A DNA stretch of 64,000 nt from Paracoccaceae bacterium (GTDB taxonomy: Bacteria; Pseudomonadota; Alphaproteobacteria; Rhodobacterales; Rhodobacteraceae). The stretch lies in NCBI GenBank assembly GCA_902554705.1, contig CACDPP010000003.1, positions 1-64,000 on the forward strand, in the 5' to 3' direction. A program made the translations under genes and the position numbers. The notes under the pieces were generated by a model. That model was not told the DNA's origin. It did not search any database and saw only the letters and a list, made by a program, of their open reading frames with translations. Positions 1 to 64,000 of the stretch are shown here, in pieces; the first letter of the stretch is position 1, and each line of letters starts with the position of its first letter.

Positions 1-2
1 GT

Positions 3-1715
3 AACTTATTATTTAAAGGACATGACACCCTGCGTTTCGTTGCCGAAAAGAATGAATTAATGGATTTGGCAGATAGGGCACTTACCGCTTATTTAAGTGC
101 CGGGTATCGTGCAAGTCATAGTTCACGTGATAAACGCACTGGTAGGGCTATTGGGTTTGTGATGTCGACCTATAGAAAATTAGCTTCTTCATCGGTAGCA
201 GCTATATTGGTCGCTTTAGAACGCAGGCTACAAAGGCTCATTACTGGGGACATGAATCCAAATATTGTAATCAATTTCGATGAAGATTTTGAGGGCGATG
301 ATACCCTAACAGAAAACGAAATACTATCTAACACCCCAGCATTTTTTGATGATGAAGTGGGGCAGCTACAAAATGTGTTGAGTAGGGTAAGAAATGCTCT
401 CATTAATGACAGTAAGCTTGATACTTTTCTCGATGAAATTGCAGGTCCCTTGATAAAACAAGGGCAGAATTTACTGATATTTACTGAGTACCGAGCAACC
501 CAAGATTATTTAAGAGAGAAGTTATTAAGTAGGTTCCCTGAATTGAATAATATAGAACTAATTAATGGTGCGATGTCGCTTGATAACAAAATGGAAAGTG
601 TTTTCCGCTTTAATGAAAGTGAAAGCAAAATTTTAATCTCTACGGAAGCTGGTGGGGAGGGGCTCAACTTGCAAAAATCGTGTCATGTGATGGTAAATTA
701 TGATCTCCCTTGGAACCCCAGTCGGCTGGTTCAGCGAATTGGCCGCTTATATCGTTATGGCCAAGAGAAACGAGTGCAGGTTATAAATATGCAAACTGAT
801 GATAACTTTGACAATCAAGCATTGAACCTAATGATGGATCGCGTAAGCACCATGGCAAACGACATGGCTGCAGTAGCCTCGGAGAACCAAGATGTTTTGG
901 CTGCGGATATTTTAGGTGAATTACTTTCGAACATTGACATGGCTGAAATCTTAGAGCGGGCCGAAACAATGTCAATTCAGCGTACAGAAGAAGAAATTAT
1001 CGAGGCGATCGAGAATGCTAAAGCTGCTCGAGCTGAAGAAGAAGATATACTTCAATTTTCAACCAATTTCACCACGTCTATTGCAGGTGGATTTGATTAT
1101 AGACACATAGTAAGTTTTGTAGAAGGAATGGCTTCCGTTCTAGGTATAGAAGTTAAGCAAAAACTACACCGAGAGAAAACACTTGAATTACAACTACCAG
1201 AAGAATTTGTTGGAAAGTGGCCGGAGTTTGGGCGGAAAAGTATAGTGCGGCTAAGTGTTGATCAGGAAAGAGTTCGTAGAACCCCTGAATTAGTTCCAAT
1301 GGATTTCGAATGTTCATTCGTTTCCGAGTTAGCGGATTTAGCTCAAAATAGGAGAGAATTTGATGGCCTTTATGCAGAAAGCCCAGATCAAAACATTGCT
1401 AAAATCATTTCATTGCAGCAGGTTAGGTGGCAAGGTATTTCTGGTGAAATATTGGAAGAAGAATTGATCCCGATGGGATATAAAAATGGTGCTTTTGAAA
1501 AGATAGAACATAAAGATATGAGCGAAATATTGCTTGATATATGGTCATCTTCGCAAGGTAATCCACAAGGAATGAAAGACGATGAGGCCCACAATATTGC
1601 AAAAAAGATCGCTCCTTCTTTAGAAAAGATAATGCAAGGTGATGTCAGTATAAATAAATCACCAAGTTCGATTTTTACTTTTTCTGCATGTAGGAATTCT
1701 TCATTGACAAGTTAA
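3..1715 (+). CDS. SNF2-type helicase, C-terminal part (cut by left edge)
   Basis: The frame is open from base 3, so the first ATG at 60 is internal and the N-terminal ATPase lobe lies outside the window. The visible part carries a helicase C lobe: a strand-turn segment LLIFTEYRATQDYL, then STEAGGEGLNLQ (motif V) and QRIGRLYRYGQ (motif VI), the classic SNF2/RapA-like arginine-finger signature. About 280 residues follow with no recognised domain. The layout resembles the stand-alone SNF2-like helicases of phage-defence loci such as DrmD of DISARM, but no DISARM partner is present. It should move along or remodel DNA using ATP. A 191-base gap separates it from the next gene, which may have its own promoter. 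Family call is firm; the defence role is inferred from the neighbours. Confidence 0.85.
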   Translation, partial: NLLFKGHDTLRFVAEKNELMDLADRALTAYLSAGYRASHSSRDKRTGRAIGFVMSTYRKLASSSVAAILVALERRLQRLITGDMNPNIVINFDEDFEGDDTLTENEILSNTPAFFDDEVGQLQNVLSRVRNALINDSKLDTFLDEIAGPLIKQGQNLLIFTEYRATQDYLREKLLSRFPELNNIELINGAMSLDNKMESVFRFNESESKILISTEAGGEGLNLQKSCHVMVNYDLPWNPSRLVQRIGRLYRYGQEKRVQVINMQTDDNFDNQALNLMMDRVSTMANDMAAVASENQDVLAADILGELLSNIDMAEILERAETMSIQRTEEEIIEAIENAKAARAEEEDILQFSTNFTTSIAGGFDYRHIVSFVEGMASVLGIEVKQKLHREKTLELQLPEEFVGKWPEFGRKSIVRLSVDQERVRRTPELVPMDFECSFVSELADLAQNRREFDGLYAESPDQNIAKIISLQQVRWQGISGEILEEELIPMGYKNGAFEKIEHKDMSEILLDIWSSSQGNPQGMKDDEAHNIAKKIAPSLEKIMQGDVSINKSPSSIFTFSACRNSSLTS

Positions 1716-1906
1716 ACCTTTAAATTGTCGATTTTATTTGATTTAAAGATACTTATAAGAGCGTTAACTTAAAACACTTATAGGCAGTTTCGAAGTGGGG
1801 GCGGGAAGAAAAATATTGGTTTTAAAACTAAATCAATTCGGTTTTTTAATATTTACTCCTTAAAATTTTTATTGAATGTTACCTGGAAAAAACAAAGGCA
1901 ATCATT

Positions 1907-3706
1907 GTGACTGAAAGCTGGATTTATGAAAAAAAACACCCTAATGGAGGTGCTAGCGGAAGCTCCTATCTTAATGCCTTTAATGGGAGCAAAAAAAACC
2001 TGTCTCATAGTGCTGCACGTGAGGCTGTTCAGAACAGTGTAGATGCGGCAAGTAAAAAAGAAAATGAAGTTCAAATTGAATTCAAATTTAAAAGGCTGAC
2101 CGGAAAAGAATATAAAGATTTCTTCAGTTTTTCTGGCTTAACTGAGCTGAAAAAAAAGCGCGAAAAAATATTGACCAACAAAAACAATGCTTTTTTTAAT
2201 GAGGAAGACCGGCTTAATCTTTTATATATTTCGGACAGCTCTACTACCGGTTTATGTGGCAATCCAGAAAGTCATGATACCAAATTAAGAAAACTTTTAA
2301 TGGAATTAGCTGATGAAGAGAAATTTCTTACTGGTGGTGATGAATTAGGAGGCTCCTATGGGTTTGGGAAAGCAGTCTATGGTGGGTCATCCAACGTGGC
2401 AACTATCTTTGTATATAGTAGAACAAATACAGACTACTCAGGTGGGTTTAAAGGCAAAGATATAAGTATTTTTATGGGCTGTGCCTATCATAACGTTCAT
2501 ACGATAGGCAGAATCAAAAAAACTGGTCGTGGTTTTTTTGGTATTGAAAAGAAAATAGAAAATGAAGGATCTCGTTATGATCCGTTCATCGACAAGCAAG
2601 CAGATGAATTGGCAAAAAAATTTGGAATGGAGCGCGATCCCCAAGACTATGGGACGACTATTCTTATAGTAGATTGCAAGTTAAATCCTGAAGAATTATG
2701 CGCTGGTGTGGAAGAATCTTGGTGGCCTAGATTAGAGTCCGGCTTGCTTGATATTGAAATAATAGACTTTGAAGGAAAATCGCTACCAATAAAACCAAAA
2801 TCCAGAAAACATCTGGCCCCCTTTGTTCAAGCATTTGGTGTTGCGCGGAATATATCACCTCAAATATCGGGAAAATCTCAGCAAAAAGATATTAAGTTAA
2901 AGAACGACGGTAAAACCGTTACCGTCGGCACCGTCGGTCTACAAGTCATTGACGAGGAATTAGATTCAGACATAGATTCAAACAGCGATTATCGCGACCA
3001 GATTGCATTAATGCGGTCCCCGTTAATGGTTGTAGAATACTTTGCAAAACGCTCATTCGGAACGCCGCCAGTGGCTGGAGTTTTTATAGCTGCAAAAGAC
3101 TATAATAAAATGCTTAAAGCATCTGAACCTTTGGAGCATGACCGATGGGCGGAGCATGCCAATCGACTGGAACAAGGTCAGGGCGAAATAATTAGAAAGC
3201 TTCTCGATAACTCTTGGGCGGCACTTAAAAGTTTTCAGGTCTCCGCCAGACCAGCTGAGGATCCATCGCAGAAAAGAATGACACACCTCGAACGAAGTCT
3301 TTCGCAATGGTTTGGTAATACAGGAAAATCACAAAGAAAAGGACCCGACCAACCAAAAACACCAGTGACGATACAACGTCATGTAGCAATAGTTGAAGAA
3401 GAAAATTTTTATAGGATAGAAGGATTTCTAAGTTTAGGTTTAAAGTCAGACTACGAGGAAGATTTTCTTGATGTGGAAGTTAAGTTAGTATGCGCAATAG
3501 TCGATGAAGATAAAGTTTCTAAAATAGACCCAATTCCAATAAATATTGAAGATGCTCCTGACATAAAGAAATTAGAAAACAACCTGGTCGCGTATCTTAG
3601 CAAAGGCTCCAAGACAAAAATATCATTCAAAAGTGAAAGATATGACCCAGGTTGGACAGTAAAATTTATTCCAGAAGTTTCATCAATGTCAGAGGATAGC
3701 AAATAA
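1907..3706 (+). CDS. GHKL-fold ATPase of a putative defence cassette
   Basis: This 599-residue protein has the Bergerat ATP-binding fold in its N-terminal third. The N box is AAREAVQNSVDAA, with the Glu and Asn that bind magnesium and ATP. The G1-like region is ISDSSTTGL, and the G2 lid is GGSYGFGKAVYG. Hsp90, MutL, gyrase and MORC proteins share this fold. No histidine-kinase phosphoacceptor domain is visible. The C-terminal 250 residues are unassigned. The start is a GTG. The gene ends directly at the ATG of the next one, so the two are probably translationally coupled. GHKL ATPases of this sort are known from restriction-modification-like islands related to MutL/MORC proteins; here it lies between an SNF2 helicase and a C5 methyltransferase. 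The fold is clear, the exact role unknown. Confidence 0.8.
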   Translation: MTESWIYEKKHPNGGASGSSYLNAFNGSKKNLSHSAAREAVQNSVDAASKKENEVQIEFKFKRLTGKEYKDFFSFSGLTELKKKREKILTNKNNAFFNEEDRLNLLYISDSSTTGLCGNPESHDTKLRKLLMELADEEKFLTGGDELGGSYGFGKAVYGGSSNVATIFVYSRTNTDYSGGFKGKDISIFMGCAYHNVHTIGRIKKTGRGFFGIEKKIENEGSRYDPFIDKQADELAKKFGMERDPQDYGTTILIVDCKLNPEELCAGVEESWWPRLESGLLDIEIIDFEGKSLPIKPKSRKHLAPFVQAFGVARNISPQISGKSQQKDIKLKNDGKTVTVGTVGLQVIDEELDSDIDSNSDYRDQIALMRSPLMVVEYFAKRSFGTPPVAGVFIAAKDYNKMLKASEPLEHDRWAEHANRLEQGQGEIIRKLLDNSWAALKSFQVSARPAEDPSQKRMTHLERSLSQWFGNTGKSQRKGPDQPKTPVTIQRHVAIVEEENFYRIEGFLSLGLKSDYEEDFLDVEVKLVCAIVDEDKVSKIDPIPINIEDAPDIKKLENNLVAYLSKGSKTKISFKSERYDPGWTVKFIPEVSSMSEDSK

Positions 3707-4618
3707 ATGAGCTGGACGAGGACAGAACCCCAAGAGCTTCGACCTTTTTTTGCACTGGGTGCTCTAAATGCGGTACTTGAAAATATAAAAATATCGACCC
3801 GAGCTGGAGGTGAACCATGTGAAGAAACAAATCTTTTTATTGAGCAACCTGATTTTGAAGAAGTTGTAATTGAAATTATCCCCAACGTGGAAAACAAAAA
3901 AGTAGCGGAAGTCCTTGTTGATAATACAGAAAGCTTTTCTTGGATATTAGTAATCAGAGATCCAATGAAAATGAAAAAATCAGTGTACAACGTTTGGGAA
4001 GCTTCCATTGGGCTTCCTGACAAAATTGTGATCAGAGAAGATGAGCTACCAAAGTATGCACGTGATAGAGACTTTGATATAATCTTAAGTCTATGCCTTT
4101 CTAAAGGTATAGAAGCAAAAAGTGGCTGGCCTTCTTTAATTGGTAGCTGGGTTTGTCAAAAGACCTTTCAGTTTAAGCGCCCAATTCTTAATTCGTCTTT
4201 TGACATCCGTCCTCTGACTGAAGAAATTTTAGAGCGAAATAACTTACCAAAACATTCGTTATTACATGTAGATCTTTTAGTTAATGTTAATGAATTAATG
4301 GAAGAAGAAGATAGTTTTGCTCTGGTTTATGTTTCTGAGAAAATTCTAGATTCCATGCGAGCAAACAGAACTAGTGGAGGGCTATTGGCTATTATGGAGT
4401 ATGAAATAATTTGTGGCATACTCCACACGATTGCAGAAGAATTTGATATTAGCGGTGAAATCCAAAAAGGCTCTCCTATTGCCAGAATAGCAAAACAACT
4501 GGGCTTGGAGGGCGAAAATCAAAGTAGAGAGCTAACAAAGCTTTTTAAAGATCCTTTAAAATTGAGAGCGCTAGTCTGTAATAGTGTTAGACTGACTAAT
4601 TCTTTGGAGAAGTTATAA
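3707..4618 (+). CDS. Unknown protein of the helicase-ATPase-methyltransferase cassette
   Basis: I do not recognise this 303-residue protein. It is soluble, rich in charged residues, and has no signal peptide or membrane segment. The ATG follows the TAA of the GHKL ATPase with no gap, and its own stop shares one base with the next ATG, so it is made in step with the ATPase. The C-terminal third looks helical (ILHTIAEEFDISGE, then a run of basic and acidic helices). No PD-(D/E)XK, HNH or PLD catalytic signature can be seen by eye. Given its place, it may be a structural, sensor or effector part of the defence complex; that is inference only. Confidence 0.75.
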   Translation: MSWTRTEPQELRPFFALGALNAVLENIKISTRAGGEPCEETNLFIEQPDFEEVVIEIIPNVENKKVAEVLVDNTESFSWILVIRDPMKMKKSVYNVWEASIGLPDKIVIREDELPKYARDRDFDIILSLCLSKGIEAKSGWPSLIGSWVCQKTFQFKRPILNSSFDIRPLTEEILERNNLPKHSLLHVDLLVNVNELMEEEDSFALVYVSEKILDSMRANRTSGGLLAIMEYEIICGILHTIAEEFDISGEIQKGSPIARIAKQLGLEGENQSRELTKLFKDPLKLRALVCNSVRLTNSLEKL

Positions 4619-5439
4619 TGTCTTATCCTGCAATATCTCAAAATAACGCTATCCGGTGGTGGAAAGACTGGAAGAATGCTTCTAAAGAAGCTGATGACTC
4701 CAGAGTTGATACTCCTGGTTTTCCTAAAATTGATGAAAAAGAGGATGTAACTGCTTTTGACTGGATTGATGTAGTTGGGGGTGTAGTTTCTGATTTAGAA
4801 AAGGCTTTTTCAAAGGCATCTACCAACATTGAATTTGAAAAAAGAGGCTCTGAGATAATTCATAGAAAATTTCCTGAGTCACCAGCTTTAATGGATCCTG
4901 ATTTTTGGAGTTGGATAGCAATTGTACCTGGCAAAAATTTAATATTACAGAGGTATCCATTCACCAAGAGGAGCCCCATTCCTGATATATTAAATTTTTG
5001 TAAAAAAAACGCTCAAGAGTCTCTCTTTTTCAGACTTTGGGTAAGGAGCGAAATATCATTCAATGAAAAACTTGATGATCCATACGAGTACACAAAATAT
5101 GGAGATGTGGAGTTTTGGAGAAGCCATACTTTTAGGCAAAAATACACTGAAAGCTGGAATGTTTTTGCTGCTTTTGCTAAGTTTCAGTATCCAAATGGAC
5201 CAGATAGTCCAGCTCGGCTTAAGGGTGAAAAAGAGATTGAAATTCGAGAGTTTGTAAAAGCATTAAAGCGTTCCTATGCTAATATTAACTCAGATGTATT
5301 GTCAGAAGAACAAGCCTACAGCTATCTAGAAAACGAGTGGGCAAAAATAAGTCATAAGTTTGGGAGCACGAGCGACAGCGAAGGAAAAAATGGAACAAGT
5401 AGAAGTAGACGGTGGTTTTCTTTCAGCAAACCAAAATAA
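4618..5439 (+). CDS. Unknown tryptophan-rich protein of the same cassette
   Basis: This 273-residue protein has no family I can name with confidence; it might belong to one of the DUF6339-like families seen in R-M-like loci, but I cannot verify this. It is rich in aromatic residues (RWWKDWKNA near the N terminus, DPDFWSWIAI, RLWVRSE, VEFWRSHTF) and ends in a basic, serine-rich tail. The start overlaps the previous stop by one base, with an SD-like GGAG upstream. Its last 50 bases overlap the start of the methyltransferase gene in another frame, and the methyltransferase SD lies inside it. The tight packing argues that it is an obligate member of the cassette. Confidence 0.75.
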   Translation: MSYPAISQNNAIRWWKDWKNASKEADDSRVDTPGFPKIDEKEDVTAFDWIDVVGGVVSDLEKAFSKASTNIEFEKRGSEIIHRKFPESPALMDPDFWSWIAIVPGKNLILQRYPFTKRSPIPDILNFCKKNAQESLFFRLWVRSEISFNEKLDDPYEYTKYGDVEFWRSHTFRQKYTESWNVFAAFAKFQYPNGPDSPARLKGEKEIEIREFVKALKRSYANINSDVLSEEQAYSYLENEWAKISHKFGSTSDSEGKNGTSRSRRWFSFSKPK

Positions 5440-6646
5440 CGGAATATCAGACGAATTTTATGATTGGTGGCATTCGTTCATCCGTGGTGAAAAGAAAATA
5501 GAAAATCAATTTAATTCAAAAATTGAGATAGTAGATTTGTTTTGTGGTGCCGGAGGGCTAGGTCTTGGTGCCCAGCTGGCAAGTTCATTTATAGAAAAAA
5601 AAGCAGAATTTCGTTGTGTGATAGATGCCGATACAGATGCTGTTGAAGTTTACAGACAAAATTTAAATGTGAAAAATGCTTTAAATTGTAGTGTTGCAGA
5701 CCTGGTTGATTATAGAATTAGGATCAAGAATAGTAGAGCAACATTTGCTTACGAACCCTCAGTTATTAATAATGTTTTGGCGCAGTCCCAAGGAGTCGAT
5801 TTGCTTATCGCTGGTCCCCCTTGCCAAGGTCATTCAAATCTTAACAATTTTACTAGACGAAATGACCCTCGAAACGATTTATATGTTGCAACAGCAGCAA
5901 TCGCTGTTGCACTAGATGTTAAAGGCGTCGTTATAGAAAATGTTCCGACAGTTCAGTCTGCTTACGGCGATGTAGTTAAGATTGCCAAAGAAATTTTAGA
6001 AAACTCTGGATATCGTGTTGGTAAAAAAATATTAAAAATGAACCAACTTGGTGGTGCCCAGACAAGATCAAGGCATTTTTTGATTGCCGTAAAGGATTTT
6101 GGAAATTTGGAAGATTTCCAAAGGGTGATTGATAGTTCAGTTGAAAGTTTAAAACGTCCTGAAAAAAGCGTTTTATGGGCCATAAGAGACCTTGAGGATA
6201 AACTTGGTCAGAGTGTGTTTGACTCTGTTCCAAAAGGCTCAAGTGAGACACAAAGAAGAATCGACTGGATGTTTGAGAATAATGCTTATGATCTGGATAA
6301 CTCCGAACGACCAGACTGCCATAAAAATGGAACGACTTATACCGCTGTTTATGGAAGAATGCATGGAGATAAGCCCTCGCCTACATTGACCACTGGGATA
6401 GGAACACCAGGTCAGGGCAGATTTATCCACCCTGAGCGCAACAGATTGATCACTCCACATGAAGCCGCTCGAATTCAGTGCTTCCCTGATACTTACAATT
6501 TTGAACTTTCAAATAAGACTACGACTAGGAAAAATTTAAATAAGTGGATAGGGGATGCCGTTCCATCTATGCTCGGTATGTACGCATGTGCCATCGCTCT
6601 TCAGCAAAATTTGGGAAAACCTTTAAAATTTCCTTGGTCCATATGA
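5390..6646 (+). CDS. DNA (cytosine-5) methyltransferase
   Basis: This 418-residue enzyme should transfer a methyl group from S-adenosylmethionine to C5 of cytosine in a specific DNA site. All main motifs are visible: I (DLFCGAGGLGLG, from about residue 49), IV (GPPCQGHS, catalytic Cys near 145), VI (ENVP, near 183), VIII (QTRSRHFL), and X (GDAVPSMLG) near the C terminus. The variable region before motif X would set the target. The ATG at 5390 is preceded by AAGGAA at a good distance; an upstream in-frame TTG at 5360 is less likely. It closes the cassette and would mark self DNA. No restriction endonuclease is recognisable beside it, so cleavage or blocking of unmethylated DNA would have to come from the helicase, ATPase or unknown proteins. 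Confidence 0.93.
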   Translation: MEQVEVDGGFLSANQNNGISDEFYDWWHSFIRGEKKIENQFNSKIEIVDLFCGAGGLGLGAQLASSFIEKKAEFRCVIDADTDAVEVYRQNLNVKNALNCSVADLVDYRIRIKNSRATFAYEPSVINNVLAQSQGVDLLIAGPPCQGHSNLNNFTRRNDPRNDLYVATAAIAVALDVKGVVIENVPTVQSAYGDVVKIAKEILENSGYRVGKKILKMNQLGGAQTRSRHFLIAVKDFGNLEDFQRVIDSSVESLKRPEKSVLWAIRDLEDKLGQSVFDSVPKGSSETQRRIDWMFENNAYDLDNSERPDCHKNGTTYTAVYGRMHGDKPSPTLTTGIGTPGQGRFIHPERNRLITPHEAARIQCFPDTYNFELSNKTTTRKNLNKWIGDAVPSMLGMYACAIALQQNLGKPLKFPWSI

Positions 6647-6685
6647 AGCAGCTTTTGACCTCCCTTTTCCCTAAATAAAATTTAT

Positions 6686-8080
6686 TTATTCTTCTTCGTG
6701 AGTGATTTGTATTGTTTCCGTATCGTCAAACTCAGTTGTAATTTGCTTGGTTGATTTCGCTCCTAGGGTTCTTAATGCTTCGACTTGCGAAATCACATTA
6801 CCACGTCCTTTTGAAAGTTGATTAAAGGCCTGGTCATATGAATCCTGTGCCATGCTAAGGCGTTCCCCAACTTTTTCAATACTTTGAATAAATCCAGCCA
6901 CCTTATCGTATAATTTACCAGCACGGTCCGCGATTAATTCAGCATTTTTGTTTCGTCTCTCTACTGCCCATACGTTCGCAATGGTCTTGAGCGCCATCAT
7001 AAGCGTTGTAGGAGTTGAAATTGTAATATTTCTTTCCAAGGCATAGTCCGCTAAATTAGGGTCCTCACGCAGTGCCTCTGAAAGTGCGCCTTCGATCGGA
7101 ACAAATAATATGACGTAATCGACCGAAGAGTCTTCTGCCGCATGATAGCCTTTTGCTGAAAGATTATTGATATGATTTTTTATCGATGTTAGGTGACGCT
7201 TTCGCGCAGCAAATGCAGTTTCATCTGTTTCAGCATTCACTGCGTCGTTGTACGCAACCAAACTGACTTTACTGTCAATTACGAGTGTTTTACCCCCAGG
7301 AATTCTAACTACAACATCTGGGCGCAGTCTTTCACCGTCTGTTCCAGTTCGGTGAGCTTGTGTTTCGTATTCCTCTCCCTCGCGCAAACCAGAGCGCTCT
7401 AGGATGTTTTCGAGGATCATCTCGCCCCAAGCACCTTGCAACTGGGTATCACCTTTGAGAGCTTTTGTTAGTGATATGGCTTCCTGTGATATAGCTTCGG
7501 ATCGTTTCGAGAGTTGTGCAATTTCTGCTTTTAGACGTTCACGGTCTTTCACCGTTTCTTCGTGTACTTGTCGAAGTTCTTTTTCAAAATGACCAACATG
7601 TTCTTTTAAAGGGGTTAAAGTGGCTTCAAGTTTTTCAATATTAGCCTTTGAAAAAGTTTCACCTTGCGTTTTAAGAGCTTTTTCTGCCAAGTTCTTAAAT
7701 TTTATTTCCATATCATCCCGCAACTGAGTAAGCATATCGATTTTTTCTTGAGCAGATCGCTGATCTGCCTCTCTGTTTGCGCGCAACTGAGTGATTTCAT
7801 TAGATTGCTTGCGTGCATCCGTATTCAGTTCGTCAATCTTGGAACGCAATTTCGAAAGATCACCGTTAAGGCGCTCGATTTCGTTTTTGCGTTCTTCTGC
7901 CAAAGCGGTCGCGCGGGCTGCCGTTTCCTTAGCAGTTGCTAAGTCCTGTGGGGTTCCAGTTTCGTTTGACGTGACATCAGAATTTGATTTTGCTGACCTT
8001 TTATTTACAAGAAGTGCAACCAAAAGTAAGATCACCACAAGAAACCCTAATAGATTAATGTTAGATTGAATGAATTCCAT
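6686..8080 (-). CDS. rmuC: DNA recombination protein RmuC
   Basis: The 464-residue protein has one N-terminal membrane helix (about residues 8-26), a long coiled coil rich in Glu, Lys and Gln (about 50-210), and the conserved RmuC domain with LQGAWGEMILENILERSGL, a VIDSKVSL stretch and FVPIEGALSEAL. RmuC proteins limit inverted-repeat-dependent rearrangement in E. coli, and the core is related to PD-(D/E)XK nucleases; DSK in VIDSKVSL fits that fold. Length is typical. It is convergent with the defence methyltransferase, with 39 bases between the stops, so it probably marks the chromosomal side of the island. Confidence 0.93.
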   Translation of the reverse strand: MEFIQSNINLLGFLVVILLLVALLVNKRSAKSNSDVTSNETGTPQDLATAKETAARATALAEERKNEIERLNGDLSKLRSKIDELNTDARKQSNEITQLRANREADQRSAQEKIDMLTQLRDDMEIKFKNLAEKALKTQGETFSKANIEKLEATLTPLKEHVGHFEKELRQVHEETVKDRERLKAEIAQLSKRSEAISQEAISLTKALKGDTQLQGAWGEMILENILERSGLREGEEYETQAHRTGTDGERLRPDVVVRIPGGKTLVIDSKVSLVAYNDAVNAETDETAFAARKRHLTSIKNHINNLSAKGYHAAEDSSVDYVILFVPIEGALSEALREDPNLADYALERNITISTPTTLMMALKTIANVWAVERRNKNAELIADRAGKLYDKVAGFIQSIEKVGERLSMAQDSYDQAFNQLSKGRGNVISQVEALRTLGAKSTKQITTEFDDTETIQITHEEE

Positions 8081-8308
8081 TTTTTATCCTTTAATTTATT
8101 TGTTCTGCTCTGGATGAAATTCGACGATATTTTGGCGATTGACTGCGCTCAGGAGGATTTCTAGCACAGGTTCCATAACTTTTGGTTCTAGACGTAGCAT
8201 ATTACTTTGTTCACGCTGGACATACTTAATTTCCTTTTCCACTCCAATCCTTACATTTGCTCCTATCAAAATAAAGACTGTTTTTTTTGTAGAAATAAAA
8301 AATATTTT

Positions 8309-8515
8309 ATGGAAAACGATGATGCTGTCTACGATGGGCTTAAAAGGCTTGGTCGGGAAGAGGGGCGTCCTTTGAAGTCCACTTTGACTCGTTTTGCGAT
8401 CACACCTTGGTGTCATATAACAATCAACGAAAGGTATACCCGTAATTTAACTAAGGACGATGCCGATATACTTGCAAGTGCGTTTCTAAAGTCACTGAGA
8501 GACTTAATTGATTAG
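8309..8515 (+). CDS. Small hypothetical protein
   Basis: A 68-residue reading frame beginning MENDDAVYDGLKRLG and ending SAFLKSLRDLID. It looks like a natural soluble protein: balanced composition, and a helical end. There is no good SD in front of the ATG, and a longer frame from 8207 exists but its N-terminal part looks like non-coding sequence. It lies divergent from rmuC and 77 bases upstream of the DUF3127 gene. No family recognised. Confidence 0.5.
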   Translation: MENDDAVYDGLKRLGREEGRPLKSTLTRFAITPWCHITINERYTRNLTKDDADILASAFLKSLRDLID

Positions 8516-8591
8516 CGAACTAATGTGATCTAAAGATCAACTTAGAAGATGAGTATCAAAGTATTTAATATTGCCAAGGAAGGTTACACTA

Positions 8592-8954
8592 GTGGAAATC
8601 AAAGGAAAAATTGTTGAAATTCTACCAGAAAAGTCTGGGCAGTCTGCAAATGGTGAATGGCGAAAGCAGGAATATGTTTTAGAGACTGATTCCAATTACC
8701 CTAAAAAGATTTGTTTTATGGCTTGGGGAGATAAGATTGGAGAGTTCAACCTCAAACAGGGCGACTCCGTAGAAGTTTCGGTAGACTTAGAGAGTCGAGA
8801 ATATAACGGACGCTGGTACACTGATGTTAAGGCATGGAAGGTTTCCAAAGATGGCATGGGTGCTCACAATGGGCAAACAAATGGAGACCAAGATCTTAAT
8901 CAAACCGAGAATGAGACTAACTCATCGATAGGCGACGACGATATCCCGTTTTAG
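8592..8954 (+). CDS. DUF3127 OB-like protein with SSB-type acidic tail
   Basis: The product is 120 residues from the GTG at 8592, which has AGGAAGG eight bases ahead; an in-frame TTG at 8571 is the alternative. Residues 1-80 (VEIKGKIVEILPE, then NGEWRKQEYVLET, KICFMAWGDK, and YNGRWYTDVKAWKV) fit the DUF3127 family, a beta-rich OB-like fold. The rest is a disordered Gln/Asn/Glu linker that ends in DDDIPF, the tail by which single-stranded DNA-binding proteins recruit repair enzymes. Role is inferred as single-strand DNA binding or an SSB mimic. DUF3127 is best known to me from Bacteroidetes, so its presence here is unusual. Confidence 0.8.
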   Translation: MEIKGKIVEILPEKSGQSANGEWRKQEYVLETDSNYPKKICFMAWGDKIGEFNLKQGDSVEVSVDLESREYNGRWYTDVKAWKVSKDGMGAHNGQTNGDQDLNQTENETNSSIGDDDIPF

Positions 8955-9033
8955 GCTCACAGTGAAATTTTACAATTTTGGCTTTATTTAAATGATCTTC
9001 ACGATAATCAAGTAAAGAGTGAAAATTCGATCA

Positions 9034-9056
9034 GGGCAGTACGGGTAGCACTGCCC
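9034..9056. terminator. 7-bp hairpin downstream of the DUF3127 gene
   Basis: GGGCAGT at 9034-9040 pairs perfectly with ACTGCCC at 9050-9056 over a 9-base loop. It lies 80 bases after the DUF3127 stop. There is no immediate U-run, so it is a weak terminator candidate; a T-rich stretch follows only about 30 bases later. It may end transcripts from either side. The rest of 8955-9179 shows nothing else I can name. Confidence 0.35.
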
Positions 9057-9179
9057 AAACCAACTTAGTGAAGAGTTTTTCACGTTTTTTTTAAAGCATC
9101 TACATAATTTTCTACATTAAGAGGTGACATGTATTAAGTTACTACTTAATACTGTCCAACTATCTCCTCTAAACTAATG

Positions 9180-9392
9180 TCAAAAACCCATTTCCTTCAT
9201 TGCCCTCATAATCTCCTCTATATCAGCTTTGGTATGACGCTTAACAGTTTCTTCTGCAAAACTTCTTCTTAATGCTTCTAATCGACCTTCTCGGTTAAGC
9301 TTTAATTTTAGTTTCATAGCTTGAGAAAATTCTTGATCATACTTCTCTCTAGCCGCAATTGATTGAAATTTCGGATTTGTTTGTTTTGACAT
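9180..9392 (-). CDS. Small charged helical protein of unknown function
   Basis: A 70-residue protein (MSKQTNPKFQSIAAREKY...), almost wholly helical, rich in Lys, Arg and Glu, ending EIMRAMKEMGF. The ATG at 9392 has a strong GGAGG five bases ahead; the in-frame GTG upstream overlaps that site and is unlikely. Its leader carries the 20-nt motif described at 9398-9417 and a hairpin. It is the last gene of a three-gene minus-strand set. It may bind nucleic acid or a partner protein, but nothing specific is visible. Confidence 0.7.
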   Translation of the reverse strand: MSKQTNPKFQSIAAREKYDQEFSQAMKLKLKLNREGRLEALRRSFAEETVKRHTKADIEEIMRAMKEMGF

Positions 9393-9397
9393 GATTA

Positions 9398-9417
9398 CCT
9401 CCACTTTGGTACTTTAG
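9398..9417 (-). promoter_or_regulatory. Leader motif CTAAAGYACYAAAGYGGAGG, copy 1
   Basis: Read on the minus strand, this 20-base block ends in the GGAGG ribosome binding site of the 70-residue gene. The same block, differing only by three pyrimidine exchanges, precedes the 50-residue gene at 10195. The match runs well beyond the ribosome binding site, so it suggests a shared control element or a duplicated leader. Confidence 0.55.
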
Positions 9418-9441
9418 GCGCCCTATAAGGCACCTAAAGTT
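9410..9441. other. Hairpin between two minus-strand genes
   Basis: ACTTTAGG at one side and CCTAAAGT at the other form a stem, extended inward by GCC/GGC across one mismatch, around a short loop. It sits just after the stop of the 200-residue gene and just before the ribosome binding site of the 70-residue gene. It could end part of the upstream transcript, protect the mRNA end, or form part of the leader motif structure. Confidence 0.5.
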
Positions 9442-9447
9442 TAATTT

Positions 9448-10050
9448 TTAAGAACTGGTTTTATCTACTATTTCTACCGAAATCTTGTGCCCTAATTCCT
9501 GCAACCTTGCTTGCAAAAGACTAGCCGTGACGGGATCATTTGAAATAACACCAAGGTAACTATTTCCCGGATGATATCCATCTATAAATCTTAGATCACC
9601 TCTGCGAAGGCCGTTAGCATGTTTTGAACCAAATAGGTCTAAGTCATATAGAAAATTATAAACTCTAGCATTATTACTATCTCTCCTAGCCCAGCATTCA
9701 AAAAAATAATCGTCTTGAACATATTCATCGAGTTCCTTTGGACGAATGCCAAAATTATCGTAAATATCTTTAAACGTACTCAAGGGTATTACTGATCCTT
9801 TTGGAACGCTGAAGCACCCGTAACGATCTAAAGCTTCCCTGTTTGTAAGTTCTGGTACATCAAATTCTGGAGTGTCGAAAAAAAGCTCATATTCGTAGCC
9901 ATTATTTACAAAGAAAATTTCTGAAACCGCTTCATCTGGATTTGCTAAGGGAACAACCGCATTTTTATTTCGCAAATACCAGTTTGCTTTATCTAGATAT
10001 GCAGATGTTAGGATGGAGCCTGCACCAATTAGAAATGAACGTCTATCCAT
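9448..10050 (-). CDS. Exported protein of unknown function with RR-type signal
   Basis: From the ATG at 10050 the protein has 200 residues and begins MDRRSFLIGAGSILTSAYL, an RR-SFL Tat-like signal followed by a short hydrophobic stretch. The mature part (EIFFVNNGYEYELFFDTPEF and on) is not a family I recognise; it has a run of aromatic residues and no metal-binding cluster. The ATG lies inside the end of the upstream 50-residue gene (ATGGATAG overlap), so it is probably translated by coupling. A longer in-frame start at 10170 would put the signal inside the protein and is rejected. Possibly carried with its two small neighbours as a unit. Confidence 0.7.
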   Translation of the reverse strand: MDRRSFLIGAGSILTSAYLDKANWYLRNKNAVVPLANPDEAVSEIFFVNNGYEYELFFDTPEFDVPELTNREALDRYGCFSVPKGSVIPLSTFKDIYDNFGIRPKELDEYVQDDYFFECWARRDSNNARVYNFLYDLDLFGSKHANGLRRGDLRFIDGYHPGNSYLGVISNDPVTASLLQARLQELGHKISVEIVDKTSS

Positions 10051-10195
10051 CAGATTTATCCCCATCATTACTTTCTTGTTCGGAAATATTTTTATCGTCA
10101 TACTTCTGAATTTTTGGATGAGAGGTGAAAGTAAAACTACCTGAATAGATAGGGTCGTCTTTGCCAGCATGATACCATGCTATTATTTTAGCCAT
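10043..10195 (-). CDS. 50-residue protein upstream of the RR-signal protein
   Basis: This short gene reads MAKIIAWYHAGKDDPIYSG..., then a polar, Asp/Glu/Ser-rich end. It has a strong GGAGG nine bases upstream and overlaps the next gene by eight bases, both good signs of real translation. The N-terminal half could form beta strands; the tail is likely disordered. No family recognised. Its leader carries the 20-nt motif at 10206-10225. Confidence 0.65.
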   Translation of the reverse strand: MAKIIAWYHAGKDDPIYSGSFTFTSHPKIQKYDDKNISEQESNDGDKSDG

Positions 10196-10205
10196 AACGG
10201 AAACT

Positions 10206-10225
10206 CCTCCGCTTTAGTGCTTTAG
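10206..10225 (-). promoter_or_regulatory. Leader motif CTAAAGYACYAAAGYGGAGG, copy 2
   Basis: Minus-strand block ending in the GGAGG of the 50-residue gene. It differs from the copy at 9398-9417 at three positions, all C/T changes. Just upstream is the small palindrome GCCATAATGGC. The rest of the gap 10226-10421 shows nothing I can name. Confidence 0.55.
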
Positions 10226-10421
10226 CCATTATGGCAAGGCGCACAAGTTGAAGATTAAAAGCCTCAATAATCCCATAAGATGTTTGGTTCAGACAGTCAA
10301 TACTGGACTTTTGGGTGCATTGTTTAAGAATTGAGAACTGCACAAATTATCACAAATTAAACATCATAAATTCACAAAAACTTGCAATCAAAGCTCATCT
10401 TAAATTTAGGGAATAAGAGCA

Positions 10422-11051
10422 ATGCGATGGCGGTGGGTTTTTACAATTTTAGCAGTTTTAAGTTGTTTTTCAGGTGTTCCTTTAGCAGTGGCTAAAGACA
10501 AGAGTTTTATCGAAATATTTGAAAAAATTGGGCAGGGTGATTTTGATCGGGGATTAAGGCATGTTTGGAAACATGCAAATGATGGAAATGGAACAGCAAA
10601 CCTGTTATTTTCGAAGGTATATCTTGAATTTGGCGATTTAGATAACTTTGAAAAATATCTCAATATTTCAGCAGATCAGAATAATCCTGTAGCAATGAAA
10701 ATACTCGGTGTTTCCTTTTTGGAGGGAAGCCTTGAAGAACAGAATTTTGATAAGGCTAAATTCTGGTTTGAAGAGTCTGCAAAACACAGAAACATAAATT
10801 CCATGGTTTATTTGGGCATCATGCACCGTGATGGGCTGGGAATTGAAATAGATTTTACTAAATCCTATTTCTGGTTTTCATTAGCTAGTATTTTAAAACC
10901 CAGTGAGGTTGGCGATAAAGAGCCCAAAGAATTCGCTAAGGAAATTGAGAAAGAGCTAACCGATGCCCAAATAATGGAAATCGGGAAAGAAACATATGTC
11001 TGGCTCGATAAGCATCCTGAACTTGAACCGCAGGTTATTCCACCTCTTTAA
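10422..11051 (+). CDS. Secreted Sel1-repeat (TPR-like) protein
   Basis: The 209-residue protein starts with a signal peptide (MRWRWVFTILAVLSCFSGVPLAVA). The mature part holds two or three Sel1-type helical repeats: NPVAMKILGVSFLEGS with KAKFWFEESAKH, then INSMVYLGIMHRDGLG with KSYFWFSLAS. Such repeats mediate protein contacts, usually in the envelope. It heads a plus-strand run of small envelope proteins and lies about 200 bases from the divergent minus-strand locus. No catalytic domain is present. Confidence 0.8.
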   Translation: MRWRWVFTILAVLSCFSGVPLAVAKDKSFIEIFEKIGQGDFDRGLRHVWKHANDGNGTANLLFSKVYLEFGDLDNFEKYLNISADQNNPVAMKILGVSFLEGSLEEQNFDKAKFWFEESAKHRNINSMVYLGIMHRDGLGIEIDFTKSYFWFSLASILKPSEVGDKEPKEFAKEIEKELTDAQIMEIGKETYVWLDKHPELEPQVIPPL

Positions 11052-11094
11052 TTTTTCAAACTTTTGCCAAATGAGCTAGAAGGAGGCTTTGCCA

Positions 11095-11358
11095 ATGATA
11101 AATTCTGAATATGTGAACGCTTTTAATACAATGGGCGAGAGTGGCATTTACTGGATAGATCTGATTTTTAAAATCTGTGTAATTGCTCTGGTAGATTTGG
11201 CTTCCATTCTGGGAATAACTTACGAGGAAATTAATGTCTGGCTATTTGTTATCATCTGGCCGGTACTCACAGTCTATCTAATTATAAGAAATATTTTTTT
11301 GAAGAAAAAACTGAGGAAATTGATATTCAAATCCAACTTATTTCTTACCAAAATGTAA
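11095..11358 (+). CDS. Small membrane protein
   Basis: An 87-residue protein (MINSEYVNAFNTMGESGIYW...) with two membrane helices, roughly IDLIFKICVIALVDLASILG and WLFVIIWPVLTVYLIIRN, then a basic cytoplasmic tail with KKKLRK. The ATG at 11095 follows AGGAGG with 8-base spacing; a TTG at 11089 is too close to that site. Function unknown. It is one of several tiny membrane proteins near the alpha-2-macroglobulin operon. Confidence 0.7.
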   Translation: MINSEYVNAFNTMGESGIYWIDLIFKICVIALVDLASILGITYEEINVWLFVIIWPVLTVYLIIRNIFLKKKLRKLIFKSNLFLTKM

Positions 11359-11442
11359 TTCTGCAAATCTTTTGCACAACACCTCACATATAATCACTAA
11401 ACTTCAATTTTAGCTGCAAATTATAGTGCCATATATCTTTGC

Positions 11443-11542
11443 GACGGAGGCGAAACCGTCGAGTAGCGAGAGGCATGACAATTTCCTCGGTTGTCTCCGC
11501 GCCAGCAGTAATCACTCTCCCCCAGGCGGTGATTGCTGCTGG
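11443..11542 (+). ncRNA. Structured leader with three hairpins
   Basis: Three inverted repeats follow each other: GACGG/CCGTC (11443-11460), GACAA/TTGTC (11477-11495), and a 14-bp stem at 11502-11515 with 11529-11542 holding one G-T pair and a 13-base loop. The last loop begins TCTCC, which is complementary to GGAGA at 11564-11568, the ribosome binding site of the next gene. This may be a translational control element, or a short non-coding RNA. There is no U-run after the last stem, so it is not a standard terminator. Confidence 0.5.
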
Positions 11543-11575
11543 TTCTAAAAAGCTTGGGTCAACGGAGATAAAACT

Positions 11576-11797
11576 ATGAAACTATTAATTTCGACTTCTA
11601 TATTTACCTTATTTGCAATTTCAGCTGTTGCTGGCGTTATGCCTGAAGAAATTCAAGCCACAGCCAGCGTGATCGCCGATACCGTTGAGGTTGCTTCTGG
11701 CACTGAGGTTATGAGCGACCAGTCTCAGCCAACTTTCAAAGAACAATTAGATGGATTAATCCAATTTGCGTTCACGGCAATTTTTATTCTTTTGTAA
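11576..11797 (+). CDS. Small secreted or membrane-anchored protein
   Basis: A 73-residue protein with a signal peptide (MKLLISTSIFTLFAISAVAG), a short polar mature segment rich in Val, Ala and Thr, and a C-terminal hydrophobic segment (LIQFAFTAIFILL) that would anchor it. GGAG lies seven bases before the ATG. The gene has a structured leader upstream and a clear terminator downstream, so it is probably a single-gene unit. Function unknown. Confidence 0.7.
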   Translation: MKLLISTSIFTLFAISAVAGVMPEEIQATASVIADTVEVASGTEVMSDQSQPTFKEQLDGLIQFAFTAIFILL

Positions 11798-11823
11798 AAA
11801 CTTAATTTTTACATGAGCAAAGC

Positions 11824-11853
11824 AAAGGGCCCAAGATAAATTGGGCCTTTTTC
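11824..11853 (+). terminator. Rho-independent terminator
   Basis: AAAGGGCCCAA and TTGGGCCTTT form a near-perfect stem around a 6-base loop, followed by a T-run. It lies about 30 bases after the stop of the 73-residue gene, in the expected place. Confidence 0.85.
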
Positions 11854-11877
11854 TAATGGAATTCTTGAGGCGTTAAA

Positions 11878-12669
11878 ATGATCCTAAACTCTGTTTTTAA
11901 GCTTTTCATTTCTTTCGTCTTTGTAATCTTTGCTGTTACTTGTGGGCTATGGCATATTTGGTGGCTGGCTATACTGCTTATGATTATGCTGGTATCAATC
12001 TGGACTAAGCATGTTCGACTATTGATCACTCTGCTGTTTTTAGGGGTCATAACTCTTCCGATTACCTTTAATAAAATTAGTAATAGAATGGACCATTTAG
12101 GTACGCTTATTAGGTCAGAAGGTCCGCAAGCTCTTAGCACAACCGATAGAGTTGGTATTTATCTAGGTAATATTTCTATGGCAATTGTTGGCTTTGCTAT
12201 TTTTGCTCCAGAAGTGGCTATTGAGACGCTTTTATTAATGGACCCAAGAGGACAAGATCAAACATTTAATTCCTCTTTTGCAATGCGATCGTCTCATATC
12301 TCAAATATTATAGAAACTTACACTTTGGGAGTGCGATCGGGAACCTTACCCAAGCGATCTAATAGAATCCCATTAAAGTGGGATGAAGACAATCGAAAAG
12401 CTTATAGTATGGACGATTATAGAGTAGCCCTCGCGGTTGCTGGTGGAGGGCTATTTCTAAATTATAAGAATGTGGGCAAAGACTATGAAGTCGAATGTCG
12501 AATAACAATAGATGTTAAGTATTCAAACAACTATAAACTTAGTGTGTTCAACGCTTATGGGGTACGCCTCTATGTAGACGAGGCAATTTTTACAGCATTG
12601 CAAGATCTAAATTGGTTTCACCCTTACTATTCACATTACCTTTGGAAGCTTTCGGTTAAGTCAGTTTAA
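11878..12669 (+). CDS. Membrane protein of unknown function
   Basis: 263 residues. The first 65 hold two or three membrane helices (FKLFISFVFVIFAVTCGLWHIW, LAILLMIMLVSIW, LLITLLFLGVITLP); a further hydrophobic segment lies near residues 97-118. The C-terminal half is soluble (about 120-263) and ends near YSHYLWKLSVKSV. No family recognised. The 3' end overlaps the convergent pbpC by nine bases. A DUF or phage-derived origin is possible, but there is no direct sign of one. Confidence 0.7.
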   Translation: MILNSVFKLFISFVFVIFAVTCGLWHIWWLAILLMIMLVSIWTKHVRLLITLLFLGVITLPITFNKISNRMDHLGTLIRSEGPQALSTTDRVGIYLGNISMAIVGFAIFAPEVAIETLLLMDPRGQDQTFNSSFAMRSSHISNIIETYTLGVRSGTLPKRSNRIPLKWDEDNRKAYSMDDYRVALAVAGGGLFLNYKNVGKDYEVECRITIDVKYSNNYKLSVFNAYGVRLYVDEAIFTALQDLNWFHPYYSHYLWKLSVKSV

Positions 12670-14619
12670 GACGGCATTTTGAAAGAAAATTTCATTGGTT
12701 TCTCGGCACTCACCAAGCACTGCCGTGATCTTATTGATGCCCTCATTCTTGAGTATTATTTGATTGTGAATGTCGGATAACTTGGTACTGTTGATATACC
12801 ATTCAGCTTCAGAATTGCCGCTCACAGAAACAGCAAGGTTGGTTCCTCTAATCCATTCTCCATTTTCTGGATATTGGATGAGTTTACTGCATTTTTTAAG
12901 TGGAAATGAGTTTTTTGCCTCAATCTTATAGTCTTGTTTAATCTTTGGCTGTATTAGACCTAAAGCAAGCTTAATATTGTTAGAAATAGGCAAAGCAGCA
13001 CTTCTACCCGTTAAAATTTGAGTATTTTCATTATCAGGTGTTCCTAGCCATACTATTACTAGATGGTTTTCGAATATGTTTGCCACCCAAGCATCCTGCC
13101 TATTGTGGGAGGTCCCCGTCTTAAAAACCTCGACTTTTCCTTTGTGATTTCTTTGGGACATCAGTCTTAAGATCTGCTCAGAGGTATTTGAATTTATAAG
13201 GTGTGAAGATTGTGTTGGGTCATCGTCATAAGTAAACTTCAATTGACTATTAAAGCCTGGATCAGCCATTTCTAAATAGATTTCCGAAAGTTTTTCGGGG
13301 CTTAAATAAAAGCCTCCAACAGCCAGTGATAGTCCTGCGTTTTTGGTCTGCCCAATGTCCTCAGAAATAAATGTCCTCAGTTTATTTTCAAACTGTTCTG
13401 CACCTATCATTTCGAGAGTTTCTATAGCAGATATATTTAGTGATCTATTCAGGGCTTCTTTGAGGGTTACTTTGCCATTATACTTTTTATCAAAGTTTGC
13501 TGGTATGTAGGCCCCCCTTTGAAATTGACTATCGTTAAATATGTGACCTTCATCGATTATTTGTCTCTCTAAAGCATTCGCATAAATTAATGGTTTTAGG
13601 GTTGAGCCTGGGCTTCTCAATGTCCTGAGGTAGTTAATTGCACCTTTTCTTTCTACGTCCATATATGAAGAGGATCCTACATAAGCCTTTACCAGGCCAC
13701 TGCGGCGTTCAACAACGATTGCTGCAAGATTGATTGGTTTTTCGAAGCTTTTTGCCGATGTTCTTAAAATGGAGAGAAGTTCTCGTTGCCAAGAAGGATT
13801 AATCGTTGTTTTAAAACTTGTTTGTGCCTTTGTTTGTAATCTATCAGCTAAATGCGGTGATATTGATTTGGTTTTTGATAGTCTAACGGGTAGGGGTTCT
13901 TTTTTTAATTCTTCAAGTTTTTTGGGGTCTAATCCTATCCTGTCTTTGATAACTTCTAACACTTTTGATTTGGCTTCAAAGGCCGCGTCGGGGAATAGAT
14001 CTGGCCGACGACGTTCCGGTGATTGAGGAAGAGCAACAAGTAAAGCCGCCTCGGTAAATGTTAGTTGGCTTGGAGATTTTTGAAACCAAGCCTCCGTTGC
14101 GGCCTCAATTCCTTCAATATTTCCTCCGTAGGGTGCAAGCGTAAAGTAAGCTTCAAGTATTTCTTCTTTGGACCAATGCGCCTCAAGACGGATTGCCTCT
14201 GCCATTTGGGATAACTTATTCTTGAAAGACCTTTTGCGAAGTTCAGGGTGCATTAACTTTACGGTTTGCATTGTTAATGTAGAAGCGCCTGATTTTATTT
14301 TGCCACTTTTTGCTAAGCTAATTGCTGCTCTCATGACGGCTAGAGGGTCAACGCCATAATGTTGCCAAAATCTTTTATCTTCGTAAGCGATGAGCATTTT
14401 TATTAGCTGAGGATCTATTCGCTCCAATTTGGCAGGTTCGCGCCAGTGACCACTATTTGTGAGCCTCAAATTAATAATTTCTTGTCCATCTCCACGGAGG
14501 ACTTGGGATACATCTGCTAATCTTCCAAGATCAGGTGACCTCCATACAAAAATTAATGCGACCAACATTAAAGTAAGAAATAAACCTGACAGAATAGTGA
14601 AGAATAATTTTCGCATCAT
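12661..14619 (-). CDS. pbpC: Penicillin-binding protein 1C
   Basis: This bifunctional peptidoglycan synthase has 652 residues. An N-terminal membrane helix (about 6-25) is followed by a family 51 glycosyltransferase with EDKRFWQHYGVDP and the KSGASTLTMQ motif, then a transpeptidase with SPGSTLKP (SxxK), SLN in the SxN place, and KTGTS. The last 90 residues fit the PBP1C C-terminal domain. All catalytic signatures are intact. The start overlaps the alpha-2-macroglobulin stop by four bases, so the pair is co-translated, as in E. coli yfhM-pbpC. Together they are thought to guard and repair the envelope when it is breached. Confidence 0.95.
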   Translation of the reverse strand: MMRKLFFTILSGLFLTLMLVALIFVWRSPDLGRLADVSQVLRGDGQEIINLRLTNSGHWREPAKLERIDPQLIKMLIAYEDKRFWQHYGVDPLAVMRAAISLAKSGKIKSGASTLTMQTVKLMHPELRKRSFKNKLSQMAEAIRLEAHWSKEEILEAYFTLAPYGGNIEGIEAATEAWFQKSPSQLTFTEAALLVALPQSPERRRPDLFPDAAFEAKSKVLEVIKDRIGLDPKKLEELKKEPLPVRLSKTKSISPHLADRLQTKAQTSFKTTINPSWQRELLSILRTSAKSFEKPINLAAIVVERRSGLVKAYVGSSSYMDVERKGAINYLRTLRSPGSTLKPLIYANALERQIIDEGHIFNDSQFQRGAYIPANFDKKYNGKVTLKEALNRSLNISAIETLEMIGAEQFENKLRTFISEDIGQTKNAGLSLAVGGFYLSPEKLSEIYLEMADPGFNSQLKFTYDDDPTQSSHLINSNTSEQILRLMSQRNHKGKVEVFKTGTSHNRQDAWVANIFENHLVIVWLGTPDNENTQILTGRSAALPISNNIKLALGLIQPKIKQDYKIEAKNSFPLKKCSKLIQYPENGEWIRGTNLAVSVSGNSEAEWYINSTKLSDIHNQIILKNEGINKITAVLGECRETNEIFFQNAVLN

Positions 14620-17600
14620 TTTTCCAAAACTATCCCTCTAATTGACCCGGAGCGACCATTTTGATCAGGTTCATACATGTGCTCAATGTGTGCACCCCCA
14701 ATGCGCACCTCACCCGCATAAGCAGCACGAACGACATAAGAAATAAGAACACCTTTCCTTCTTGGGAGACCATCCTCGAAATGTGCGATGAAGCGATCGT
14801 CAAGATTGGCTCTGTAGTCAGGATCCAAATTATTCTCTTCATAGATGCCTACTGAATCTAGGTAGGGTTCCGTCAAAGAGGCATCTTCAATTTCAAAACC
14901 TGTTGGAAGAAGATCTGTTAGGAGTAAATCGCCTCCGTTCGAACGTGATGTTTTTTTGGCGTAGATAACAACAGTAAATAATTGTCCTTGCTCAGCATTC
15001 AAATAGGCATTGTCAATAAGCTCACCGTTGGCATCAAACCACCACTTTTCGAGAGAATATCCATTATCAACCATTAAACTACTTTTTGGCGAACCCACTA
15101 GTTCTGCATTTAATGACAGGGATAATTCACTATTATGTTTAAGCTCGAAACCATTGTTTATTTGCTCTTTTGAAAGTGGAAGTACGCCATCCTTACCAAG
15201 TGTTATTTTTTGACCATCAACTTGGATGGCGATATCACTAAGTGTTTCCTTTTCTACAGCATAAAGTGCAACAAGTTTTGCGTTATCTAACGTTGAACGA
15301 AAAGTTTGCTGAGAAAGGTAGTCCTTTGTCAGTTTACGTGTGCTCAATATCTCTGGAGTGAGATATCTTTCAGGAATATCTGCTAAGAGATAACCATATT
15401 TCTGAGAATGAAACCGTGAGCTTTTTGATTTAGACATGTTGATTGATGAGGGGTCAAACCAAAATGAACCCCGTCTTATATTCGTATTTTCGGTTTGGTC
15501 ATATTCGAATACTAAATCGGTGAAAATATTATTTATTTCCCCCATACGTTTGTCGTCGTTAATTGTTGAGGCTGCCCAATAAGATAAAATGAGTTGATCA
15601 TATATTTTGTTATCAATATTTGAAGGTTTTGTTTCCAGAATTCTATCCAACTCATATCGGATGCGGGAAGTCACTTCGTATCCTGATTTTGCTAGTAATC
15701 CATAAGCATAGAGCCTGTCTCCTGTATCTGTGAAATCTGAGCGATAAATATATTCTAGGGATTTGGAAATTGCCTTTAATATCCGTTCTTGATCCTCTGC
15801 ATAGGGAAGTGCCAGTTGAAGTGTCTCAAGGGCATAGGGTTGAAATCGTTCATAAACAGAACTGTATTTCCCCCAGTAGCCAAAAGCCCCACTATTTTTT
15901 TGCTTATTAATTATTCTATTAATGCCAGCATTTATCTTTGTTTTAGTGTCAGGGTAGGCGCCATTGATTTGTGCAAAGGCAATCACTCCTCTGAGACCAG
16001 AGCTTGTTTGTTCAATACATCCGTATGGATAACGATTAAGCGCGCTCACGGCCTGTTTGAGATTAATGCCCACAGACGGCATTAACGATACTTCAACGGT
16101 CGTATCAGCTGCCCCTACATCTATTTCTTTAGCATTTAATCGTGGCAGTTGCGTTTTACTTCTGCCTAACCAGTTTGTTTTTTCAAGGTTAAATGATCTC
16201 AATTCCATTGTCGGATATACTGGAGCACGAGAAACGAGTTCAAATGAACGGAAAATTCTCTGATCTGCATATTTCGCCATTATTTTGATGGGAATTTTCC
16301 CTGAACTTTCGACTTGAAGAGGGATGAGTAGATCCTGGCTAGAGCCTTGAGTAAGGGCAATTGTGTTTTTTAGTTCCAGATCCCCGACGGATCTCACTAA
16401 TTCCAGTTCTCCTTCAAAAGAATTAGAACGAAGTCTAATTTTGCCTGATATCAGGTCGCCAGGTGCTGTGAAGCGCGGAAGTGAGATATCTATACTGACT
16501 GGATCTTGAACAGTAATTTCTTCGGTGGCCATTCCTAAGCCCTGACCGTTAACGATCATTGCGACGGCTCTAAAGCGTCCCTCCATATTTGCCGCATCGA
16601 ACTCAAAGGAAATCTTGCCATCAATAACATCAAGTAGGGGGCTTGCGAGCGCAACGGTATCGAAAAAGTCCGATTTCTCAATATTAGCAAGTTTTGCAGA
16701 GAGTTCGTCACCCCCTCCCATTTTAAAGGCTGGTAGGGATTTGTCTTGCTGAATGAGTTGTCCAAAATTGCTTAGAAAACCGAGTTGTAATTCTCTTTCT
16801 GCAAAAAAGTGATTTTCTATGTCCTGATTTTTGTACTCAGTTACCGCGTGAATACCGTCATCAACCAAAAATATTATGGCTGAACCTTTATTCTGAGAAA
16901 CCGTAAACTCCGTTAATATTTTTTCTGTCGAGCGTAAATTCTGCGGAGAGTTAAATTTAACATCAATGCGCCGATTTTCAGAAAGACTTTCGACCCATGT
17001 TTTGCCAACGGCTATTTGAGGCAGGTGTTCTGTGTTTTCCTGAATTGATCTTGTGAGAGATAAAAGAATATGAGCGCCAGGTTCATTAATACCCTCTGTT
17101 GGGAAGTGCATCTCAGTCGTTCCCTTGGCTACATCAAAAGTTTTGGTTGTAAGAATATCATGGTCAGCTAGGACAACTTTTGTCTTTCCGCTAAAGGGTG
17201 CATTGAATTTGATTGATTGGGTGTTTTTATCATAAAAAACGACCAATTCTTCTGGTTCTGACGCTGGCTTGGTATCTGCCCCCCAACCGACATAGAATTC
17301 AAAATCTGTTTGAAAGCCTTCCTGGTTTTTGATGGTTATTTCGTACCGTCCCCAGTCCAATCCAGACTTGAGGCTGAGGCGTGCTTGTTTCACATCTCCT
17401 GTTTCTACAACTTCGTGGTCAACGCGGATACGACGCCATCTCCAACCGTTATTATAATACCAATTATAGTCATAGATAATGCGTTTAACTTCATAGGAAA
17501 TATTGCTTAACTTTAGCTTTTCTCCAGCTCGATTTATGTTGACGATATCAAATTGTGCTACCGAACCTTGATCTACCCGATTTTCGAAGGCAGGTTGCAA

Positions 17601-19607
17601 ACCAACATAAGTTGTCTCGGTATCAAGTGGAACGGTTAATCTCGTTTTATTAGGCCTTCCACCTACGTCGAATACAGTACCCTCAAGGGAAACATTGAAC
17701 AAATTTCTCGAAAGAAGGTTGAATTTATTATCTATAGTTGCATCCAAAGATCCACTGCTAGAAAGGCTTTGTTGAAGTGGTACGGGATCATAATCGTTAT
17801 CGAACTTAGATTGCCCAAAGATATAGCCCTTTAGCTTGTCTGAGAAATGTTTCCTTTGTGGTTTAAGCTTGAATATTAATTCTGCATCTAATCCAGCAGC
17901 TGGACCACCACTAAAATACTCGGCTTTCAACGTAATATTTTCTGGTTGATCTAATTTCCAGATTTCATTTACGGCTGATAGCTTAGGTTCAATTGTTAAA
18001 GGAACAAAATCCTCAATCGACAACTTATGGGCTGCAAGAATGGTTCCATCTACTTTTTCAACATTGATCGTGTAGTTGCCTAAAGGATAACTCGCTCGTA
18101 AGCCAATATTTGCTGAAAAGACACCAAATTCGTTCGTGTCAATCTGTTGTCTATTGAACTCGTCACCTGATTGGTTTTTCAAAGTAATGGAATAGGTTTC
18201 ATTTGGAATTGGTTTCAGATCTAACTTTCGTGCTGTTCCAAATAAGTTTATTGTATCGGATTGTCGGTATATGTTTCTGTCGGTTGTAAGGTAAACGTCT
18301 TGATCATAGTTTTTCGAAATACCACCCTCTAAGATCCGAGGTTTTTTATTTAGACTTGTGGCGTCTAGGATCGTCGTCCCCTCAATTTCAGATGAAATTA
18401 TGACTATTTCTGGGGCAAATCCCCCAGAACCCTTTAAATATTGATTTGGTATTTTAATGTGGCCATCTGAACTCAAGTCTTTTTGAAAGAGAATTTTATT
18501 ATTTTTTGCGATGACTTTTAGAGAAGCATCGTTAATGGCCTCCAATGTTTCAAATTGTGTAGTGAATACGTCAGTATTTTTGCGCCCACTGAAAACTTGT
18601 GTGGCTATATTTGAAATCATGAACCATTGAGTGGGAATAGGGTCCCAATAGTCGCGATCCAATTCTTCGGATTCAAAAGTAGCGACAAATAATCCAGGTT
18701 GTTCATCACTCAACCATTGATCAAGGTTTAGATTAACCTTCTCCGTTATATTTAATTGGCTTTCTATTTCGATACTCTTTGTTCCTAAATGCTCTCCCCA
18801 AAAGGATTTCAGCCGACGCAATTTGCTTTGATTTAAACTACGAAAAATGTCTGAGTATGAACTCAGAGAATTCAGATCTATTCGATAAAGTGATACATCA
18901 AATTTGCTCACATTTGTTACGCTGATCGGAACAACTGATCCGTATCTATTTGCAAGTATGTTTTTTGATGGATCTGTTTGAATACTTGATTTCATATCCG
19001 CAGTCTTTGCTGCAATTGAGATAGTCGCGGATAAATTTCTTGATGTCGTGCGTTCGCGAGCTTTTAATCCAGGGAGTACAGAAATTTTGTATGGGGTCGA
19101 ATGCTTAAGGCCGGTAATACAGAAATCTGTGCTCTCGCGATAATAACCATCTGAATTTTTTGGTTTTAAAACCGAATAATCAGTTTCAATTTTATTGTTC
19201 CTTTTTACTTGAATGAAGTTATTGATATTGGTTTTCGATAAATCAACAACATCGCCACTTCTTGCAAAGGTCAATGTCGTGCAAACAGATGCGCTTGACC
19301 CAATGTCAAAGGAACGAGGAGGGGAAAGTGAAAAATAATTATCTTCGATAACACGTTCAAAAAGTGCTGCATCGGCAGTATAAATTTGATCATTATACTG
19401 AAAAGTGGCTAAGCGTCCGCTGCTGGCGATGTTCTTTGGAACGTCTATCACTCCAAGGAACTTGACAGTATAACCAGCCGGAATTTTTACTTCATCTGTC
19501 ACCTTAATCACGTCGAGGCTCATAAACTTTCCAGTTTCTGAGGCGATAACTGAATTACAGAAAAAAAGACAAATTATTGCAGATAGAAAAATAAAATATT
19601 TACGCAC
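14616..19607 (-). CDS. Bacterial alpha-2-macroglobulin
   Basis: The 1663-residue product starts at a GTG at 19607 with a G-rich SD eight bases ahead; the TTG further up overlaps that site. A signal peptide (VRKYFIFLSAIICLFFCNSVIA) leads to a long chain of beta-sandwich MG domains. The thioester motif is YPYGCIEQTSSGLRG near residue 1195, followed by the alpha-helical thioester domain (GAFGYWG, ALETLQLALPYAED). The C-terminal part holds a receptor-binding-like domain. Such proteins trap proteases in the periplasm by covalent capture. No clear lipobox is seen, unlike E. coli YfhM. It is the main gene of an operon with three small envelope genes upstream and pbpC downstream. Confidence 0.95.
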   Translation of the reverse strand: MRKYFIFLSAIICLFFCNSVIASETGKFMSLDVIKVTDEVKIPAGYTVKFLGVIDVPKNIASSGRLATFQYNDQIYTADAALFERVIEDNYFSLSPPRSFDIGSSASVCTTLTFARSGDVVDLSKTNINNFIQVKRNNKIETDYSVLKPKNSDGYYRESTDFCITGLKHSTPYKISVLPGLKARERTTSRNLSATISIAAKTADMKSSIQTDPSKNILANRYGSVVPISVTNVSKFDVSLYRIDLNSLSSYSDIFRSLNQSKLRRLKSFWGEHLGTKSIEIESQLNITEKVNLNLDQWLSDEQPGLFVATFESEELDRDYWDPIPTQWFMISNIATQVFSGRKNTDVFTTQFETLEAINDASLKVIAKNNKILFQKDLSSDGHIKIPNQYLKGSGGFAPEIVIISSEIEGTTILDATSLNKKPRILEGGISKNYDQDVYLTTDRNIYRQSDTINLFGTARKLDLKPIPNETYSITLKNQSGDEFNRQQIDTNEFGVFSANIGLRASYPLGNYTINVEKVDGTILAAHKLSIEDFVPLTIEPKLSAVNEIWKLDQPENITLKAEYFSGGPAAGLDAELIFKLKPQRKHFSDKLKGYIFGQSKFDNDYDPVPLQQSLSSSGSLDATIDNKFNLLSRNLFNVSLEGTVFDVGGRPNKTRLTVPLDTETTYVGLQPAFENRVDQGSVAQFDIVNINRAGEKLKLSNISYEVKRIIYDYNWYYNNGWRWRRIRVDHEVVETGDVKQARLSLKSGLDWGRYEITIKNQEGFQTDFEFYVGWGADTKPASEPEELVVFYDKNTQSIKFNAPFSGKTKVVLADHDILTTKTFDVAKGTTEMHFPTEGINEPGAHILLSLTRSIQENTEHLPQIAVGKTWVESLSENRRIDVKFNSPQNLRSTEKILTEFTVSQNKGSAIIFLVDDGIHAVTEYKNQDIENHFFAERELQLGFLSNFGQLIQQDKSLPAFKMGGGDELSAKLANIEKSDFFDTVALASPLLDVIDGKISFEFDAANMEGRFRAVAMIVNGQGLGMATEEITVQDPVSIDISLPRFTAPGDLISGKIRLRSNSFEGELELVRSVGDLELKNTIALTQGSSQDLLIPLQVESSGKIPIKIMAKYADQRIFRSFELVSRAPVYPTMELRSFNLEKTNWLGRSKTQLPRLNAKEIDVGAADTTVEVSLMPSVGINLKQAVSALNRYPYGCIEQTSSGLRGVIAFAQINGAYPDTKTKINAGINRIINKQKNSGAFGYWGKYSSVYERFQPYALETLQLALPYAEDQERILKAISKSLEYIYRSDFTDTGDRLYAYGLLAKSGYEVTSRIRYELDRILETKPSNIDNKIYDQLILSYWAASTINDDKRMGEINNIFTDLVFEYDQTENTNIRRGSFWFDPSSINMSKSKSSRFHSQKYGYLLADIPERYLTPEILSTRKLTKDYLSQQTFRSTLDNAKLVALYAVEKETLSDIAIQVDGQKITLGKDGVLPLSKEQINNGFELKHNSELSLSLNAELVGSPKSSLMVDNGYSLEKWWFDANGELIDNAYLNAEQGQLFTVVIYAKKTSRSNGGDLLLTDLLPTGFEIEDASLTEPYLDSVGIYEENNLDPDYRANLDDRFIAHFEDGLPRRKGVLISYVVRAAYAGEVRIGGAHIEHMYEPDQNGRSGSIRGIVLEK

Positions 19608-19628
19608 AGTGGTATCCCCCAAAGACTA

Positions 19629-19799
19629 TTAAGTTGTTGTACTAAGAGTGCTTATAATTGACTCCAGAGTTGAAATTATTGCAAAGAAAAAAGTTCCAAA
19701 AAGATACTCTAAAATTTGCTCAGTTAATTCCAAAACAAGCATTCCAAGAAATATTGCTAAAAAGCTGTTTATTAAAAATACTGAAAAAAATAGGCGCAT
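19629..19799 (-). CDS. 56-residue membrane protein in the alpha-2-macroglobulin operon
   Basis: A short gene reading MRLFFSVFLINSFLAIFLG..., with two hydrophobic stretches (about 3-25 and 33-47) and a Ser/Thr-rich end. The ATG begins directly after the TAA of the previous gene, and GGGAGG lies six bases ahead. It is 21 bases before the alpha-2-macroglobulin start. These features make it a convincing member of the operon although it is too short for most gene finders. Function unknown; it may help anchor or place the macroglobulin-PBP1C pair. Confidence 0.65.
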   Translation of the reverse strand: MRLFFSVFLINSFLAIFLGMLVLELTEQILEYLFGTFFFAIISTLESIISTLSTTT

Positions 19800-20321
19800 T
19801 TAAACCTCCCCAAATTTTAAATTACAATTTTGCTTTAGCCTTTTAAGGCGCTCAGGCAGGTCAGGCAGCTGCCAACTATTACTTTCAATGTTAGCTTTGC
19901 CATCATCATGCAGAACGGTTAGAGAGCTAATTTTAAGGTCCTTAAATAATTTTTTGGTGTCCCAAGACCAATTCCCAAAACTTAGATAAACTACATCAAA
20001 TTTCTCATCTATCTGATTGGAAATACTGAGCACTTTTGCAATTCGAACAACATTTATATTACCAGAATATAACTTTAAATTTACTATATCATTCGGTGAC
20101 AAAAGGTTGCTTTTTTTATCTACAATTCGCCCCCAAGACCTAATTTCAAAAGAAGAGCAGTCATCTGATGGTAAAATTTCTAGTCGGTCAGCGTACTTGG
20201 CAAGACCATCAAATATAAGCATTTTGGGATTGGTTGATGCCGACAAAGAGGTGCCTTGCAGGGTGGAAAGTCCAAAAATAACTAACTTAAAATAGAGTAT
20301 TATATGTGTTGAATTTACCAT
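19800..20321 (-). CDS. Secreted protein of unknown function in the alpha-2-macroglobulin operon
   Basis: 173 residues with a likely signal peptide (MVNSTHIILYFKLVIFGLSTLQGTSLSA). The mature part is mixed alpha/beta, with FEIRSWGRIVDKKS, FDVVYLSFGNWSWDTKKLF and a basic C terminus with LPERLKRLKQNCNL. Two Cys residues could form a disulphide. No family recognised. It overlaps the upstream 25-residue frame and abuts the 56-residue one, so all are in one transcript with the macroglobulin. Confidence 0.7.
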   Translation of the reverse strand: MVNSTHIILYFKLVIFGLSTLQGTSLSASTNPKMLIFDGLAKYADRLEILPSDDCSSFEIRSWGRIVDKKSNLLSPNDIVNLKLYSGNINVVRIAKVLSISNQIDEKFDVVYLSFGNWSWDTKKLFKDLKISSLTVLHDDGKANIESNSWQLPDLPERLKRLKQNCNLKFGEV

Positions 20322-20392
20322 TTCATGAATACCATGACGAATATGTAAAACAGTAACGTGAGTGCTGGGGCCAACATGGCTAAAATTAACAT
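20315..20392 (-). CDS. 25-residue membrane micro-protein at the head of the operon
   Basis: The frame encodes MLILAMLAPALTLLFYIFVMVFMKW's 25 residues, a single hydrophobic helix ending in Lys-Trp. AAAGGAAGAAG lies just upstream as a strong ribosome binding site, and the stop overlaps the start of the next gene by seven bases. Shape and packing resemble other single-helix micro-proteins that assist membrane complexes. It would be the first product of the alpha-2-macroglobulin operon. Conservation in relatives has not been tested. Confidence 0.55.
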   Translation of the reverse strand: MLILAMLAPALTLLFYIFVMVFMKW

Positions 20393-20411
20393 TTCTTCTT
20401 CCTTTAAATGA

Positions 20412-20448
20412 CCCCCGGTAAGGTGGGAGAACGAAGCCTTACTGGGGG
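20412..20448 (-). other. Stem-loop in the leader of the alpha-2-macroglobulin operon
   Basis: A 12-bp stem (20412-20423 with 20437-20448, one G-T pair) closes a 13-base loop. On the minus strand it lies about 20 bases before the micro-protein start, so it would be in its leader. No U-run follows in either direction, so a plain terminator is unlikely. Confidence 0.5.
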
Positions 20449-20548
20449 GAGCAATCACACCTGCTCTGAGGCTCTTACGACCTGTAAAATAAACTTAGGA
20501 GTAAGGTATGCAGGCTGAATGATGCTTTTATCGAGATCTTATGAAACG

Positions 20549-20578
20549 TTGTGCAGAAGCCGTGCAGATGGTTATAAA
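20549..20578 (+). promoter_or_regulatory. Promoter of the ChvI-like regulator with a direct-repeat operator
   Basis: TTGTGC at 20549 and TATAAA at 20573 are 18 bases apart, a plausible sigma-70-type promoter 54 bases ahead of the regulator ATG. Two copies of GTGCAG start at 20551 and 20562, exactly 11 bases apart, which is the spacing at which OmpR/PhoB-family regulators bind as tandem dimers. Autoregulation is inferred. Confidence 0.4.
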
Positions 20579-20631
20579 TATCTTGCTTGAGAACCTTTTT
20601 TCAGTCACCCAAGTATGTGAACGAGGAAAAA

Positions 20632-21315
20632 ATGACTAAAATTTTAATTGTTGATGATGAAGAAAGTATTCTTGCTCCTTTAGAAGAGATGCTGAGTGGT
20701 GAGGGCTATCGTGTGAGAGCTTTTGATAATCCGGTAAAAGCATTAGAGCTTCTTCGCACACAGGAATTTGATCTCGCTATTTTCGATATTAAGATGCCCG
20801 AAATGAATGGTTATGAGCTTCTAGGTGCTTCTCGAGCCATTCGGCCAGACTTGCCGGTAATTTTTCTCAGCAGTAAACAGGAAGAACAGGATCAGATTAT
20901 TGGGTTTACTTTAGGAGCTGATGACTTTGTTGGTAAACCATTTAGCAAACATCTTCTTCTTTTTCGTATCAAATCGGTATTGAAAAGACATATGCCAAAT
21001 ATTGTCCCAACGCTCAAACCTATTGAGGTAAGCGATTTAGTAATAGATAGGGAGCGACATTTAGTTAAGTGGCGAGACGAGGAAGTATCCCTGACTGTCA
21101 CGGAGTGTATGCTTCTTATAAGTCTTGCTGAACGTCCGGGTGCGGTTAAGAAAAGAGATCAATTAATGGATGCGGCCTATGATGGGTCAGTTCATGTTTC
21201 AGACAGGACTATCGATAGTCATATTCGCAACATAAGAAAGAAATTCAGTGAAGTTGACGAAAAGACTGATCTTATCGGAACCGTTCAGGGGCTTGGGTAT
21301 AAGCTAAAGGTATAA
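20632..21315 (+). CDS. OmpR-family response regulator, ChvI-like
   Basis: 227 residues from the ATG at 20632, which has GAGG ahead. The receiver domain (about 1-115) has the acidic pair DDEE near the N terminus, the phosphoacceptor Asp near residue 52 in LAIFDIKMPEMNG, and the KPFS lysine. A winged-helix DNA-binding domain follows (RTIDSHIRNIRKKF, VQGLGYKL). The wording LAIFDIKMP and GADDFVGKPFS closely resembles alphaproteobacterial ChvI, which governs envelope stress and acid response. The stop overlaps the kinase start by one base. It is divergent from the alpha-2-macroglobulin operon, so it may control it; that is inference. Confidence 0.88.
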   Translation: MTKILIVDDEESILAPLEEMLSGEGYRVRAFDNPVKALELLRTQEFDLAIFDIKMPEMNGYELLGASRAIRPDLPVIFLSSKQEEQDQIIGFTLGADDFVGKPFSKHLLLFRIKSVLKRHMPNIVPTLKPIEVSDLVIDRERHLVKWRDEEVSLTVTECMLLISLAERPGAVKKRDQLMDAAYDGSVHVSDRTIDSHIRNIRKKFSEVDEKTDLIGTVQGLGYKLKV

Positions 21316-22850
21316 TGTTCAGAAGTATCTACTCAAAAATTGCAGGACTTTTGCTCCTTTTTAATGTAGCTCTACTTAGCTTTTTTTTCTTATTTGATGA
21401 TTATATTCCTAATGAGGTTGATCGCCTAAAGAACGAACTTAGTCTTCAGGCTAATTTTTTTGCAAAAATTGTTAAACCCATTCTCCAAATACAAGAGATT
21501 TCACATTTTGAAAAAGCTGTCCGCATAGAGAATGTAATAAATGATCGAAATCTTTTCACCCATGATGAACTCAGAATTTATAGATCTGACCAGAAAGAAA
21601 AATTATCGGGTTATTTCAAATACTTTGACGGAGAAGAGAGAAGACAATTAGAAAAAGTTGAAGTTGCCGAATTACCGGTAAAGAGCAAAAAAAGTGAACC
21701 CGAACCAGATAATTTAGCTTCCAGGTTATTTCGTTTTTATAAACCTCTACTGGATGCTCGTATTTTAACTGAGGAAATCGTAGAAATCAGATCGCGATTT
21801 TTTCCCCAGGTAGAGGTTCTTGATAACGAAGGGGACACCTACACAATTAGATTAGTTGTCCCAATCAGGGAAGAGTCGGCAACCCTTGGAATTGTAGAAA
21901 TTTGGAAAAATTTTTCGATCAAAGAAGCATATATTGGAAGAAATAATACGCGTCTTACTTTCTTAGCAGGGATGAGCAGTTTGACGCTGATATTTGGGAT
22001 AATGCTTGCTCTTTCTATCGCGCTCCCAATCAGGCGGCTTTCAAAACGTCTTGATAGAAATCTCACTCCTGATGATGTCACTACGCAACTAAAGAGTTTT
22101 ACAGATAGAAAGCTGAGTGCCAGAAAAGATGAAGTTGGATTGCTTTATAAAAATCTCATCAAACTAACCTCTCAGGTGTCCTTGTTATTCGAGGAAAAAG
22201 AGCGTTTTGCCTCCGAAGTTTCTCATGAATTAAAAAATCCAATTGCGAGTATCATTGCTCAGACGGAAAATTATGCTGCTAGAGATGATGATGACGCTCT
22301 GGCTATTGATAAAATTAAAGAGCAGGCTGTTCGGATGAATAAGCTAATTAGTGAAATTTCTGAAGCTGCAGTTGTTGATAATGATTTAGTAACAAAGGCT
22401 CGTGAGAAGTTTGATTTATCGACAACCGTAAATGAAATTTTAGATCACTACATTGACAGTAATGAACATCCTGATCTGCAACTGAGTTCTGAAATACAAA
22501 AAAACATTGTATTTTTAGGTTTGCCAGATCGAATTGGTCAGGTTTTGGTGAATGTATTAGACAACGCTATTTCTTTCTCTAAACCAAAAGGAAACATAAA
22601 AGTCGAACTCCATAAAAGATGGAGAAGAAAACCTATATTGATTGTTGAAGATAGTGGTCCTGGAGTTAGTGAGGGATCCAGGGAATTAATTTTTGAAAGA
22701 TTTTATACTTCTCGGAGTGGTGGTGCTGAAATCAAGAATTCTTCGGGCCTTGGGCTATTTATTTGTAAACAAATAATAGAAGCCCACGGTGGAAGAATTT
22801 CTGTGGGTGGTTCTTCTTTAGGAGGCGCGCGATTTGAGGTGAACTTCTAG
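21315..22850 (+). CDS. Sensor histidine kinase, ChvG-like
   Basis: 511 residues. A first membrane helix (about 9-27), a periplasmic sensor domain of about 190 residues, a second helix (about 218-240), then HAMP. The H box is SEVSHELKNPIAS with phosphoacceptor His near 304. The HATPase domain has VLDNAISFS (N box), VEDSGPGVS (G1) and SSGLGLFICKQI (G2). All catalytic parts are intact. It should sense the periplasm and phosphorylate the regulator just upstream. The kinase is somewhat shorter than typical ChvG. Confidence 0.9.
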   Translation: MFRSIYSKIAGLLLLFNVALLSFFFLFDDYIPNEVDRLKNELSLQANFFAKIVKPILQIQEISHFEKAVRIENVINDRNLFTHDELRIYRSDQKEKLSGYFKYFDGEERRQLEKVEVAELPVKSKKSEPEPDNLASRLFRFYKPLLDARILTEEIVEIRSRFFPQVEVLDNEGDTYTIRLVVPIREESATLGIVEIWKNFSIKEAYIGRNNTRLTFLAGMSSLTLIFGIMLALSIALPIRRLSKRLDRNLTPDDVTTQLKSFTDRKLSARKDEVGLLYKNLIKLTSQVSLLFEEKERFASEVSHELKNPIASIIAQTENYAARDDDDALAIDKIKEQAVRMNKLISEISEAAVVDNDLVTKAREKFDLSTTVNEILDHYIDSNEHPDLQLSSEIQKNIVFLGLPDRIGQVLVNVLDNAISFSKPKGNIKVELHKRWRRKPILIVEDSGPGVSEGSRELIFERFYTSRSGGAEIKNSSGLGLFICKQIIEAHGGRISVGGSSLGGARFEVNF

Positions 22851-22931
22851 CAGTGGTTAGCAGCAAAATATTTTTATTTGGGTGTTTGGGTAACTATTAA
22901 GTTTATGTTCTAAAAAGAGTTTCACCTAAAA

Positions 22932-24416
22932 TTATTGCTTCACCATGTTTTCTAACTCGCGATGAATTTCAACCATAGCCCAAGTATCGCGCTTACAATA
23001 ATCGATTAGGTCTGAATAAACTTTATTACTATTACTATTGTTAGGCTTTTCTATCGTAACTTCTTTCCAAAGGCGGGAAGCCGCATCTCCCTTTTGAATA
23101 TCTAAGTCACTATAAGACAGTTCTGGTTTAAAAACAGGGAGTACATCTTTAATTGAAGCACTCCCTTTAAACCCGGGATCAGCTACTGTCTCGTCCGCAA
23201 AAGGTTCTTTCAAGTCTATCATACGCAGGTTCATATTATTTAGAAATGATGCATAATCTGGGTACATCTCTGCCATGGCTTCGTTTTGTTGAATTTCAAA
23301 AGATGCATGCCAAGATAAAATAGTTCCGTCATCTCCTACATCTCTCCGGAGCGACTCAAGAAGTTTTGGCATTGGGTTTTCTGTATTGCGATGTAGATAT
23401 TCCTTATGTTCAATTTCTGATCCATGTTCTCTTTGAATATGCAAGGAATATTGAAAGGGGACTTGTTGGTAGGGTTTAGTTCCATCCCAGATAGGAAGTA
23501 ATCCCCCTGATGTTTCATAATCAAAATAATACACAGGAAATCTGATTTTATTGAGAAATAGGTTCAGCGCTGTTTTGTCGACGGTTCGTGTTCCGTGGTC
23601 CACGGCTCTTAAATATTTTTGGGTATTTTTGTTAAAGAAAGAGCGATCAGTAATTTCATCGATAAATTTAATATTATTTTCTGAAAGCTTAGTTGCTATT
23701 TTAGCGTTCATAGATGGAAGAAAGTGTATACTGTTTTCGGGTAGTGGTGGGTCTAATTGTAACCTGATCTCCATCCAATCTTGATAAGCACCCAACCGCG
23801 TCAATTCTGGTGCTGTGTCAGGAATATTTGGGCTGTTTGCGATATCCAAAGCTTGTTTGATCCGAACCTTAGTGCTTTCTAATTTTTTTTGAACATCTTC
23901 AGTAACATCCGTGAAAGCCACTAAGCCTTTTGAGTCAATTTCACCCTGACGAACATATGAAGAGTTTACGTGTCCAATCTCACATTTTTTGATGGGGAAT
24001 CCACAAGCTTCGAGTACGATTCTTTGGAACGCTAAATCAAAAATATGCTCATCTTTCTTACGGGTACTGCTTTTTATTTCAGTTAAAATATACTCGCTAC
24101 CGTCTTTTCTAACCACATCAGAAATACAGGTTATTGATCCACTTTCGTAGCGTCCTTGTGCGACTACTGTGGCGCCATTATCCCAAGCCTGTTGAGTTTC
24201 ATAAGGTAAATCTAGGTAACTTTGAAAATCACTGAAACCCAAACGAATAAGATCGGGGAAAAGAGCCTCCGCATAGGGTTCGAATTGGTTACCTTCATCG
24301 AAACGCGCTTGCAGTTCAGGACTTACTGGTGGGATCAGGTCCTTTGCATGTTTTTTTACCCACAACCAAGCAGGGTGTTTTAAAAACATCATATATTCAG
24401 ATTTAGACATGATCAT
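22932..24416 (-). CDS. DUF2779 protein, nuclease-like
   Basis: 494 residues. The N-terminal half has a PD-(D/E)XK-like core: ITCISDVVRKDGSEYILTEIKSS supplies D, E and K in the right order. The middle matches DUF2779, with YYFDYETSGG and its D-x-E, as in RNase H-like exonucleases, and later LSWHASFEIQQNEAMA. The C terminus has DLIDYCKRDTWAMVEIH, a further conserved Asp. The two parts resemble proteins that process DNA or RNA, but no substrate is known. It stands alone, convergent with the ChvG-like kinase. Motif reading is by eye. Confidence 0.8.
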   Translation of the reverse strand: MIMSKSEYMMFLKHPAWLWVKKHAKDLIPPVSPELQARFDEGNQFEPYAEALFPDLIRLGFSDFQSYLDLPYETQQAWDNGATVVAQGRYESGSITCISDVVRKDGSEYILTEIKSSTRKKDEHIFDLAFQRIVLEACGFPIKKCEIGHVNSSYVRQGEIDSKGLVAFTDVTEDVQKKLESTKVRIKQALDIANSPNIPDTAPELTRLGAYQDWMEIRLQLDPPLPENSIHFLPSMNAKIATKLSENNIKFIDEITDRSFFNKNTQKYLRAVDHGTRTVDKTALNLFLNKIRFPVYYFDYETSGGLLPIWDGTKPYQQVPFQYSLHIQREHGSEIEHKEYLHRNTENPMPKLLESLRRDVGDDGTILSWHASFEIQQNEAMAEMYPDYASFLNNMNLRMIDLKEPFADETVADPGFKGSASIKDVLPVFKPELSYSDLDIQKGDAASRLWKEVTIEKPNNSNSNKVYSDLIDYCKRDTWAMVEIHRELENMVKQ

Positions 24417-24490
24417 GTGAAAAAGATTGCATCTTTAATTGTCTAAGTAAACGGTACTCAAAAATTATAAATCAGAGCCTGCATTCAATT

Positions 24491-24517
24491 ATCGGCACTT
24501 CAATTCGAAGTGCCGAT
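24491..24517. terminator. Perfect 11-bp hairpin
   Basis: ATCGGCACTTC and GAAGTGCCGAT pair perfectly over a 5-base loop. It lies ten bases beyond the stop of the 72-residue minus-strand frame, so it probably ends that transcript; the U-run is poor. Confidence 0.55.
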
Positions 24518-24526
24518 GTCTCTTAA

Positions 24527-24745
24527 TTAGGCAATGTTACGAAGGATTAAACCTTCATCTTGTTCTCTCTTGATCGTTACTAGATCGATAGCTGTATCAA
24601 TTAAGAACAAAATATCCGAAACAGTTGTCGTTGGAACGTCATTATATTGTCCAAGTATTTCAAACTTACCTCTTGTAATAAGGATAAGGGATTGCCTTAA
24701 AAACCAGAATGGTTCTGGTAACTCTCCTCTTCTTATGTCGGGCAT
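24527..24745 (-). CDS. Hypothetical protein, possibly the 3' part of a frameshifted gene
   Basis: 72 residues (MPDIRRGELPEPFWFLRQS...), a soluble, natural-looking sequence ending REQDEGLILRNIA. The ATG has no ribosome binding site. The frame stays open for 18 more codons upstream with no start, and that upstream sequence (EYHHADNPKFF) also looks coding. The 55-residue frame at 24762-24929 ends just there in another frame. The two may be one protein split by a frameshift, or an overlapping pair. No family recognised. Confidence 0.5.
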   Translation of the reverse strand: MPDIRRGELPEPFWFLRQSLILITRGKFEILGQYNDVPTTTVSDILFLIDTAIDLVTIKREQDEGLILRNIA

Positions 24746-24761
24746 AAAAAACTTTGGATTA

Positions 24762-24929
24762 TCAGCGTGATGATATTCTGGCTGACTTAGCGAGCGTTAA
24801 ACTTTGGTTTACGGCTTCTGATTTTTTCGTAGCAGATTTCTCTCCAACTAAGATGTGACTCACAGGACCACCACGCCTAAACCCCCCTTGCTGTCTATTA
24901 CTCCAACCATGACTTGCTTTTCGTGGCAC
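24762..24929 (-). CDS. 55-residue basic protein upstream of the hypothetical protein
   Basis: Starts at a GTG with AAGGG eight bases ahead and reads PRKASHGWSNRQQGG..., Arg/Gly-rich then helical, ending LTLAKSARISSR. The N terminus looks like a nucleic-acid-binding or ribosome-associated tail. The stop falls where the next frame becomes coding-like. It may be the N-terminal part of a single protein joined to 24527-24745 by a +1 shift. Confidence 0.4.
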   Translation of the reverse strand: MPRKASHGWSNRQQGGFRRGGPVSHILVGEKSATKKSEAVNQSLTLAKSARISSR

Positions 24930-25052
24930 TTTTTATTCCCTTAAAAGCTATGATCTTTATAAATTCATTAAGGATACTTCAACTTTTCCAAAGTTGATTT
25001 AAGAAAATAGCTATGTTTCATTATCCCATATTAATTCTATTAGGATGTCGTT

Positions 25053-25931
25053 TTGTCAAATGAAGTTGTTTTAACAGGTGCTAAAGCAATTAATTTATTG
25101 AAGCATCCGAATTTTCCTGAAGAAAATATTTTTGGGGCGGAATTTTTTGATGGAAATGAAGAGGGTGAAACGGATCTCGTTATTTCCTTTACTGATGAGT
25201 ATATTGTGACCAAAAACGGGCGTTATTCAATAAATCAGTTAAAATCAGACGATCGCGAAATAATTTTTAAAAATACAAACGCTGAATTCCATTCTTTATT
25301 AGATGCTTCTATACCTAAAAGTGTAAAGATTGAGGCTGATCTTAATCAAAAACTTATTGAAATTGGATGTCCACTGAACTCAAAAAACTTATCTTTAGAT
25401 AATGCAAAACTACTGTGTAATTTTTTAATTGGCGATCGGTTGCCATCACCGCATCAGAGATCCAAAATTTATAAGTTAGCTATGACGAGTGAAAAACATC
25501 TAAGCTGGTGGTTAAAGTTCTTCGCTAAATGGCTTAGAGAGGTAGAGGAAAGAAAAGAACTTGAGGCGCGAGGAAGGATCCATTTAGCCGTATTGTCTCG
25601 GCATAGTGGCAATTTTAAGCAGGCCATAGAGGTTTCAAATGTTGTGGAATTTCAAAGACAGTTTTTTCCTTGCTCGGACGAACTTTTATCAGCTCTCTGT
25701 ACAACGCGAGCGGCAACTTTTGTTGATATTTTTGAGCTTCACTTTGATCCTGAGCTTCTGAAATCAGCGAGATTGACGGCTAACAAAGCCTATGCTCTCA
25801 CGCAAAGTAAAAACACCAGCGAAGTTTACAGACGAATTTCTAAATTCGAAAATGAATTGAGTGCAATAAACTATAAAAGACAGCTCAATGAAGCATATAA
25901 ACAGTGGAGGTCTTGGACCCACAGTCAGTAA
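25053..25931 (+). CDS. Unknown soluble protein
   Basis: 292 residues from a TTG with AGGAT eight bases ahead. The first 60 residues form a beta-rich, acidic region; the rest is helical (NAKLLCNFLIGD, HLSWWLKFFAKWLREVEERKELEARGRIHLAVLSRHSGNFKQAIE) and reads like a degenerate TPR array. No family recognised and no signal peptide. It stands alone between the small minus-strand genes and the HD hydrolase. Confidence 0.7.
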   Translation: MSNEVVLTGAKAINLLKHPNFPEENIFGAEFFDGNEEGETDLVISFTDEYIVTKNGRYSINQLKSDDREIIFKNTNAEFHSLLDASIPKSVKIEADLNQKLIEIGCPLNSKNLSLDNAKLLCNFLIGDRLPSPHQRSKIYKLAMTSEKHLSWWLKFFAKWLREVEERKELEARGRIHLAVLSRHSGNFKQAIEVSNVVEFQRQFFPCSDELLSALCTTRAATFVDIFELHFDPELLKSARLTANKAYALTQSKNTSEVYRRISKFENELSAINYKRQLNEAYKQWRSWTHSQ

Positions 25932-25955
25932 ATTAAATTGGCATTAAGTTATTTG

Positions 25956-26501
25956 TTAGTCACAGAAATCCTCGTTCACGAACCGTTTTTTTGAGCGCAT
26001 AATTGCCATTTCTATAAAGTTCTGATCCCTAGCTAATGAAGATCCTAAATATGAACTTTTTGGGGTTGTCCCAACTCTACCAAGATCCAATCTGTCTGCG
26101 TCCCAACAAGTTTGAATAGTAATATCGCGATCTAGTCTTCCAACAGAGTGATATCGACAAGCTTGCATAAGTTTATGCAAACGATGTTCTTCCAATTTGA
26201 TCCATGATCCAGCGATTGATCTAATAAACTCTGCTGCACGAGGACCATGGTGCAGGTCCATATTTTCGTTTTCACGCATCACGTCGTGAACAAGTGCAAA
26301 ATTTTCGACGACCTCTAAATCTGCACCATTTTGTTCAGCTAATAGTCTTCCATTCAATAGAACGCGCAGCCAGTGCTCTAAGCCATGATGACCATTGTGG
26401 CTCAATCTATATGTCTTAGCCAAAAAATCTAAGTATGTTTGATTTACAACCGCTGATGGTTTTGGAAACTCTAGTTTTTTATTAAAAGCTTGAAATAACA
26501 T
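25956..26501 (-). CDS. HD-domain hydrolase
   Basis: 181 residues from the ATG at 26501, which has a GGGGG run as a ribosome binding site. HD signature: HGLEHWLRV, FALVHDVMRENE, a His in DLHHGPRAAEF, and DADRLDLGRVG. These are the metal ligands of HD phosphohydrolases of the small, YfbR-like or uncharacterised type. It would cleave phosphate esters, possibly nucleotides. Substrate unknown. The gene stands alone. Confidence 0.8.
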   Translation of the reverse strand: MLFQAFNKKLEFPKPSAVVNQTYLDFLAKTYRLSHNGHHGLEHWLRVLLNGRLLAEQNGADLEVVENFALVHDVMRENENMDLHHGPRAAEFIRSIAGSWIKLEEHRLHKLMQACRYHSVGRLDRDITIQTCWDADRLDLGRVGTTPKSSYLGSSLARDQNFIEMAIMRSKKRFVNEDFCD

Positions 26502-26813
26502 TATTTGCCCCCAAACATTTGTAGGCATTTAAGCGGTGAATTTGACGGTATTAGATATATTTCTAAAACGGTTGAATACCGCTTTATTAACTGTTTCATG
26601 TTTTTGTCCTGCTCAATTTTGCCAGTCTATCGCTGGTTAAGAAAACAACTCTAGGGCAAAGATCGATTCTCCCAAAATAGATAAAAAAAGGGATGTGTAA
26701 GAATCTGCCGATTGGATTTAATAAAAACCAATAATGTGCCGCTAATAAACCTGGGTTGGGGGATTTGTTAATAGTCCGACTTAAAGAATAATATTGAAAG
26801 CTTTACAAAATGA

Positions 26814-26834
26814 GTACTAAGTAGTACACAGTAC
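26814..26834. promoter_or_regulatory. GTAC triple-repeat operator ahead of the XRE gene
   Basis: Three GTAC cores start at 26814, 26824 and 26831, forming nested palindromes directly before the ATG at 26837. A possible promoter, TTGTTA at 26765 and TAATAT at 26789, lies upstream. The placement fits self-repression by the XRE protein. The rest of 26502-26813 shows nothing else that I can name. Confidence 0.45.
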
Positions 26835-26836
26835 CT

Positions 26837-27190
26837 ATGAAGGGATTCGGAACAGAAATTAGAAATTTGCGGGAACGACTATCTAAAGATAGTAAGGAGT
26901 TCAGCGTACGAAGAGTTGCCGCTAAAATTGGCGTAGAGCCTGCTTATCTCAGCAAAGTGGAGAGGGAAGTGGTCCCACCTCCATCAGAGGTAAAGATAAT
27001 CGCGCTAGCTAAAGTTCTTGGAGCAGACGAGGATGTTCTATTGGCTTTAGCGGGAAAAGTTTCTTCCGATCTTCTATGCATAATTAAAGACCGCCCAATA
27101 CTTTTTGCAGAACTCATTCGTAAATTAAAAGAAGAGCCTGACCATGCAGTGCTGAGAATTGTAAGGGAAGTAAAGGACGGAGATTGGTGA
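26837..27190 (+). CDS. XRE-family regulator
   Basis: 117 residues. A helix-turn-helix of the Cro/CI type spans about residues 6-60 (IRNLRERLS, FSVRRVAAKIGVEPAYLSKVERE, PSEVKIIALAKVLG). The C-terminal half is helical with a proline kink. No ribosome binding site precedes the ATG, so translation may be leaderless or depend on a short transcript. It is seven bases from the next gene and forms a pair with it. It probably represses its own operon through the GTAC repeats. Confidence 0.85.
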   Translation: MKGFGTEIRNLRERLSKDSKEFSVRRVAAKIGVEPAYLSKVEREVVPPPSEVKIIALAKVLGADEDVLLALAGKVSSDLLCIIKDRPILFAELIRKLKEEPDHAVLRIVREVKDGDW

Positions 27191-27196
27191 GGAAAA

Positions 27197-28234
27197 ATGA
27201 TTTACTTAGATAAAGATAGCTTGGAAATTCGTTTCCCTGAAGTACATGAAAATGCGGGTATTAGAATAGACTTTCAAAGGACGCTTAGGCTTCCGGATAA
27301 TGGAGAAAGTCACCACCTACCTCCAGGTTTAGGTCGCTTCCCTATAAGGCATATCGAAGATTTTGACCTAGGAGATAATAATCACCTTAAGAAAAGAGGC
27401 GGCGTCGTAATGCCAATGTTTCAGGCAGATGCTTTGTGGTTAAATTTTGGTTCAATCAATGTAACTGGTGAAGCTGATTATCCGATAGCTTTAAAAATTG
27501 GCACTGGGAAGATTTGTGCTGTTTCTGGCGATGATTGGGTGACAAATTTAAATCAAAACCCTCAAGACTATGTTGTAGTTCCCGATCAACCATGGATTGA
27601 CGGGTACAATGTAGGGCAAGATATAGTTAAGCAGTTTGTGGCGGCGCCACTTGGGCATGGCTTTACCGTTGAGGAGCAATTAAAATCTGAAGCAGATACT
27701 GGTGGAATTCAAATTCAAGCATTTCCAATGAAAAGAGAATTCTATAATCTCTTAAACAAATCTTTGGAGGAAGAAACTCGCTTTGACAATATTAACTATA
27801 GTATGCCGTCTCCATCAATGTGTATGGAAGCTTCTGCTGATTTTAGTATGGGTTTGGCTGCTGGTGGATCAATGCAACAAGAAATTTTTGAAGATCCTCA
27901 TAGTTTTGAAGCCTGGGATTTAAGAGAAACTTCCCGCTGCTTCGTGACAATTGCAAACGCCGAGCAGTGGGTTGATCTTACAGGTGAGGAGCCACCGTTA
28001 AGCCCAATAACTGCAAGTGATTATACAAAAGCTGGTCTTCCTTGGTTTGACTTTTATGGTGGTGATAAAAGTTCTATTAAGGGCGCTAAGAAACTTGGAA
28101 AGATCAAATCTGTGAACCAAATCAACTCTCCAAAGCGAGGTGGTTTCTTAGGCCTATGGAAAAAAGATTTGCCAGTAAAAAACCCTAAAGTCGTTTCTCT
28201 GGGCAAAAGAAAAGTGCATTCTGGGAGTTGGTAA
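27197..28234 (+). CDS. Conserved protein of unknown function paired with the XRE regulator
   Basis: 345 residues starting MIYLDKDSLEIRFPEVHENA. I recall similar proteins in diverse bacteria that share the stretches VVMPMFQADALWLNF, QDYVVVPDQPWIDG and RQFVAAPLGHGFTVEEQL, but no function is known to me. No signal peptide or membrane helix. The RBS (GAGGA) overlaps the previous stop. Being fused in transcription with an XRE protein, it might be an effector in a stress or regulated module. The function is open. Confidence 0.75.
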   Translation: MIYLDKDSLEIRFPEVHENAGIRIDFQRTLRLPDNGESHHLPPGLGRFPIRHIEDFDLGDNNHLKKRGGVVMPMFQADALWLNFGSINVTGEADYPIALKIGTGKICAVSGDDWVTNLNQNPQDYVVVPDQPWIDGYNVGQDIVKQFVAAPLGHGFTVEEQLKSEADTGGIQIQAFPMKREFYNLLNKSLEEETRFDNINYSMPSPSMCMEASADFSMGLAAGGSMQQEIFEDPHSFEAWDLRETSRCFVTIANAEQWVDLTGEEPPLSPITASDYTKAGLPWFDFYGGDKSSIKGAKKLGKIKSVNQINSPKRGGFLGLWKKDLPVKNPKVVSLGKRKVHSGSW

Positions 28235-28389
28235 GGCGTAACAAGTTAATAGTTGCCGGTGACAAAAATTCTCAAATTTTAGAAAAATGTGATGTGCAGA
28301 GATCCGCTCATAGCATTTTGTAGGAATCGCTAAGCGTGTTATTGAGTTTGGTAACCGGCGAAGATCGGTGAAAAATTTGAGGTAGACCA

Positions 28390-29223
28390 GTGAGATTAGT
28401 TTTTTCAGGCATTAGTGCCATTTTGATTTTATTTTTATGCAACTTGGCATTAGGATCTAACTCTTCAGCACCTAAGTATTCGGCTGTTGTGGTTGACGCC
28501 AATACGCAAGCCATTCTTTTTTCCGAAAATGAAGGAAAGCGCCTTCATCCTGCTGGATTAACAAAATTAATGACACTTTATGTGGCTTTCCAGGCATTAG
28601 AGGATGGTGAAATAGGATTGGATGATAAGGTTATTATTTCCAATCATGCAGCCGCAGAGGCCCCGGTCAAACTTGGCTTAAGAGGGGGGCAAAAAGCCAG
28701 GCTAAGATACTTAATTCGAGCCGCCGGTGTGGAAGGCAGTAATGATGCTGCAACGGCAATAGCTGAGCATATAGAGGGTTCTGAAGCAGCATTTGCAAGA
28801 AGAATGAATAGGACAGCAGAGGCACTTGGAATGACCCGTTCAACGTTTAGAAATGCACATGGATTGACTGAAGCTGGGCAGTTATCAACGGCGCGGGATA
28901 TAGCGGTTCTTTTATTGGCATTGAACGAAGAGTTTCCAGACTATTTCAATTTGTTTGGTCGTATATCAACGAGTGCAGGGGTAAAAACAGTCCGGCACTC
29001 TGGCCGGAGGCTTCTTTCAAGTGATGATCGCATTTTGGGTGCAAAAACAGGTTACACAAGAGCTTCTGGGTTCAGTGGGGTCACCCTGAGCCAAACTGGA
29101 TCTAAAAAAATTATAACTGTTGTCTTCGGTGGACGAAGTACAACCACTAGGAATGCGCAAATGCGAAAGCTTAGAGATCTTGGTTTTAAAAAGACTTCTT
29201 TAGAGTTCTTAAGATATCGGTAA
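28390..29223 (+). CDS. S11 peptidase (D-Ala-D-Ala carboxypeptidase) homologue lacking catalytic Ser
   Basis: 277 residues from a GTG with GAGG ahead, with a signal peptide (about residues 1-22). The fold and most signatures fit DacA-type enzymes, which trim the terminal D-Ala of peptidoglycan stems: SND at about 117-119 and KTG near 219. The first signature, normally SxxK, reads HPAGLTKLMT, with Gly56 at the nucleophile and Lys59 kept. The codon is GGA and unambiguous. The protein may be catalytically dead, act as a binding or scaffold protein, or belong to a known Gly-variant clade. There is no C-terminal amphipathic anchor. Confidence 0.85.
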   Translation: MRLVFSGISAILILFLCNLALGSNSSAPKYSAVVVDANTQAILFSENEGKRLHPAGLTKLMTLYVAFQALEDGEIGLDDKVIISNHAAAEAPVKLGLRGGQKARLRYLIRAAGVEGSNDAATAIAEHIEGSEAAFARRMNRTAEALGMTRSTFRNAHGLTEAGQLSTARDIAVLLLALNEEFPDYFNLFGRISTSAGVKTVRHSGRRLLSSDDRILGAKTGYTRASGFSGVTLSQTGSKKIITVVFGGRSTTTRNAQMRKLRDLGFKKTSLEFLRYR

Positions 29224-29318
29224 GGCGGACTTCGTCCCCGCCATATCTTTCCAATTATATATTTAAAAACAATACTTTATATATAAAATAAGTAAATGGC
29301 CCCACAAATGGCCCCACA
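29224..29318. repeat. Possible attachment-site scar with 12-bp tandem repeat
   Basis: AATGGCCCCACA occurs twice in tandem at 29295-29318. Just upstream, at 29225-29243, is a GC-rich block (GGCGGACTTCGTCCCCGCC), closely like the block at 30210-30228 (GTCGGACTTTGTCTCCGCC). Such blocks resemble the 3' ends of tRNA or tmRNA genes used as phage attachment sites, and repeated TGGCCCCAC tracts lie beside integrases in many proteobacteria. No integrase is present here. Interpretation is inference. Confidence 0.35.
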
Positions 29319-29472
29319 ATGAGAGGAAAAAGTTTCCTCATTTTGCCTTAAATAAGGGGGTCCTAATTCAGCTATAACTGGGTCTTTCAATGTGCTGCCA
29401 CCTAAAATGATCTGAAAAGGTTTTGTGGCCGTAAACAATACAGACGACGCGCTAACTGGAAGTGACTTACCC

Positions 29473-30054
29473 TTGAAGTATCTTATTACCCTTGTAGCTT
29501 TGATTTGGAGTACAGCCGCTATGTCACTTGAGGAACCAGAATACACAATTCTTAAACAGACAGCAGAATATGAAATTCGCAAGTACGGTGATCAATTAGC
29601 TGTTGAAGCGTTTGAAACGGGCGGAGAAGACAGAGCGTTCTCTCTATTGTTTAGTTACATCTCAGGTGCAAACGTACTTAACAGCAAGGTCGATATGACG
29701 ACCCCAGTTACACAATCTATAAAGGTAGACATGACGGCTCCCGTCACCCAAGAAGATATAAATGGCACGCGTATTATGCGGTTTTTTCTACCGAGCAAGT
29801 TTTCGATGGAAAATGCGCCGATACCAACTTCGGATGCTGTAAAACTCGTAATTGTGCATGGTAAAACATATGCTGTCATGCGCTATTCAGGCCGCTCAAG
29901 CGACCAAAACTTTTCTAGCAAAGCCCGTAAATTAATTGATGCATTGGAGCGTGATGGAGTTGAGGTAAGCAGTGCACCAATCAAGGCAACTTTCAATGGT
30001 CCTTTGACGCCATTCTTCCTTCGACGGAACGAGGTAATGATACCAATAAACTAG
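29473..30054 (+). CDS. SOUL heme-binding family protein
   Basis: 193 residues from a TTG at 29473, which starts a standard signal peptide (LKYLITLVALIWSTAAMS). A longer GTG start at 29425 is possible. The SOUL core is clear: EPEYTILKQTAEYEIRKYG, VDMTTPVTQ, a duplicate VDMTAPVTQ, and FFLPSKFSMENAPIPTSD. The family is linked to heme or tetrapyrrole binding. It lies between two similar GC-rich blocks that may be attachment scars, so it may have arrived with an element. Confidence 0.85.
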   Translation: MKYLITLVALIWSTAAMSLEEPEYTILKQTAEYEIRKYGDQLAVEAFETGGEDRAFSLLFSYISGANVLNSKVDMTTPVTQSIKVDMTAPVTQEDINGTRIMRFFLPSKFSMENAPIPTSDAVKLVIVHGKTYAVMRYSGRSSDQNFSSKARKLIDALERDGVEVSSAPIKATFNGPLTPFFLRRNEVMIPIN

Positions 30055-30393
30055 AAATATTTTCCAGAGTTAGCGCAGTTTCATCTGGCCCCCCAATAAG
30101 TCTTGGATTTAACTATATCTTAATGGAAGTAGTTAGACTAATAAAGTAAATAACATATTAATTATAAACAAAATAATAAATACTATTGGACTTTAATAGA
30201 TTGTTGGGTGTCGGACTTTGTCTCCGCCACTATTTACAAATATGCTTTCATATCTATAGATTAGCGCGGTATATAATATTTATTGTACTCGGTTTAGGGA
30301 GTCTATCAGCCTAATTAGCCGCCTAATATTGCCAATATTTATGAGTCTCTTAGCTTTACGTGCCCAGACCCAACTTCTTTGCGATATACATCT
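30055..30393. other. Gene-poor stretch
   Basis: An AT-rich gap with no convincing frame. The only notable object is the block at 30210-30228 that resembles the one at 29225-29243. I see no tRNA cloverleaf. Confidence 0.5.
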
Positions 30394-30702
30394 TTAGCTC
30401 CAGTTGAAAGTAAAGCCTGTAACAGCTTCAGTTCTACTACCATGTTCGTCCTTTTGTAACAGATGGTCTACGCTTTCTAACCAAGCCAGACCTTCATCTT
30501 GCTCCTCTACTAAAACATCCATGTTGGGGCATATCATGATTTGAATGAAGCTACCGTCATCTAACTTAGTAAACTTAACAGTAGCCTTATCAGCAAAACC
30601 GCTCTCTTTGTTTATCTGATAAAGTTTCTGTAGCTCTTCTTCGAACTGATCGGCACAATCTTCAAGCGGTTTATACTTTATAATGGATAGTGTCTCTTCC
30701 AT
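30394..30702 (-). CDS. Small hypothetical protein
   Basis: 102 residues (MEETLSIIKYKPLEDCADQFEEELQK...) with an acidic, helical and beta mix, resembling a small ferredoxin-like or ABM-type fold by pattern only: a KYKPLE start, then a beta strand FIQIMICP and a helix WLESVDHLL. The RBS GAGGTGAAG lies within the end of the upstream zinc-ribbon gene. No family is named. Confidence 0.65.
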   Translation of the reverse strand: MEETLSIIKYKPLEDCADQFEEELQKLYQINKESGFADKATVKFTKLDDGSFIQIMICPNMDVLVEEQDEGLAWLESVDHLLQKDEHGSRTEAVTGFTFNWS

Positions 30703-30704
30703 AT

Positions 30705-30839
30705 CTACTTCACCTCATCACTTTTCAGCCAGTGCTTAACTACCTCCGTAGCCAAACAATTCTCACATAGGTTATTACTTATGTCTTTAGCTTCAAAGGA
30801 TTTCTTGCAAGAGGAGCAGGATCTAAGACTTTTTTCCAT
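30705..30839 (-). CDS. 44-residue zinc-ribbon protein
   Basis: Reads MEKSLRSCSSCKKSFEAKDI... with CSSC and CENC, four cysteines spaced as in a zinc ribbon. AGGGGAC sits seven bases ahead of the ATG, and the stop is three bases from the next start. It and the next gene form a small operon. Function unknown. Confidence 0.65.
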   Translation of the reverse strand: MEKSLRSCSSCKKSFEAKDISNNLCENCLATEVVKHWLKSDEVK

Positions 30840-31023
30840 TTAAGTCCCCTACTTTGCTTTTTCTAAAGAAACTTTACTTAAACTTTTCTAGATTTCCAAA
30901 CAGTTTTGTTCTTTATATTTTATAGTGTTGAAGGATGTATCATTCGCATGAAATACGTTTCTATTTATGAAACTTTACATTGAAGTGATTTTTAGAAAGG
31001 ATAATCTAATGGAGGGCTAAATT

Positions 31024-31455
31024 ATGATCGCACGAATAATTATGAGTGAGCATCCCGATGAAAAAGATTTGAAACTTTTTACCTCAGATCACAAAGATGC
31101 CGTTAAAGATGGATTTCTTGCAAATACCCAATTTAGCATTTCTGTTCAAACTAGTCCTACTTCATTACTGGTTATTTCAGGATATAAAAATCAAGAGTCG
31201 GCAGACTCGAACCTTTTGGCACGTCAAGAATGGTTTGATGAAAGGAAGGGTAAATATATAGATACATTTTATTATGAAGGTGAAATTAAAACAATGATGA
31301 AAGGTGGTGGAAAGCACCTGCTCGATGGAAAGGTTGATTTGAGCTCAAACTTACGAGGTTCCCGAACAGATTTGATAACAGAAGAAGTGCGAGACTTACG
31401 GAAAGAAGTAAGTGACCTGAAAGAAATGATCAAATTACTGATACACAACAAATGA
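31024..31455 (+). CDS. Hypothetical protein with coiled-coil tail
   Basis: 143 residues. The first 85 form a beta/alpha unit (MIARIIMSEHPDEKDLKLF, FSISVQTSPTSLLVISGYK) that looks like an ABM/ferredoxin-like fold. The last 35 (EEVRDLRKEVSDLKEMIKLLIHN) are a coiled coil, likely for oligomerisation. GGAGG lies nine bases ahead. No family recognised. It is divergent from the two-gene zinc-ribbon unit and shares its general style. Confidence 0.7.
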   Translation: MIARIIMSEHPDEKDLKLFTSDHKDAVKDGFLANTQFSISVQTSPTSLLVISGYKNQESADSNLLARQEWFDERKGKYIDTFYYEGEIKTMMKGGGKHLLDGKVDLSSNLRGSRTDLITEEVRDLRKEVSDLKEMIKLLIHNK

Positions 31456-31464
31456 GGTGAAGAA

Positions 31465-31563
31465 GTGAACCCTCAAAAACGAACAGTATATTTAATGCTA
31501 TTTATAATTATTTTATTTCATGCTGTGGTGATACCTGTGTGGATGTGGAGCATAGGCCTGTGA
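31465..31563 (+). CDS. 32-residue single-helix membrane protein
   Basis: From a GTG just after GAGGTGAA it reads NPQKRTVYLMLFIIILFHAV..., a basic start and one membrane helix ending in WMWSIGL. It follows the previous stop by nine bases. Too short for most gene callers; call is moderate. Confidence 0.45.
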   Translation: MNPQKRTVYLMLFIIILFHAVVIPVWMWSIGL

Positions 31564-31674
31564 GCGATACTAAACTTAGAAGCATTTCCAAAACTATTTC
31601 GTGGAGATAAACTGGAAAATTTTATTTACGTTTCTAGTGAGCCGGCTGATACTTGTTGATCGTTATAAAGCTGA

Positions 31675-32769
31675 TTAATTCTCGATGCTTGCCAATACCA
31701 TTCTTACAAAATCAGGCATTTTGTCTTTTTCAATCCACCTGGCAACAACTACAAGCTCATTTTCAGGATCAATATAGATAATTTGAGTTCCAACTCCCAT
31801 TGCATAAAACGCAGAAGTAGGTGCACCTGGAAACATCCCGTTTTCAGAGTCATTCAACCACCATAGATACCCATAAACGGGAGAAAGAGGACAGGGAGTA
31901 AGGCATGCATCTACCCATTTTTCAGGAATTATTTCACGACCATTCCACCAGCCTTTATTAAGCATTAATTGGCCTACTCGGGCGTGATCTAAGCTACTTA
32001 TCCAAAGGCCGCCGCCCCAGTGAGCTCCACCAGATACCGATTGCATTTTTTTTCCATTGATTTCTAACCAAGAGTTGTCGTAACCATGCCACTCCCATGT
32101 TTCTGATGCCCCAATTGGATCCATAATTCTATCTTTTAAGACTTCCGGAAGAGCGCGGCCAAATGCATGCATTAAGGCCAGCGATAAACGATTTACGCGT
32201 ACATCATTATACTCCCAGTATGCACCGGGCGGCTGCAATTTACGTTTACTTCCCCGTTGATCAGAGTGGACAGAATTACCGATTACATCGCGATAGTGAT
32301 CAATCCAGTCGGGCTTTTCCCAAAGAGTTCCCTCCCATTCACTTGTGAGCTGTAACATGTGAGCCCAGGTGATATTTCTATTTTGTTCAGTGTCAAAGCC
32401 GCCATCTTTTACGATATTTCTTATTGGGGCATGAATATCGGGAATGATACCATCATGAACTGCAATTCCCATACATAAAGAAAGATAGCTTTTGCTGATG
32501 CTAAAAGTCATATCAACAAACTCAATATCGCCCCAAGTTTTAATCATTTGGCCTTTTCGAAGGATGACCCCAGAGCCCGCCTTTCTTCTTTTTACGGGTC
32601 CTATAGTTTTGCCGATAGGCCAAGGTTCTTCAAAGTGTCCCTGTTCCAGTGCGGCTCCTATATCGCGATTCATTTTGGACTCGTTTTTATTTGCAAACTC
32701 TATAGCTTTAGATAGTAATTTTTCTTGAACTCCCACTTTTTGTGGCTCGGTCAATTTGAAACTTAGCAT
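31675..32769 (-). CDS. Beta-lactamase-fold serine hydrolase
   Basis: 364 residues, no signal peptide. SxxK is SISK within FSISKSYLSLCMG; the YxN triad member is YND in WEYNDVRVN; and the end has a GVGTQIIYIDP strand in the KTG place. It belongs to the class C/esterase group, likely an esterase or amidohydrolase rather than a true drug-inactivating enzyme. Substrate unknown. It is followed (35 bases beyond in gene order) by the cupin upstream and forms no clear operon. Confidence 0.85.
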   Translation of the reverse strand: MLSFKLTEPQKVGVQEKLLSKAIEFANKNESKMNRDIGAALEQGHFEEPWPIGKTIGPVKRRKAGSGVILRKGQMIKTWGDIEFVDMTFSISKSYLSLCMGIAVHDGIIPDIHAPIRNIVKDGGFDTEQNRNITWAHMLQLTSEWEGTLWEKPDWIDHYRDVIGNSVHSDQRGSKRKLQPPGAYWEYNDVRVNRLSLALMHAFGRALPEVLKDRIMDPIGASETWEWHGYDNSWLEINGKKMQSVSGGAHWGGGLWISSLDHARVGQLMLNKGWWNGREIIPEKWVDACLTPCPLSPVYGYLWWLNDSENGMFPGAPTSAFYAMGVGTQIIYIDPENELVVVARWIEKDKMPDFVRMVLASIEN

Positions 32770-32814
32770 CTCAAAACTCCCTAAGGGTTGATCTCTATCT
32801 TTATATTTTAATAA

Positions 32815-33180
32815 TCAAAGATTAGGCGACGTATCTATCACAAACAATTTGCGCATATGCTCATGTATAATCCATTCACCTTTCCAGCCCTGAGGCAAAA
32901 CTAAAAGGTCACCAGCTTCTATTTCTCTTGGCTTATCGCCATCTACCTTGGTTACCGTGGCTTTTCCTTTGATTATATGGCAATATTCACCCGCGGCTGT
33001 TCGATCCGCTGTGAAATGCCCCGGTTGGCATTCCCAAACCCCTATTTTACAATGCCCATCAGCAGAGGTCCAAAGTATCGAAGATGCTTCTTGTTGACCA
33101 AGAGTTAGAGATGTAGGTTTGTTCCTAAAATCATCTAATGCTAAAGCTGCCAGTTTTTTGAAAACTTTATGATTCGTCAT
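32815..33180 (-). CDS. Cupin-domain protein (DUF861 type)
   Basis: 121 residues with a single cupin barrel. GVWECQPGHFTADRT, EYCHIIKGKATVT and AGDLLVLPQGWKGEWII are the conserved strands of the cupin_3/DUF861 group, often (S)-ureidoglycine aminohydrolase-like or small-molecule binding. Between the acyltransferase gene and the serine hydrolase gene on the same strand, it may share a transcript with them. Ligand unknown. Confidence 0.8.
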   Translation of the reverse strand: MTNHKVFKKLAALALDDFRNKPTSLTLGQQEASSILWTSADGHCKIGVWECQPGHFTADRTAAGEYCHIIKGKATVTKVDGDKPREIEAGDLLVLPQGWKGEWIIHEHMRKLFVIDTSPNL

Positions 33181-33207
33181 TTAACTGTTCCCTCACAAAA
33201 CTATCTT

Positions 33208-33780
33208 TCAAGATTCTTCTTCTTGCAACTTAACAGGGCCAGAGTTCCACGGAAACTTTCCCTTAAATGGCGCGTAGAAATCCCTTATTTTCTGCATATC
33301 TGATAAAAGGTTATCTGTTGTTATTATTGGAACACCAAAACCTCCGCGTTTATTTCCATAATCCAAAAAGGTAGGGAGTATAGGAACGTCGGCGCCTTTT
33401 GCTATATGATAAAAACCGGATTTCCAAAAATTTGCCCGTGCCCTTGTGCCCTCAACAGGTACAACTAGTAAAAAGTTTTCACGTTGGCTAAATAAAGAAA
33501 TCATATTGTGAACGATTTGATTTTTTTTACTGCGATTAATGGATATCCCTCCCATCAAGCGCAGCAAGTAACCAAAAGGTTTGATAAACAGATTGCTTTT
33601 CCCCATCCAGCTAATTTTCAAACCAAAGGCGCCAGCGAAAAGAAGCATAAGAATAAAATCCCAGTTTGAAGTGTGGGGAGCTGCAATCACCACACAATTT
33701 GTAACTGGTGGATTAGTTTTATCTAATGTCCATCCAGATATTTTGAGTAAATTTTCGCACGACCATCTGGTTATAAACAT
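33208..33780 (-). CDS. PlsC-type 1-acyl-glycerophosphate acyltransferase
   Basis: 190 residues from the ATG at 33780; a GTG at 33816 gives 12 more residues. It has the HxxxxD acyltransferase box (HTSNWD), then ISINRSKK and VPVEGTRAR in place of the usual EGTR motif, and VPILPTFLDYG. It should move an acyl chain to a lysophospholipid at the membrane, though it is short and may have another acceptor. Start uncertain. Confidence 0.8.
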   Translation of the reverse strand: MFITRWSCENLLKISGWTLDKTNPPVTNCVVIAAPHTSNWDFILMLLFAGAFGLKISWMGKSNLFIKPFGYLLRLMGGISINRSKKNQIVHNMISLFSQRENFLLVVPVEGTRARANFWKSGFYHIAKGADVPILPTFLDYGNKRGGFGVPIITTDNLLSDMQKIRDFYAPFKGKFPWNSGPVKLQEEES

Positions 33781-34206
33781 TAAATAACTTTCGAGATAGA
33801 ATAAAACAAATTGCACCTTACTTTTCTGTACTAGACAGACTTTTCATATTTCAATTTACAAACACCCGATCTGTTAGTTCATCTGAAGATGATAGGCAAA
33901 CGAAGATTGGGAGATTTGAGATTTCGTTCTATTGATGTGAAATCAAAAAGTTTATATCTAATTCAACCGTTGACATTATAGCTTATTAAGTTCACTAGCT
34001 GCGTTAAAAGGCAAAATATCGCGTGAGCAGTTATTGATTTTGAGTTCTTATAAAACCTTTAGTCAGTGATGAATTTTAATAGAGTTTCCAAATTCACGCG
34101 TGGAAACACGGGCACAACGCACCCACGAATTGACTTTTGGAGTGCACTTAAACCTCTGGAATAAAATTTACACTGTAGAGAGTTGCCTCTCCATGAAAGG
34201 ATTATA
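33781..34206 (+). other. Long leader region before the DEAD-box helicase, with hairpin
   Basis: This gap has no convincing gene. TTGACA occurs near 33971. GTTTCCA at 34084-34090 pairs with TGGAAAC at 34101-34107 over a 10-base loop, about 100 bases before the helicase start, so the mRNA may have a structured leader, as is common for cold-induced DEAD-box genes. Nothing more is visible. Confidence 0.4.
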
Positions 34207-35499
34207 ATGAATTCGTTTGAAGACTTAGGCGTCCCCCAAAACTTGTTAAACAAGCTTTCCGCTCAGGGTATAGACGAGCCAACGCCTATTCAATGTAAAG
34301 CAATACCAAAAGCGTTAGATGGTAGAGACATCCTAGGCTTAGCGCAAACTGGTACTGGCAAAACTGCAGCATTTGTTCTTCCACTTTTGGCCCAAGTTTT
34401 GAAAATTGGAGGTAAACGGGAAGAAAAATCCGTCCAAAGTTTGATTTTAGCGCCGACACGAGAACTCGCAAAACAAATTGATACTACAATTAAGGCATTT
34501 GTTGAGGGATCGCACTTACGCGTCAGGCTCGTTGTTGGTGGGGTTTCGATATCAGGACAGATTAAACGGCTCTCTAAAGGTTCAGATATATTGGTTGCCA
34601 CGCCTGGTCGCCTTATTGATTTGCTTGAGCGCAATGCTGTTAGGTTAGATGATACAAAATTTCTAGTTCTGGATGAGGCCGATCAAATGTTGGATCTTGG
34701 GTTTATTCACAGCCTTCGAAAAATCGCTGATTTGCTGCCAGAGAACCGTCAAACAATGCTTTTTTCGGCTACGATGCCAAAAAAAATGGGTGAGTTGGCA
34801 TCAAGTTATTTAAGTGATCCGATAAGAGTAGAGGCAGCGCCCTCTGGCAAAGTGGCAGATAAAATCACGCAATCTATTCACTTTGTTTCAAAACAGGATA
34901 AAAATAAACTTCTTACGGATTTATTAGCTCACCACAAGAGCGAACTAGCTATTGTGTTTTCTAGAACGAAGCATGGTGCAGAAAAACTTTTAAAAACGAT
35001 TATAAATTCTGGTTGCTCCGCAGTATCGATTCACGGAAACAAATCTCAAGCGCAAAGAGAGCGCGCACTTGATGCATTTCGCTCTGGGAAAAATAAAGTT
35101 TTGGTCGCAACAGATGTTGCAGCTCGCGGCCTGGATATTCCCTTAGTTAAGCATGTTTATAATTTTGATCTACCAAATGTGGCTGAAAATTATGTGCATA
35201 GAATTGGTAGAACGGCTCGAGCAGGTTCTGATGGTTGTGCTATTGCATTTTGTTCCTCAGAAGAGATATCGGAGTTGAGGGCAATTCAAAAGATTTTAGG
35301 CACTTCGATCCCAGTGGCATCGGGCAAACCGTGGATAGATTTTGACGCGGAAATGCGTACTAGAAAAAATTCTAAATCACGAACAAAGAGCAGGTGGAAT
35401 AGGAAAAAATTCACTGGTTCAAGTAAGAAAAAGAACTCTTTCGCTTCGCCTCATAAAAGTCACCGTGGAAGATCTGGAAAGGCTACTTTGGTCGCTTAG
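34207..35499 (+). CDS. DEAD-box RNA helicase (RhlE-like)
   Basis: 430 residues from the ATG at 34207, with AAGGA ahead. Motifs: Q motif (GIDEPTPIQCKAIP), AQTGTGKTAAF, PTRELAKQ, GGVSI, TPGRLID, DEAD, SAT, then the C lobe (IVFSRTK, ATDVAARGLDIP, HRIGRTARAG). The tail of about 60 residues is rich in Lys, Arg and Ser and should bind RNA. It unwinds structured RNA in ribosome assembly or mRNA decay. The long leader suggests control at low temperature; that is inference. Confidence 0.95.
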   Translation: MNSFEDLGVPQNLLNKLSAQGIDEPTPIQCKAIPKALDGRDILGLAQTGTGKTAAFVLPLLAQVLKIGGKREEKSVQSLILAPTRELAKQIDTTIKAFVEGSHLRVRLVVGGVSISGQIKRLSKGSDILVATPGRLIDLLERNAVRLDDTKFLVLDEADQMLDLGFIHSLRKIADLLPENRQTMLFSATMPKKMGELASSYLSDPIRVEAAPSGKVADKITQSIHFVSKQDKNKLLTDLLAHHKSELAIVFSRTKHGAEKLLKTIINSGCSAVSIHGNKSQAQRERALDAFRSGKNKVLVATDVAARGLDIPLVKHVYNFDLPNVAENYVHRIGRTARAGSDGCAIAFCSSEEISELRAIQKILGTSIPVASGKPWIDFDAEMRTRKNSKSRTKSRWNRKKFTGSSKKKNSFASPHKSHRGRSGKATLVA

Positions 35500-35624
35500 G
35501 TAAGATTAAAAAGGTCAGTTTAAAGAGACTATACTGCTAAATTTAAAATCTTCTGACTAACGCATATTTTATAATTTATTTATTATTTTAGGCCTTGGCG
35601 ATTTTTATGATTTGTAGATTTATT

Positions 35625-35870
35625 TTATCGAGTGAATACCTTGTAAGTTTGTATAGTATTCGTTCGCTCGATACCTTCTATATTCAACAAATTGTCGTTT
35701 ATATATCTACCAATATCTTCTCCAGAGGGGACTCGAAGTTTAAGTAATAGATCAAAATCGCCGCTTATAGAATATAGTTCTGAGTGGATTTCGCGGAGCC
35801 CAATTTCATCTGCAACATTGTAAGCTGTTCCTGGTTTGCATCGAATTTGCACGAAAAGTGTGGTTGTCAT
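35625..35870 (-). CDS. Stand-alone Lrp/AsnC ligand-binding (RAM) domain protein
   Basis: 81 residues holding only the regulatory alpha/beta domain of Lrp/AsnC proteins (FVQIRCKPGTAYNVADEIG, ELYSISGDFDLLLKLRV, IEGIERTNTIQTYKVF). No helix-turn-helix is present. Such free-standing modules can sense amino acids or modulate partners. It lies beside the amidinotransferase gene, on the opposite strand, and could sense a related amino acid; that is inference. Confidence 0.85.
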   Translation of the reverse strand: MTTTLFVQIRCKPGTAYNVADEIGLREIHSELYSISGDFDLLLKLRVPSGEDIGRYINDNLLNIEGIERTNTIQTYKVFTR

Positions 35871-36214
35871 CTAAAATCTCTCTCGTTAAAGCAGCGCTGC
35901 TTTTAATTTGCAAAATAAATAGCGGATTTATTGTAATAGGACAAACATTAAAGCGCGCTCAGTCAATTCAAAAATTCTTTTGGTTGTCACTTGATTATAT
36001 AGTCCTGAGTTTTTTAACAGGATTTAATTTATTTCACGTGCTCGACTTACTTAAACATGTAAAAATTTCAAGGAATTTAATAACTTTTGTGGGATTAAAA
36101 GGTTTTTAAATGCCTATTTGAAAACAAAAGAATATGAAGTAATGAATTTCGTATGAATCGTTGGATATTGTCTTCGGTTCACGGCTTTGAATTTTGGTTT
36201 TATGGAGACTAAAA
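35871..36214. other. Gene-poor stretch
   Basis: An AT-rich gap between the divergent RAM protein and the amidinotransferase. Frames in it lack ribosome binding sites and look like shadows. It must hold the promoters of both genes but I cannot place them. Confidence 0.5.
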
Positions 36215-37321
36215 ATGAATACAGTAGTGAATAGCTGGAATGAATGGGATCCCTTAAAGCATGTGATTGTTGGCCGTGCAGATGACTGCCATATTCCTCC
36301 TGAGGAGCCTGCACTGGAAGCTAAAGTGCCAGAAGATAGTGACATGCGAGGAAAATGGGGCAGGCGACCTCAAGAAACTATTGATAGGGCTAATGAGTTA
36401 TTGGATAATTTTGCTTCTCTGCTTGAAAAACGGGGAATAAGGGTGGATCGTCCTACACCGATTGATTTTTCTTTACCCGCAATAACTCCAGATTTTAGTA
36501 CAGAGAGCCAATTTGGATGTATGCCACCACGTGATGTACTTCTTACTGTAGGATCTGAAATCTTAGAGGCGACGATGTCTTACCGCTGTCGCTGGTTTGA
36601 GTATCTTTGCTATCGACCATTAATGGAAAAATACTGGGTGGAAGACCCTAACTTTCGTCACGAAGCAGCCCCCAAACCGAGGCTAACAGACCGAGATTAT
36701 CGCCCAGACTACTTGTCTGAAAAAATCGGAATTGAAAAACGCTTAAAATGGACAGCAGAGAAGTTTTTTGTGACGACAGAAGAGGAGCCGTTGTTTGACG
36801 CTGCAGATGTTCTTAGGTTTGGTAAAGATTTAGTAGTGCAGCATGGTTTTACAACAAATCAGCGAGGTATCGAATGGCTTCGCAGGCATTTTTCGGAGCA
36901 CCGAATTCATACTGTGAATTTCCCGGGTGACCCATATCCGATCCACATTGATGCCACTTTTACTCCACTTAGACCGGGTTTAATTTTAAATAACCCACAA
37001 CGCCGTCTTCCTGACGAGCAAAGAGCAATGTTTTATAAAAATGACTGGGAGATTATTGATGCAGCCCAACCCGCACATAATTCACCTCCTCCACTGTGTT
37101 ATTCTTCAGTATGGTTAAGCATGAACGTACTAGTTTTGGATCCCAAGACGGTGTGTGTGGAAAAATCAGAAGTTTATCAAGCAGAGCAGATGGATAAGCT
37201 TGGTATGGAAGTCGTTGAAGTTGAGCTCCGTGATGCATATGCATTTGGAGGAGGCTTGCACTGCTGTACAGCAGATGTTTTCCGAGATAGTACGATGGAA
37301 AATTACTTTGCAAATCTTTAA
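36215..37321 (+). CDS. Glycine amidinotransferase-family enzyme
   Basis: 368 residues from the ATG at 36215, with GGAG eight bases ahead. The amidinotransferase fold is clear: WNEWDPLKHVIVGRADD at the start, FDAADVLRFGKDL (catalytic Asp), HIDATFTPLRPGLIL (catalytic His), SVWLSMNVLVLDP and GGGLHCCTADV with the catalytic Cys near residue 350. These enzymes move an amidino group from arginine to an amine such as glycine, giving guanidinoacetate and ornithine. The acceptor is not certain. A methyltransferase follows 70 bases later on the same strand, so a creatine-like or other guanidino product is possible. Confidence 0.92.
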   Translation: MNTVVNSWNEWDPLKHVIVGRADDCHIPPEEPALEAKVPEDSDMRGKWGRRPQETIDRANELLDNFASLLEKRGIRVDRPTPIDFSLPAITPDFSTESQFGCMPPRDVLLTVGSEILEATMSYRCRWFEYLCYRPLMEKYWVEDPNFRHEAAPKPRLTDRDYRPDYLSEKIGIEKRLKWTAEKFFVTTEEEPLFDAADVLRFGKDLVVQHGFTTNQRGIEWLRRHFSEHRIHTVNFPGDPYPIHIDATFTPLRPGLILNNPQRRLPDEQRAMFYKNDWEIIDAAQPAHNSPPPLCYSSVWLSMNVLVLDPKTVCVEKSEVYQAEQMDKLGMEVVEVELRDAYAFGGGLHCCTADVFRDSTMENYFANL

Positions 37322-37390
37322 AAATAAATTGTAAAGTCAGAAGATTGAAAATACTTGGCAAAATTCTTATTTTGCTTTCACAGGATTTAG

Positions 37391-38155
37391 ATGACAAAAT
37401 TTTTTGATGCAATTTCCAAAGCGCTAATGAAGCAACGGCGGAAGATGTTGGCTAAGGCAATATTTGACCGTTACGGTGGCATTGTTCAAAGAGGGCCCTA
37501 TGCAAATATGAAGCTGGGCGATAGGTCAAATGTTTCACAAGGGCCTTTAGGGTTAAAAATATTAGGACTGTATGAAAACATTGTAGTCGAAAAGATATCT
37601 TCTTTAAAAAAATTTGATGATTTTATTAATTTTGGGGCAGCCGACGGGTACATGGCTCTTGGGCCTCTTTTTAACAAGTCTTGTAAAAGGGCGATTTGTT
37701 TTGAAATGACTGAAGAAGGGAGGGCTGCGGTAAAAAGAAACGCTGATATTAATAGTCTTGATGAAAATATTGTTCTTAAAGGAGAAGTTAATTCGGATGC
37801 TGTTAAACTTTTAGAAGAATTAAGGGTGAATCCTGGTAAATCTGTCGTTCTTTGCGATATCGAAGGAGCAGAGTTTAGTGTTCTAACAAAGGAAATTTTT
37901 TCTTTTCTACGCGGAGCGACTATAATAATTGAGCTGCATGATAAATTAATGAAGGACGGAATTGGCTTGCGTGAAAAGTTGATAGAAAACATACCTAAAG
38001 ATGCGAAGTTAGAAATTCTTAGCTATAAACAGGCTGCAACTTTTGAGGGTATAAGCGACTTGGAAGAATTAAGTGATAATGACAGAGCCCTAGTGATGTC
38101 TGAGGGGCGAAAATATTTTGGGGAATGGTTAGTCGTTGAATACATCAATAACTAA
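37391..38155 (+). CDS. SAM-dependent methyltransferase, FkbM-like
   Basis: 254 residues. Motif I is INFGAADGYMALG, and motif post-I contains CFEMTEEGR. VVLCDIEGAEFSVL matches the DIEGAE signature of FkbM-type methyltransferases. The N terminus is basic and helical. It follows the amidinotransferase by 70 bases and may act in the same pathway. Substrate unknown. The start is the ATG at 37391, without a strong SD. Confidence 0.8.
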   Translation: MTKFFDAISKALMKQRRKMLAKAIFDRYGGIVQRGPYANMKLGDRSNVSQGPLGLKILGLYENIVVEKISSLKKFDDFINFGAADGYMALGPLFNKSCKRAICFEMTEEGRAAVKRNADINSLDENIVLKGEVNSDAVKLLEELRVNPGKSVVLCDIEGAEFSVLTKEIFSFLRGATIIIELHDKLMKDGIGLREKLIENIPKDAKLEILSYKQAATFEGISDLEELSDNDRALVMSEGRKYFGEWLVVEYINN

Positions 38156-38378
38156 TATAAAATAAATGAGAAACAGACAAAATTTATGTTAAAGAATTAT
38201 TGTCAGTTATACTTTGCGGTTAAAGTCAAAGTGTTAATTGAGGCACGAATTAATAAAACGAACAACACATAAAATATTAATTGGTAGGAACTTCTTGCAC
38301 AATAACTTTATTTTGATGTGAACTAATTTGGACTTTTAGCCATATTGTAATTATTTCTGACAGTTTTATTGTACCTGT

Positions 38379-38528
38379 ATGGTTTATCGACTCGGCGCAA
38401 TCGCAATTCTTATTATCCTTCTATTTCTATTTTTTGCTGAAAGAAGTGGACGCCGCTATCCGATTGCATATGTTTTAATAGTCTCAATAATCGGGTTCAT
38501 GTTACTTGTCGGATTCTTGGCAGAATAA
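38379..38528 (+). CDS. 49-residue membrane protein
   Basis: Reads MVYRLGAIAILIILLFLFFAE..., with two membrane helices and a basic RSGRRYP turn. No SD is present before the ATG. The hydrophobic pattern, with charges at the loop, looks like a genuine small protein rather than chance. No family recognised. Confidence 0.45.
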   Translation: MVYRLGAIAILIILLFLFFAERSGRRYPIAYVLIVSIIGFMLLVGFLAE

Positions 38529-38600
38529 GAGCTTTGGAAATGGACAATAAAAAAGCGCTACGGTAAAGTTTTGATAAATCACAGGATTTTGGAATAAATA

Positions 38601-38885
38601 ATGCCACAATGCCGTAATTGCGAAAGAGAATTGATTGAAGATGCAGCATTTTGTCCCAGTTGCTCGATCGAGAACCCTTTGAGGATTGAAAAAGTAAAAC
38701 GGAAAATTTTCTTCAATGGTTTTTCATTTTTTAGCACAGCGTTGTTTTGGTTGTGGGCAGTGCCACTATGGATTGTGCTTTGGTTTGCTTTAGGTATGTT
38801 TGTCAGTTCTGGAATATTATGTGTTTTAGTTATTCTCAGGACAATTTCAGAATTTGTTAGTTCTCAAAAAACATTTGATGATTGA
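38601..38885 (+). CDS. Zinc-ribbon membrane protein
   Basis: 94 residues. The N terminus holds two CxxC pairs (CRNCE and CPSC), a zinc ribbon, then a basic linker and two membrane helices (about 42-62 and 66-84). The soluble ribbon would be in the cytoplasm. Function unknown; such proteins are common small membrane-bound modules. Confidence 0.7.
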   Translation: MPQCRNCERELIEDAAFCPSCSIENPLRIEKVKRKIFFNGFSFFSTALFWLWAVPLWIVLWFALGMFVSSGILCVLVILRTISEFVSSQKTFDD

Positions 38886-38928
38886 GAGCTAAATTTTAGG
38901 CATGATAAAATTTGAGGAGTAGTCGGTG

Positions 38929-39705
38929 ATGGATTTCGAATTGAAAGGCAAAAAAACCATTGTGAGTGCTGGCGGCTCAGGTATTGGTCTCACGATTGTT
39001 GAAGAATTTATTAAGCAAGGAGTTTCAGTCTCAACATGTGATATAGATGAAAACCGTATTCAAGAATTGCGTCGTAAATATCCTCAGATAAATGCAGAGG
39101 TTATTGATGTTGGGGATGAGCTGGCTGTTAAAGAATTTTGCATAAAAAGTATTGAATTTTTAGGTGGATTGGATTGTCTGGTAAATAATGCTGGCGTGGC
39201 TGGCCCAACTTTGTCTATCGAAGAAATTGATGCCGAGGATTGGTCTCACTGTTTAAATGTATGTCTCAGCAGTCAGTTTTATTTTGTAAAGTCTTGTTTA
39301 AAACAGCTTCGCAGAAGTTCATCTGCTTCTATCATCAATCTATCATCTGCCGCAGGACAATTTGGTTTCGCTCTTAGAACGCCATACGCCTCAGCCAAAT
39401 GGGGGGTCATTGGTTTGACGAAATCATTATCTATCGAATTAGGTAAAGATAAAATTCGGGTAAATGCAATTTTACCAGGGTTGGTAGCTGGAGACCGTCA
39501 GCAAAATGTTCTGCGGAATAAAGCACAAATGTTGGGTAAATCGTTTAACGAGGTTGAAGAAGAAGCGTTTTCTTTCACTTCCATTAAAGAATATGTCGAC
39601 GCACAAGATATTGCGGATCAAATAATGTATCTGACATCAGATGCTGGCAAGCATATTTCAGGACAAGCAATTTCAATTGATTGTGACACCAAGATGTTAC
39701 TTTAA
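38929..39705 (+). CDS. Short-chain dehydrogenase/reductase
   Basis: 258 residues from the ATG at 38929, with GAGGAG ahead. The Rossmann motif is SAGGSGIG, the NAG motif NNAGVAG, the catalytic Ser in LSSAAGQ and Tyr-x3-Lys in YASAKWG. It uses NAD(P)H for an alcohol or ketone. No cofactor preference is certain: a CDID at the second strand suggests NAD. It stands alone. Confidence 0.9.
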   Translation: MDFELKGKKTIVSAGGSGIGLTIVEEFIKQGVSVSTCDIDENRIQELRRKYPQINAEVIDVGDELAVKEFCIKSIEFLGGLDCLVNNAGVAGPTLSIEEIDAEDWSHCLNVCLSSQFYFVKSCLKQLRRSSSASIINLSSAAGQFGFALRTPYASAKWGVIGLTKSLSIELGKDKIRVNAILPGLVAGDRQQNVLRNKAQMLGKSFNEVEEEAFSFTSIKEYVDAQDIADQIMYLTSDAGKHISGQAISIDCDTKMLL

Positions 39706-39839
39706 ATAATTTATATTTTGAACAACCAAATATTAAAATTAACCAGCAGGTTCTTTAAGGCGGTATATATTTCAAAGTTCTTGCTTAATCTCATAATTGA
39801 GAGCAACGTCAAGTCACAACTATTTCAGAATGAGTGATT

Positions 39840-40703
39840 ATGGAAATCAATAACCCTCGTGGTATTCTATTGATGGCACTAGCATTTGCTTTATTTGCCG
39901 TTGCAGACACAATTGCAAAAGTACTGTTAGAATACTACCCACCTGTGCAAGTTGTTTTTATCAGGATGTTAGGCTTGTTTTTGGGCGTGAATTTCATAAT
40001 GCTTTACAACTTAAAGTGGGTTGGAAAAACACATAATTTTTCTAAACAATTACTGCGAGGGCTCGCGCAAGCTGGATCGGCTGTAAGTTTCCTAGTTGGT
40101 TTAAGAACGATAGCGATTGCAGATGCGACTTCCATCGCCTTCGTAGCCCCCTTATTTGTAATTATTTTGAGCTATTTTATTCTAAAAGAGCCGATTGGTA
40201 TCCGGCGTTGGCTCGCCGTGATCATTGGGTTTTCGGGTACTTTGATAATTATTAGACCTGGTTTTGAAATTATTAACCTAGGTCATATATTTATAATTAT
40301 AGCGGCATTACTTTTTGCATTACGCCAAATAATATCAAGGTTACTTGCCTCTACTGACGACCCTTTAACGACAGCTTTTTTTACTGCATATACCAGTGTT
40401 TTTATTTTTGTTTTACTCCAGCCGTGGGTTTGGACGCCAATTACAGATAAAACCCATATTTTTCTGTTTTTTGTTTTTGCTTCTTTGGCAGGTATTGCCG
40501 AATTTTTAGTTATAAAATCCTTACAAATGGCACATGCGGTTGTCGTTTCACCTCTCCAATATACGCTCTTGATTTGGGTTACCATTTTGGGATTTTTTAT
40601 TTGGGGCATACTTCCTGACTTCTGGACATTTCTTGGAGCAGGGGTGATTATAGCAACTGGTTTATATTCCCTACATCGGGAGCGTTTGAGAAAATCGCAT
40701 TAA
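39840..40703 (+). CDS. DMT-family (EamA) transporter
   Basis: 287 residues from the ATG at 39840; GTG at 39834 gives two more. Ten membrane helices arranged as two EamA halves: the first half has ISAT-like ALFAVADTIAK and RTIAIADATSIAFVAPLF, the second FASLAGIAEFLVIKSLQMA. It should export or import a small metabolite. Substrate unknown. Confidence 0.88.
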   Translation: MEINNPRGILLMALAFALFAVADTIAKVLLEYYPPVQVVFIRMLGLFLGVNFIMLYNLKWVGKTHNFSKQLLRGLAQAGSAVSFLVGLRTIAIADATSIAFVAPLFVIILSYFILKEPIGIRRWLAVIIGFSGTLIIIRPGFEIINLGHIFIIIAALLFALRQIISRLLASTDDPLTTAFFTAYTSVFIFVLLQPWVWTPITDKTHIFLFFVFASLAGIAEFLVIKSLQMAHAVVVSPLQYTLLIWVTILGFFIWGILPDFWTFLGAGVIIATGLYSLHRERLRKSH

Positions 40704-40729
40704 ATGTAATATTAAAAACAAGAGCCCTA

Positions 40730-41179
40730 ATGAAATATATCATTTTCTTTCTATCATCTTTGCCATTTTTCCTAGTTACAAGTGCAGGAGCTGATTGTTT
40801 TAACTGTAACTTTGATAAAAAAAATCTAGCTAATTTCGTATTTAAGGATCAGAATTTATCTTATGCCTCCTTCAAAGGGGCATATTTGGTAAACGTGGAC
40901 TTTTCCAGAGCAAATCTTAAAGGTGCGATTTTCGACAAGGCATATGCTAATGGCACCATTTTTGTGGACGCCCTGCTCGATGATTCTTCATTCAAAAATA
41001 CGGAATTAGAATTGGCTAATTTTAAAAATGCATCAGTGAAAAATGCTACATTTGATGGCGCTTATCTTATTCATGCGGAATTGTCTGAAAAGCAAGTTCT
41101 TGAAAGTAAGATTTGCGAAAACATAGTGGCAGACGCAATGAAATTTAGTGGTTTTTGTAAAAACTCACAAAACAAATAA
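40730..41179 (+). CDS. Secreted pentapeptide-repeat protein
   Basis: 149 residues with a signal peptide (first 21). The mature part begins CFNCNF and has pentapeptide repeats A(D/N)LxX: ASFKGAYLVNVDFSRANLKGAIF, DSSFKNTELELANFKNASVKNATF. This forms a right-handed beta helix. The last 30 residues carry two Cys that may pair. Function unknown; 26 bases from the transporter, on the same strand. Confidence 0.85.
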   Translation: MKYIIFFLSSLPFFLVTSAGADCFNCNFDKKNLANFVFKDQNLSYASFKGAYLVNVDFSRANLKGAIFDKAYANGTIFVDALLDDSSFKNTELELANFKNASVKNATFDGAYLIHAELSEKQVLESKICENIVADAMKFSGFCKNSQNK

Positions 41180-41324
41180 ATTTCTTTATAGATTCAATTA
41201 AATACTTTCTCTAATCAAAAAATTTGATATCAAACAATTAATTCTTGCTCAGCTTTCCTTTACTTCTTTAGTTGTTTGCTATACAACCGAGCCAAACTCA
41301 GGGTGATTGTTTTGCGGGGTTGTC

Positions 41325-41519
41325 ATGATTGACGATGCAAATATCACCGATTATCGCCAAATTTTATTGGATTTTGTTCGTTCGTTCGGTGTAGACGATC
41401 TTTTAAAGGCTTGGACAATATGCCGTATGCGTAATTGGATTGACGAATATGGTGAGGTTACATCAGAAGGTGTAGCCCAAGTACTTTCATATAAAAAGAT
41501 TTCCACGATAACCCCGTAA
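41325..41519 (+). CDS. Small hypothetical protein
   Basis: 64 residues from the ATG at 41325, with GGGG eight bases ahead (the upstream in-frame ATG is less likely). All soluble (MIDDANITDYRQILLDFVRS...), mixed helix and strand. No family recognised. It stands alone before the tup operon, which is convergent. Confidence 0.6.
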   Translation: MIDDANITDYRQILLDFVRSFGVDDLLKAWTICRMRNWIDEYGEVTSEGVAQVLSYKKISTITP

Positions 41520-41543
41520 AATAAACCAGAAAATTATTTCACA

Positions 41544-42347
41544 TTAATTTGCGTTAAAGGTGAAAACTCGCGTATTTTCAATTATATATGAATTAATAAG
41601 ATTTTTTGCTTTTTCAGAAGTTAGCCATTCTTCTATTTTTTCAACCAGCTTGCTTTCGACATGAGAATGCCTCTTTTTATTAATTGGCAAAAATGAATAT
41701 TGATTATGTAGCAGTTGATCACCTTCAAATTGAATAGCTAGATTTCCTTTATTTTTATGGTTAAGCCAAGTGGCCTTGTCTGATAAAATATAAGCATCAA
41801 AAGCCACTGCAATATTTATTGCTTTTCCCATGCTAGAGCCAACTGAGATATACCGGCTCCCAATATCCTTAGGATCAAAAATTATCTTACGCCATATTTC
41901 TATTTCTTTTTTGTGAGTGCCGCTAAAATCACCTCTGCTAACAAAATTAACTTTCGCTTTTGAAAGCTTATGAAAAGTATCTAATAAATTTTTTGCGGAC
42001 GCTATTTGTGCAGGATCGGATGAAGGGCCGACTATTACGTATTCATTAAACATAATTTCTCGTCTATGTTTTGCAAAACCTGTTTTGACAAACTCTTCTT
42101 CATCTGGCTTTGAATGTACTAAGATTGCGTCTACATCGCCATTTTCTCCGAGTTTAATGGCCTGACCAGTGCCTACGACTATAAGTTGTATGTCAATCTC
42201 CAGATCTGCTTCAATATGAGGAATGAGATGGTCACTTAATCCAGAATTATGAAATGAGGATGTAACCGCTAGCCTAACTTTTCCGGCCATTGCTGAGGTC
42301 ACTTGAAGCAATACTAACATTAAGCCGATTAGTAGCGCGCGTATCAT
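41544..42347 (-). CDS. tupA: Tungstate ABC transporter, substrate-binding protein
   Basis: 267 residues with a signal peptide (first 22). VTSSFHNSGL stands in the TTTS-like position for oxyanion binding; VGTGQAIKLGENGDVD, FNEYVIVGP and FVSRGDFSGTHKKE are all typical of TupA/PBP-II tungstate-binding proteins. Its start overlaps the ATPase stop by four bases. Tungstate over molybdate is inferred from the TupA likeness. Confidence 0.9.
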   Translation of the reverse strand: MIRALLIGLMLVLLQVTSAMAGKVRLAVTSSFHNSGLSDHLIPHIEADLEIDIQLIVVGTGQAIKLGENGDVDAILVHSKPDEEEFVKTGFAKHRREIMFNEYVIVGPSSDPAQIASAKNLLDTFHKLSKAKVNFVSRGDFSGTHKKEIEIWRKIIFDPKDIGSRYISVGSSMGKAINIAVAFDAYILSDKATWLNHKNKGNLAIQFEGDQLLHNQYSFLPINKKRHSHVESKLVEKIEEWLTSEKAKNLINSYIIENTRVFTFNAN

Positions 42348-43048
42348 AGAACAATGTCGCCCGCTAAGAACTGCTTAGCTGCTTTACTAGTTGGCTCAGT
42401 CAAAAATTTTTCTTTAGAGCAGTGTGCCTCTACAACGCCTCTGTGTAGAAATATAATGTCCTTTGCTAGCCTTTTTGCCTGCCCTAGATCATGAGTAGAC
42501 ATTACTATTTTTGTACCGTTTCTTGATGCAAAAATTAAAATATCTTCGATAGTTTTTTTAGTGGCTCCATCAAGTGAAGCTGTTGGTTCATCTAAAAATA
42601 ACATTTTGGGTTTCGTAATTAGAGCTCTCGCCACTGCTATAGCTTGCATTTCTCCGCCTGAAAGAAGAACAGCTTGTTGTTTGATTTTGTTCTCGAGCCC
42701 AATTTTTTTGGCCCACGCCATAGCTTCTGCGGTTGCGGTCGACTTGGAGAGCCGTCTTACTTTCAGTGGGAACGCCAAATTTTCAGCCACAGTTCTACGC
42801 AACATAATGGGCGATTGAAAAACGAAAGCTTGTTCTTTAGCTGCTAGGCTATGCGAAATAGTCCATTCAACTTTCCCCGCAGACAATTTTTTTAAGCCAT
42901 GTAAGGCTTCTAATAAAGTAGTTTTACCTGATCCATTTGCTCCAAGCAGAATTGAAATACCGTTTTGTTCGATCTCAAGATTAATTGGGCCTATTAATCT
43001 TTTGCTTTTTATATTTATTTCAACATCTGTAACGCGCAACGGAAACAT
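42344..43048 (-). CDS. tupC: Tungstate ABC transporter, ATP-binding protein
   Basis: 234 residues. Walker A LLGANGSGKTTLLEAL, Q loop FVFQSPIM, signature LSGGEMQAIAVARAL, Walker B MLFLDEPTASLD and the H-loop STHDL. It powers the TupB channel. It shares a base with tupB and overlaps tupA, so the three are one unit in order tupB-tupC-tupA. Confidence 0.92.
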   Translation of the reverse strand: MFPLRVTDVEINIKSKRLIGPINLEIEQNGISILLGANGSGKTTLLEALHGLKKLSAGKVEWTISHSLAAKEQAFVFQSPIMLRRTVAENLAFPLKVRRLSKSTATAEAMAWAKKIGLENKIKQQAVLLSGGEMQAIAVARALITKPKMLFLDEPTASLDGATKKTIEDILIFASRNGTKIVMSTHDLGQAKRLAKDIIFLHRGVVEAHCSKEKFLTEPTSKAAKQFLAGDIVL

Positions 43049-43752
43049 TACCGTAAATCTCCGCGTTCAGTTTTTCCAAACCAATGCGTTGCGAAGCTTA
43101 CTGACATTGCCAAAGAAATCAGAACAAAACCAAGTGCTAGAGCTAAAGCAAAGTCACCTCTAGATGTTTCTAGCGATATAGCCGTTGTTAATACGCGTGT
43201 AGCATTATCAATATTACCGCCTACTATCATTATGGCTCCAACCTCCCCAATTCCACGCCCAAACCCGGCTAAACAAGCAGTAATCAAAGCCCTTTTGCTG
43301 TCCCACATCAATGTTCCCACGCGTTGCATTTTTGATATGTTTATGGAAATAAGAAGATTGCGATAGTCTGACCAAAGCTCCTGCATTGATTGGTGAGCTA
43401 TGGATGTAATCAAAGGTGTAATGATTATAACTTGCGCGATGATCATGGCTGAAGTCGTGTAGAGTAAACCAAGCACGCCTAAAGGCCCAGAGCGCGAAAA
43501 TAAAATATAAACAATCAACCCTACTACAACGGGCGGTAGACCCATTAATGCGTTTAATGTAACTACTATTGCCCGCCGAAATGTGAAACGAGTTACAACG
43601 AGGAATGCCGCCAAAGGGAAGGCTATTAATGCAGAAATTACTAAGGCTGTAACGGTTACGTAAAGAGAGCGTAAAGAAATAGTAATCAGTTCACTATCAA
43701 AACTAAGGACTAGCCAAAAAGCCTGTATTAGACCTTGTAAAATTTCATTCAT
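43048..43752 (-). CDS. tupB: Tungstate ABC transporter, permease
   Basis: 234 residues with about five membrane helices and the EAA loop G-R-G-I-G-E-V-G-A-I (FGRGIGEVGAIMIVGGN). First gene of the operon. About 90 bases separate it from the 2OG oxygenase gene. The operon is expected to be expressed when tungstate is scarce, but no binding site is clear. Confidence 0.92.
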   Translation of the reverse strand: MNEILQGLIQAFWLVLSFDSELITISLRSLYVTVTALVISALIAFPLAAFLVVTRFTFRRAIVVTLNALMGLPPVVVGLIVYILFSRSGPLGVLGLLYTTSAMIIAQVIIITPLITSIAHQSMQELWSDYRNLLISINISKMQRVGTLMWDSKRALITACLAGFGRGIGEVGAIMIVGGNIDNATRVLTTAISLETSRGDFALALALGFVLISLAMSVSFATHWFGKTERGDLR

Positions 43753-43841
43753 CTAAAAATATATCCTGTTTCGAAGTTTTTTTAACGAAAATCTTGAATC
43801 GTAACTTTATCAAAGCCCAATAAATTTTATTAAATAAGTTT

Positions 43842-44618
43842 TTACTGGAGTCGACCAAAAAATGTCATTCTTGCTTCCTCTGATAATGAAATACCGGGTT
43901 TTGAATTATAGGCTAAAACAACCAAAATTCTTTCTTGGGCCCCTTCAGTAGGCGTTACTCTGTGAATTGAATTTTGTCCCCGAAATAAAATTAATGTTCC
44001 AGGTCGCGTATCAAGACGATTTATCTTTGTTTTTCCATCTAATACAGCTTCAACACCTTCAAAGTTCATTTCATTTTTTTCTGCATTTCGCAAATTTGAA
44101 ACATATTCGAAATATCCGCCACTCTTTGGAGCTTGCAAAAGAAGAGTAATGGCAAACTTGGAATTATCAAAATGCCAGTTTAGCTCTTGTCCCTCGGCAG
44201 CATAGTGAACGTTAATTGACGAAAGAGGATCGGCGTACTCATAAAGAGCTGTTTCGTTAACGACCTTACAAATAAATTTTTTAAAAATATCAGAACAGTA
44301 TAGTTGTTTTAGTTTAGAGGCATCCGGGATTTGGTCTGTCGTGATACACCCTTTTGAAGATGTTAATTGTCGGTTAAAAACATGCTCGGGAGATAATGTT
44401 TCATTCCGTGTTGTTAAATAAACATTATGAGTAGAGTTGGTAAAGTACGCTAAGCCTGAATGGGACTTAGCTTCTTGAACGAGTTCTTTTATAGTTTCTG
44501 GTTTAAGAAAATTATGTAGAGTAACGACCCCTTCTTGTTCTAATTTCTTTCGACAATCCTCTGTAAACTTACCATTATCAATTGGGGCGGCAGTAAAATT
44601 TACAACTTCTTTTAGCAT
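43842..44618 (-). CDS. 2-oxoglutarate/Fe(II) dioxygenase-like protein
   Basis: 258 residues from the ATG at 44618. The iron triad is visible: HFD in LNWHFDNSKFAI, and a distal His in IHRVTPTEGAQERI, where the Arg binds 2-oxoglutarate. A RPGTLILFRG segment lies before it. This is a DSBH hydroxylase that probably acts on a small molecule or protein; substrate unknown. Start uncertain. Confidence 0.82.
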   Translation of the reverse strand: MLKEVVNFTAAPIDNGKFTEDCRKKLEQEGVVTLHNFLKPETIKELVQEAKSHSGLAYFTNSTHNVYLTTRNETLSPEHVFNRQLTSSKGCITTDQIPDASKLKQLYCSDIFKKFICKVVNETALYEYADPLSSINVHYAAEGQELNWHFDNSKFAITLLLQAPKSGGYFEYVSNLRNAEKNEMNFEGVEAVLDGKTKINRLDTRPGTLILFRGQNSIHRVTPTEGAQERILVVLAYNSKPGISLSEEARMTFFGRLQ

Positions 44619-44676
44619 TTGTGTTAACACCACTCTGAATTAAATACATAAATTAAAAACTTTTTATAAAATTAGG

Positions 44677-44979
44677 CTAACTCAAGGCCCATAGCGCGGT
44701 TAAACCTACGAATATCGTAAACAAAATTGATCGAGTTAGCAAAGCAATACAGCAAGCAATTAGGGCAGCATATATTTTTGATGGTGATCCTTCAAAAGGT
44801 ACACCGGTTTCACCAACAAATAGTGAAGCCGCCACGATAGCTGAGAGGGCTGCTGTTGGAGCAAACTTTACATACTCTTCAAGCCATGTGGGCACTCTTA
44901 GAAAATTCAGGCCAGAAAACATAGAGTATCTAGCTGCAAAATTAGCCAAACCTGATAAAATCATAACAAGCCAAATCAT
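44677..44979 (-). CDS. azlD: AzlD-family branched-chain amino acid export protein
   Basis: 100 residues with four membrane helices (MIWLVMILSGLANFAARYS, then three more). The ATG overlaps the azlC stop by four bases, so the two are co-translated. AzlD is the small partner of the AzlC permease. The likely start is 44979 rather than the longer frame to 45045. Confidence 0.85.
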   Translation of the reverse strand: MIWLVMILSGLANFAARYSMFSGLNFLRVPTWLEEYVKFAPTAALSAIVAASLFVGETGVPFEGSPSKIYAALIACCIALLTRSILFTIFVGLTALWALS

Positions 44980-45671
44980 TTGAGTTTTCTCTGATTGATT
45001 AGTCCACCAACAAACATTCCGGAAATAGACGCAACAATTATCCATAGGCCATAAGGTAGTTCTTGGCCGATAATCGCAATTATGCTTGCTGTGACTGCAG
45101 TACTAATTTGTGCTAAAGACTTTAGTTTAGGTAAAATAATGGCAATAAAAGTTAAAGGTATTGCAAATTCTAAATTTAAATATGGTGGAATATTTGCTCC
45201 AAGAAAGACCCCAGCTACTGTAGATATTTGCCAAAAAACCCAGAGAGTAAGACCTCCACCTAGTAAGTGGTAATGTGCAAATCTATTTTTGTTTTCAAAT
45301 TCTTGGAATGATACTGCAAATGCTTCATCAGTAAGTAAATAACCAAGAACAAGTCGCCACCTTAAAGGTAAAGAGCTTATATAGAAAGAAACGCTAGCAC
45401 TGTATATGATATGTCGCATGTTTATAATAGCAACGGATCCTCCAGTGATGATCGGAGAGGTTCCGTAAGACCAAAGTTGAGCAAATACAACTTGGCTTGC
45501 CCCACCAAATATAATTGAAGACATGAGAATAGTTTGGGTTGCTGTCAAGCCACTAGCGACACCAAGCACTCCAAAGACTAAACCAAATGGAATGACGCCA
45601 AGTTGTACTGGTAATTGTGCTAAAACGCCTTTCCAAAATTCACGCCAGTTTTCTTCCATATTATGTACCAT
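44976..45671 (-). CDS. azlC: AzlC-family branched-chain amino acid permease
   Basis: 231 residues with about six helices. FGLVFGVLGVASGLTATQTILMSSIIFGGASQVVF is split over the first two, a hallmark of AzlC (export of branched-chain amino acids and analogues). DEAF near YLLTDEAFAVSF is typical. It works with azlD. Confidence 0.9.
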   Translation of the reverse strand: MVHNMEENWREFWKGVLAQLPVQLGVIPFGLVFGVLGVASGLTATQTILMSSIIFGGASQVVFAQLWSYGTSPIITGGSVAIINMRHIIYSASVSFYISSLPLRWRLVLGYLLTDEAFAVSFQEFENKNRFAHYHLLGGGLTLWVFWQISTVAGVFLGANIPPYLNLEFAIPLTFIAIILPKLKSLAQISTAVTASIIAIIGQELPYGLWIIVASISGMFVGGLINQRKLK

Positions 45672-45789
45672 TTATTTTACAGCTCGAATTTTGGAGCTTT
45701 AGCGGTTTGTTTCAGAATTTGAAACTAATAATAAATTTTTTAATGAAAAGGCTTCCAAATTAAAAAAATATGGCTACATACTTACCTAG

Positions 45790-45812
45790 TTGCGAATAGT
45801 TCTTAATTGCAA
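45790..45812 (+). promoter_or_regulatory. Palindrome before the metal-uptake operon
   Basis: TTGCGAAT (45790) and AATTGCAA (45805) form an imperfect palindrome ten bases before the binding-protein start. Its form resembles Fur/Mur-type metal operators of alphaproteobacteria, which repress manganese or iron uptake. The position overlaps the leader and start region. Confidence 0.35.
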
Positions 45813-45822
45813 GAGGGTATTG

Positions 45823-46707
45823 ATGAAGCGCTTTTTACTAATTTTTTTCGTTTTCTTAAATTCTGAATTAGCTTTTGCAGATGAAAAATTAAATGTAGTA
45901 ACAACCTTTACGGTTATCGCTGATATTGCTCAAAATGTGGCTGGAAATGCAGCAGAAGTGGTTTCTATTACTAAACCTGGTGCTGAGATACATGGTTATC
46001 AACCAACACCTAAAGATTTGGTAAGAGCCTATGATGCAGATTTAATTCTGTGGAATGGTCTCAACCTTGAGCTTTGGTTTGAGAAGTTTATTTCTCAAAT
46101 CGGAGATGCGCGTTATTATACTGTATCAGAAGGGATTGAGCCTTTGGAAATAGTCGAAGGCGCATATCTTGGACTGCCAAACCCACATGCCTGGATGGGA
46201 GTAAATTCTGCGTTTATTTATATAGATAATATACAAAGAGCTCTTGCAAAAGAAGATCCAGAAAATGCTGAAATATACGAACTTAATGCGAAGCAGTATA
46301 AAAAGAAAATAAACGAAGTTATTACACCGCTTATTTCACAATTGGATCAAGTTCCTCTTGACAAGCGTTGGCTAGTAACATGTGAAGGAGCATTCAGTTA
46401 TTTTGCAAAAGATTTTGGTTTGAAAGAGTTATATCTTTGGCCAATGAACTCTGAACAAGTGGGAACGCCCAAGCAAATACAAAAAGTAGTTGATGGAGTT
46501 GTTGAAAACAAAATACCAGTCATTTTCTGTGAAAGCACAGTTAATACAAGACCTGCTAAGAGGGTAGCGCAGGATACTGGAGTGGCTTACGGCGGAGAAC
46601 TTTATGTCGACAGTTTAACTGATAGTAATGGTAAAGTGCCGACTTTTATAGATCTTCTGAGAGTTACATCGACAACGGTAATAAATGGAATAGTGGATAA
46701 CCTTTAG
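45823..46707 (+). CDS. sitA: Metal ABC transporter, substrate-binding protein
   Basis: 294 residues from the ATG at 45823, with GAGGG ahead. Signal peptide, then the cluster A-I signatures: EIHGYQPTPKD (His ligand), NPHAWM (second His), CEGAFSYF (Glu region) and YVDSLTD (Asp region). These four ligands bind Mn(II) or Fe(II) in SitA/MntA-type proteins. No His-rich loop of ZnuA type is present, so manganese or iron is more likely than zinc. It heads the operon. Confidence 0.85.
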   Translation: MKRFLLIFFVFLNSELAFADEKLNVVTTFTVIADIAQNVAGNAAEVVSITKPGAEIHGYQPTPKDLVRAYDADLILWNGLNLELWFEKFISQIGDARYYTVSEGIEPLEIVEGAYLGLPNPHAWMGVNSAFIYIDNIQRALAKEDPENAEIYELNAKQYKKKINEVITPLISQLDQVPLDKRWLVTCEGAFSYFAKDFGLKELYLWPMNSEQVGTPKQIQKVVDGVVENKIPVIFCESTVNTRPAKRVAQDTGVAYGGELYVDSLTDSNGKVPTFIDLLRVTSTTVINGIVDNL

Positions 46708-46714
46708 TATTTTT

Positions 46715-47605
46715 ATGATGGAAACGGCTCAAAATTTTAATTCACAAAAAAACATTATTGTTGAAGATTTAACTGTCACTTACCGCAATGGACACACCGC
46801 ACTTAGATCGGCAAGCTTTAAAATACCCGAGGGAAGTATTGCTGCCTTGGTCGGAGTGAACGGTGCTGGTAAGTCTACCTTATTTAAGGCTCTGATGGGT
46901 TTTATTCCAAGTGCTAGAGGAAAAATATCTCTACTTGGTTACTCCGTAAAAGATGCCCTCAAGAATAATCTCATTGCATACGTACCTCAGTCAGAAGAAG
47001 TGGATTGGGATTTTCCCGTTTTGGTTAAAGATGTTGTTTTAATGGGCCGTTACGGCAAGATGGGTTTGATGCGAAAGGCTAGGGCAAAGGACCTTGAAAT
47101 CGTTAACAAATCCTTAGAACGGGTTGGAATGCTTGACTTTGAAGACAGACAGATAGGTGAGTTGTCTGGTGGGCAACGCAAGCGTGTATTCCTTGCAAGA
47201 GCTCTAGCTCAAGAAGGAAAAGTCATTCTTTTAGATGAACCCTTCACGGGTGTTGATGTGAAAACAGAGGAGCAAATTATAAGTTTGCTTAAAGATTTAA
47301 AAAATGAAGGTCACATTATGCTTGTTTCAACACATAATTTAGGCTCAGTTCCAGAGTTTTGTGACCGAACTATCCTCGTAAAAGGAACCGTTATATCACA
47401 CGGATTAACGGAAGATGTTTTTACAAATTTTAATTTAGAAAAGGCATTTGGTGGTGTTTTGCGCCGTTTTACTCTGGGTGGTTCAGATCTGCATGATGAT
47501 AGCGACCAAAGGGAAGTAACAATTCTTACAGATGATGAACGACCATTTGTCCAATATGGAGAGCCAAAGAAATCAGTGACCAAAAGAAATAAAAAAGATG
47601 ATTGA
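46715..47605 (+). CDS. sitB: Metal ABC transporter, ATP-binding protein
   Basis: 296 residues. Walker A VGVNGAGKSTLFKAL, Q loop YVPQSEEVDW, signature LSGGQRKRVFLARAL, Walker B VILLDEPFTGVD and H loop STHNLG. The C-terminal 50 residues are polar and extra. The stop overlaps the first permease. Confidence 0.92.
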   Translation: MMETAQNFNSQKNIIVEDLTVTYRNGHTALRSASFKIPEGSIAALVGVNGAGKSTLFKALMGFIPSARGKISLLGYSVKDALKNNLIAYVPQSEEVDWDFPVLVKDVVLMGRYGKMGLMRKARAKDLEIVNKSLERVGMLDFEDRQIGELSGGQRKRVFLARALAQEGKVILLDEPFTGVDVKTEEQIISLLKDLKNEGHIMLVSTHNLGSVPEFCDRTILVKGTVISHGLTEDVFTNFNLEKAFGGVLRRFTLGGSDLHDDSDQREVTILTDDERPFVQYGEPKKSVTKRNKKDD

Positions 47606-48467
47606 TACTTTGCTTGAACCTTTTTCTTACGGCTACATGACTTCTGCGATTTTGGTGTCTACTATAATAGGAGGTTTGTGTGCATTTCTTTCTGCTTATC
47701 TCATGCTTAAAGGGTGGTCTTTAATTGGTGATGCTTTAGCACATTCCGTTGTTCCAGGTGTTGCAGGAGCATATTTGTTAGGCTTACCTTTTGCTATTGG
47801 GGCATTTATTTCCGGAGGGCTTGCTGCCTCTTTGATGCTATTTCTAAGTGAGCGATCCGGATTAAAGACCGATGTCGTAATTGGCATAATTTTCACAGCA
47901 TTTTTTGGAGTGGGGCTCTTCGTCGTGTCACTTTATCCAATGTCTATCTCTATAGAAACGATCATTATGGGTAATATTTTGGCAATATCATATTCCGATA
48001 TGCTTCAGTTATTAATTATTGGTTCCATATCACTTGTGATTTTATTCCTTAAATGGCGAGATTTAATGGTCGTTTTCTTTGATGAATCTCATGCTCGAAC
48101 AGTTGGCTTAAGTCCTTCTAGATTAAAACTTATTTTCTTTACTTTGTTATCAGCATCCATAGTCGCTGCATTGCAAACTGTCGGTGCTTTTTTAGTAATT
48201 GCGATGGTCGTTACGCCTGGGGCAACTGCATATTTAATCTGTGATCGGTTTCCAAAGTTGATACTTTTATCAGTCTTAATAGGATCAGTTACGTGTTTTA
48301 CCGGAGCCTATTTGAGTTTTTTTATTGATGGTGCAACCGGTGGAATAATTGTAGTTCTGCAGACTATCGTTTTTCTGGGGGTTTTTCTAACAGCTCCTAA
48401 ATATGGCTACATCTCCGCGCGTTTGAAAATAAGGCAAGCAAAAAAAAGGATTGAAAATGGCTTTTGA
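47598..48467 (+). CDS. sitC: Metal ABC transporter, permease 1
   Basis: 289 residues, eight or nine membrane helices, with GWSLIGDALAHSVVPGVAGAYLLG, the ABC-3 family signature, and GAFLVIAMVVTPGATAYL near the end. Overlaps sitB by eight bases and sitD by eleven. Confidence 0.92.
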   Translation: MIDTLLEPFSYGYMTSAILVSTIIGGLCAFLSAYLMLKGWSLIGDALAHSVVPGVAGAYLLGLPFAIGAFISGGLAASLMLFLSERSGLKTDVVIGIIFTAFFGVGLFVVSLYPMSISIETIIMGNILAISYSDMLQLLIIGSISLVILFLKWRDLMVVFFDESHARTVGLSPSRLKLIFFTLLSASIVAALQTVGAFLVIAMVVTPGATAYLICDRFPKLILLSVLIGSVTCFTGAYLSFFIDGATGGIIVVLQTIVFLGVFLTAPKYGYISARLKIRQAKKRIENGF

Positions 48468-49308
48468 AGAAGTTTTTATGCCTTTCCAGTTTTTGTTTAT
48501 GCAAAAAGCCTTTTTGATTGCGTTTGTTTTATCTTTTCCCACTGCGATATTATCATGTTTTTTAGTTATTAAGGGCTGGGCCTTAATGGGTGATGCTATA
48601 TCACATGCTGTTTTACCTGGTATTGTTATCGCCTATATAGTGGGAATTCCTTTACTTATAGGGGCTTTCATAGCGGGTATGTTGTGTGCTTGGGGAACTG
48701 GTTTCTTATCTGAAAATAGTAGAATTAAAAAAGATACCGTTATGGGTATAATTTTCTCAGGTATGTTTGGTCTTGGAATAGTCTTGTTTGTTGCATTTGA
48801 TACAACTGCCCATTTAGAACATATCCTTTTTGGTAATATTTTAGGTATTGAAAAATCAGACATTTTAACTGCGCTAATGATAACTTTCATAATAGTTTTA
48901 TTTTTTATTATTTTTTGGCGTGATTTGATGTTGCTCAGCTTCGATCCCATTCAAGCCAAAGCGTTAGCTCTTCCAACTGGTTTTCTGCATTATGGATTAC
49001 TAGCAGCTTTATCGTTGGTTATAATCGCAACTTTAAAAGCTGTGGGGTTAATTTTAGCGATTGGATTATTTATCATCCCAGGAGCAATTGCGTTTTTGTT
49101 GTCTAAAAGACTTAGTTCGATGCTAATTATTTCTGTTTTTGTCAACATTTGTGCCATGCTGATTGGTTTATACTTAAGTTTTTATATTGATAGTGCTCCG
49201 GCCCCAACTATCATAATCGTGCTTACTGGCATGTTTTTTTTAGTATTTTTAAGAAAAAATTTTATTGATAAGAAGAATGTTAATATTTTTATAAGTGGTG
49301 CGAAATGA
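48457..49308 (+). CDS. sitD: Metal ABC transporter, permease 2
   Basis: 283 residues from the ATG at 48457 with AAGGA ahead. A second ABC-3 permease: GWALMGDAISHAVLPGIVIAYIVG and GLILAIGLFIIPGAIAFL match the first. Two different permeases in one operon are typical of SitABCD. The end overlaps the aldo/keto reductase by four bases. Confidence 0.92.
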   Translation: MAFEEVFMPFQFLFMQKAFLIAFVLSFPTAILSCFLVIKGWALMGDAISHAVLPGIVIAYIVGIPLLIGAFIAGMLCAWGTGFLSENSRIKKDTVMGIIFSGMFGLGIVLFVAFDTTAHLEHILFGNILGIEKSDILTALMITFIIVLFFIIFWRDLMLLSFDPIQAKALALPTGFLHYGLLAALSLVIIATLKAVGLILAIGLFIIPGAIAFLLSKRLSSMLIISVFVNICAMLIGLYLSFYIDSAPAPTIIIVLTGMFFLVFLRKNFIDKKNVNIFISGAK

Positions 49309-50297
49309 AAAAAAGAAGGTTGTTGCAATCAGGTAAGCTAGTATCTGAAATTGGGTTAGGCTGTATGAGCTTTGCTGGATTTTACGGTCCAACAGATGAA
49401 AAGGAAGCTCACAACACATTAAATACAGCTTTGGACTATGGGATAGATTTTTTGGATACTGCCAACATCTATGGAATGGGTGTATCTGAAACGATGATTG
49501 GTAATTACATTAAAAATAATGGGAATCCATTTGTTATTGCTACAAAGGCCTCTATTTCACGTGATCCTGAAACTAATGAGCGTACTTTTGATAATTCATC
49601 GCAGCACTTAGAGACAGAACTGAATAAGTCACTAGAACGTTTGGGCGTTGACAACGTTGATTTATTTTATATCCACCGTCGTGATCCAAGAATTCCTATC
49701 GAAGACGTTATGGAAACACTTCTAAAGTTTAAAAAAGACGGAAAAATTGGTGGGATAGGGTTTTCAGAGATTTCTCCCAGCAGTTTGCGTCGAGCTTCAG
49801 AAGTTGGGCTAGTGGACGCCATACAGAGTGAATATTCTCTGTGGACGCGATCGGCTGAGTTAGGATTAATTCAAACCTGCCAAGAACTGGAAGTTAGTTT
49901 TATTCCGTTTTCACCTTTAGGGCGTGGTGTTTTTTCCACAACACCACCAGATCCCTCTACTTTTGGTAAGCTTGATTTTCGAAAAAATAATCCTCGGTTC
50001 TTACAGCCAAATTTTAATGAAAACTTGAATTTGCTTGCGCCTTTTAAACAACTTTGTGCTGAGTTAGGCGTTTCACCTTCAACCATGGCTATTGCTTGGA
50101 CATTAAAACAGGGTGAGCATATGCTTCCAATCCCTGGAACTCGTTCTCGCAATCATTTAATAGAGTTGGCTTTAGGCAGCGAATTTGAACTCACTGAAGA
50201 GATTTCAGATCAAATTGACCATCTTCTTCCTATCGGTTGGGCTCATGGAGAAAGATATTCGGACGATCAATGGGTTGGAATTGAAAAATTTTGTTAA
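49305..50297 (+). CDS. Aldo/keto reductase
   Basis: 330 residues of the AKR barrel. GLGCMSFAGFYG at the start, FLDTANIYGMGVSE (catalytic Asp, Tyr), FVIATKASIS (Lys), FYIHRRDPR (His), and the NADPH part with PGTRSRNHLIE. It reduces aldehydes or ketones with NADPH. It is coupled to sitD in the metal operon, which is unusual; it may act in oxidative stress. Followed by a short gap and the convergent xylA. Confidence 0.92.
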   Translation: MKKRRLLQSGKLVSEIGLGCMSFAGFYGPTDEKEAHNTLNTALDYGIDFLDTANIYGMGVSETMIGNYIKNNGNPFVIATKASISRDPETNERTFDNSSQHLETELNKSLERLGVDNVDLFYIHRRDPRIPIEDVMETLLKFKKDGKIGGIGFSEISPSSLRRASEVGLVDAIQSEYSLWTRSAELGLIQTCQELEVSFIPFSPLGRGVFSTTPPDPSTFGKLDFRKNNPRFLQPNFNENLNLLAPFKQLCAELGVSPSTMAIAWTLKQGEHMLPIPGTRSRNHLIELALGSEFELTEEISDQIDHLLPIGWAHGERYSDDQWVGIEKFC

Positions 50298-50317
50298 TTT
50301 GATGGGTTAGTCTTCAG

Positions 50318-51625
50318 TTAAACAAAACGGTTAATGTAGTTCTCTAATATCTCCTGTTTTCCAGATTTTGGTTCCGGATTTATTGAGTTTTTCACAACAC
50401 TAGCAGTGATAGTAGCCAAATCACTGTTTAACATTTTCTGTGCTTCTGTGCTTTCCCAGCCCTTGTACCTGTTTTGGAGAGCCTTTTCCAACTGTCCATC
50501 TTCAACCATAGCTGCAGCAACTTTGAAACCTCTCGCGCAAATATCCATAGCTCCAACGTGAGCAGCAATAAGATCCTCAGCGTCAATAGATTGTCGTCTA
50601 AGTTTTGCATCGAAATTCGTTCCGCCAGCTTTAAAGCCTCCTGCTTTTATAATGTGGTAATAGGCTAGCGCTACCTCAGGTGTGTTATTTGGAAATTGGT
50701 CAGTATCCCACCCCGACTGGTAGTCGTTTCTATTCATATCAATTGAACCAAGCATACCTTCTGAAATTGCCAAAGCAATTTCATGTTCAAAAGAGTGACC
50801 AGCTAATATAGCATGCCCTTGTTCAATATTTATTTTAACATCATTTTCCAAATTGTATTTTCTCAAAAACCCAATGCATGTTGCCACATCAAAATCATAC
50901 TGATGCTTAGAAGGTTCTTGCGGTTTGGGCTCAACAAGTATCATTCCAGGAAAACCAATTTTATGTTTATAATCAACGACCATAGACAAAAATCTGCCCA
51001 TTTGATCCAATTCTTTTTCTAGATCTGTATTAAGTAATGTTTCATAGCCTTCTCTTCCGCCCCACAACACATAGTTTTCACCGCCGAGTTTATGGGTCAC
51101 ATCTATGCAACTCTTTACCGTCGCTGCTGCAAAAGCAAAAACTTCTGGATCTGGATTCGTAGATGCACCAGCCATCCATCTACGATGGCTGAACATATTT
51201 GCCGTTCCCCACAGTAATTTTGTTTTCTGGTTTTTCATTTTATCAAGAAAGTAATCGGTTATTTCATTAAGCTTCGCTAAATTATCTGGAAAATTACCTT
51301 GGTCAGGCCGAATGTCTGCATCGTGAAAACAAAAATATGGCTGCCCTAAAATAGAAAACATATCAAATGCTACATCAGCTTTTAAGTAAGCGTTTTCCAT
51401 GCTGTCTTGCGGGTGCCATGGCCTTTCAAACGTAAGCCCACCAAAAGGATCGCCGCCTTCCCATGCAAAGCTATGCCAATACGCGACAGCGAAGCGCAAA
51501 TGTTCTTCTAAACGTTTTCCCAAAACGATTTCATTAGGATTATAATGTCTGAAAGCTAGATTTGAATCAGTTTCGGTTCCCTCATATTTAATCGGCTCGA
51601 TGTTTTTGAAAAAAGATTGGGTCAT
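50318..51625 (-). CDS. xylA: Xylose isomerase
   Basis: 435 residues, typical length. Metal and catalytic sites: [41 protein letters not shown] and GSIDMNRND are the hallmarks. It converts D-xylose to D-xylulose. It overlaps xylB by four bases in the order xylB-xylA. Confidence 0.97.
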
Positions 51626-53079
51626 TGAAGTCCTCTTAAGTGTACATGCCCATTTTTATAGGTTTCATAGGCTGTTTGATACAGATCTACATATTTTTGA
51701 TTAGGTGTTATTTTTCTTTCAATTTCAGGCTTTGTCATAATTTCTTCAATAGGCGCCTTCATGATCGCGGAGATGGCCAATCTAGCTGCTCCCAAAGCTG
51801 CTCCAAATTCCCCACTCTTTGGTTTTTCTAATTCTATATTAAGGGTATTGGATATAGTTTGTAGCCAAAATTGGGAAACGCTTCCTCCGCCAATCGCTAA
51901 AAGAGAACTTGGTGACGCGTCTGTTTTTCTTATAGCTTCTAGGCAATCTCTCAGCGCAAAGGAAACACCCTCCATTACACATTGGGTCAATTTTGCAAGA
52001 TCAGAAGTCTGTCCTAAACCTGAAAAACCCGCTCGGATATGAGCATCATTGAGTGGAGTTCGTTCGCCCGACAAATAAGGAAAAAACTTCTCGTTTGCTG
52101 GTCCTATTGGTTCATTTGGGAGCAGGTGGTCCAATTCAGAAGCTGTTTTTCCTGAAATTTTTGAAAGCCAATTAAGGCTGTCAGTTGCAGATAAAATAAC
52201 ACCCATTTGGTACCATTTGTCTGGAATCGCATGACAGAACGTATGGACTGCAGCATCGGGAAATGGTTTACACTGATCTCGGCTAATCAATAAGACGCCC
52301 GACGTACCTAAGGAAACCAAACCTTCTCCTTCATTAATTGCACCTACGCCACAAGCTGCAGCGGCATTATCTCCGGCACCGCCCACAATCATTACTTCGC
52401 TAGGAAGGCCAAGTTCAGAAGCTAAGTCGGTTCGGATTTGACCGGCGATTTGGTTACCTTCAACTAGTTTAGGCATTTGTTCTATTTGCATATCACTCGA
52501 AATAATCAAATGTTCTGACCATTTCCGTAATTTTAAATCCAGCCAACTAGTCCCTGCACTGTCTGACATATCGGCAAAGGGTTCCCCAATTAACCAAGTA
52601 TTTAAATAACCCGCAGGTAAAACAATGGTTTTTATTTTTTGAAATATATCTGGTTCGTTGTTTTTTACCCATAAGAGCTTAGGAGCTGTAAATCCAGGAA
52701 AAACAATATTTCCAGAAATATCACGGACTTTTGGAAGGCTATCTAATCTTCTAGCTTCTTCGTGTGAACGCGTATCGTTCCAAAGTATACAAGATCTGAC
52801 TGGTGCATGCAGATTGTCGAGTAATACAGCTCCGTGCATGTGACCGGCAACTCCAATACTTTTCAATTTTGATATTTCTTTTGGAAAATTGTCTCGCAAG
52901 TCCAGAAAAGCGAGTTTGCAAGCATGTATCCAATCTTCTGGATTTTGTTCACTCCAACCAGGGTGTGGATTAGAGACTTCGTATTTACTTTCGGAGCTTG
53001 CTATAAAATTACCAAATTGGTCCACTAAAATAGCTCTGAGACCAGAAGTGCCTAGGTCAATCCCGATAAAGTACAACAA
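51622..53079 (-). CDS. xylB: Xylulokinase
   Basis: 485 residues of the FGGY kinase fold. [16 protein letters not shown] (phosphate 1), [37 protein letters not shown] (the catalytic Asp), LGTSGVLL and [12 protein letters not shown]. It phosphorylates D-xylulose to xylulose-5-phosphate for the pentose phosphate pathway. First gene of the xyl pair; the promoter must lie in 53080-53208. Confidence 0.96.
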
Positions 53080-53208
53080 AAGCTCCTTACTCTTAATGCC
53101 TTAGGTTTGAGTGTTATCACCCCAGACTATCGATATTAGGCTAGTGGGTTATTTCTGCATTGCAAGGTCTATAAATTGTTAAACTGCAGAATTCTTATCT
53201 GAAAAATT

Positions 53209-53655
53209 AATGTGTTGGACTTTAAAACGATCTTATTTGACTATAAGTTAGATTTTGTAGCGTCTGCAAAACATCCACTTTCAAAAAATAAATGGATCGA
53301 AGCTTTAGACTTTGAGAAGGAAACTTTAATAAACTATCCGGTGGAAACAAGCCGTCTTGATGTTTTTTCGCAACTTCTTATTCCGAATAAAGTTGAACCG
53401 GAACATAACAGACAAGTCGAACTTACGTCTATAATTTTGTTATTAGTTGCATCGGATCGAGGCGTAACTCTTTTGCCCAATTGGGTGGTTGCGGAGTTTA
53501 GAAATAATTCAAACTACGTAATAGTACAGTTAAACACAAAGGACACTATACGCGGTCCTTTTGCGACCACGGGGACGAATTGTTTAGAAAAACCTTTTAT
53601 GCGTAATCTGATTGATCTTGCGGGCCAAGAAGCTGGCAGACTACAAAAAGTTTAG
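53209..53655 (+). pseudogene. Truncated LysR/MetR-like regulator fragment
   Basis: About 148 residues that match the C-terminal substrate-binding domain of LysR-family proteins of MetR type: VASAKHPLSKNKWIE, INYPVETSRLDVF, LLLVASDRGVTLLPNWVV. No helix-turn-helix domain is present; a stop (TGA) lies four codons upstream of the GTG. It is a relic whose DNA-binding half has been lost. It overlaps the csp gene by four bases. It could still be expressed, but lacks DNA binding. Confidence 0.75.
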
Positions 53656-53858
53656 ACAGCCTTCAAATCACCAGCCATCTGACGGCCATCACGGCCTTCT
53701 TCTAACTCATAAGTAACCTTTTGGTTATCTTCTAAACCAGCTAAACCAGAAGCTTCCACAGCAGATATATGAACAAAAACATCTTTGCCGCCATCTTCAG
53801 GCTCAATAAAGCCAAATCCTTTTTTGGTGTTAAACCATTTCACGGTGCCATTGGGCAT
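53652..53858 (-). CDS. Cold shock protein
   Basis: 68 residues of the CspA fold: GTVKWFNTKKGFGFIEPEDGG (RNP1), VFVHISAVEASG (RNP2), and the QKVTYELEEGRDGRQMAGDL end. Binds single-stranded RNA and DNA. RBS (GGAG-like) and a long leader lie upstream, probably with temperature-dependent folding. Confidence 0.96.
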   Translation of the reverse strand: MPNGTVKWFNTKKGFGFIEPEDGGKDVFVHISAVEASGLAGLEDNQKVTYELEEGRDGRQMAGDLKAV

Positions 53859-54035
53859 TTCCGCGTCTCCTTATATTAAAATTTCCCCACTATTTGGGGT
53901 TGTCACGCAAGTAGTTGAGATATAACTTTTTCGTTATTGCCCATTTACAATAGTAACATCATAATAAGATGGTTTAAAATTTAAAAATTCAAGTCAATAA
54001 TTTCACTTAAAGGTATAAAAAGAGTTTTGGAGCCA

Positions 54036-54338
54036 ATGATTATTTATGGATTGAAAAATTGTGATGCATGTAAAGCCTTGCTAAAGGTAGAAGCAGACTT
54101 TGAATTATTTGACGTAAGTATAACACCAATACCAGAAAATATATTGGAAAAAGCCATAGAAAATTTTGGTGAGGCACTTATCAATAAACGGTCATTGACT
54201 TGGCGAAAGCTAGACATCGAAACCAGACAGAAACAAACACATGAAATTATACGGCTTCACCCAAAAGTTATGAAGCGGCCGTTAGTTGAGCTCAAGTCTG
54301 GAGATCTTTCTCTAGGCTTTAAAGCATCAAAAGATTAA
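54036..54338 (+). CDS. ArsC/Spx-family protein
   Basis: 100 residues from the ATG at 54036, with GGAG ahead. IIYGLKNCDACKALL gives a CxxC motif in the ArsC/Spx thioredoxin-like fold; LHPKVMKRPLVE is the conserved RPL motif. It resembles YffB-like proteins of unknown role rather than a proven arsenate reductase. Convergent with thrS. Confidence 0.85.
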   Translation: MIIYGLKNCDACKALLKVEADFELFDVSITPIPENILEKAIENFGEALINKRSLTWRKLDIETRQKQTHEIIRLHPKVMKRPLVELKSGDLSLGFKASKD

Positions 54339-54343
54339 ATTTT

Positions 54344-56299
54344 TCAATTGAAAGCTAACTGATCTGGAGATTTGGCTTCTTCTGTTAGTTGATTTATTAT
54401 CTCCGTTAGTTGCTCCACCTTTGTATGTTTATCTCCCAACCTTCTTACAGAAACAGTTTGATCAGCAATTTCTTTCATGCCGCACGCTAAGATTACTGGA
54501 ACTTTACTTACGGAATGCTCGCGAACTTTGTAATTAATCTTCTCGTTTCGTAAGTCGACCTCTGCGCGTATGCCTTTAGCTTTCAAAGCGCTTACGACAT
54601 TTTCGCAATAGTCATTTGCGTCAGAAACAATGGCTGCGACGACGACTTGTCTAGGCGCCAGCCAAAATGGTAACCGACCTGCAAAACTTTCAATCAATAT
54701 GCCAATGAAACGTTCAAAAGAGCCCAAACAAGCTCTATGGAGCATAACGGGGCGATGTTTGTTACCATCCTCCCCTATATAATTAGCATCTAATCGATCT
54801 GGTAAAACAAAATCTACTTGGAGAGTGCCACATTGCCAATCTCTACCTATTGCGTCTGTTAAAACAAATTCAAGTTTTGGGCCATAAAAAGCACCCTCGC
54901 CAGGATTTATTTCAAATTCATAACCAGCAGCTATTGTTGCTGATTTCAAAGCGTCTTCTGCCTTATCCCAAACCTCGTTACTGCCCGAACGTTTTTCTGG
55001 TCTATCAGAAAATTTGATGGAGAATTTTTCAAAGCCTAAATCCTTATAAACGTCAGACAGGAAGTTTATAAATTTTTTTGTTTCGGACTCAATTTGATCC
55101 TCGCGGCAAAAAATATGGGCATCATCTTGAGTAAAACCGCGCACACGCATCACGCCATGCAGTGCGCCTGAGGGTTCATATCGATTACAACTACCAAATT
55201 CAGCCATTCTAAGCGGCAAATCACGATATGACTTAAGACCTTGATTATAAACTTGCACGTGACATGGGCAATTCATTGGTTTAAGCGCATTTACTGCTTT
55301 TTCGCGGGCATGTTCTTCATCGACTTCAACTATAAACATGTTCTCTTGATATTTTTCCCAATGACCAGATGCTTCCCATAATTTTCGATCAACTAGCTGT
55401 GGAGTATTTACCTCAACATAACCATCTTGTTCCTGTTTACGGCGCATATAGTCTTGTAATGTTGTGTAAATTTTCCACCCATTTGGATGCCAAAATATTT
55501 GCCCCGGCGCTTCCTCCTGCATATGGAATAATTTCATTTCTCGACCAAGTTTTCGGTGGTCTCTTTTCGCAGCTTCTTCTAGCATATTTAGATGAGTTTT
55601 TAGTTGTTCTTTATTTAAAAAAGCACAGCCATAAATCCGTTGAAGCTGCTCTCTATTGCTATCACCCCTCCAATATGCACCGGCAACATGCATTAATTTA
55701 AAACCATCTGCGGGAACTTGACCTGTGTGTTGTAAGTGAGGGCCACGGCAAAGATCTTGCCAATTTCCGTGCCAATACATTCTTATAGGTTCGTCGCCTG
55801 GAATTGATTCAATCAGCTCAACTTTAAATGGCTCATTATTCTTTTTATAATAGTCGATCGCTTCCTGACGGCTCCATACTTCAGTTTTAACCATGTCTCT
55901 CGCGTTTATTATTTCTTTCATTTTCTTTTCGATGAGAATCAAGTCATCTGCAGTGAAAGGATCTTTTCTGTCAAAATCATAGTACCACCCATCACGGATG
56001 ACGGGCCCAATAGTAACCTTAACGTCAGGCCAAATTTCTTGAACTGCGCGGGCCATGATGTGAGCAAGGTCATGCCTGACAAGTTCTAGAGCGGGTTCAG
56101 TATCTTTGATTGTATTTATAGCGATACTCGCGTCTTCCTTAATGGGCCAAGAAAGGTCAAAGTGTTGCCCATTTACGGTTGAGCTTATGGCTTTTTTAAA
56201 TAGAGAGGGGGCAATGGAACTTGCAACTTCTTGTGAAGTTACTCCTATATCAAATTTCTTTTGATTGCCGTCAGGAAAAGTAAGAGTTACTTGGCTCAT
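54344..56299 (-). CDS. thrS: Threonyl-tRNA synthetase
   Basis: 651 residues from the ATG at 56299, with GAGG ahead. N-terminal TGS domain, then the editing SAD domain with [14 protein letters not shown], the class II core ([11 protein letters not shown] motif 2 region, [30 protein letters not shown]) and the anticodon domain. Charges tRNA-Thr. A GC-rich segment at 56330-56400 may be a leader but no clear fold is proven. Confidence 0.97.
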
Positions 56300-56507
56300 T
56301 ATTATCGTCCTCATCAATTTGGCGCCTACAAAACGCCCGGTTGCGGGTTAAGCTTTGATCCGGTTGTGAAGGGCTGAGGCTTTTTCGTCAACCCTTAAAT
56401 ACTTTTGAACTGTTGAGTGCTGGCTTTTTTCACTTTAAATCATAAGTAGGAAAATATTGAAAATAATCTTAAGAATTTCTTTTTCTAAGAAAAGTTAAAG
56501 GTAAAAA

Positions 56508-57251
56508 ATGACAAAATTCCTAGCAACGCAAACTGGCCAGAAGTTAGCTTATTCATTTACTAAGGGGACAGGTCCTACTGTGGTTTTTTTGGGCGGTTTC
56601 AAGTCAGACATGGAAGGCTCAAAGGCGATTTTTTTAGAAAAATGGGCGAGAAAAAGAAATAGGTCATTCTTGCGATTTGATTATTCTGGTCATGGGCAGT
56701 CTACTGGTGACTTTCTTAATCTTGGGATTGGAGATTGGTTTAATGATGCTAAGCAAATTATTAAATTAACAAAAAATAACGGACTAATTTTGATTGGTTC
56801 CTCTATGGGCGGCTGGATTTCATTATTATTAAGCCGAGAACTTGGTAGTAGGCTAAAAGGTTTAATTACAATAGCCGCTGCCCCAGACTTTACCGAAGAC
56901 AGTATGTGGAAAAATTTTACCGAGGATCAAAAAAAAGAAGTTTTAAAAAAAGGTGTCCTTTACTTACCATCAGACTATGGCGAGCCCTATCCAATAACAC
57001 GCTATCTTATCGAAAATGGACGGCAAAATCTTGTATTGCGTGAGCCACTAGAATTAACTTGCCCAGTTAGACTTATGCAGGGAACTGAAGATACGGCAGT
57101 AACACGAGAAACTGCATTAAAATTATTTGATCATATCAGCGCAGATGACCTATCACTTTTTTTCAAACGTGGTGCTGACCATTCCTTTTCTGATCAAGGT
57201 TGTTTGGAAATCCTTGAGAAAAATTTAGAAAATATGTTGGAAATATGGTAA
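56508..57251 (+). CDS. Alpha/beta hydrolase 1
   Basis: 247 residues. The nucleophile elbow is GSSMGG, the acid is Asp in GTEDTAV, and the His is in GADHSFSD, a complete triad. It resembles ABHD10/palmitoyl-protein-thioesterase-like and other small esterases. The stop overlaps the start of the next hydrolase by seven bases, so they form a pair. Confidence 0.85.
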   Translation: MTKFLATQTGQKLAYSFTKGTGPTVVFLGGFKSDMEGSKAIFLEKWARKRNRSFLRFDYSGHGQSTGDFLNLGIGDWFNDAKQIIKLTKNNGLILIGSSMGGWISLLLSRELGSRLKGLITIAAAPDFTEDSMWKNFTEDQKKEVLKKGVLYLPSDYGEPYPITRYLIENGRQNLVLREPLELTCPVRLMQGTEDTAVTRETALKLFDHISADDLSLFFKRGADHSFSDQGCLEILEKNLENMLEIW

Positions 57252-58183
57252 TTTTTCTTATTTTTTTAGGATGTTTACTCGTGATTTTAGTCTTAGGAAA
57301 GCGCGAGCCTGCTGATTTAACTTTGTCGAAAGTATCGATCAATACAAGTGTAGATCATTATTTAGAAAAGCGAGAAAAAGAAGTTTTAGGCCTACAGCCC
57401 GGGGTCTGTAAGGAAGTAACTTGGGCTGAGAAAAGAGGAAAAAAGACAAAATTTTCTATTATTTTTCTGCATGGATTTACGGCCTCAAAGTTCGAGTTAT
57501 CTCCATTTCCTAACGCTGTCGCTCTTGGGCTTAAAGCCAATATATACAACGCTCGTCTATCGGGACATGGATGTGGGGGCGAGGCGCTTGGCAAAGTAAA
57601 AGTAAAAGATTGGGTTTTTGATTTATCTGAAGCGTTAGAAATAGGCAGAAAAATTGGCGAGAAAATCATTATAATTGGTTCATCAACGGGAGGTACTTTA
57701 GCAACTGTGGCTGCGTCTGAAAAAAACGTCTCCGGAATTATTTTTGTATCACCAAATTTTAAAGTTCGGTATCGATTTTTTCAAATCTTCACACTTGGTT
57801 TTGCTCGATTTTGGATCCCTCTTATCTTTGGAAAATACCATGAATTTCAACCTATATCAAAAGAGCATGCGATATATTGGACGACCCGCTACCCAATAGT
57901 TGCTGCCATAACTATGGCTACACTTGTTAAAAAAGTCGTTAGTCAAAATTTTGATAAAAAAAATTGTCCTGCCTTATTTATTGTTTCAGAGGAAGATAAA
58001 GTTGTAGATGCAAAGAAAACTCTCAAAATTGCTGAACAATGGGGAGGAAAATCATTTGTTAATCTAGTAAAATGCGGTCCTTATGATGATTCAAATTCAC
58101 ATGTTCTTGCTGGCGATATTAAGTCACCAACGCAGACTGAAAAGCTTGTTAAGACGTCGCTTGCCTGGATCAAATCTTTGTGA
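57245..58183 (+). CDS. Alpha/beta hydrolase 2, membrane-anchored
   Basis: 312 residues with an N-terminal membrane helix (about 2-17), then IIFLHGFTASKFELSPF, the elbow GSSTGG, the acid in EEDKVVD and the His in SNSHVLAGD. Carboxylesterase-like, anchored to face the periplasm or cytoplasm. Translationally coupled to hydrolase 1, perhaps acting on the same kind of ester. Confidence 0.82.
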   Translation: MVIFLIFLGCLLVILVLGKREPADLTLSKVSINTSVDHYLEKREKEVLGLQPGVCKEVTWAEKRGKKTKFSIIFLHGFTASKFELSPFPNAVALGLKANIYNARLSGHGCGGEALGKVKVKDWVFDLSEALEIGRKIGEKIIIIGSSTGGTLATVAASEKNVSGIIFVSPNFKVRYRFFQIFTLGFARFWIPLIFGKYHEFQPISKEHAIYWTTRYPIVAAITMATLVKKVVSQNFDKKNCPALFIVSEEDKVVDAKKTLKIAEQWGGKSFVNLVKCGPYDDSNSHVLAGDIKSPTQTEKLVKTSLAWIKSL

Positions 58184-58219
58184 TGGAGTAGAGTTGTTGA
58201 ATTTAACTAGGTGTAAAAT

Positions 58220-58981
58220 ATGTTACCTCGAACCCCATCCTTTCGATTAGATGGAAAACGTGCAGTAGTGATTGGAGGATCCCGTGGTATTGGCCTTGGG
58301 TGCGCAGTAGCTTTGGCGGAGGAGGGGGCAAATGTAACAATTGTCGCGCGGTCTAAAGATCAAGTTTTCGAAACGGTAAACAAAATGAAATCTGAAGGCT
58401 TCTCTGTATCAGGAGTGCCAATGGACGTAACTAATATTGATAGTGTAAACAATTTAATGAATGAATTCTATGATATTGACATTCTAGTGAATTCGGCAGG
58501 GATCTCACGACATACTCCTACAGTTGATACGACAGTAGCTGATTTTGACGACGTGATGTCCGTGAATGTGAAATCTGCATATTTTTTAGCTCAGTCAGCT
58601 GCGAAGAAAATGATCGCTAAGGGCGTGGGCGGATCAATAATTCAAATTAGTAGCCAAATGGCTTATGTCGGAGGAATTGATAGAGCAGTTTATTGTGGAA
58701 CAAAGCATGCAATTGAAGGCATAAATAAATCAATGGCGATTGAGTTTGGGCCACATAAAATTAGAATAAATTCTATTTGTCCAACCTTTATAAAAACACC
58801 TTTTACCGAGTCTACATTCAAAGACCCAGATAAGGTGAAGTGGATAGAGTCAAAAATAAAACTTCGAAGAGTAGGCGAAGTAGAAGATATAATGGGCGCA
58901 GTTAAATTTTTAGCTTCTGACGTTTCATCTATGGTTACCGGTTCATCCATACTTATTGACGGCGGTTGGACAGCCGGTTAA
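58220..58981 (+). CDS. Short-chain dehydrogenase/reductase
   Basis: 253 residues. GGSRGIGLG (cofactor), NSAGISR in the NNAG place, the Ser in ISSQMAYVGG and YCGTKHA (Tyr-x3-Lys). Similar to 3-oxoacyl-ACP-reductase-like and gluconate-dehydrogenase-type SDRs. It follows hydrolase 2 by 37 bases and may share the transcript. Substrate unknown. Confidence 0.92.
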   Translation: MLPRTPSFRLDGKRAVVIGGSRGIGLGCAVALAEEGANVTIVARSKDQVFETVNKMKSEGFSVSGVPMDVTNIDSVNNLMNEFYDIDILVNSAGISRHTPTVDTTVADFDDVMSVNVKSAYFLAQSAAKKMIAKGVGGSIIQISSQMAYVGGIDRAVYCGTKHAIEGINKSMAIEFGPHKIRINSICPTFIKTPFTESTFKDPDKVKWIESKIKLRRVGEVEDIMGAVKFLASDVSSMVTGSSILIDGGWTAG

Positions 58982-59029
58982 ATTCTCTAAAGCTCAAATT
59001 TTTAATAGTAAAAATCCGAATAGCTCTTA

Positions 59030-59566
59030 TCAGCTGTCTTTTTGTAAAAACTCTTCAATTTTAGAAGTAATCTTTGGAGAAGTTGGTTTTATGATGGAAT
59101 TATATGTCTCAACAAGGTTGCCCTCAGGGTCCAGTAATACTTTGTAAAAATTCCATCGTGGAGTGAAACCATACTCTTTTTTCATCCATTGGAAAAATGG
59201 ATGAGCTCCCCCACCCTTAACAGAGGTGATTGTCGTCATTGGTAGGGTAAGATTATAATTAATTTCACAAAAATCCTGAACAGCCGCTTCTGATTTAAGC
59301 TCTTGGTTAAAATCGTTTGACGGTACCGTTATTACAACCAGTCCTTGCTCAGAATATTTGTCATGTAATTTCTGTAACCCTTCGTATTGATAAGTAAAAC
59401 CGCAGCGGCTAGCTGTATTTACAATCAAAACCGGACTACCCCTGAATTCCTGAAGGTTTAAAATGCCCCCGTCGATATTTTCAAACTCAAAAGCGCTTGT
59501 GGCGTGAACAGGACTTGTCATTAACATCAAACTTAACCCGAAAATTTTTAAAAAATCTATAATCAT
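59030..59566 (-). CDS. Glutathione peroxidase
   Basis: 178 residues with a signal peptide (about 1-22). The active Cys is in NTASRCGFTYQYEG (no Sec), the Gln-Trp pair sits in WMKKEYG and WNFYKVLL. Reduces peroxides with a thiol donor, probably periplasmic or thioredoxin-linked given the export. Confidence 0.92.
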   Translation of the reverse strand: MIIDFLKIFGLSLMLMTSPVHATSAFEFENIDGGILNLQEFRGSPVLIVNTASRCGFTYQYEGLQKLHDKYSEQGLVVITVPSNDFNQELKSEAAVQDFCEINYNLTLPMTTITSVKGGGAHPFFQWMKKEYGFTPRWNFYKVLLDPEGNLVETYNSIIKPTSPKITSKIEEFLQKDS

Positions 59567-59612
59567 GAAAAAAAGTTAGCGCGATTTTCTAAGTGTCAAT
59601 AAATGTTTTCTA

Positions 59613-61430
59613 TCAATCGAATGTTTCTAACTCATCGATCATTTCAGATATCATCGACAAGCCCTTGGACCAAAATTCAGGATCACTAGCGTCTAAGCCA
59701 AACGGTTCAAGTAGTTCTTTATGATGCTTTGATCCACCAGCGGATAGCATGTTAAAGTACTTATCTTCGAACCCTTTTGGATTTTCTTTGTATGTTGCAT
59801 AAAGCGCATTTACCAAACCATCACCAAATGCATAGGCATAAACATAAAAAGGTGAATGCACAAAATGGGGTATATAGCTCCAAAATGTTTCATACCCTTC
59901 TACGAATTCAAATGCTGGACCGAGACTTTCGGATTGAACTGACATCCACAAAGCATTTATGTCTGATGGTGTAAGCTCTCCTTTTTTTCGAGCATCATGA
60001 AGCTTACATTCAAAATCGTAAAAAGCAATTTGCCTGACTACGGTATTAATCATATCTTCTACTTTGTTCGCCAAAAGGACCTTTCGCTCAACCTTATCTT
60101 TTGCTTGATCAAGCATTTTTTGAAATGTAAGCATCTCCCCAAAGACAGAAGCCGTTTCGGCCAGTGTAAGGGGTGTCGAAGACAGCATCTGTCCCTGCGA
60201 AGACGCCAAAACTTGGTGGATACCATGACCAAGTTCGTGAGCGAGTGTCATTACATCGCGTGGTTTCCCAAGATAATTTAACATTATGTAAGGATGCACA
60301 TCTGTCACCGTAGGATGAGCAAATGCTCCAGGCGCTTTCCCTGGTTTTACACCTGCATCAATCCAACCGTTGTTAAAAAATGGAGTAATCAAATCTGACA
60401 TGCGATTATCAAACTTTGTGTATGCATCCGTCACTATCGTTTGTGCTTCATCCCATGAAACCAAAGTATCACTTTCCATGGGCAATGGAGCATTCCTATC
60501 CCAAACCTGCATGACTTCGAGACCAAGCCATTTCCGTTTCAACTCGTAATACCGATGACTAATTTTTGGATATGCTTTTACAACAGAATTCCTCAATGCT
60601 TCTACTACCTCTGGTTCGACCTGATTTGCTAAGTGTCGACCCATTTGGGCGGTTGGCATTCCCCTCCAGCGATCAACTATTTCTTTTTCTTTGGCCTGGG
60701 TATTATGAACCCGTGTAAAAACTTTTATATTTTCCATAAAAACGCGCGCTAATTCGTGGGTGGCTTTTTCGCGATTTTCCCGTTTTTGGTCAGTTAAAAG
60801 GTTAAGCGTAGCTTCTATATTCAGTGTTTCTTCGCCAACTTTAAATTTTAACCCAGCGATAGTTTCATCAAAAAGTTTTTCCCAGGCGTCTCCTACAATT
60901 CCAAGGTCATGAAGAAACTTTTCAATTTCATCCGATAGTTGATAAGGTTTAAGAGCTCTTATTTTTTCAAAAATTGGCTTATAACGAAAAAGGTCTGTAT
61001 TTTCTTTAAGTCTCTTATCTAGAAGATCATCATCTAAGCTGTTAATTTCAAGAGAAAAAAATACTAACTTTGTGGTAAAAATAGTAACTTTTTCTTGCAT
61101 GTCGGATAAAAATTTGGCGCGTTCAGCATCAGTCGTTTTCTGATAATAACGAAGGCCAGCATAAGAAATTATACGGCCTGAAATGGCACTAATCTTCTCA
61201 TTTCGAAGAACGCAGTTCAACAATTGGTCAGCTGAGAGACTTTTTAGCTTGCCTTCATAGTCCTTGGCAAATTTATCACATTCTTTTTCTAGCCAATTTA
61301 AATCACCTACTAATTCTTTTGCATCAGTTGAAGTGTAAAGATCATTCAAATTCCAATCAGGAAGTTGACCTAATTCAGAAGATCCTTTGGAATGCTCAGA
61401 ATCAAAAGTACGGATTGGAAGTTGAAACAT
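59613..61430 (-). CDS. Oligoendopeptidase, PepF/M3 family
   Basis: 605 residues, the usual length. Zinc site HELGHGIH, with the downstream Glu in LAETASVFGEML. Cleaves short peptides in the cytoplasm. It stands alone between glutathione peroxidase and the DNA ligase, both on the same strand. Confidence 0.95.
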   Translation of the reverse strand: MFQLPIRTFDSEHSKGSSELGQLPDWNLNDLYTSTDAKELVGDLNWLEKECDKFAKDYEGKLKSLSADQLLNCVLRNEKISAISGRIISYAGLRYYQKTTDAERAKFLSDMQEKVTIFTTKLVFFSLEINSLDDDLLDKRLKENTDLFRYKPIFEKIRALKPYQLSDEIEKFLHDLGIVGDAWEKLFDETIAGLKFKVGEETLNIEATLNLLTDQKRENREKATHELARVFMENIKVFTRVHNTQAKEKEIVDRWRGMPTAQMGRHLANQVEPEVVEALRNSVVKAYPKISHRYYELKRKWLGLEVMQVWDRNAPLPMESDTLVSWDEAQTIVTDAYTKFDNRMSDLITPFFNNGWIDAGVKPGKAPGAFAHPTVTDVHPYIMLNYLGKPRDVMTLAHELGHGIHQVLASSQGQMLSSTPLTLAETASVFGEMLTFQKMLDQAKDKVERKVLLANKVEDMINTVVRQIAFYDFECKLHDARKKGELTPSDINALWMSVQSESLGPAFEFVEGYETFWSYIPHFVHSPFYVYAYAFGDGLVNALYATYKENPKGFEDKYFNMLSAGGSKHHKELLEPFGLDASDPEFWSKGLSMISEMIDELETFD

Positions 61431-61492
61431 CTTTTACCTCGAGATTTATGCAATTAGGATTATGTAACTGTAAAACGAAGTACTACAAGAGA

Positions 61493-63076
61493 TTAAGTTA
61501 AAAAAGCTTTGAGATCTTCTAATTTATTTGCTTGCTTTGGCAATTTATCATGCCGCCATCTCAACATTCTTGGAAAACGTAATGCAACCCCTGATTTATG
61601 CCTCGTGCTCTCGTGGATTCCTTCAAAAGCAATTTCAAATACCAATTCGGGTGGCACTTGTCGAACAGGTCCAAACTTCTGAATTGTGTTTTTTTTAACC
61701 CATGATGTAATTTGCCGAAACTCTTCGTCTTTCAACCCTGAATAGGCTTTTGTAAACGGCACCAATTGATCATCGTCCCAAATAGCAAAAGTATAGTCAG
61801 TATAAAGATTTGCTCTTCGACCATGACCTGCCTGTGCATAAATTAAAACCCCATCGATTGTAAATGGGTCCAATTTCCATTTCCACCAATCGCCTTTCTT
61901 CCTTCCACTATAATAGGCGCTCCCCTTATTTTTTAGCATTATACCTTCCGCCTTTTGAGATCTGGATTTTTCTCGACTGTGCCTTAGGTCCGACCACGTC
62001 TTACTTTTGATCTCTACTGATAATTTAATCGGTAATTTATCTGGTATTAGATTTATGAGTTTTGCCAATTTTGATCGCCGTAATTCCAGATTTTGGTTTC
62101 TAATATCCACTCCTTCAACTTCCAAAAGATCATAGGCAATAAAGATAACAGGAGCTGCATCCATGAGAGATTTTGAGATTTTTTTTCTCCCAATACGCTT
62201 CTGTAAAATATTAAAATTTAATGGTTGCTCTCCATTCCAAGCCACTATTTCTCCATCTAAAACGTAACCATCAGGTATAAATTCTCCTAAGGTTTCCAAT
62301 TCGGGAAATCGTTCTGTCAAATTTTCTTCGCCTCTGGACCAAATAAATAGTTTCTTTGCTCTTTTTATAATTTGTCCTCTAATTCCGTCCCATTTCCACT
62401 CTGCGATCCAGTCTGATCTTTTTCCTAAGTCTATAGGATCTTTATCTAATCCGTATGCTAAACAGAACGGGTAAGGTCGGCTAATATCTGCCTTGCGCTC
62501 ATCATTTATAATGAGATTATTCCAAGTTGTCGTTTCAGGGTGCCAATTTCCCATAAGACGTAGTGAAAGTTCAAATTCATCAATATTGGTGATTTTTGCA
62601 AGCGCTCTTAAGGTTAATTTTTGGCTCACACCCAATCGAAAACCACCTGTAATCAATTTATTAAAGACAAAACACTCTTTCCTGTTTAGCGTTGACCATG
62701 CATCCACGACAAATCGACGTTTGTTCTCTATACTTTGTTTTTCTAGCTGTCTGAGTTCTGAAATCCATGTAGTCAGGCTTTTTTCTGAGAATTGATTTTT
62801 TTCAGGGGTCAAAAGGGATATTGTTTCAGCCAAGTCACCTATGACCGAATAAGTATCTTCAAGTAACCAAGTTGGCAAATCTGTTACTTCACAAGCCCAC
62901 TGCCTTAAATAGCCAGTACTTATTAATCTTTTTGGTCGCCGGCCTGAAAATAAAGCAATGCACCAAAGTTTATCTGAGTTGTTGGCATTTTTGAAAAAAC
63001 CTACCAACAACTCTGTTTTTCTATTGGTTTTTGTAGTTTGGTCTAGGCTGTAAACAAGTTTTGCAAAATTTTTCAT
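61493..63076 (-). CDS. ATP-dependent DNA ligase (ligase-associated DNA repair set)
   Basis: 527 residues. An N-terminal DNA-binding domain leads to the adenylation domain with the catalytic Lys near 228 in KWDGIRG, then ERFPELE, GYVLDGEIVAW, GIMLKNKGSAYYSGR and the OB domain with WWKWKLDPF. This family is paired in alphaproteobacteria with an MBL-fold exonuclease, a helicase and a phosphoesterase. It seals nicks, possibly in DNA damage repair. The exonuclease lies 14 bases upstream in transcription. Confidence 0.93.
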   Translation of the reverse strand: MKNFAKLVYSLDQTTKTNRKTELLVGFFKNANNSDKLWCIALFSGRRPKRLISTGYLRQWACEVTDLPTWLLEDTYSVIGDLAETISLLTPEKNQFSEKSLTTWISELRQLEKQSIENKRRFVVDAWSTLNRKECFVFNKLITGGFRLGVSQKLTLRALAKITNIDEFELSLRLMGNWHPETTTWNNLIINDERKADISRPYPFCLAYGLDKDPIDLGKRSDWIAEWKWDGIRGQIIKRAKKLFIWSRGEENLTERFPELETLGEFIPDGYVLDGEIVAWNGEQPLNFNILQKRIGRKKISKSLMDAAPVIFIAYDLLEVEGVDIRNQNLELRRSKLAKLINLIPDKLPIKLSVEIKSKTWSDLRHSREKSRSQKAEGIMLKNKGSAYYSGRKKGDWWKWKLDPFTIDGVLIYAQAGHGRRANLYTDYTFAIWDDDQLVPFTKAYSGLKDEEFRQITSWVKKNTIQKFGPVRQVPPELVFEIAFEGIHESTRHKSGVALRFPRMLRWRHDKLPKQANKLEDLKAFLT

Positions 63077-63090
63077 AATTCCAATAATAC

Positions 63091-64000
63091 TTAAATGTCT
63101 TCTTCCTCCGTCGCAAATTCCGTATTTACGATTGAGGCGTCTAGGCCACTAAAGCGCAGCCATTTTGAAAAACTTTCTGTATATCCATGGGTTACAAAAA
63201 TTTTTTCAGCTCCTGTTTCTCGAATTGCCCAGTTTAGCCCAGTCCAATCTGCGTGATCAGAAATCACAAATCCTTTATCGGCGGCTCGTCTTCTTTTTAT
63301 CCCTCTTATTGCCATCCAGCCACTCGCATATCCTGTGGATATTTTACCAAATTTTTTTATCCACGAAGTTGATAGTGCAGAGGGCGGTGCCAAGACGATC
63401 GCATTTTTAAAATCGTTTAATTTTATTTTAGATGAGACAAGGGTTGTTTTTGGAATAGCTATTTGTTGCTCGCGCATTATTTGGTTCGTTTTTTCTATAG
63501 CGCCATGCGTAAGTATTGGCCCAATATTATTATCTATTCCCGATATTAAACGTTGGGCCTTTCCTAAGCCATAAGCGGCCAAAACAGGAGTAAGGCCTTC
63601 CCTATTGCATTGGAGCCACCATGTATTGATTTCCCGAAATATTTCTTCCTGCGGCAACCAATTAAAAGCAGGTAACCCAAAAGTGCATTCACTGATAAAA
63701 CTGTGACATTTTACAGGATCAAAAGGAGTGGATAGCCCATCATCTACTACCTTATAATCACCAGATACAACCCATCTTTCCCCTTTTATTTCAGCTAAAA
63801 TTTGGGCAGATCCTGGAACATGTCCAGCTGGGTGAAAACTAACGTTTACTCCATTTAAATTTATTACTCTTTCATAAGGGATCGTCTCAATGTTAACGTC
63901 ACCAAGCCTGTGGCGGATGACCGGCGCTGCTATTTCAGTACATAAGTATTTTTTACTACCATACCTTGCATGATCCGCGTGCCCGTGGGTAATGAGCGCT
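63091..64000 (-). CDS. Ligase-associated DNA exonuclease, MBL fold (cut by right edge)
   Basis: The frame runs open to the right edge, giving about 303 residues of C-terminal sequence. The TTG at 63657 is internal. HGHADHA is the HxHxDH metal site, with HPAGHVPGSAQ, VVSGDY and SECTFGLPAFNW next. The end has DHADWTGLNW, the beta-CASP-like part, and VTHGY. Family members trim DNA 3' ends and lie next to the ATP-dependent ligase. The N terminus is outside the window. Confidence 0.92.
   Translation of the reverse strand, partial: ALITHGHADHARYGSKKYLCTEIAAPVIRHRLGDVNIETIPYERVINLNGVNVSFHPAGHVPGSAQILAEIKGERWVVSGDYKVVDDGLSTPFDPVKCHSFISECTFGLPAFNWLPQEEIFREINTWWLQCNREGLTPVLAAYGLGKAQRLISGIDNNIGPILTHGAIEKTNQIMREQQIAIPKTTLVSSKIKLNDFKNAIVLAPPSALSTSWIKKFGKISTGYASGWMAIRGIKRRRAADKGFVISDHADWTGLNWAIRETGAEKIFVTHGYTESFSKWLRFSGLDASIVNTEFATEEEDI

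What the first reader, a model, noticed from the sequence alone, without database searches (positions are those of the whole stretch)
12661..20392. Alpha-2-macroglobulin/PBP1C operon with three unannotated small envelope genes
Upstream of the macroglobulin and on the same strand are a 25-residue helix, a secreted 173-residue protein and a 56-residue membrane protein, each starting within overlap or direct contact of the one before. The macroglobulin-PBP1C pair is known; the three small partners are not, as far as I can tell. They could anchor, place or sense for the trap.
Basis: partly seen in the sequence, partly recalled or inferred. Interest (0 to 1): 0.6.

Follow-up and report, generated by a model that had tools for sequence, protein, structure and literature searches.

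The report
Kinase-linked micropeptide heads protease-trap operon
In some bacteria of the Planktomarina family, a protease-trap and cell-wall-repair operon begins with a conserved tiny membrane peptide and a secreted protein, and is probably switched on by the sensor-kinase pair encoded beside it, forming what looks like a new kind of envelope-alarm unit.

Summary
In detail: a 25-codon, a 173-codon and a 56-codon frame run head to tail into a thioester alpha-2-macroglobulin (A2M) and PBP1C. The locus is accessory (no A2M match in 15 of 15 other genomes of the genus), yet the arrangement recurs in two other genera. Two of the three small genes look real: the secreted protein is a family of its own with an IalB-like predicted fold, and the 25-residue membrane peptide sits at 10 of 11 loci of one particular two-component system (TCS), including loci with no A2M. 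So the peptide belongs to the TCS rather than to the trap. A tandem 11-bp repeat (TGCAC-N6-TGCA) and a leader RNA with a C-rich hairpin loop precede it. On one single-contig chromosome the operon keeps a variant repeat and the leader although the TCS lies 1.3 Mb away. Best reading: a ChvG/CreBC-like TCS drives the operon, the peptide modulates the kinase, the secreted protein works with kinase or trap, and A2M and PBP1C are the effectors. The regulatory link rests on anatomy; the peptide's action on the kinase is inference. The 56-residue gene is at best position-conserved.

The parts
21315..22850 (+). sensor histidine kinase, two membrane helices and a PAS-like periplasmic domain (predicted), ChvG-related
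   Evidence: Pfam HisKA/HATPase_c; best NCBIfam ChvG 185.5 bits, below cut-off 740; 41-51% identical to six kinases of the other TCS loci; tree; sensor model resembles the WalK receptor domain
20632..21315 (+). response regulator, OmpR type (listed ORF starts at TTG 20587; ATG 20632 more likely)
   Evidence: Pfam Response_reg + Trans_reg_C; best NCBIfam CreB 190.2 bits, below cut-off 273
20552..20566 (-). tandem repeat TGCAC-N6-TGCA, 11-bp period, likely response-regulator site; a further CTGCA lies near 20512
   Evidence: only match in the 64-kb window, 0.28 expected, at least one in 24 of 100 shuffles; exact at 10 of 11 TCS loci; 0 in the 39 canonical A2M loci held
20412..20485 (-). leader RNA: hairpins 20449-20466 and 20412-20448, the latter GC-rich with UCUCCC in its loop; a first one about 20469-20483 forms only in the shorter fold, not in the 130-nt fold
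   Evidence: folds: 10 of 12 leaders have a 7-bp or longer hairpin with UCCC in its terminal loop, shuffle rates 0.003-0.08
20315..20392 (-). 25-aa membrane micropeptide MLILAMLAPALTLLFYIFVMVFMKW
   Evidence: counterparts at 10 of 11 TCS loci; blind detection 0 of 500 shuffles for the window; substitution test favours coding in 4 of 5 pairs of other loci, the window's own peptide not being in any pair
19800..20321 (-). 173-aa secreted protein (signal-like N-terminus by eye), beta-rich IalB-like predicted fold, Cys55 and Cys166 invariant in 5 of 5 rows
   Evidence: homologues in L097, L098, L104 and fused to Sel1 repeats in L105; model; 3dtd_B Z 9.8, rmsd 3.3, 122 aligned
19629..19799 (-). 56-aa hydrophobic frame, possible membrane protein
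   Evidence: position-matched 47-aa frames in L098 and L104, none seen in L097; no sequence similarity between the window's and L098's
14616..19607 (-). Type I alpha-2-macroglobulin, CIEQ thioester motif, signal-like N-terminus without lipobox
12661..14619 (-). penicillin-binding protein 1C
   Evidence: TIGR02073 513.3 bits, cut-off 494.2
11878..12669 (+). 263-aa membrane protein, convergent, overlaps the PBP1C end by 9 bp; a relative lies near the TCS in G700; membership of the module uncertain
   Evidence: L104:8624-9418 is alike by eye; no Pfam family for the window protein up to E=1

Best explanation
This is a self-contained, accessory envelope-defence module. A ChvG/CreBC-like two-component system senses periplasmic or cell-wall damage; its regulator binds TGCAC-N6-TGCAC and drives a transcript made of a C-rich-loop hairpin leader, a 25-residue membrane peptide, a secreted IalB-like protein, sometimes a second small membrane protein, then the A2M protease trap and PBP1C. 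The micropeptide is a component of the TCS: encoded at its promoter and lying in the same membrane, it most likely binds the kinase and tunes its output (MgrB-PhoQ logic). The secreted protein acts in the periplasm with kinase or trap; A2M traps invading or stray proteases and PBP1C mends the wall. Shown by sequence: gene order, recurrence of peptide, secreted protein, repeat and leader, co-occurrence with the TCS. Inferred: direction of regulation, peptide-kinase contact, the signal, the trap's targets.
For: Divergent regulator - repeat - hairpin leader - peptide - secreted protein - A2M in G596, G700 and G606, with PBP1C following in G596 and G606; in G700 the contig ends inside the A2M, and in G596 the kinase is on another contig, at whose end it breaks off. 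In a draw of 394 family genomes from 393 genera, this A2M subtype is in 4 (E<=1e-200) and the kinase subtype in 7 (E<=1e-70), and all 4 are among the 7; picking 4 of 394 inside 7 by chance is about 3.5e-8 (my arithmetic; genomes are not independent, and some of the hits seeded the profiles). In G474 the operon has a variant repeat (TGCAT-N6-TGCA) and the leader although its TCS is at 2.69 Mb and the operon at 1.35 Mb. Repeat exact at 10 of 11 TCS loci, 0 in 39 canonical A2M loci of 259,272 bases. Peptide at 10 of 11 TCS loci; coding test P 0.21, 0.010, 0.0018, 0.0002, 0.0002 (pairs not independent). Kinase tree: the 10 TCS rows one group (90/95), beside ChvG-like kinases (89/92), and the four A2M-linked ones together (89/99). 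The cre/blr tag TTCACN6TTCAC (PMC4689548, one passage) has the same 11-bp design. ChvG-ChvI answers cell-wall stress (PMC9731437, passages). MgrB is a 47-aa membrane peptide that represses PhoQ/PhoP (PMC2789325, abstract and outline).
Against: No experiment; no footprint or expression data. Two Planktomarina-group genomes with the A2M (G428, G439) gave no kinase of this kind, perhaps only because they are fragmented. G447/G474 has A2M and PBP1C without peptide or secreted protein before them, and no secreted-protein hit anywhere. L114 (G537) has the kinase but no peptide and no 11-bp repeat. The window's own leader is not clearly more stable than shuffles (z -1.21) and pairwise covariation is inconclusive. 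Kinase and regulator miss the ChvG and CreB cut-offs. The window and G606 peptides resemble the others least, and the window's was not in the substitution test. The tree drops 6 of 18 other-kinase loci that lack the searched motif and leaves L120 out as a near-copy, and the program warns of long branches.
Confidence: 0.55

Rival explanations
1. The small proteins are structural partners of the trap: the micropeptide and the 56-aa protein hold the A2M, which has no lipobox, at the inner membrane beside PBP1C, and the secreted protein helps to load or place it.
For: Same presumed transcript; no lipobox in the A2M; in the Pseudomonas mag operon the membrane-helix protein MagB binds and stabilises the Type II A2M MagD (PMC5764988, passages); 47-56-aa hydrophobic frames directly before the A2M in 3 of the 4 loci that have both the secreted protein and the A2M.
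Against: The 25-aa peptide is at TCS loci without A2M and the secreted domain occurs without A2M in G663. The third frame shows little or no sequence conservation.
Confidence: 0.2
2. The 25-codon frame is a leader peptide or translational-coupling device: only its translation matters, opening the leader or loading ribosomes for the secreted protein.
For: It follows a hairpin leader and overlaps the next start codon, as in classical leaders.
Against: In G447/G474 and G657 neither the secreted protein nor A2M follows in the stretch read, and none is seen in the roughly 450 nt read behind the peptide in G440, G429 and G430, yet the hydrophobic peptide stays; amino acids are conserved over synonymous change in those loci.
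Confidence: 0.12
3. The main product is the leader: a TCS-controlled small RNA of the C-rich-loop (CcsR or cuckoo-like) kind, and the genes behind it are passengers of the promoter.
For: UCCC-bearing hairpin loops in 10 of 12 leaders (several are close relatives); in L114 hairpins without a peptide gene; CcsR RNAs co-transcribed with a small protein gene are known in Rhodobacter (PMC10253847, passages).
Against: No Rfam family at gathering score in L097, L098, L083; in the window region only two sub-threshold matches; weak or no covariation; the peptide is conserved on its own.
Confidence: 0.13

Closest known systems
Type I bacterial A2M with pbpC (E. coli ECAM)
   Same: CxEQ thioester motif, macroglobulin domains, PBP1C next door (PMC3328433 passages)
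   Different: 41-44% identical to the three relatives aligned, but only 23-28% over the matches listed for the common copies of the order; preceded by TCS, repeat, leader and small genes
Type II A2M mag operon (MagABCDEF)
   Same: A2M with several small envelope partners, one with a membrane helix (PMC5764988 passages)
   Different: mag A2M lacks CxEQ and is not paired with PBP1C; partners of 26-60 kDa rather than about 3-20 kDa; no direct comparison of the small proteins with Mag proteins was run
PhoQ/PhoP-MgrB
   Same: small membrane peptide made under control of the TCS (PMC2789325 abstract)
   Different: 25 aa against 47, encoded at the TCS locus; no library match to any family; effect on the kinase untested
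ChvG-ChvI with ExoR, and CreBC
   Same: kinase nearest ChvG, regulator nearest CreB; cre-tag-like tandem site; a Sel1-repeat secreted partner at one locus (L105), as I recall ExoR to be
   Different: below family cut-offs; outside the ChvG-like kinases of relatives in the tree; PMC9731437 (passages) says ExoR is characteristic of Rhizobiales and wall stress acts without it
IalB family (Bartonella 3dtd)
   Same: predicted fold of the secreted protein (Z 9.8, 122 residues)
   Different: no Pfam match; about 10% identity; hhalign against one sub-threshold IalB-like protein (L115) only 1.7% probability
CcsR / cuckoo RNAs of Rhodobacteraceae
   Same: hairpins with C-rich loops (recalled for CcsR), linked to a small protein gene
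   Different: precede rather than follow the small gene; no DUF1127 protein; the exact CCUCCUCCC motif (recalled) is not in the leaders printed

Membership tests
Type I bacterial A2M | CxEQ thioester motif | tested here: met
   CIEQ 1202-1205; C, E and Q invariant in 4 of 4 aligned
Type I bacterial A2M | gene next to pbpC | tested here: met
   TIGR02073 above cut-off; 4-nt overlap
Type I bacterial A2M | protease trapping through the thioester | not testable with these tools
   needs purified protein
Type II A2M mag operon | thioester motif lacking, not paired with pbpC | tested here: not met
   CIEQ and PBP1C both present
ChvG | NCBIfam NF058527 cut-off | tested here: not met
   185.5 of 740 bits, though best family
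CreB | NCBIfam NF008296 cut-off | tested here: not met
   190.2 of 273 bits, best family
CreB regulon | TTCACN6TTCAC site | tested here: not met
   TGCAC-N6-TGCAC instead; same spacing
ExoR | Sel1-repeat periplasmic inhibitor of ChvG (repeats recalled) | tested here: not met
   window protein has no Sel1 match; its relative in L105 does
IalB | Pfam PF06776 match | tested here: not met
   no Pfam family for P0002 up to E=1
IalB | IalB fold | tested here: inconclusive
   3dtd_B Z 9.8, rmsd 3.3, 122 aligned, next entry 6.2; third by Foldseek E-value, none at or below 0.001; model pLDDT 74 from 5 rows
MgrB-like kinase modulators | single-helix membrane peptide encoded in the TCS regulon | tested here: inconclusive
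   hydrophobic stretch and position at the TCS promoter; regulation not measured
MgrB-like kinase modulators | binds and inhibits the kinase | not testable with these tools
   needs two-hybrid or reporter assays
CcsR/cuckoo RNA | match to a curated Rfam family | tested here: not met
   0 gathering matches in L097, L098, L083; window 19500-21000 only sub-threshold hits to unrelated families; whether Rfam holds a CcsR family was not checked

The most novel reading that the evidence does not exclude
A new class of TCS with a dedicated 25-residue membrane peptide as third component, whose signal is proteolytic or cell-wall attack on the periplasm. The IalB-like protein (Sel1-fused and so ExoR-like at one locus) would be the sacrificial periplasmic brake: attacking proteases cut it, the kinase fires, and the same transcript restocks brake and peptide and delivers the protease trap and the wall-repair enzyme, with the C-rich leader acting as a small RNA on other envelope genes.
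Probability: 0.2. Interest if true: 0.8.

Novelty: new variant of a known kind. Interest (0 to 1): 0.6.

Why it matters
To my knowledge little is known of what calls bacterial A2M traps into action. This locus ties one to a particular regulator, a DNA site and a micropeptide, so the question can be tested by deleting single genes. It also points to a family of 25-residue membrane peptides, short enough to be missed by gene finders, defined by synteny and by substitution pattern.

Tried and rejected
Misbinned contig: rejected; RmuC at 6686-8080 has 71-77% identical copies in 5 of the 15 other genomes of the genus. In the seven stretches fetched around those copies only RmuC matches at high identity; the rest are weak paralogue hits, so the neighbourhood is accessory DNA.

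Small genes before ordinary A2M genes: the secreted-protein profile hits 4 of 394 family genomes at E<=0.01, while A2M at E<=1e-60 is in 216 of 390 genomes of the order draw; the repeat is in 0 of the 39 canonical loci held (about 1 kb of upstream DNA each). I did not read those loci one by one for other small frames.

Viral and plasmid collections: no relative of A2M or secreted protein found in viral contigs. Plasmids: 265 records with an A2M, all under 60% identity, the 20 listed 22.6-23.3%; secreted protein 5 records, best E 1.

Lipobox as a difference from ordinary copies: dropped, since a crude test finds one in only 1 of 39 canonical copies; that script also mis-set the starts of L097 and L104, which I do not use.

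Covariation as proof of the leader structure: not claimed. L119/L120: 6 one-sided consistent changes, 2 broken; L117/L118: 3 broken, none consistent; the five wider pairs have 11-17 broken pairs and probably misalign. Conservation of the third small gene: ungapped substitution test P 0.24; gapped BLASTP of the two 47-aa frames 9 of 44 identical, E 2e-4 for that one comparison; window versus L098 nothing.

IalB by profile: hhalign 1.7%, only 24 C-terminal columns. Profile search of PDB sequences gave 9 chance-like hits, best E 0.018. A second copy of the repeat beyond the window (L085:909-923) appears, by eye, to lie at the end of a coding frame.
Full report
What is there. On the minus strand five frames run head to tail: a 25-residue hydrophobic peptide, a 173-residue secreted protein, a 56-residue hydrophobic protein, a Type I A2M and PBP1C. 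The first frame overlaps the second by 7 nt, the third starts on the next base, the A2M follows after 21 nt (or 6 nt with the TTG start), and A2M and PBP1C overlap by 4 nt.

Where it occurs. The contig belongs to its genus (RmuC), but 0 of 15 other genomes of that genus have an A2M match. The common A2M of the order is only 23-28% identical over the matches listed. A contig titled Planktomarina sp. gave 44%, and its genus 3 of 20 genomes, one on a single-contig 3,288,122-bp chromosome (G447, the same as G474); from memory that length fits P. temperata RCA23, and from memory the family is Rhodobacteraceae. With a profile, 4 of 394 family genomes have the subtype, plus a sister of one of them (G700, 2 of 7 in that genus with G596).

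Small genes elsewhere. G596 (L098) and G700 (L104) have divergent regulator, hairpin leader, 25-aa peptide (MPVIAIPTAVIMFFFFFAVYIYLWG; MPMIALPTIVILGCFYLAVCIYLWA), secreted protein, 47-aa membrane frame and A2M; G606 (L097) has all but the third. PBP1C follows in L098 and L097; L104 is cut off inside the A2M by the contig end; the G596 kinase is on another contig. The secreted proteins are 17-35% identical to the window's, with Cys55 and Cys166 invariant. G663 (L105) has the TCS, leader, peptide and the secreted domain fused to Sel1 repeats, with no A2M gene in the 16 kb read. In G447/G474 the operon (L083) has leader and a variant repeat but an unrelated frame of about 89 aa in place of the small genes. 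In G439 (L084) only 115 bp before the A2M are held and show no small frame; L079, the first relative, holds no upstream DNA.

The peptide follows the kinase. A kinase profile finds 7 of 394 family genomes and, of 41 further chosen genomes, 5 at E<1e-200 (G700, G447, G440, G429, G430), of which G447 is G474 again; 5 weaker hits at 1e-63 to 1e-68 I read as ChvG. The 15 other genomes of the window's genus have none. Of the 11 distinct genomes with this kinase, 10 have a 23-28-residue hydrophobic peptide at the divergent promoter; G537 has none. Those without an A2M beside them are alike (MGILQILTATEILVFCSIFCIYLFR, MEFLQVFTVTEILIFCSVFCIYLFR, MEFVRTLTIAEILVFGAFLYVYLLRKSK, MATLQIFTAGEILFFIAAAGLYIWGSK). 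Substitution tests favour coding in 4 of 5 pairs, the window not among them, and blind detection finds 6 of 8, the window among them. The G606 start (GTG) is my choice.

Promoter and leader. TGCAC-N6-TGCA occurs once in the window, at 20552-20566 (0.28 expected), exactly at 10 of 11 TCS loci and in 0 of 39 canonical A2M loci; L083 has the TGCAT variant. Ten of 12 leaders have a hairpin with UCCC in the terminal loop (L112 and L120 fail). Energies against shuffles, for the six folded with that control, are z -1.21 (window), -1.00, -4.28, -2.30, -2.06, -2.27: modest. Covariation is inconclusive and no Rfam family reaches its gathering score in three loci.

Structures. The secreted protein's model (pLDDT 74, pTM 0.67, 5 rows) has IalB 3dtd as its highest-probability Foldseek match (up to 0.99) but only third by E-value, at 0.016-0.07, with none at or below 0.001; VIA gives Z 9.8, rmsd 3.3, 122 aligned, next entry 6.2. 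No sequence method confirms it. The kinase sensor (pLDDT 77.5, pTM 0.64) resembles PAS-like domains, the S. aureus WalK receptor first (E about 1e-3, TM 0.37-0.59).

Mechanism and certainty. Shown: order, recurrence, co-occurrence. Strongly suggested: the TCS controls the operon through the repeat, since in G474 the two are 1.3 Mb apart and a variant repeat and the leader remain at the operon. Inferred: the peptide tunes the kinase, by its near-constant link to it and by analogy with MgrB; the secreted protein is a periplasmic partner, by signal-like N-terminus, fold and the Sel1 fusion; the stimulus is wall or protease attack, by the effectors and the nearest regulators. Against: G428 and G439 have the A2M with no such kinase found; the window peptide lacks the T-x-x-EIL pattern of the peptides without A2M; and the ExoR parallel is weakened by PMC9731437 (passages), where wall stress acts on ChvG-ChvI without ExoR.

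Print. Searches for bacterial A2M with PBP1C (20 of 27 listed), A2M with Rhodobacteraceae (2 of 2), A2M with TCS, operon and PBP1c (12 of 15) and Planktomarina with macroglobulin (none) listed no paper whose title or abstract start describes this; only the open-licence part of PMC is held.

Noticed in passing
window 60-6646: Defence-island-like run: helicase C-terminal part close to BrxH/DrmD, PDC-M33A-like protein, C5 cytosine methylase close to DruM2/MTase_II.
   Followed up: partly
window 22932-24416: DUF2779 protein with weak Cas4-like similarity, convergent with the kinase gene and 82 bp from it.
   Followed up: no
window 9448-10170 and L104:9749-10336, 10905-11513: Family of proteins containing M[DN]RRSFL.G.G.ILT....[DE]KANW[YF]LRNKNAVVPL, two copies in G700 near the same TCS; for the two tested no Pfam family passes its cut-off.
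   Followed up: partly
L115:7903-8475: A distinct secreted protein with a sub-threshold IalB match (E 0.14) convergent to the kinase gene in G596.
   Followed up: partly
L098:8800-10188, L083:1173-2576, L097:3488-4867: An exonuclease-I-like gene (my reading of the protein sequence) lies beside PBP1C or on the TCS side in three genera, suggesting a shared island.
   Followed up: no
L114:6950-7510: TCS locus of G537 with C-rich-loop hairpins but no peptide gene; perhaps a small RNA only.
   Followed up: partly
L105:6176-6190: Second copy of the tandem repeat in G663, away from the TCS promoter.
   Followed up: no
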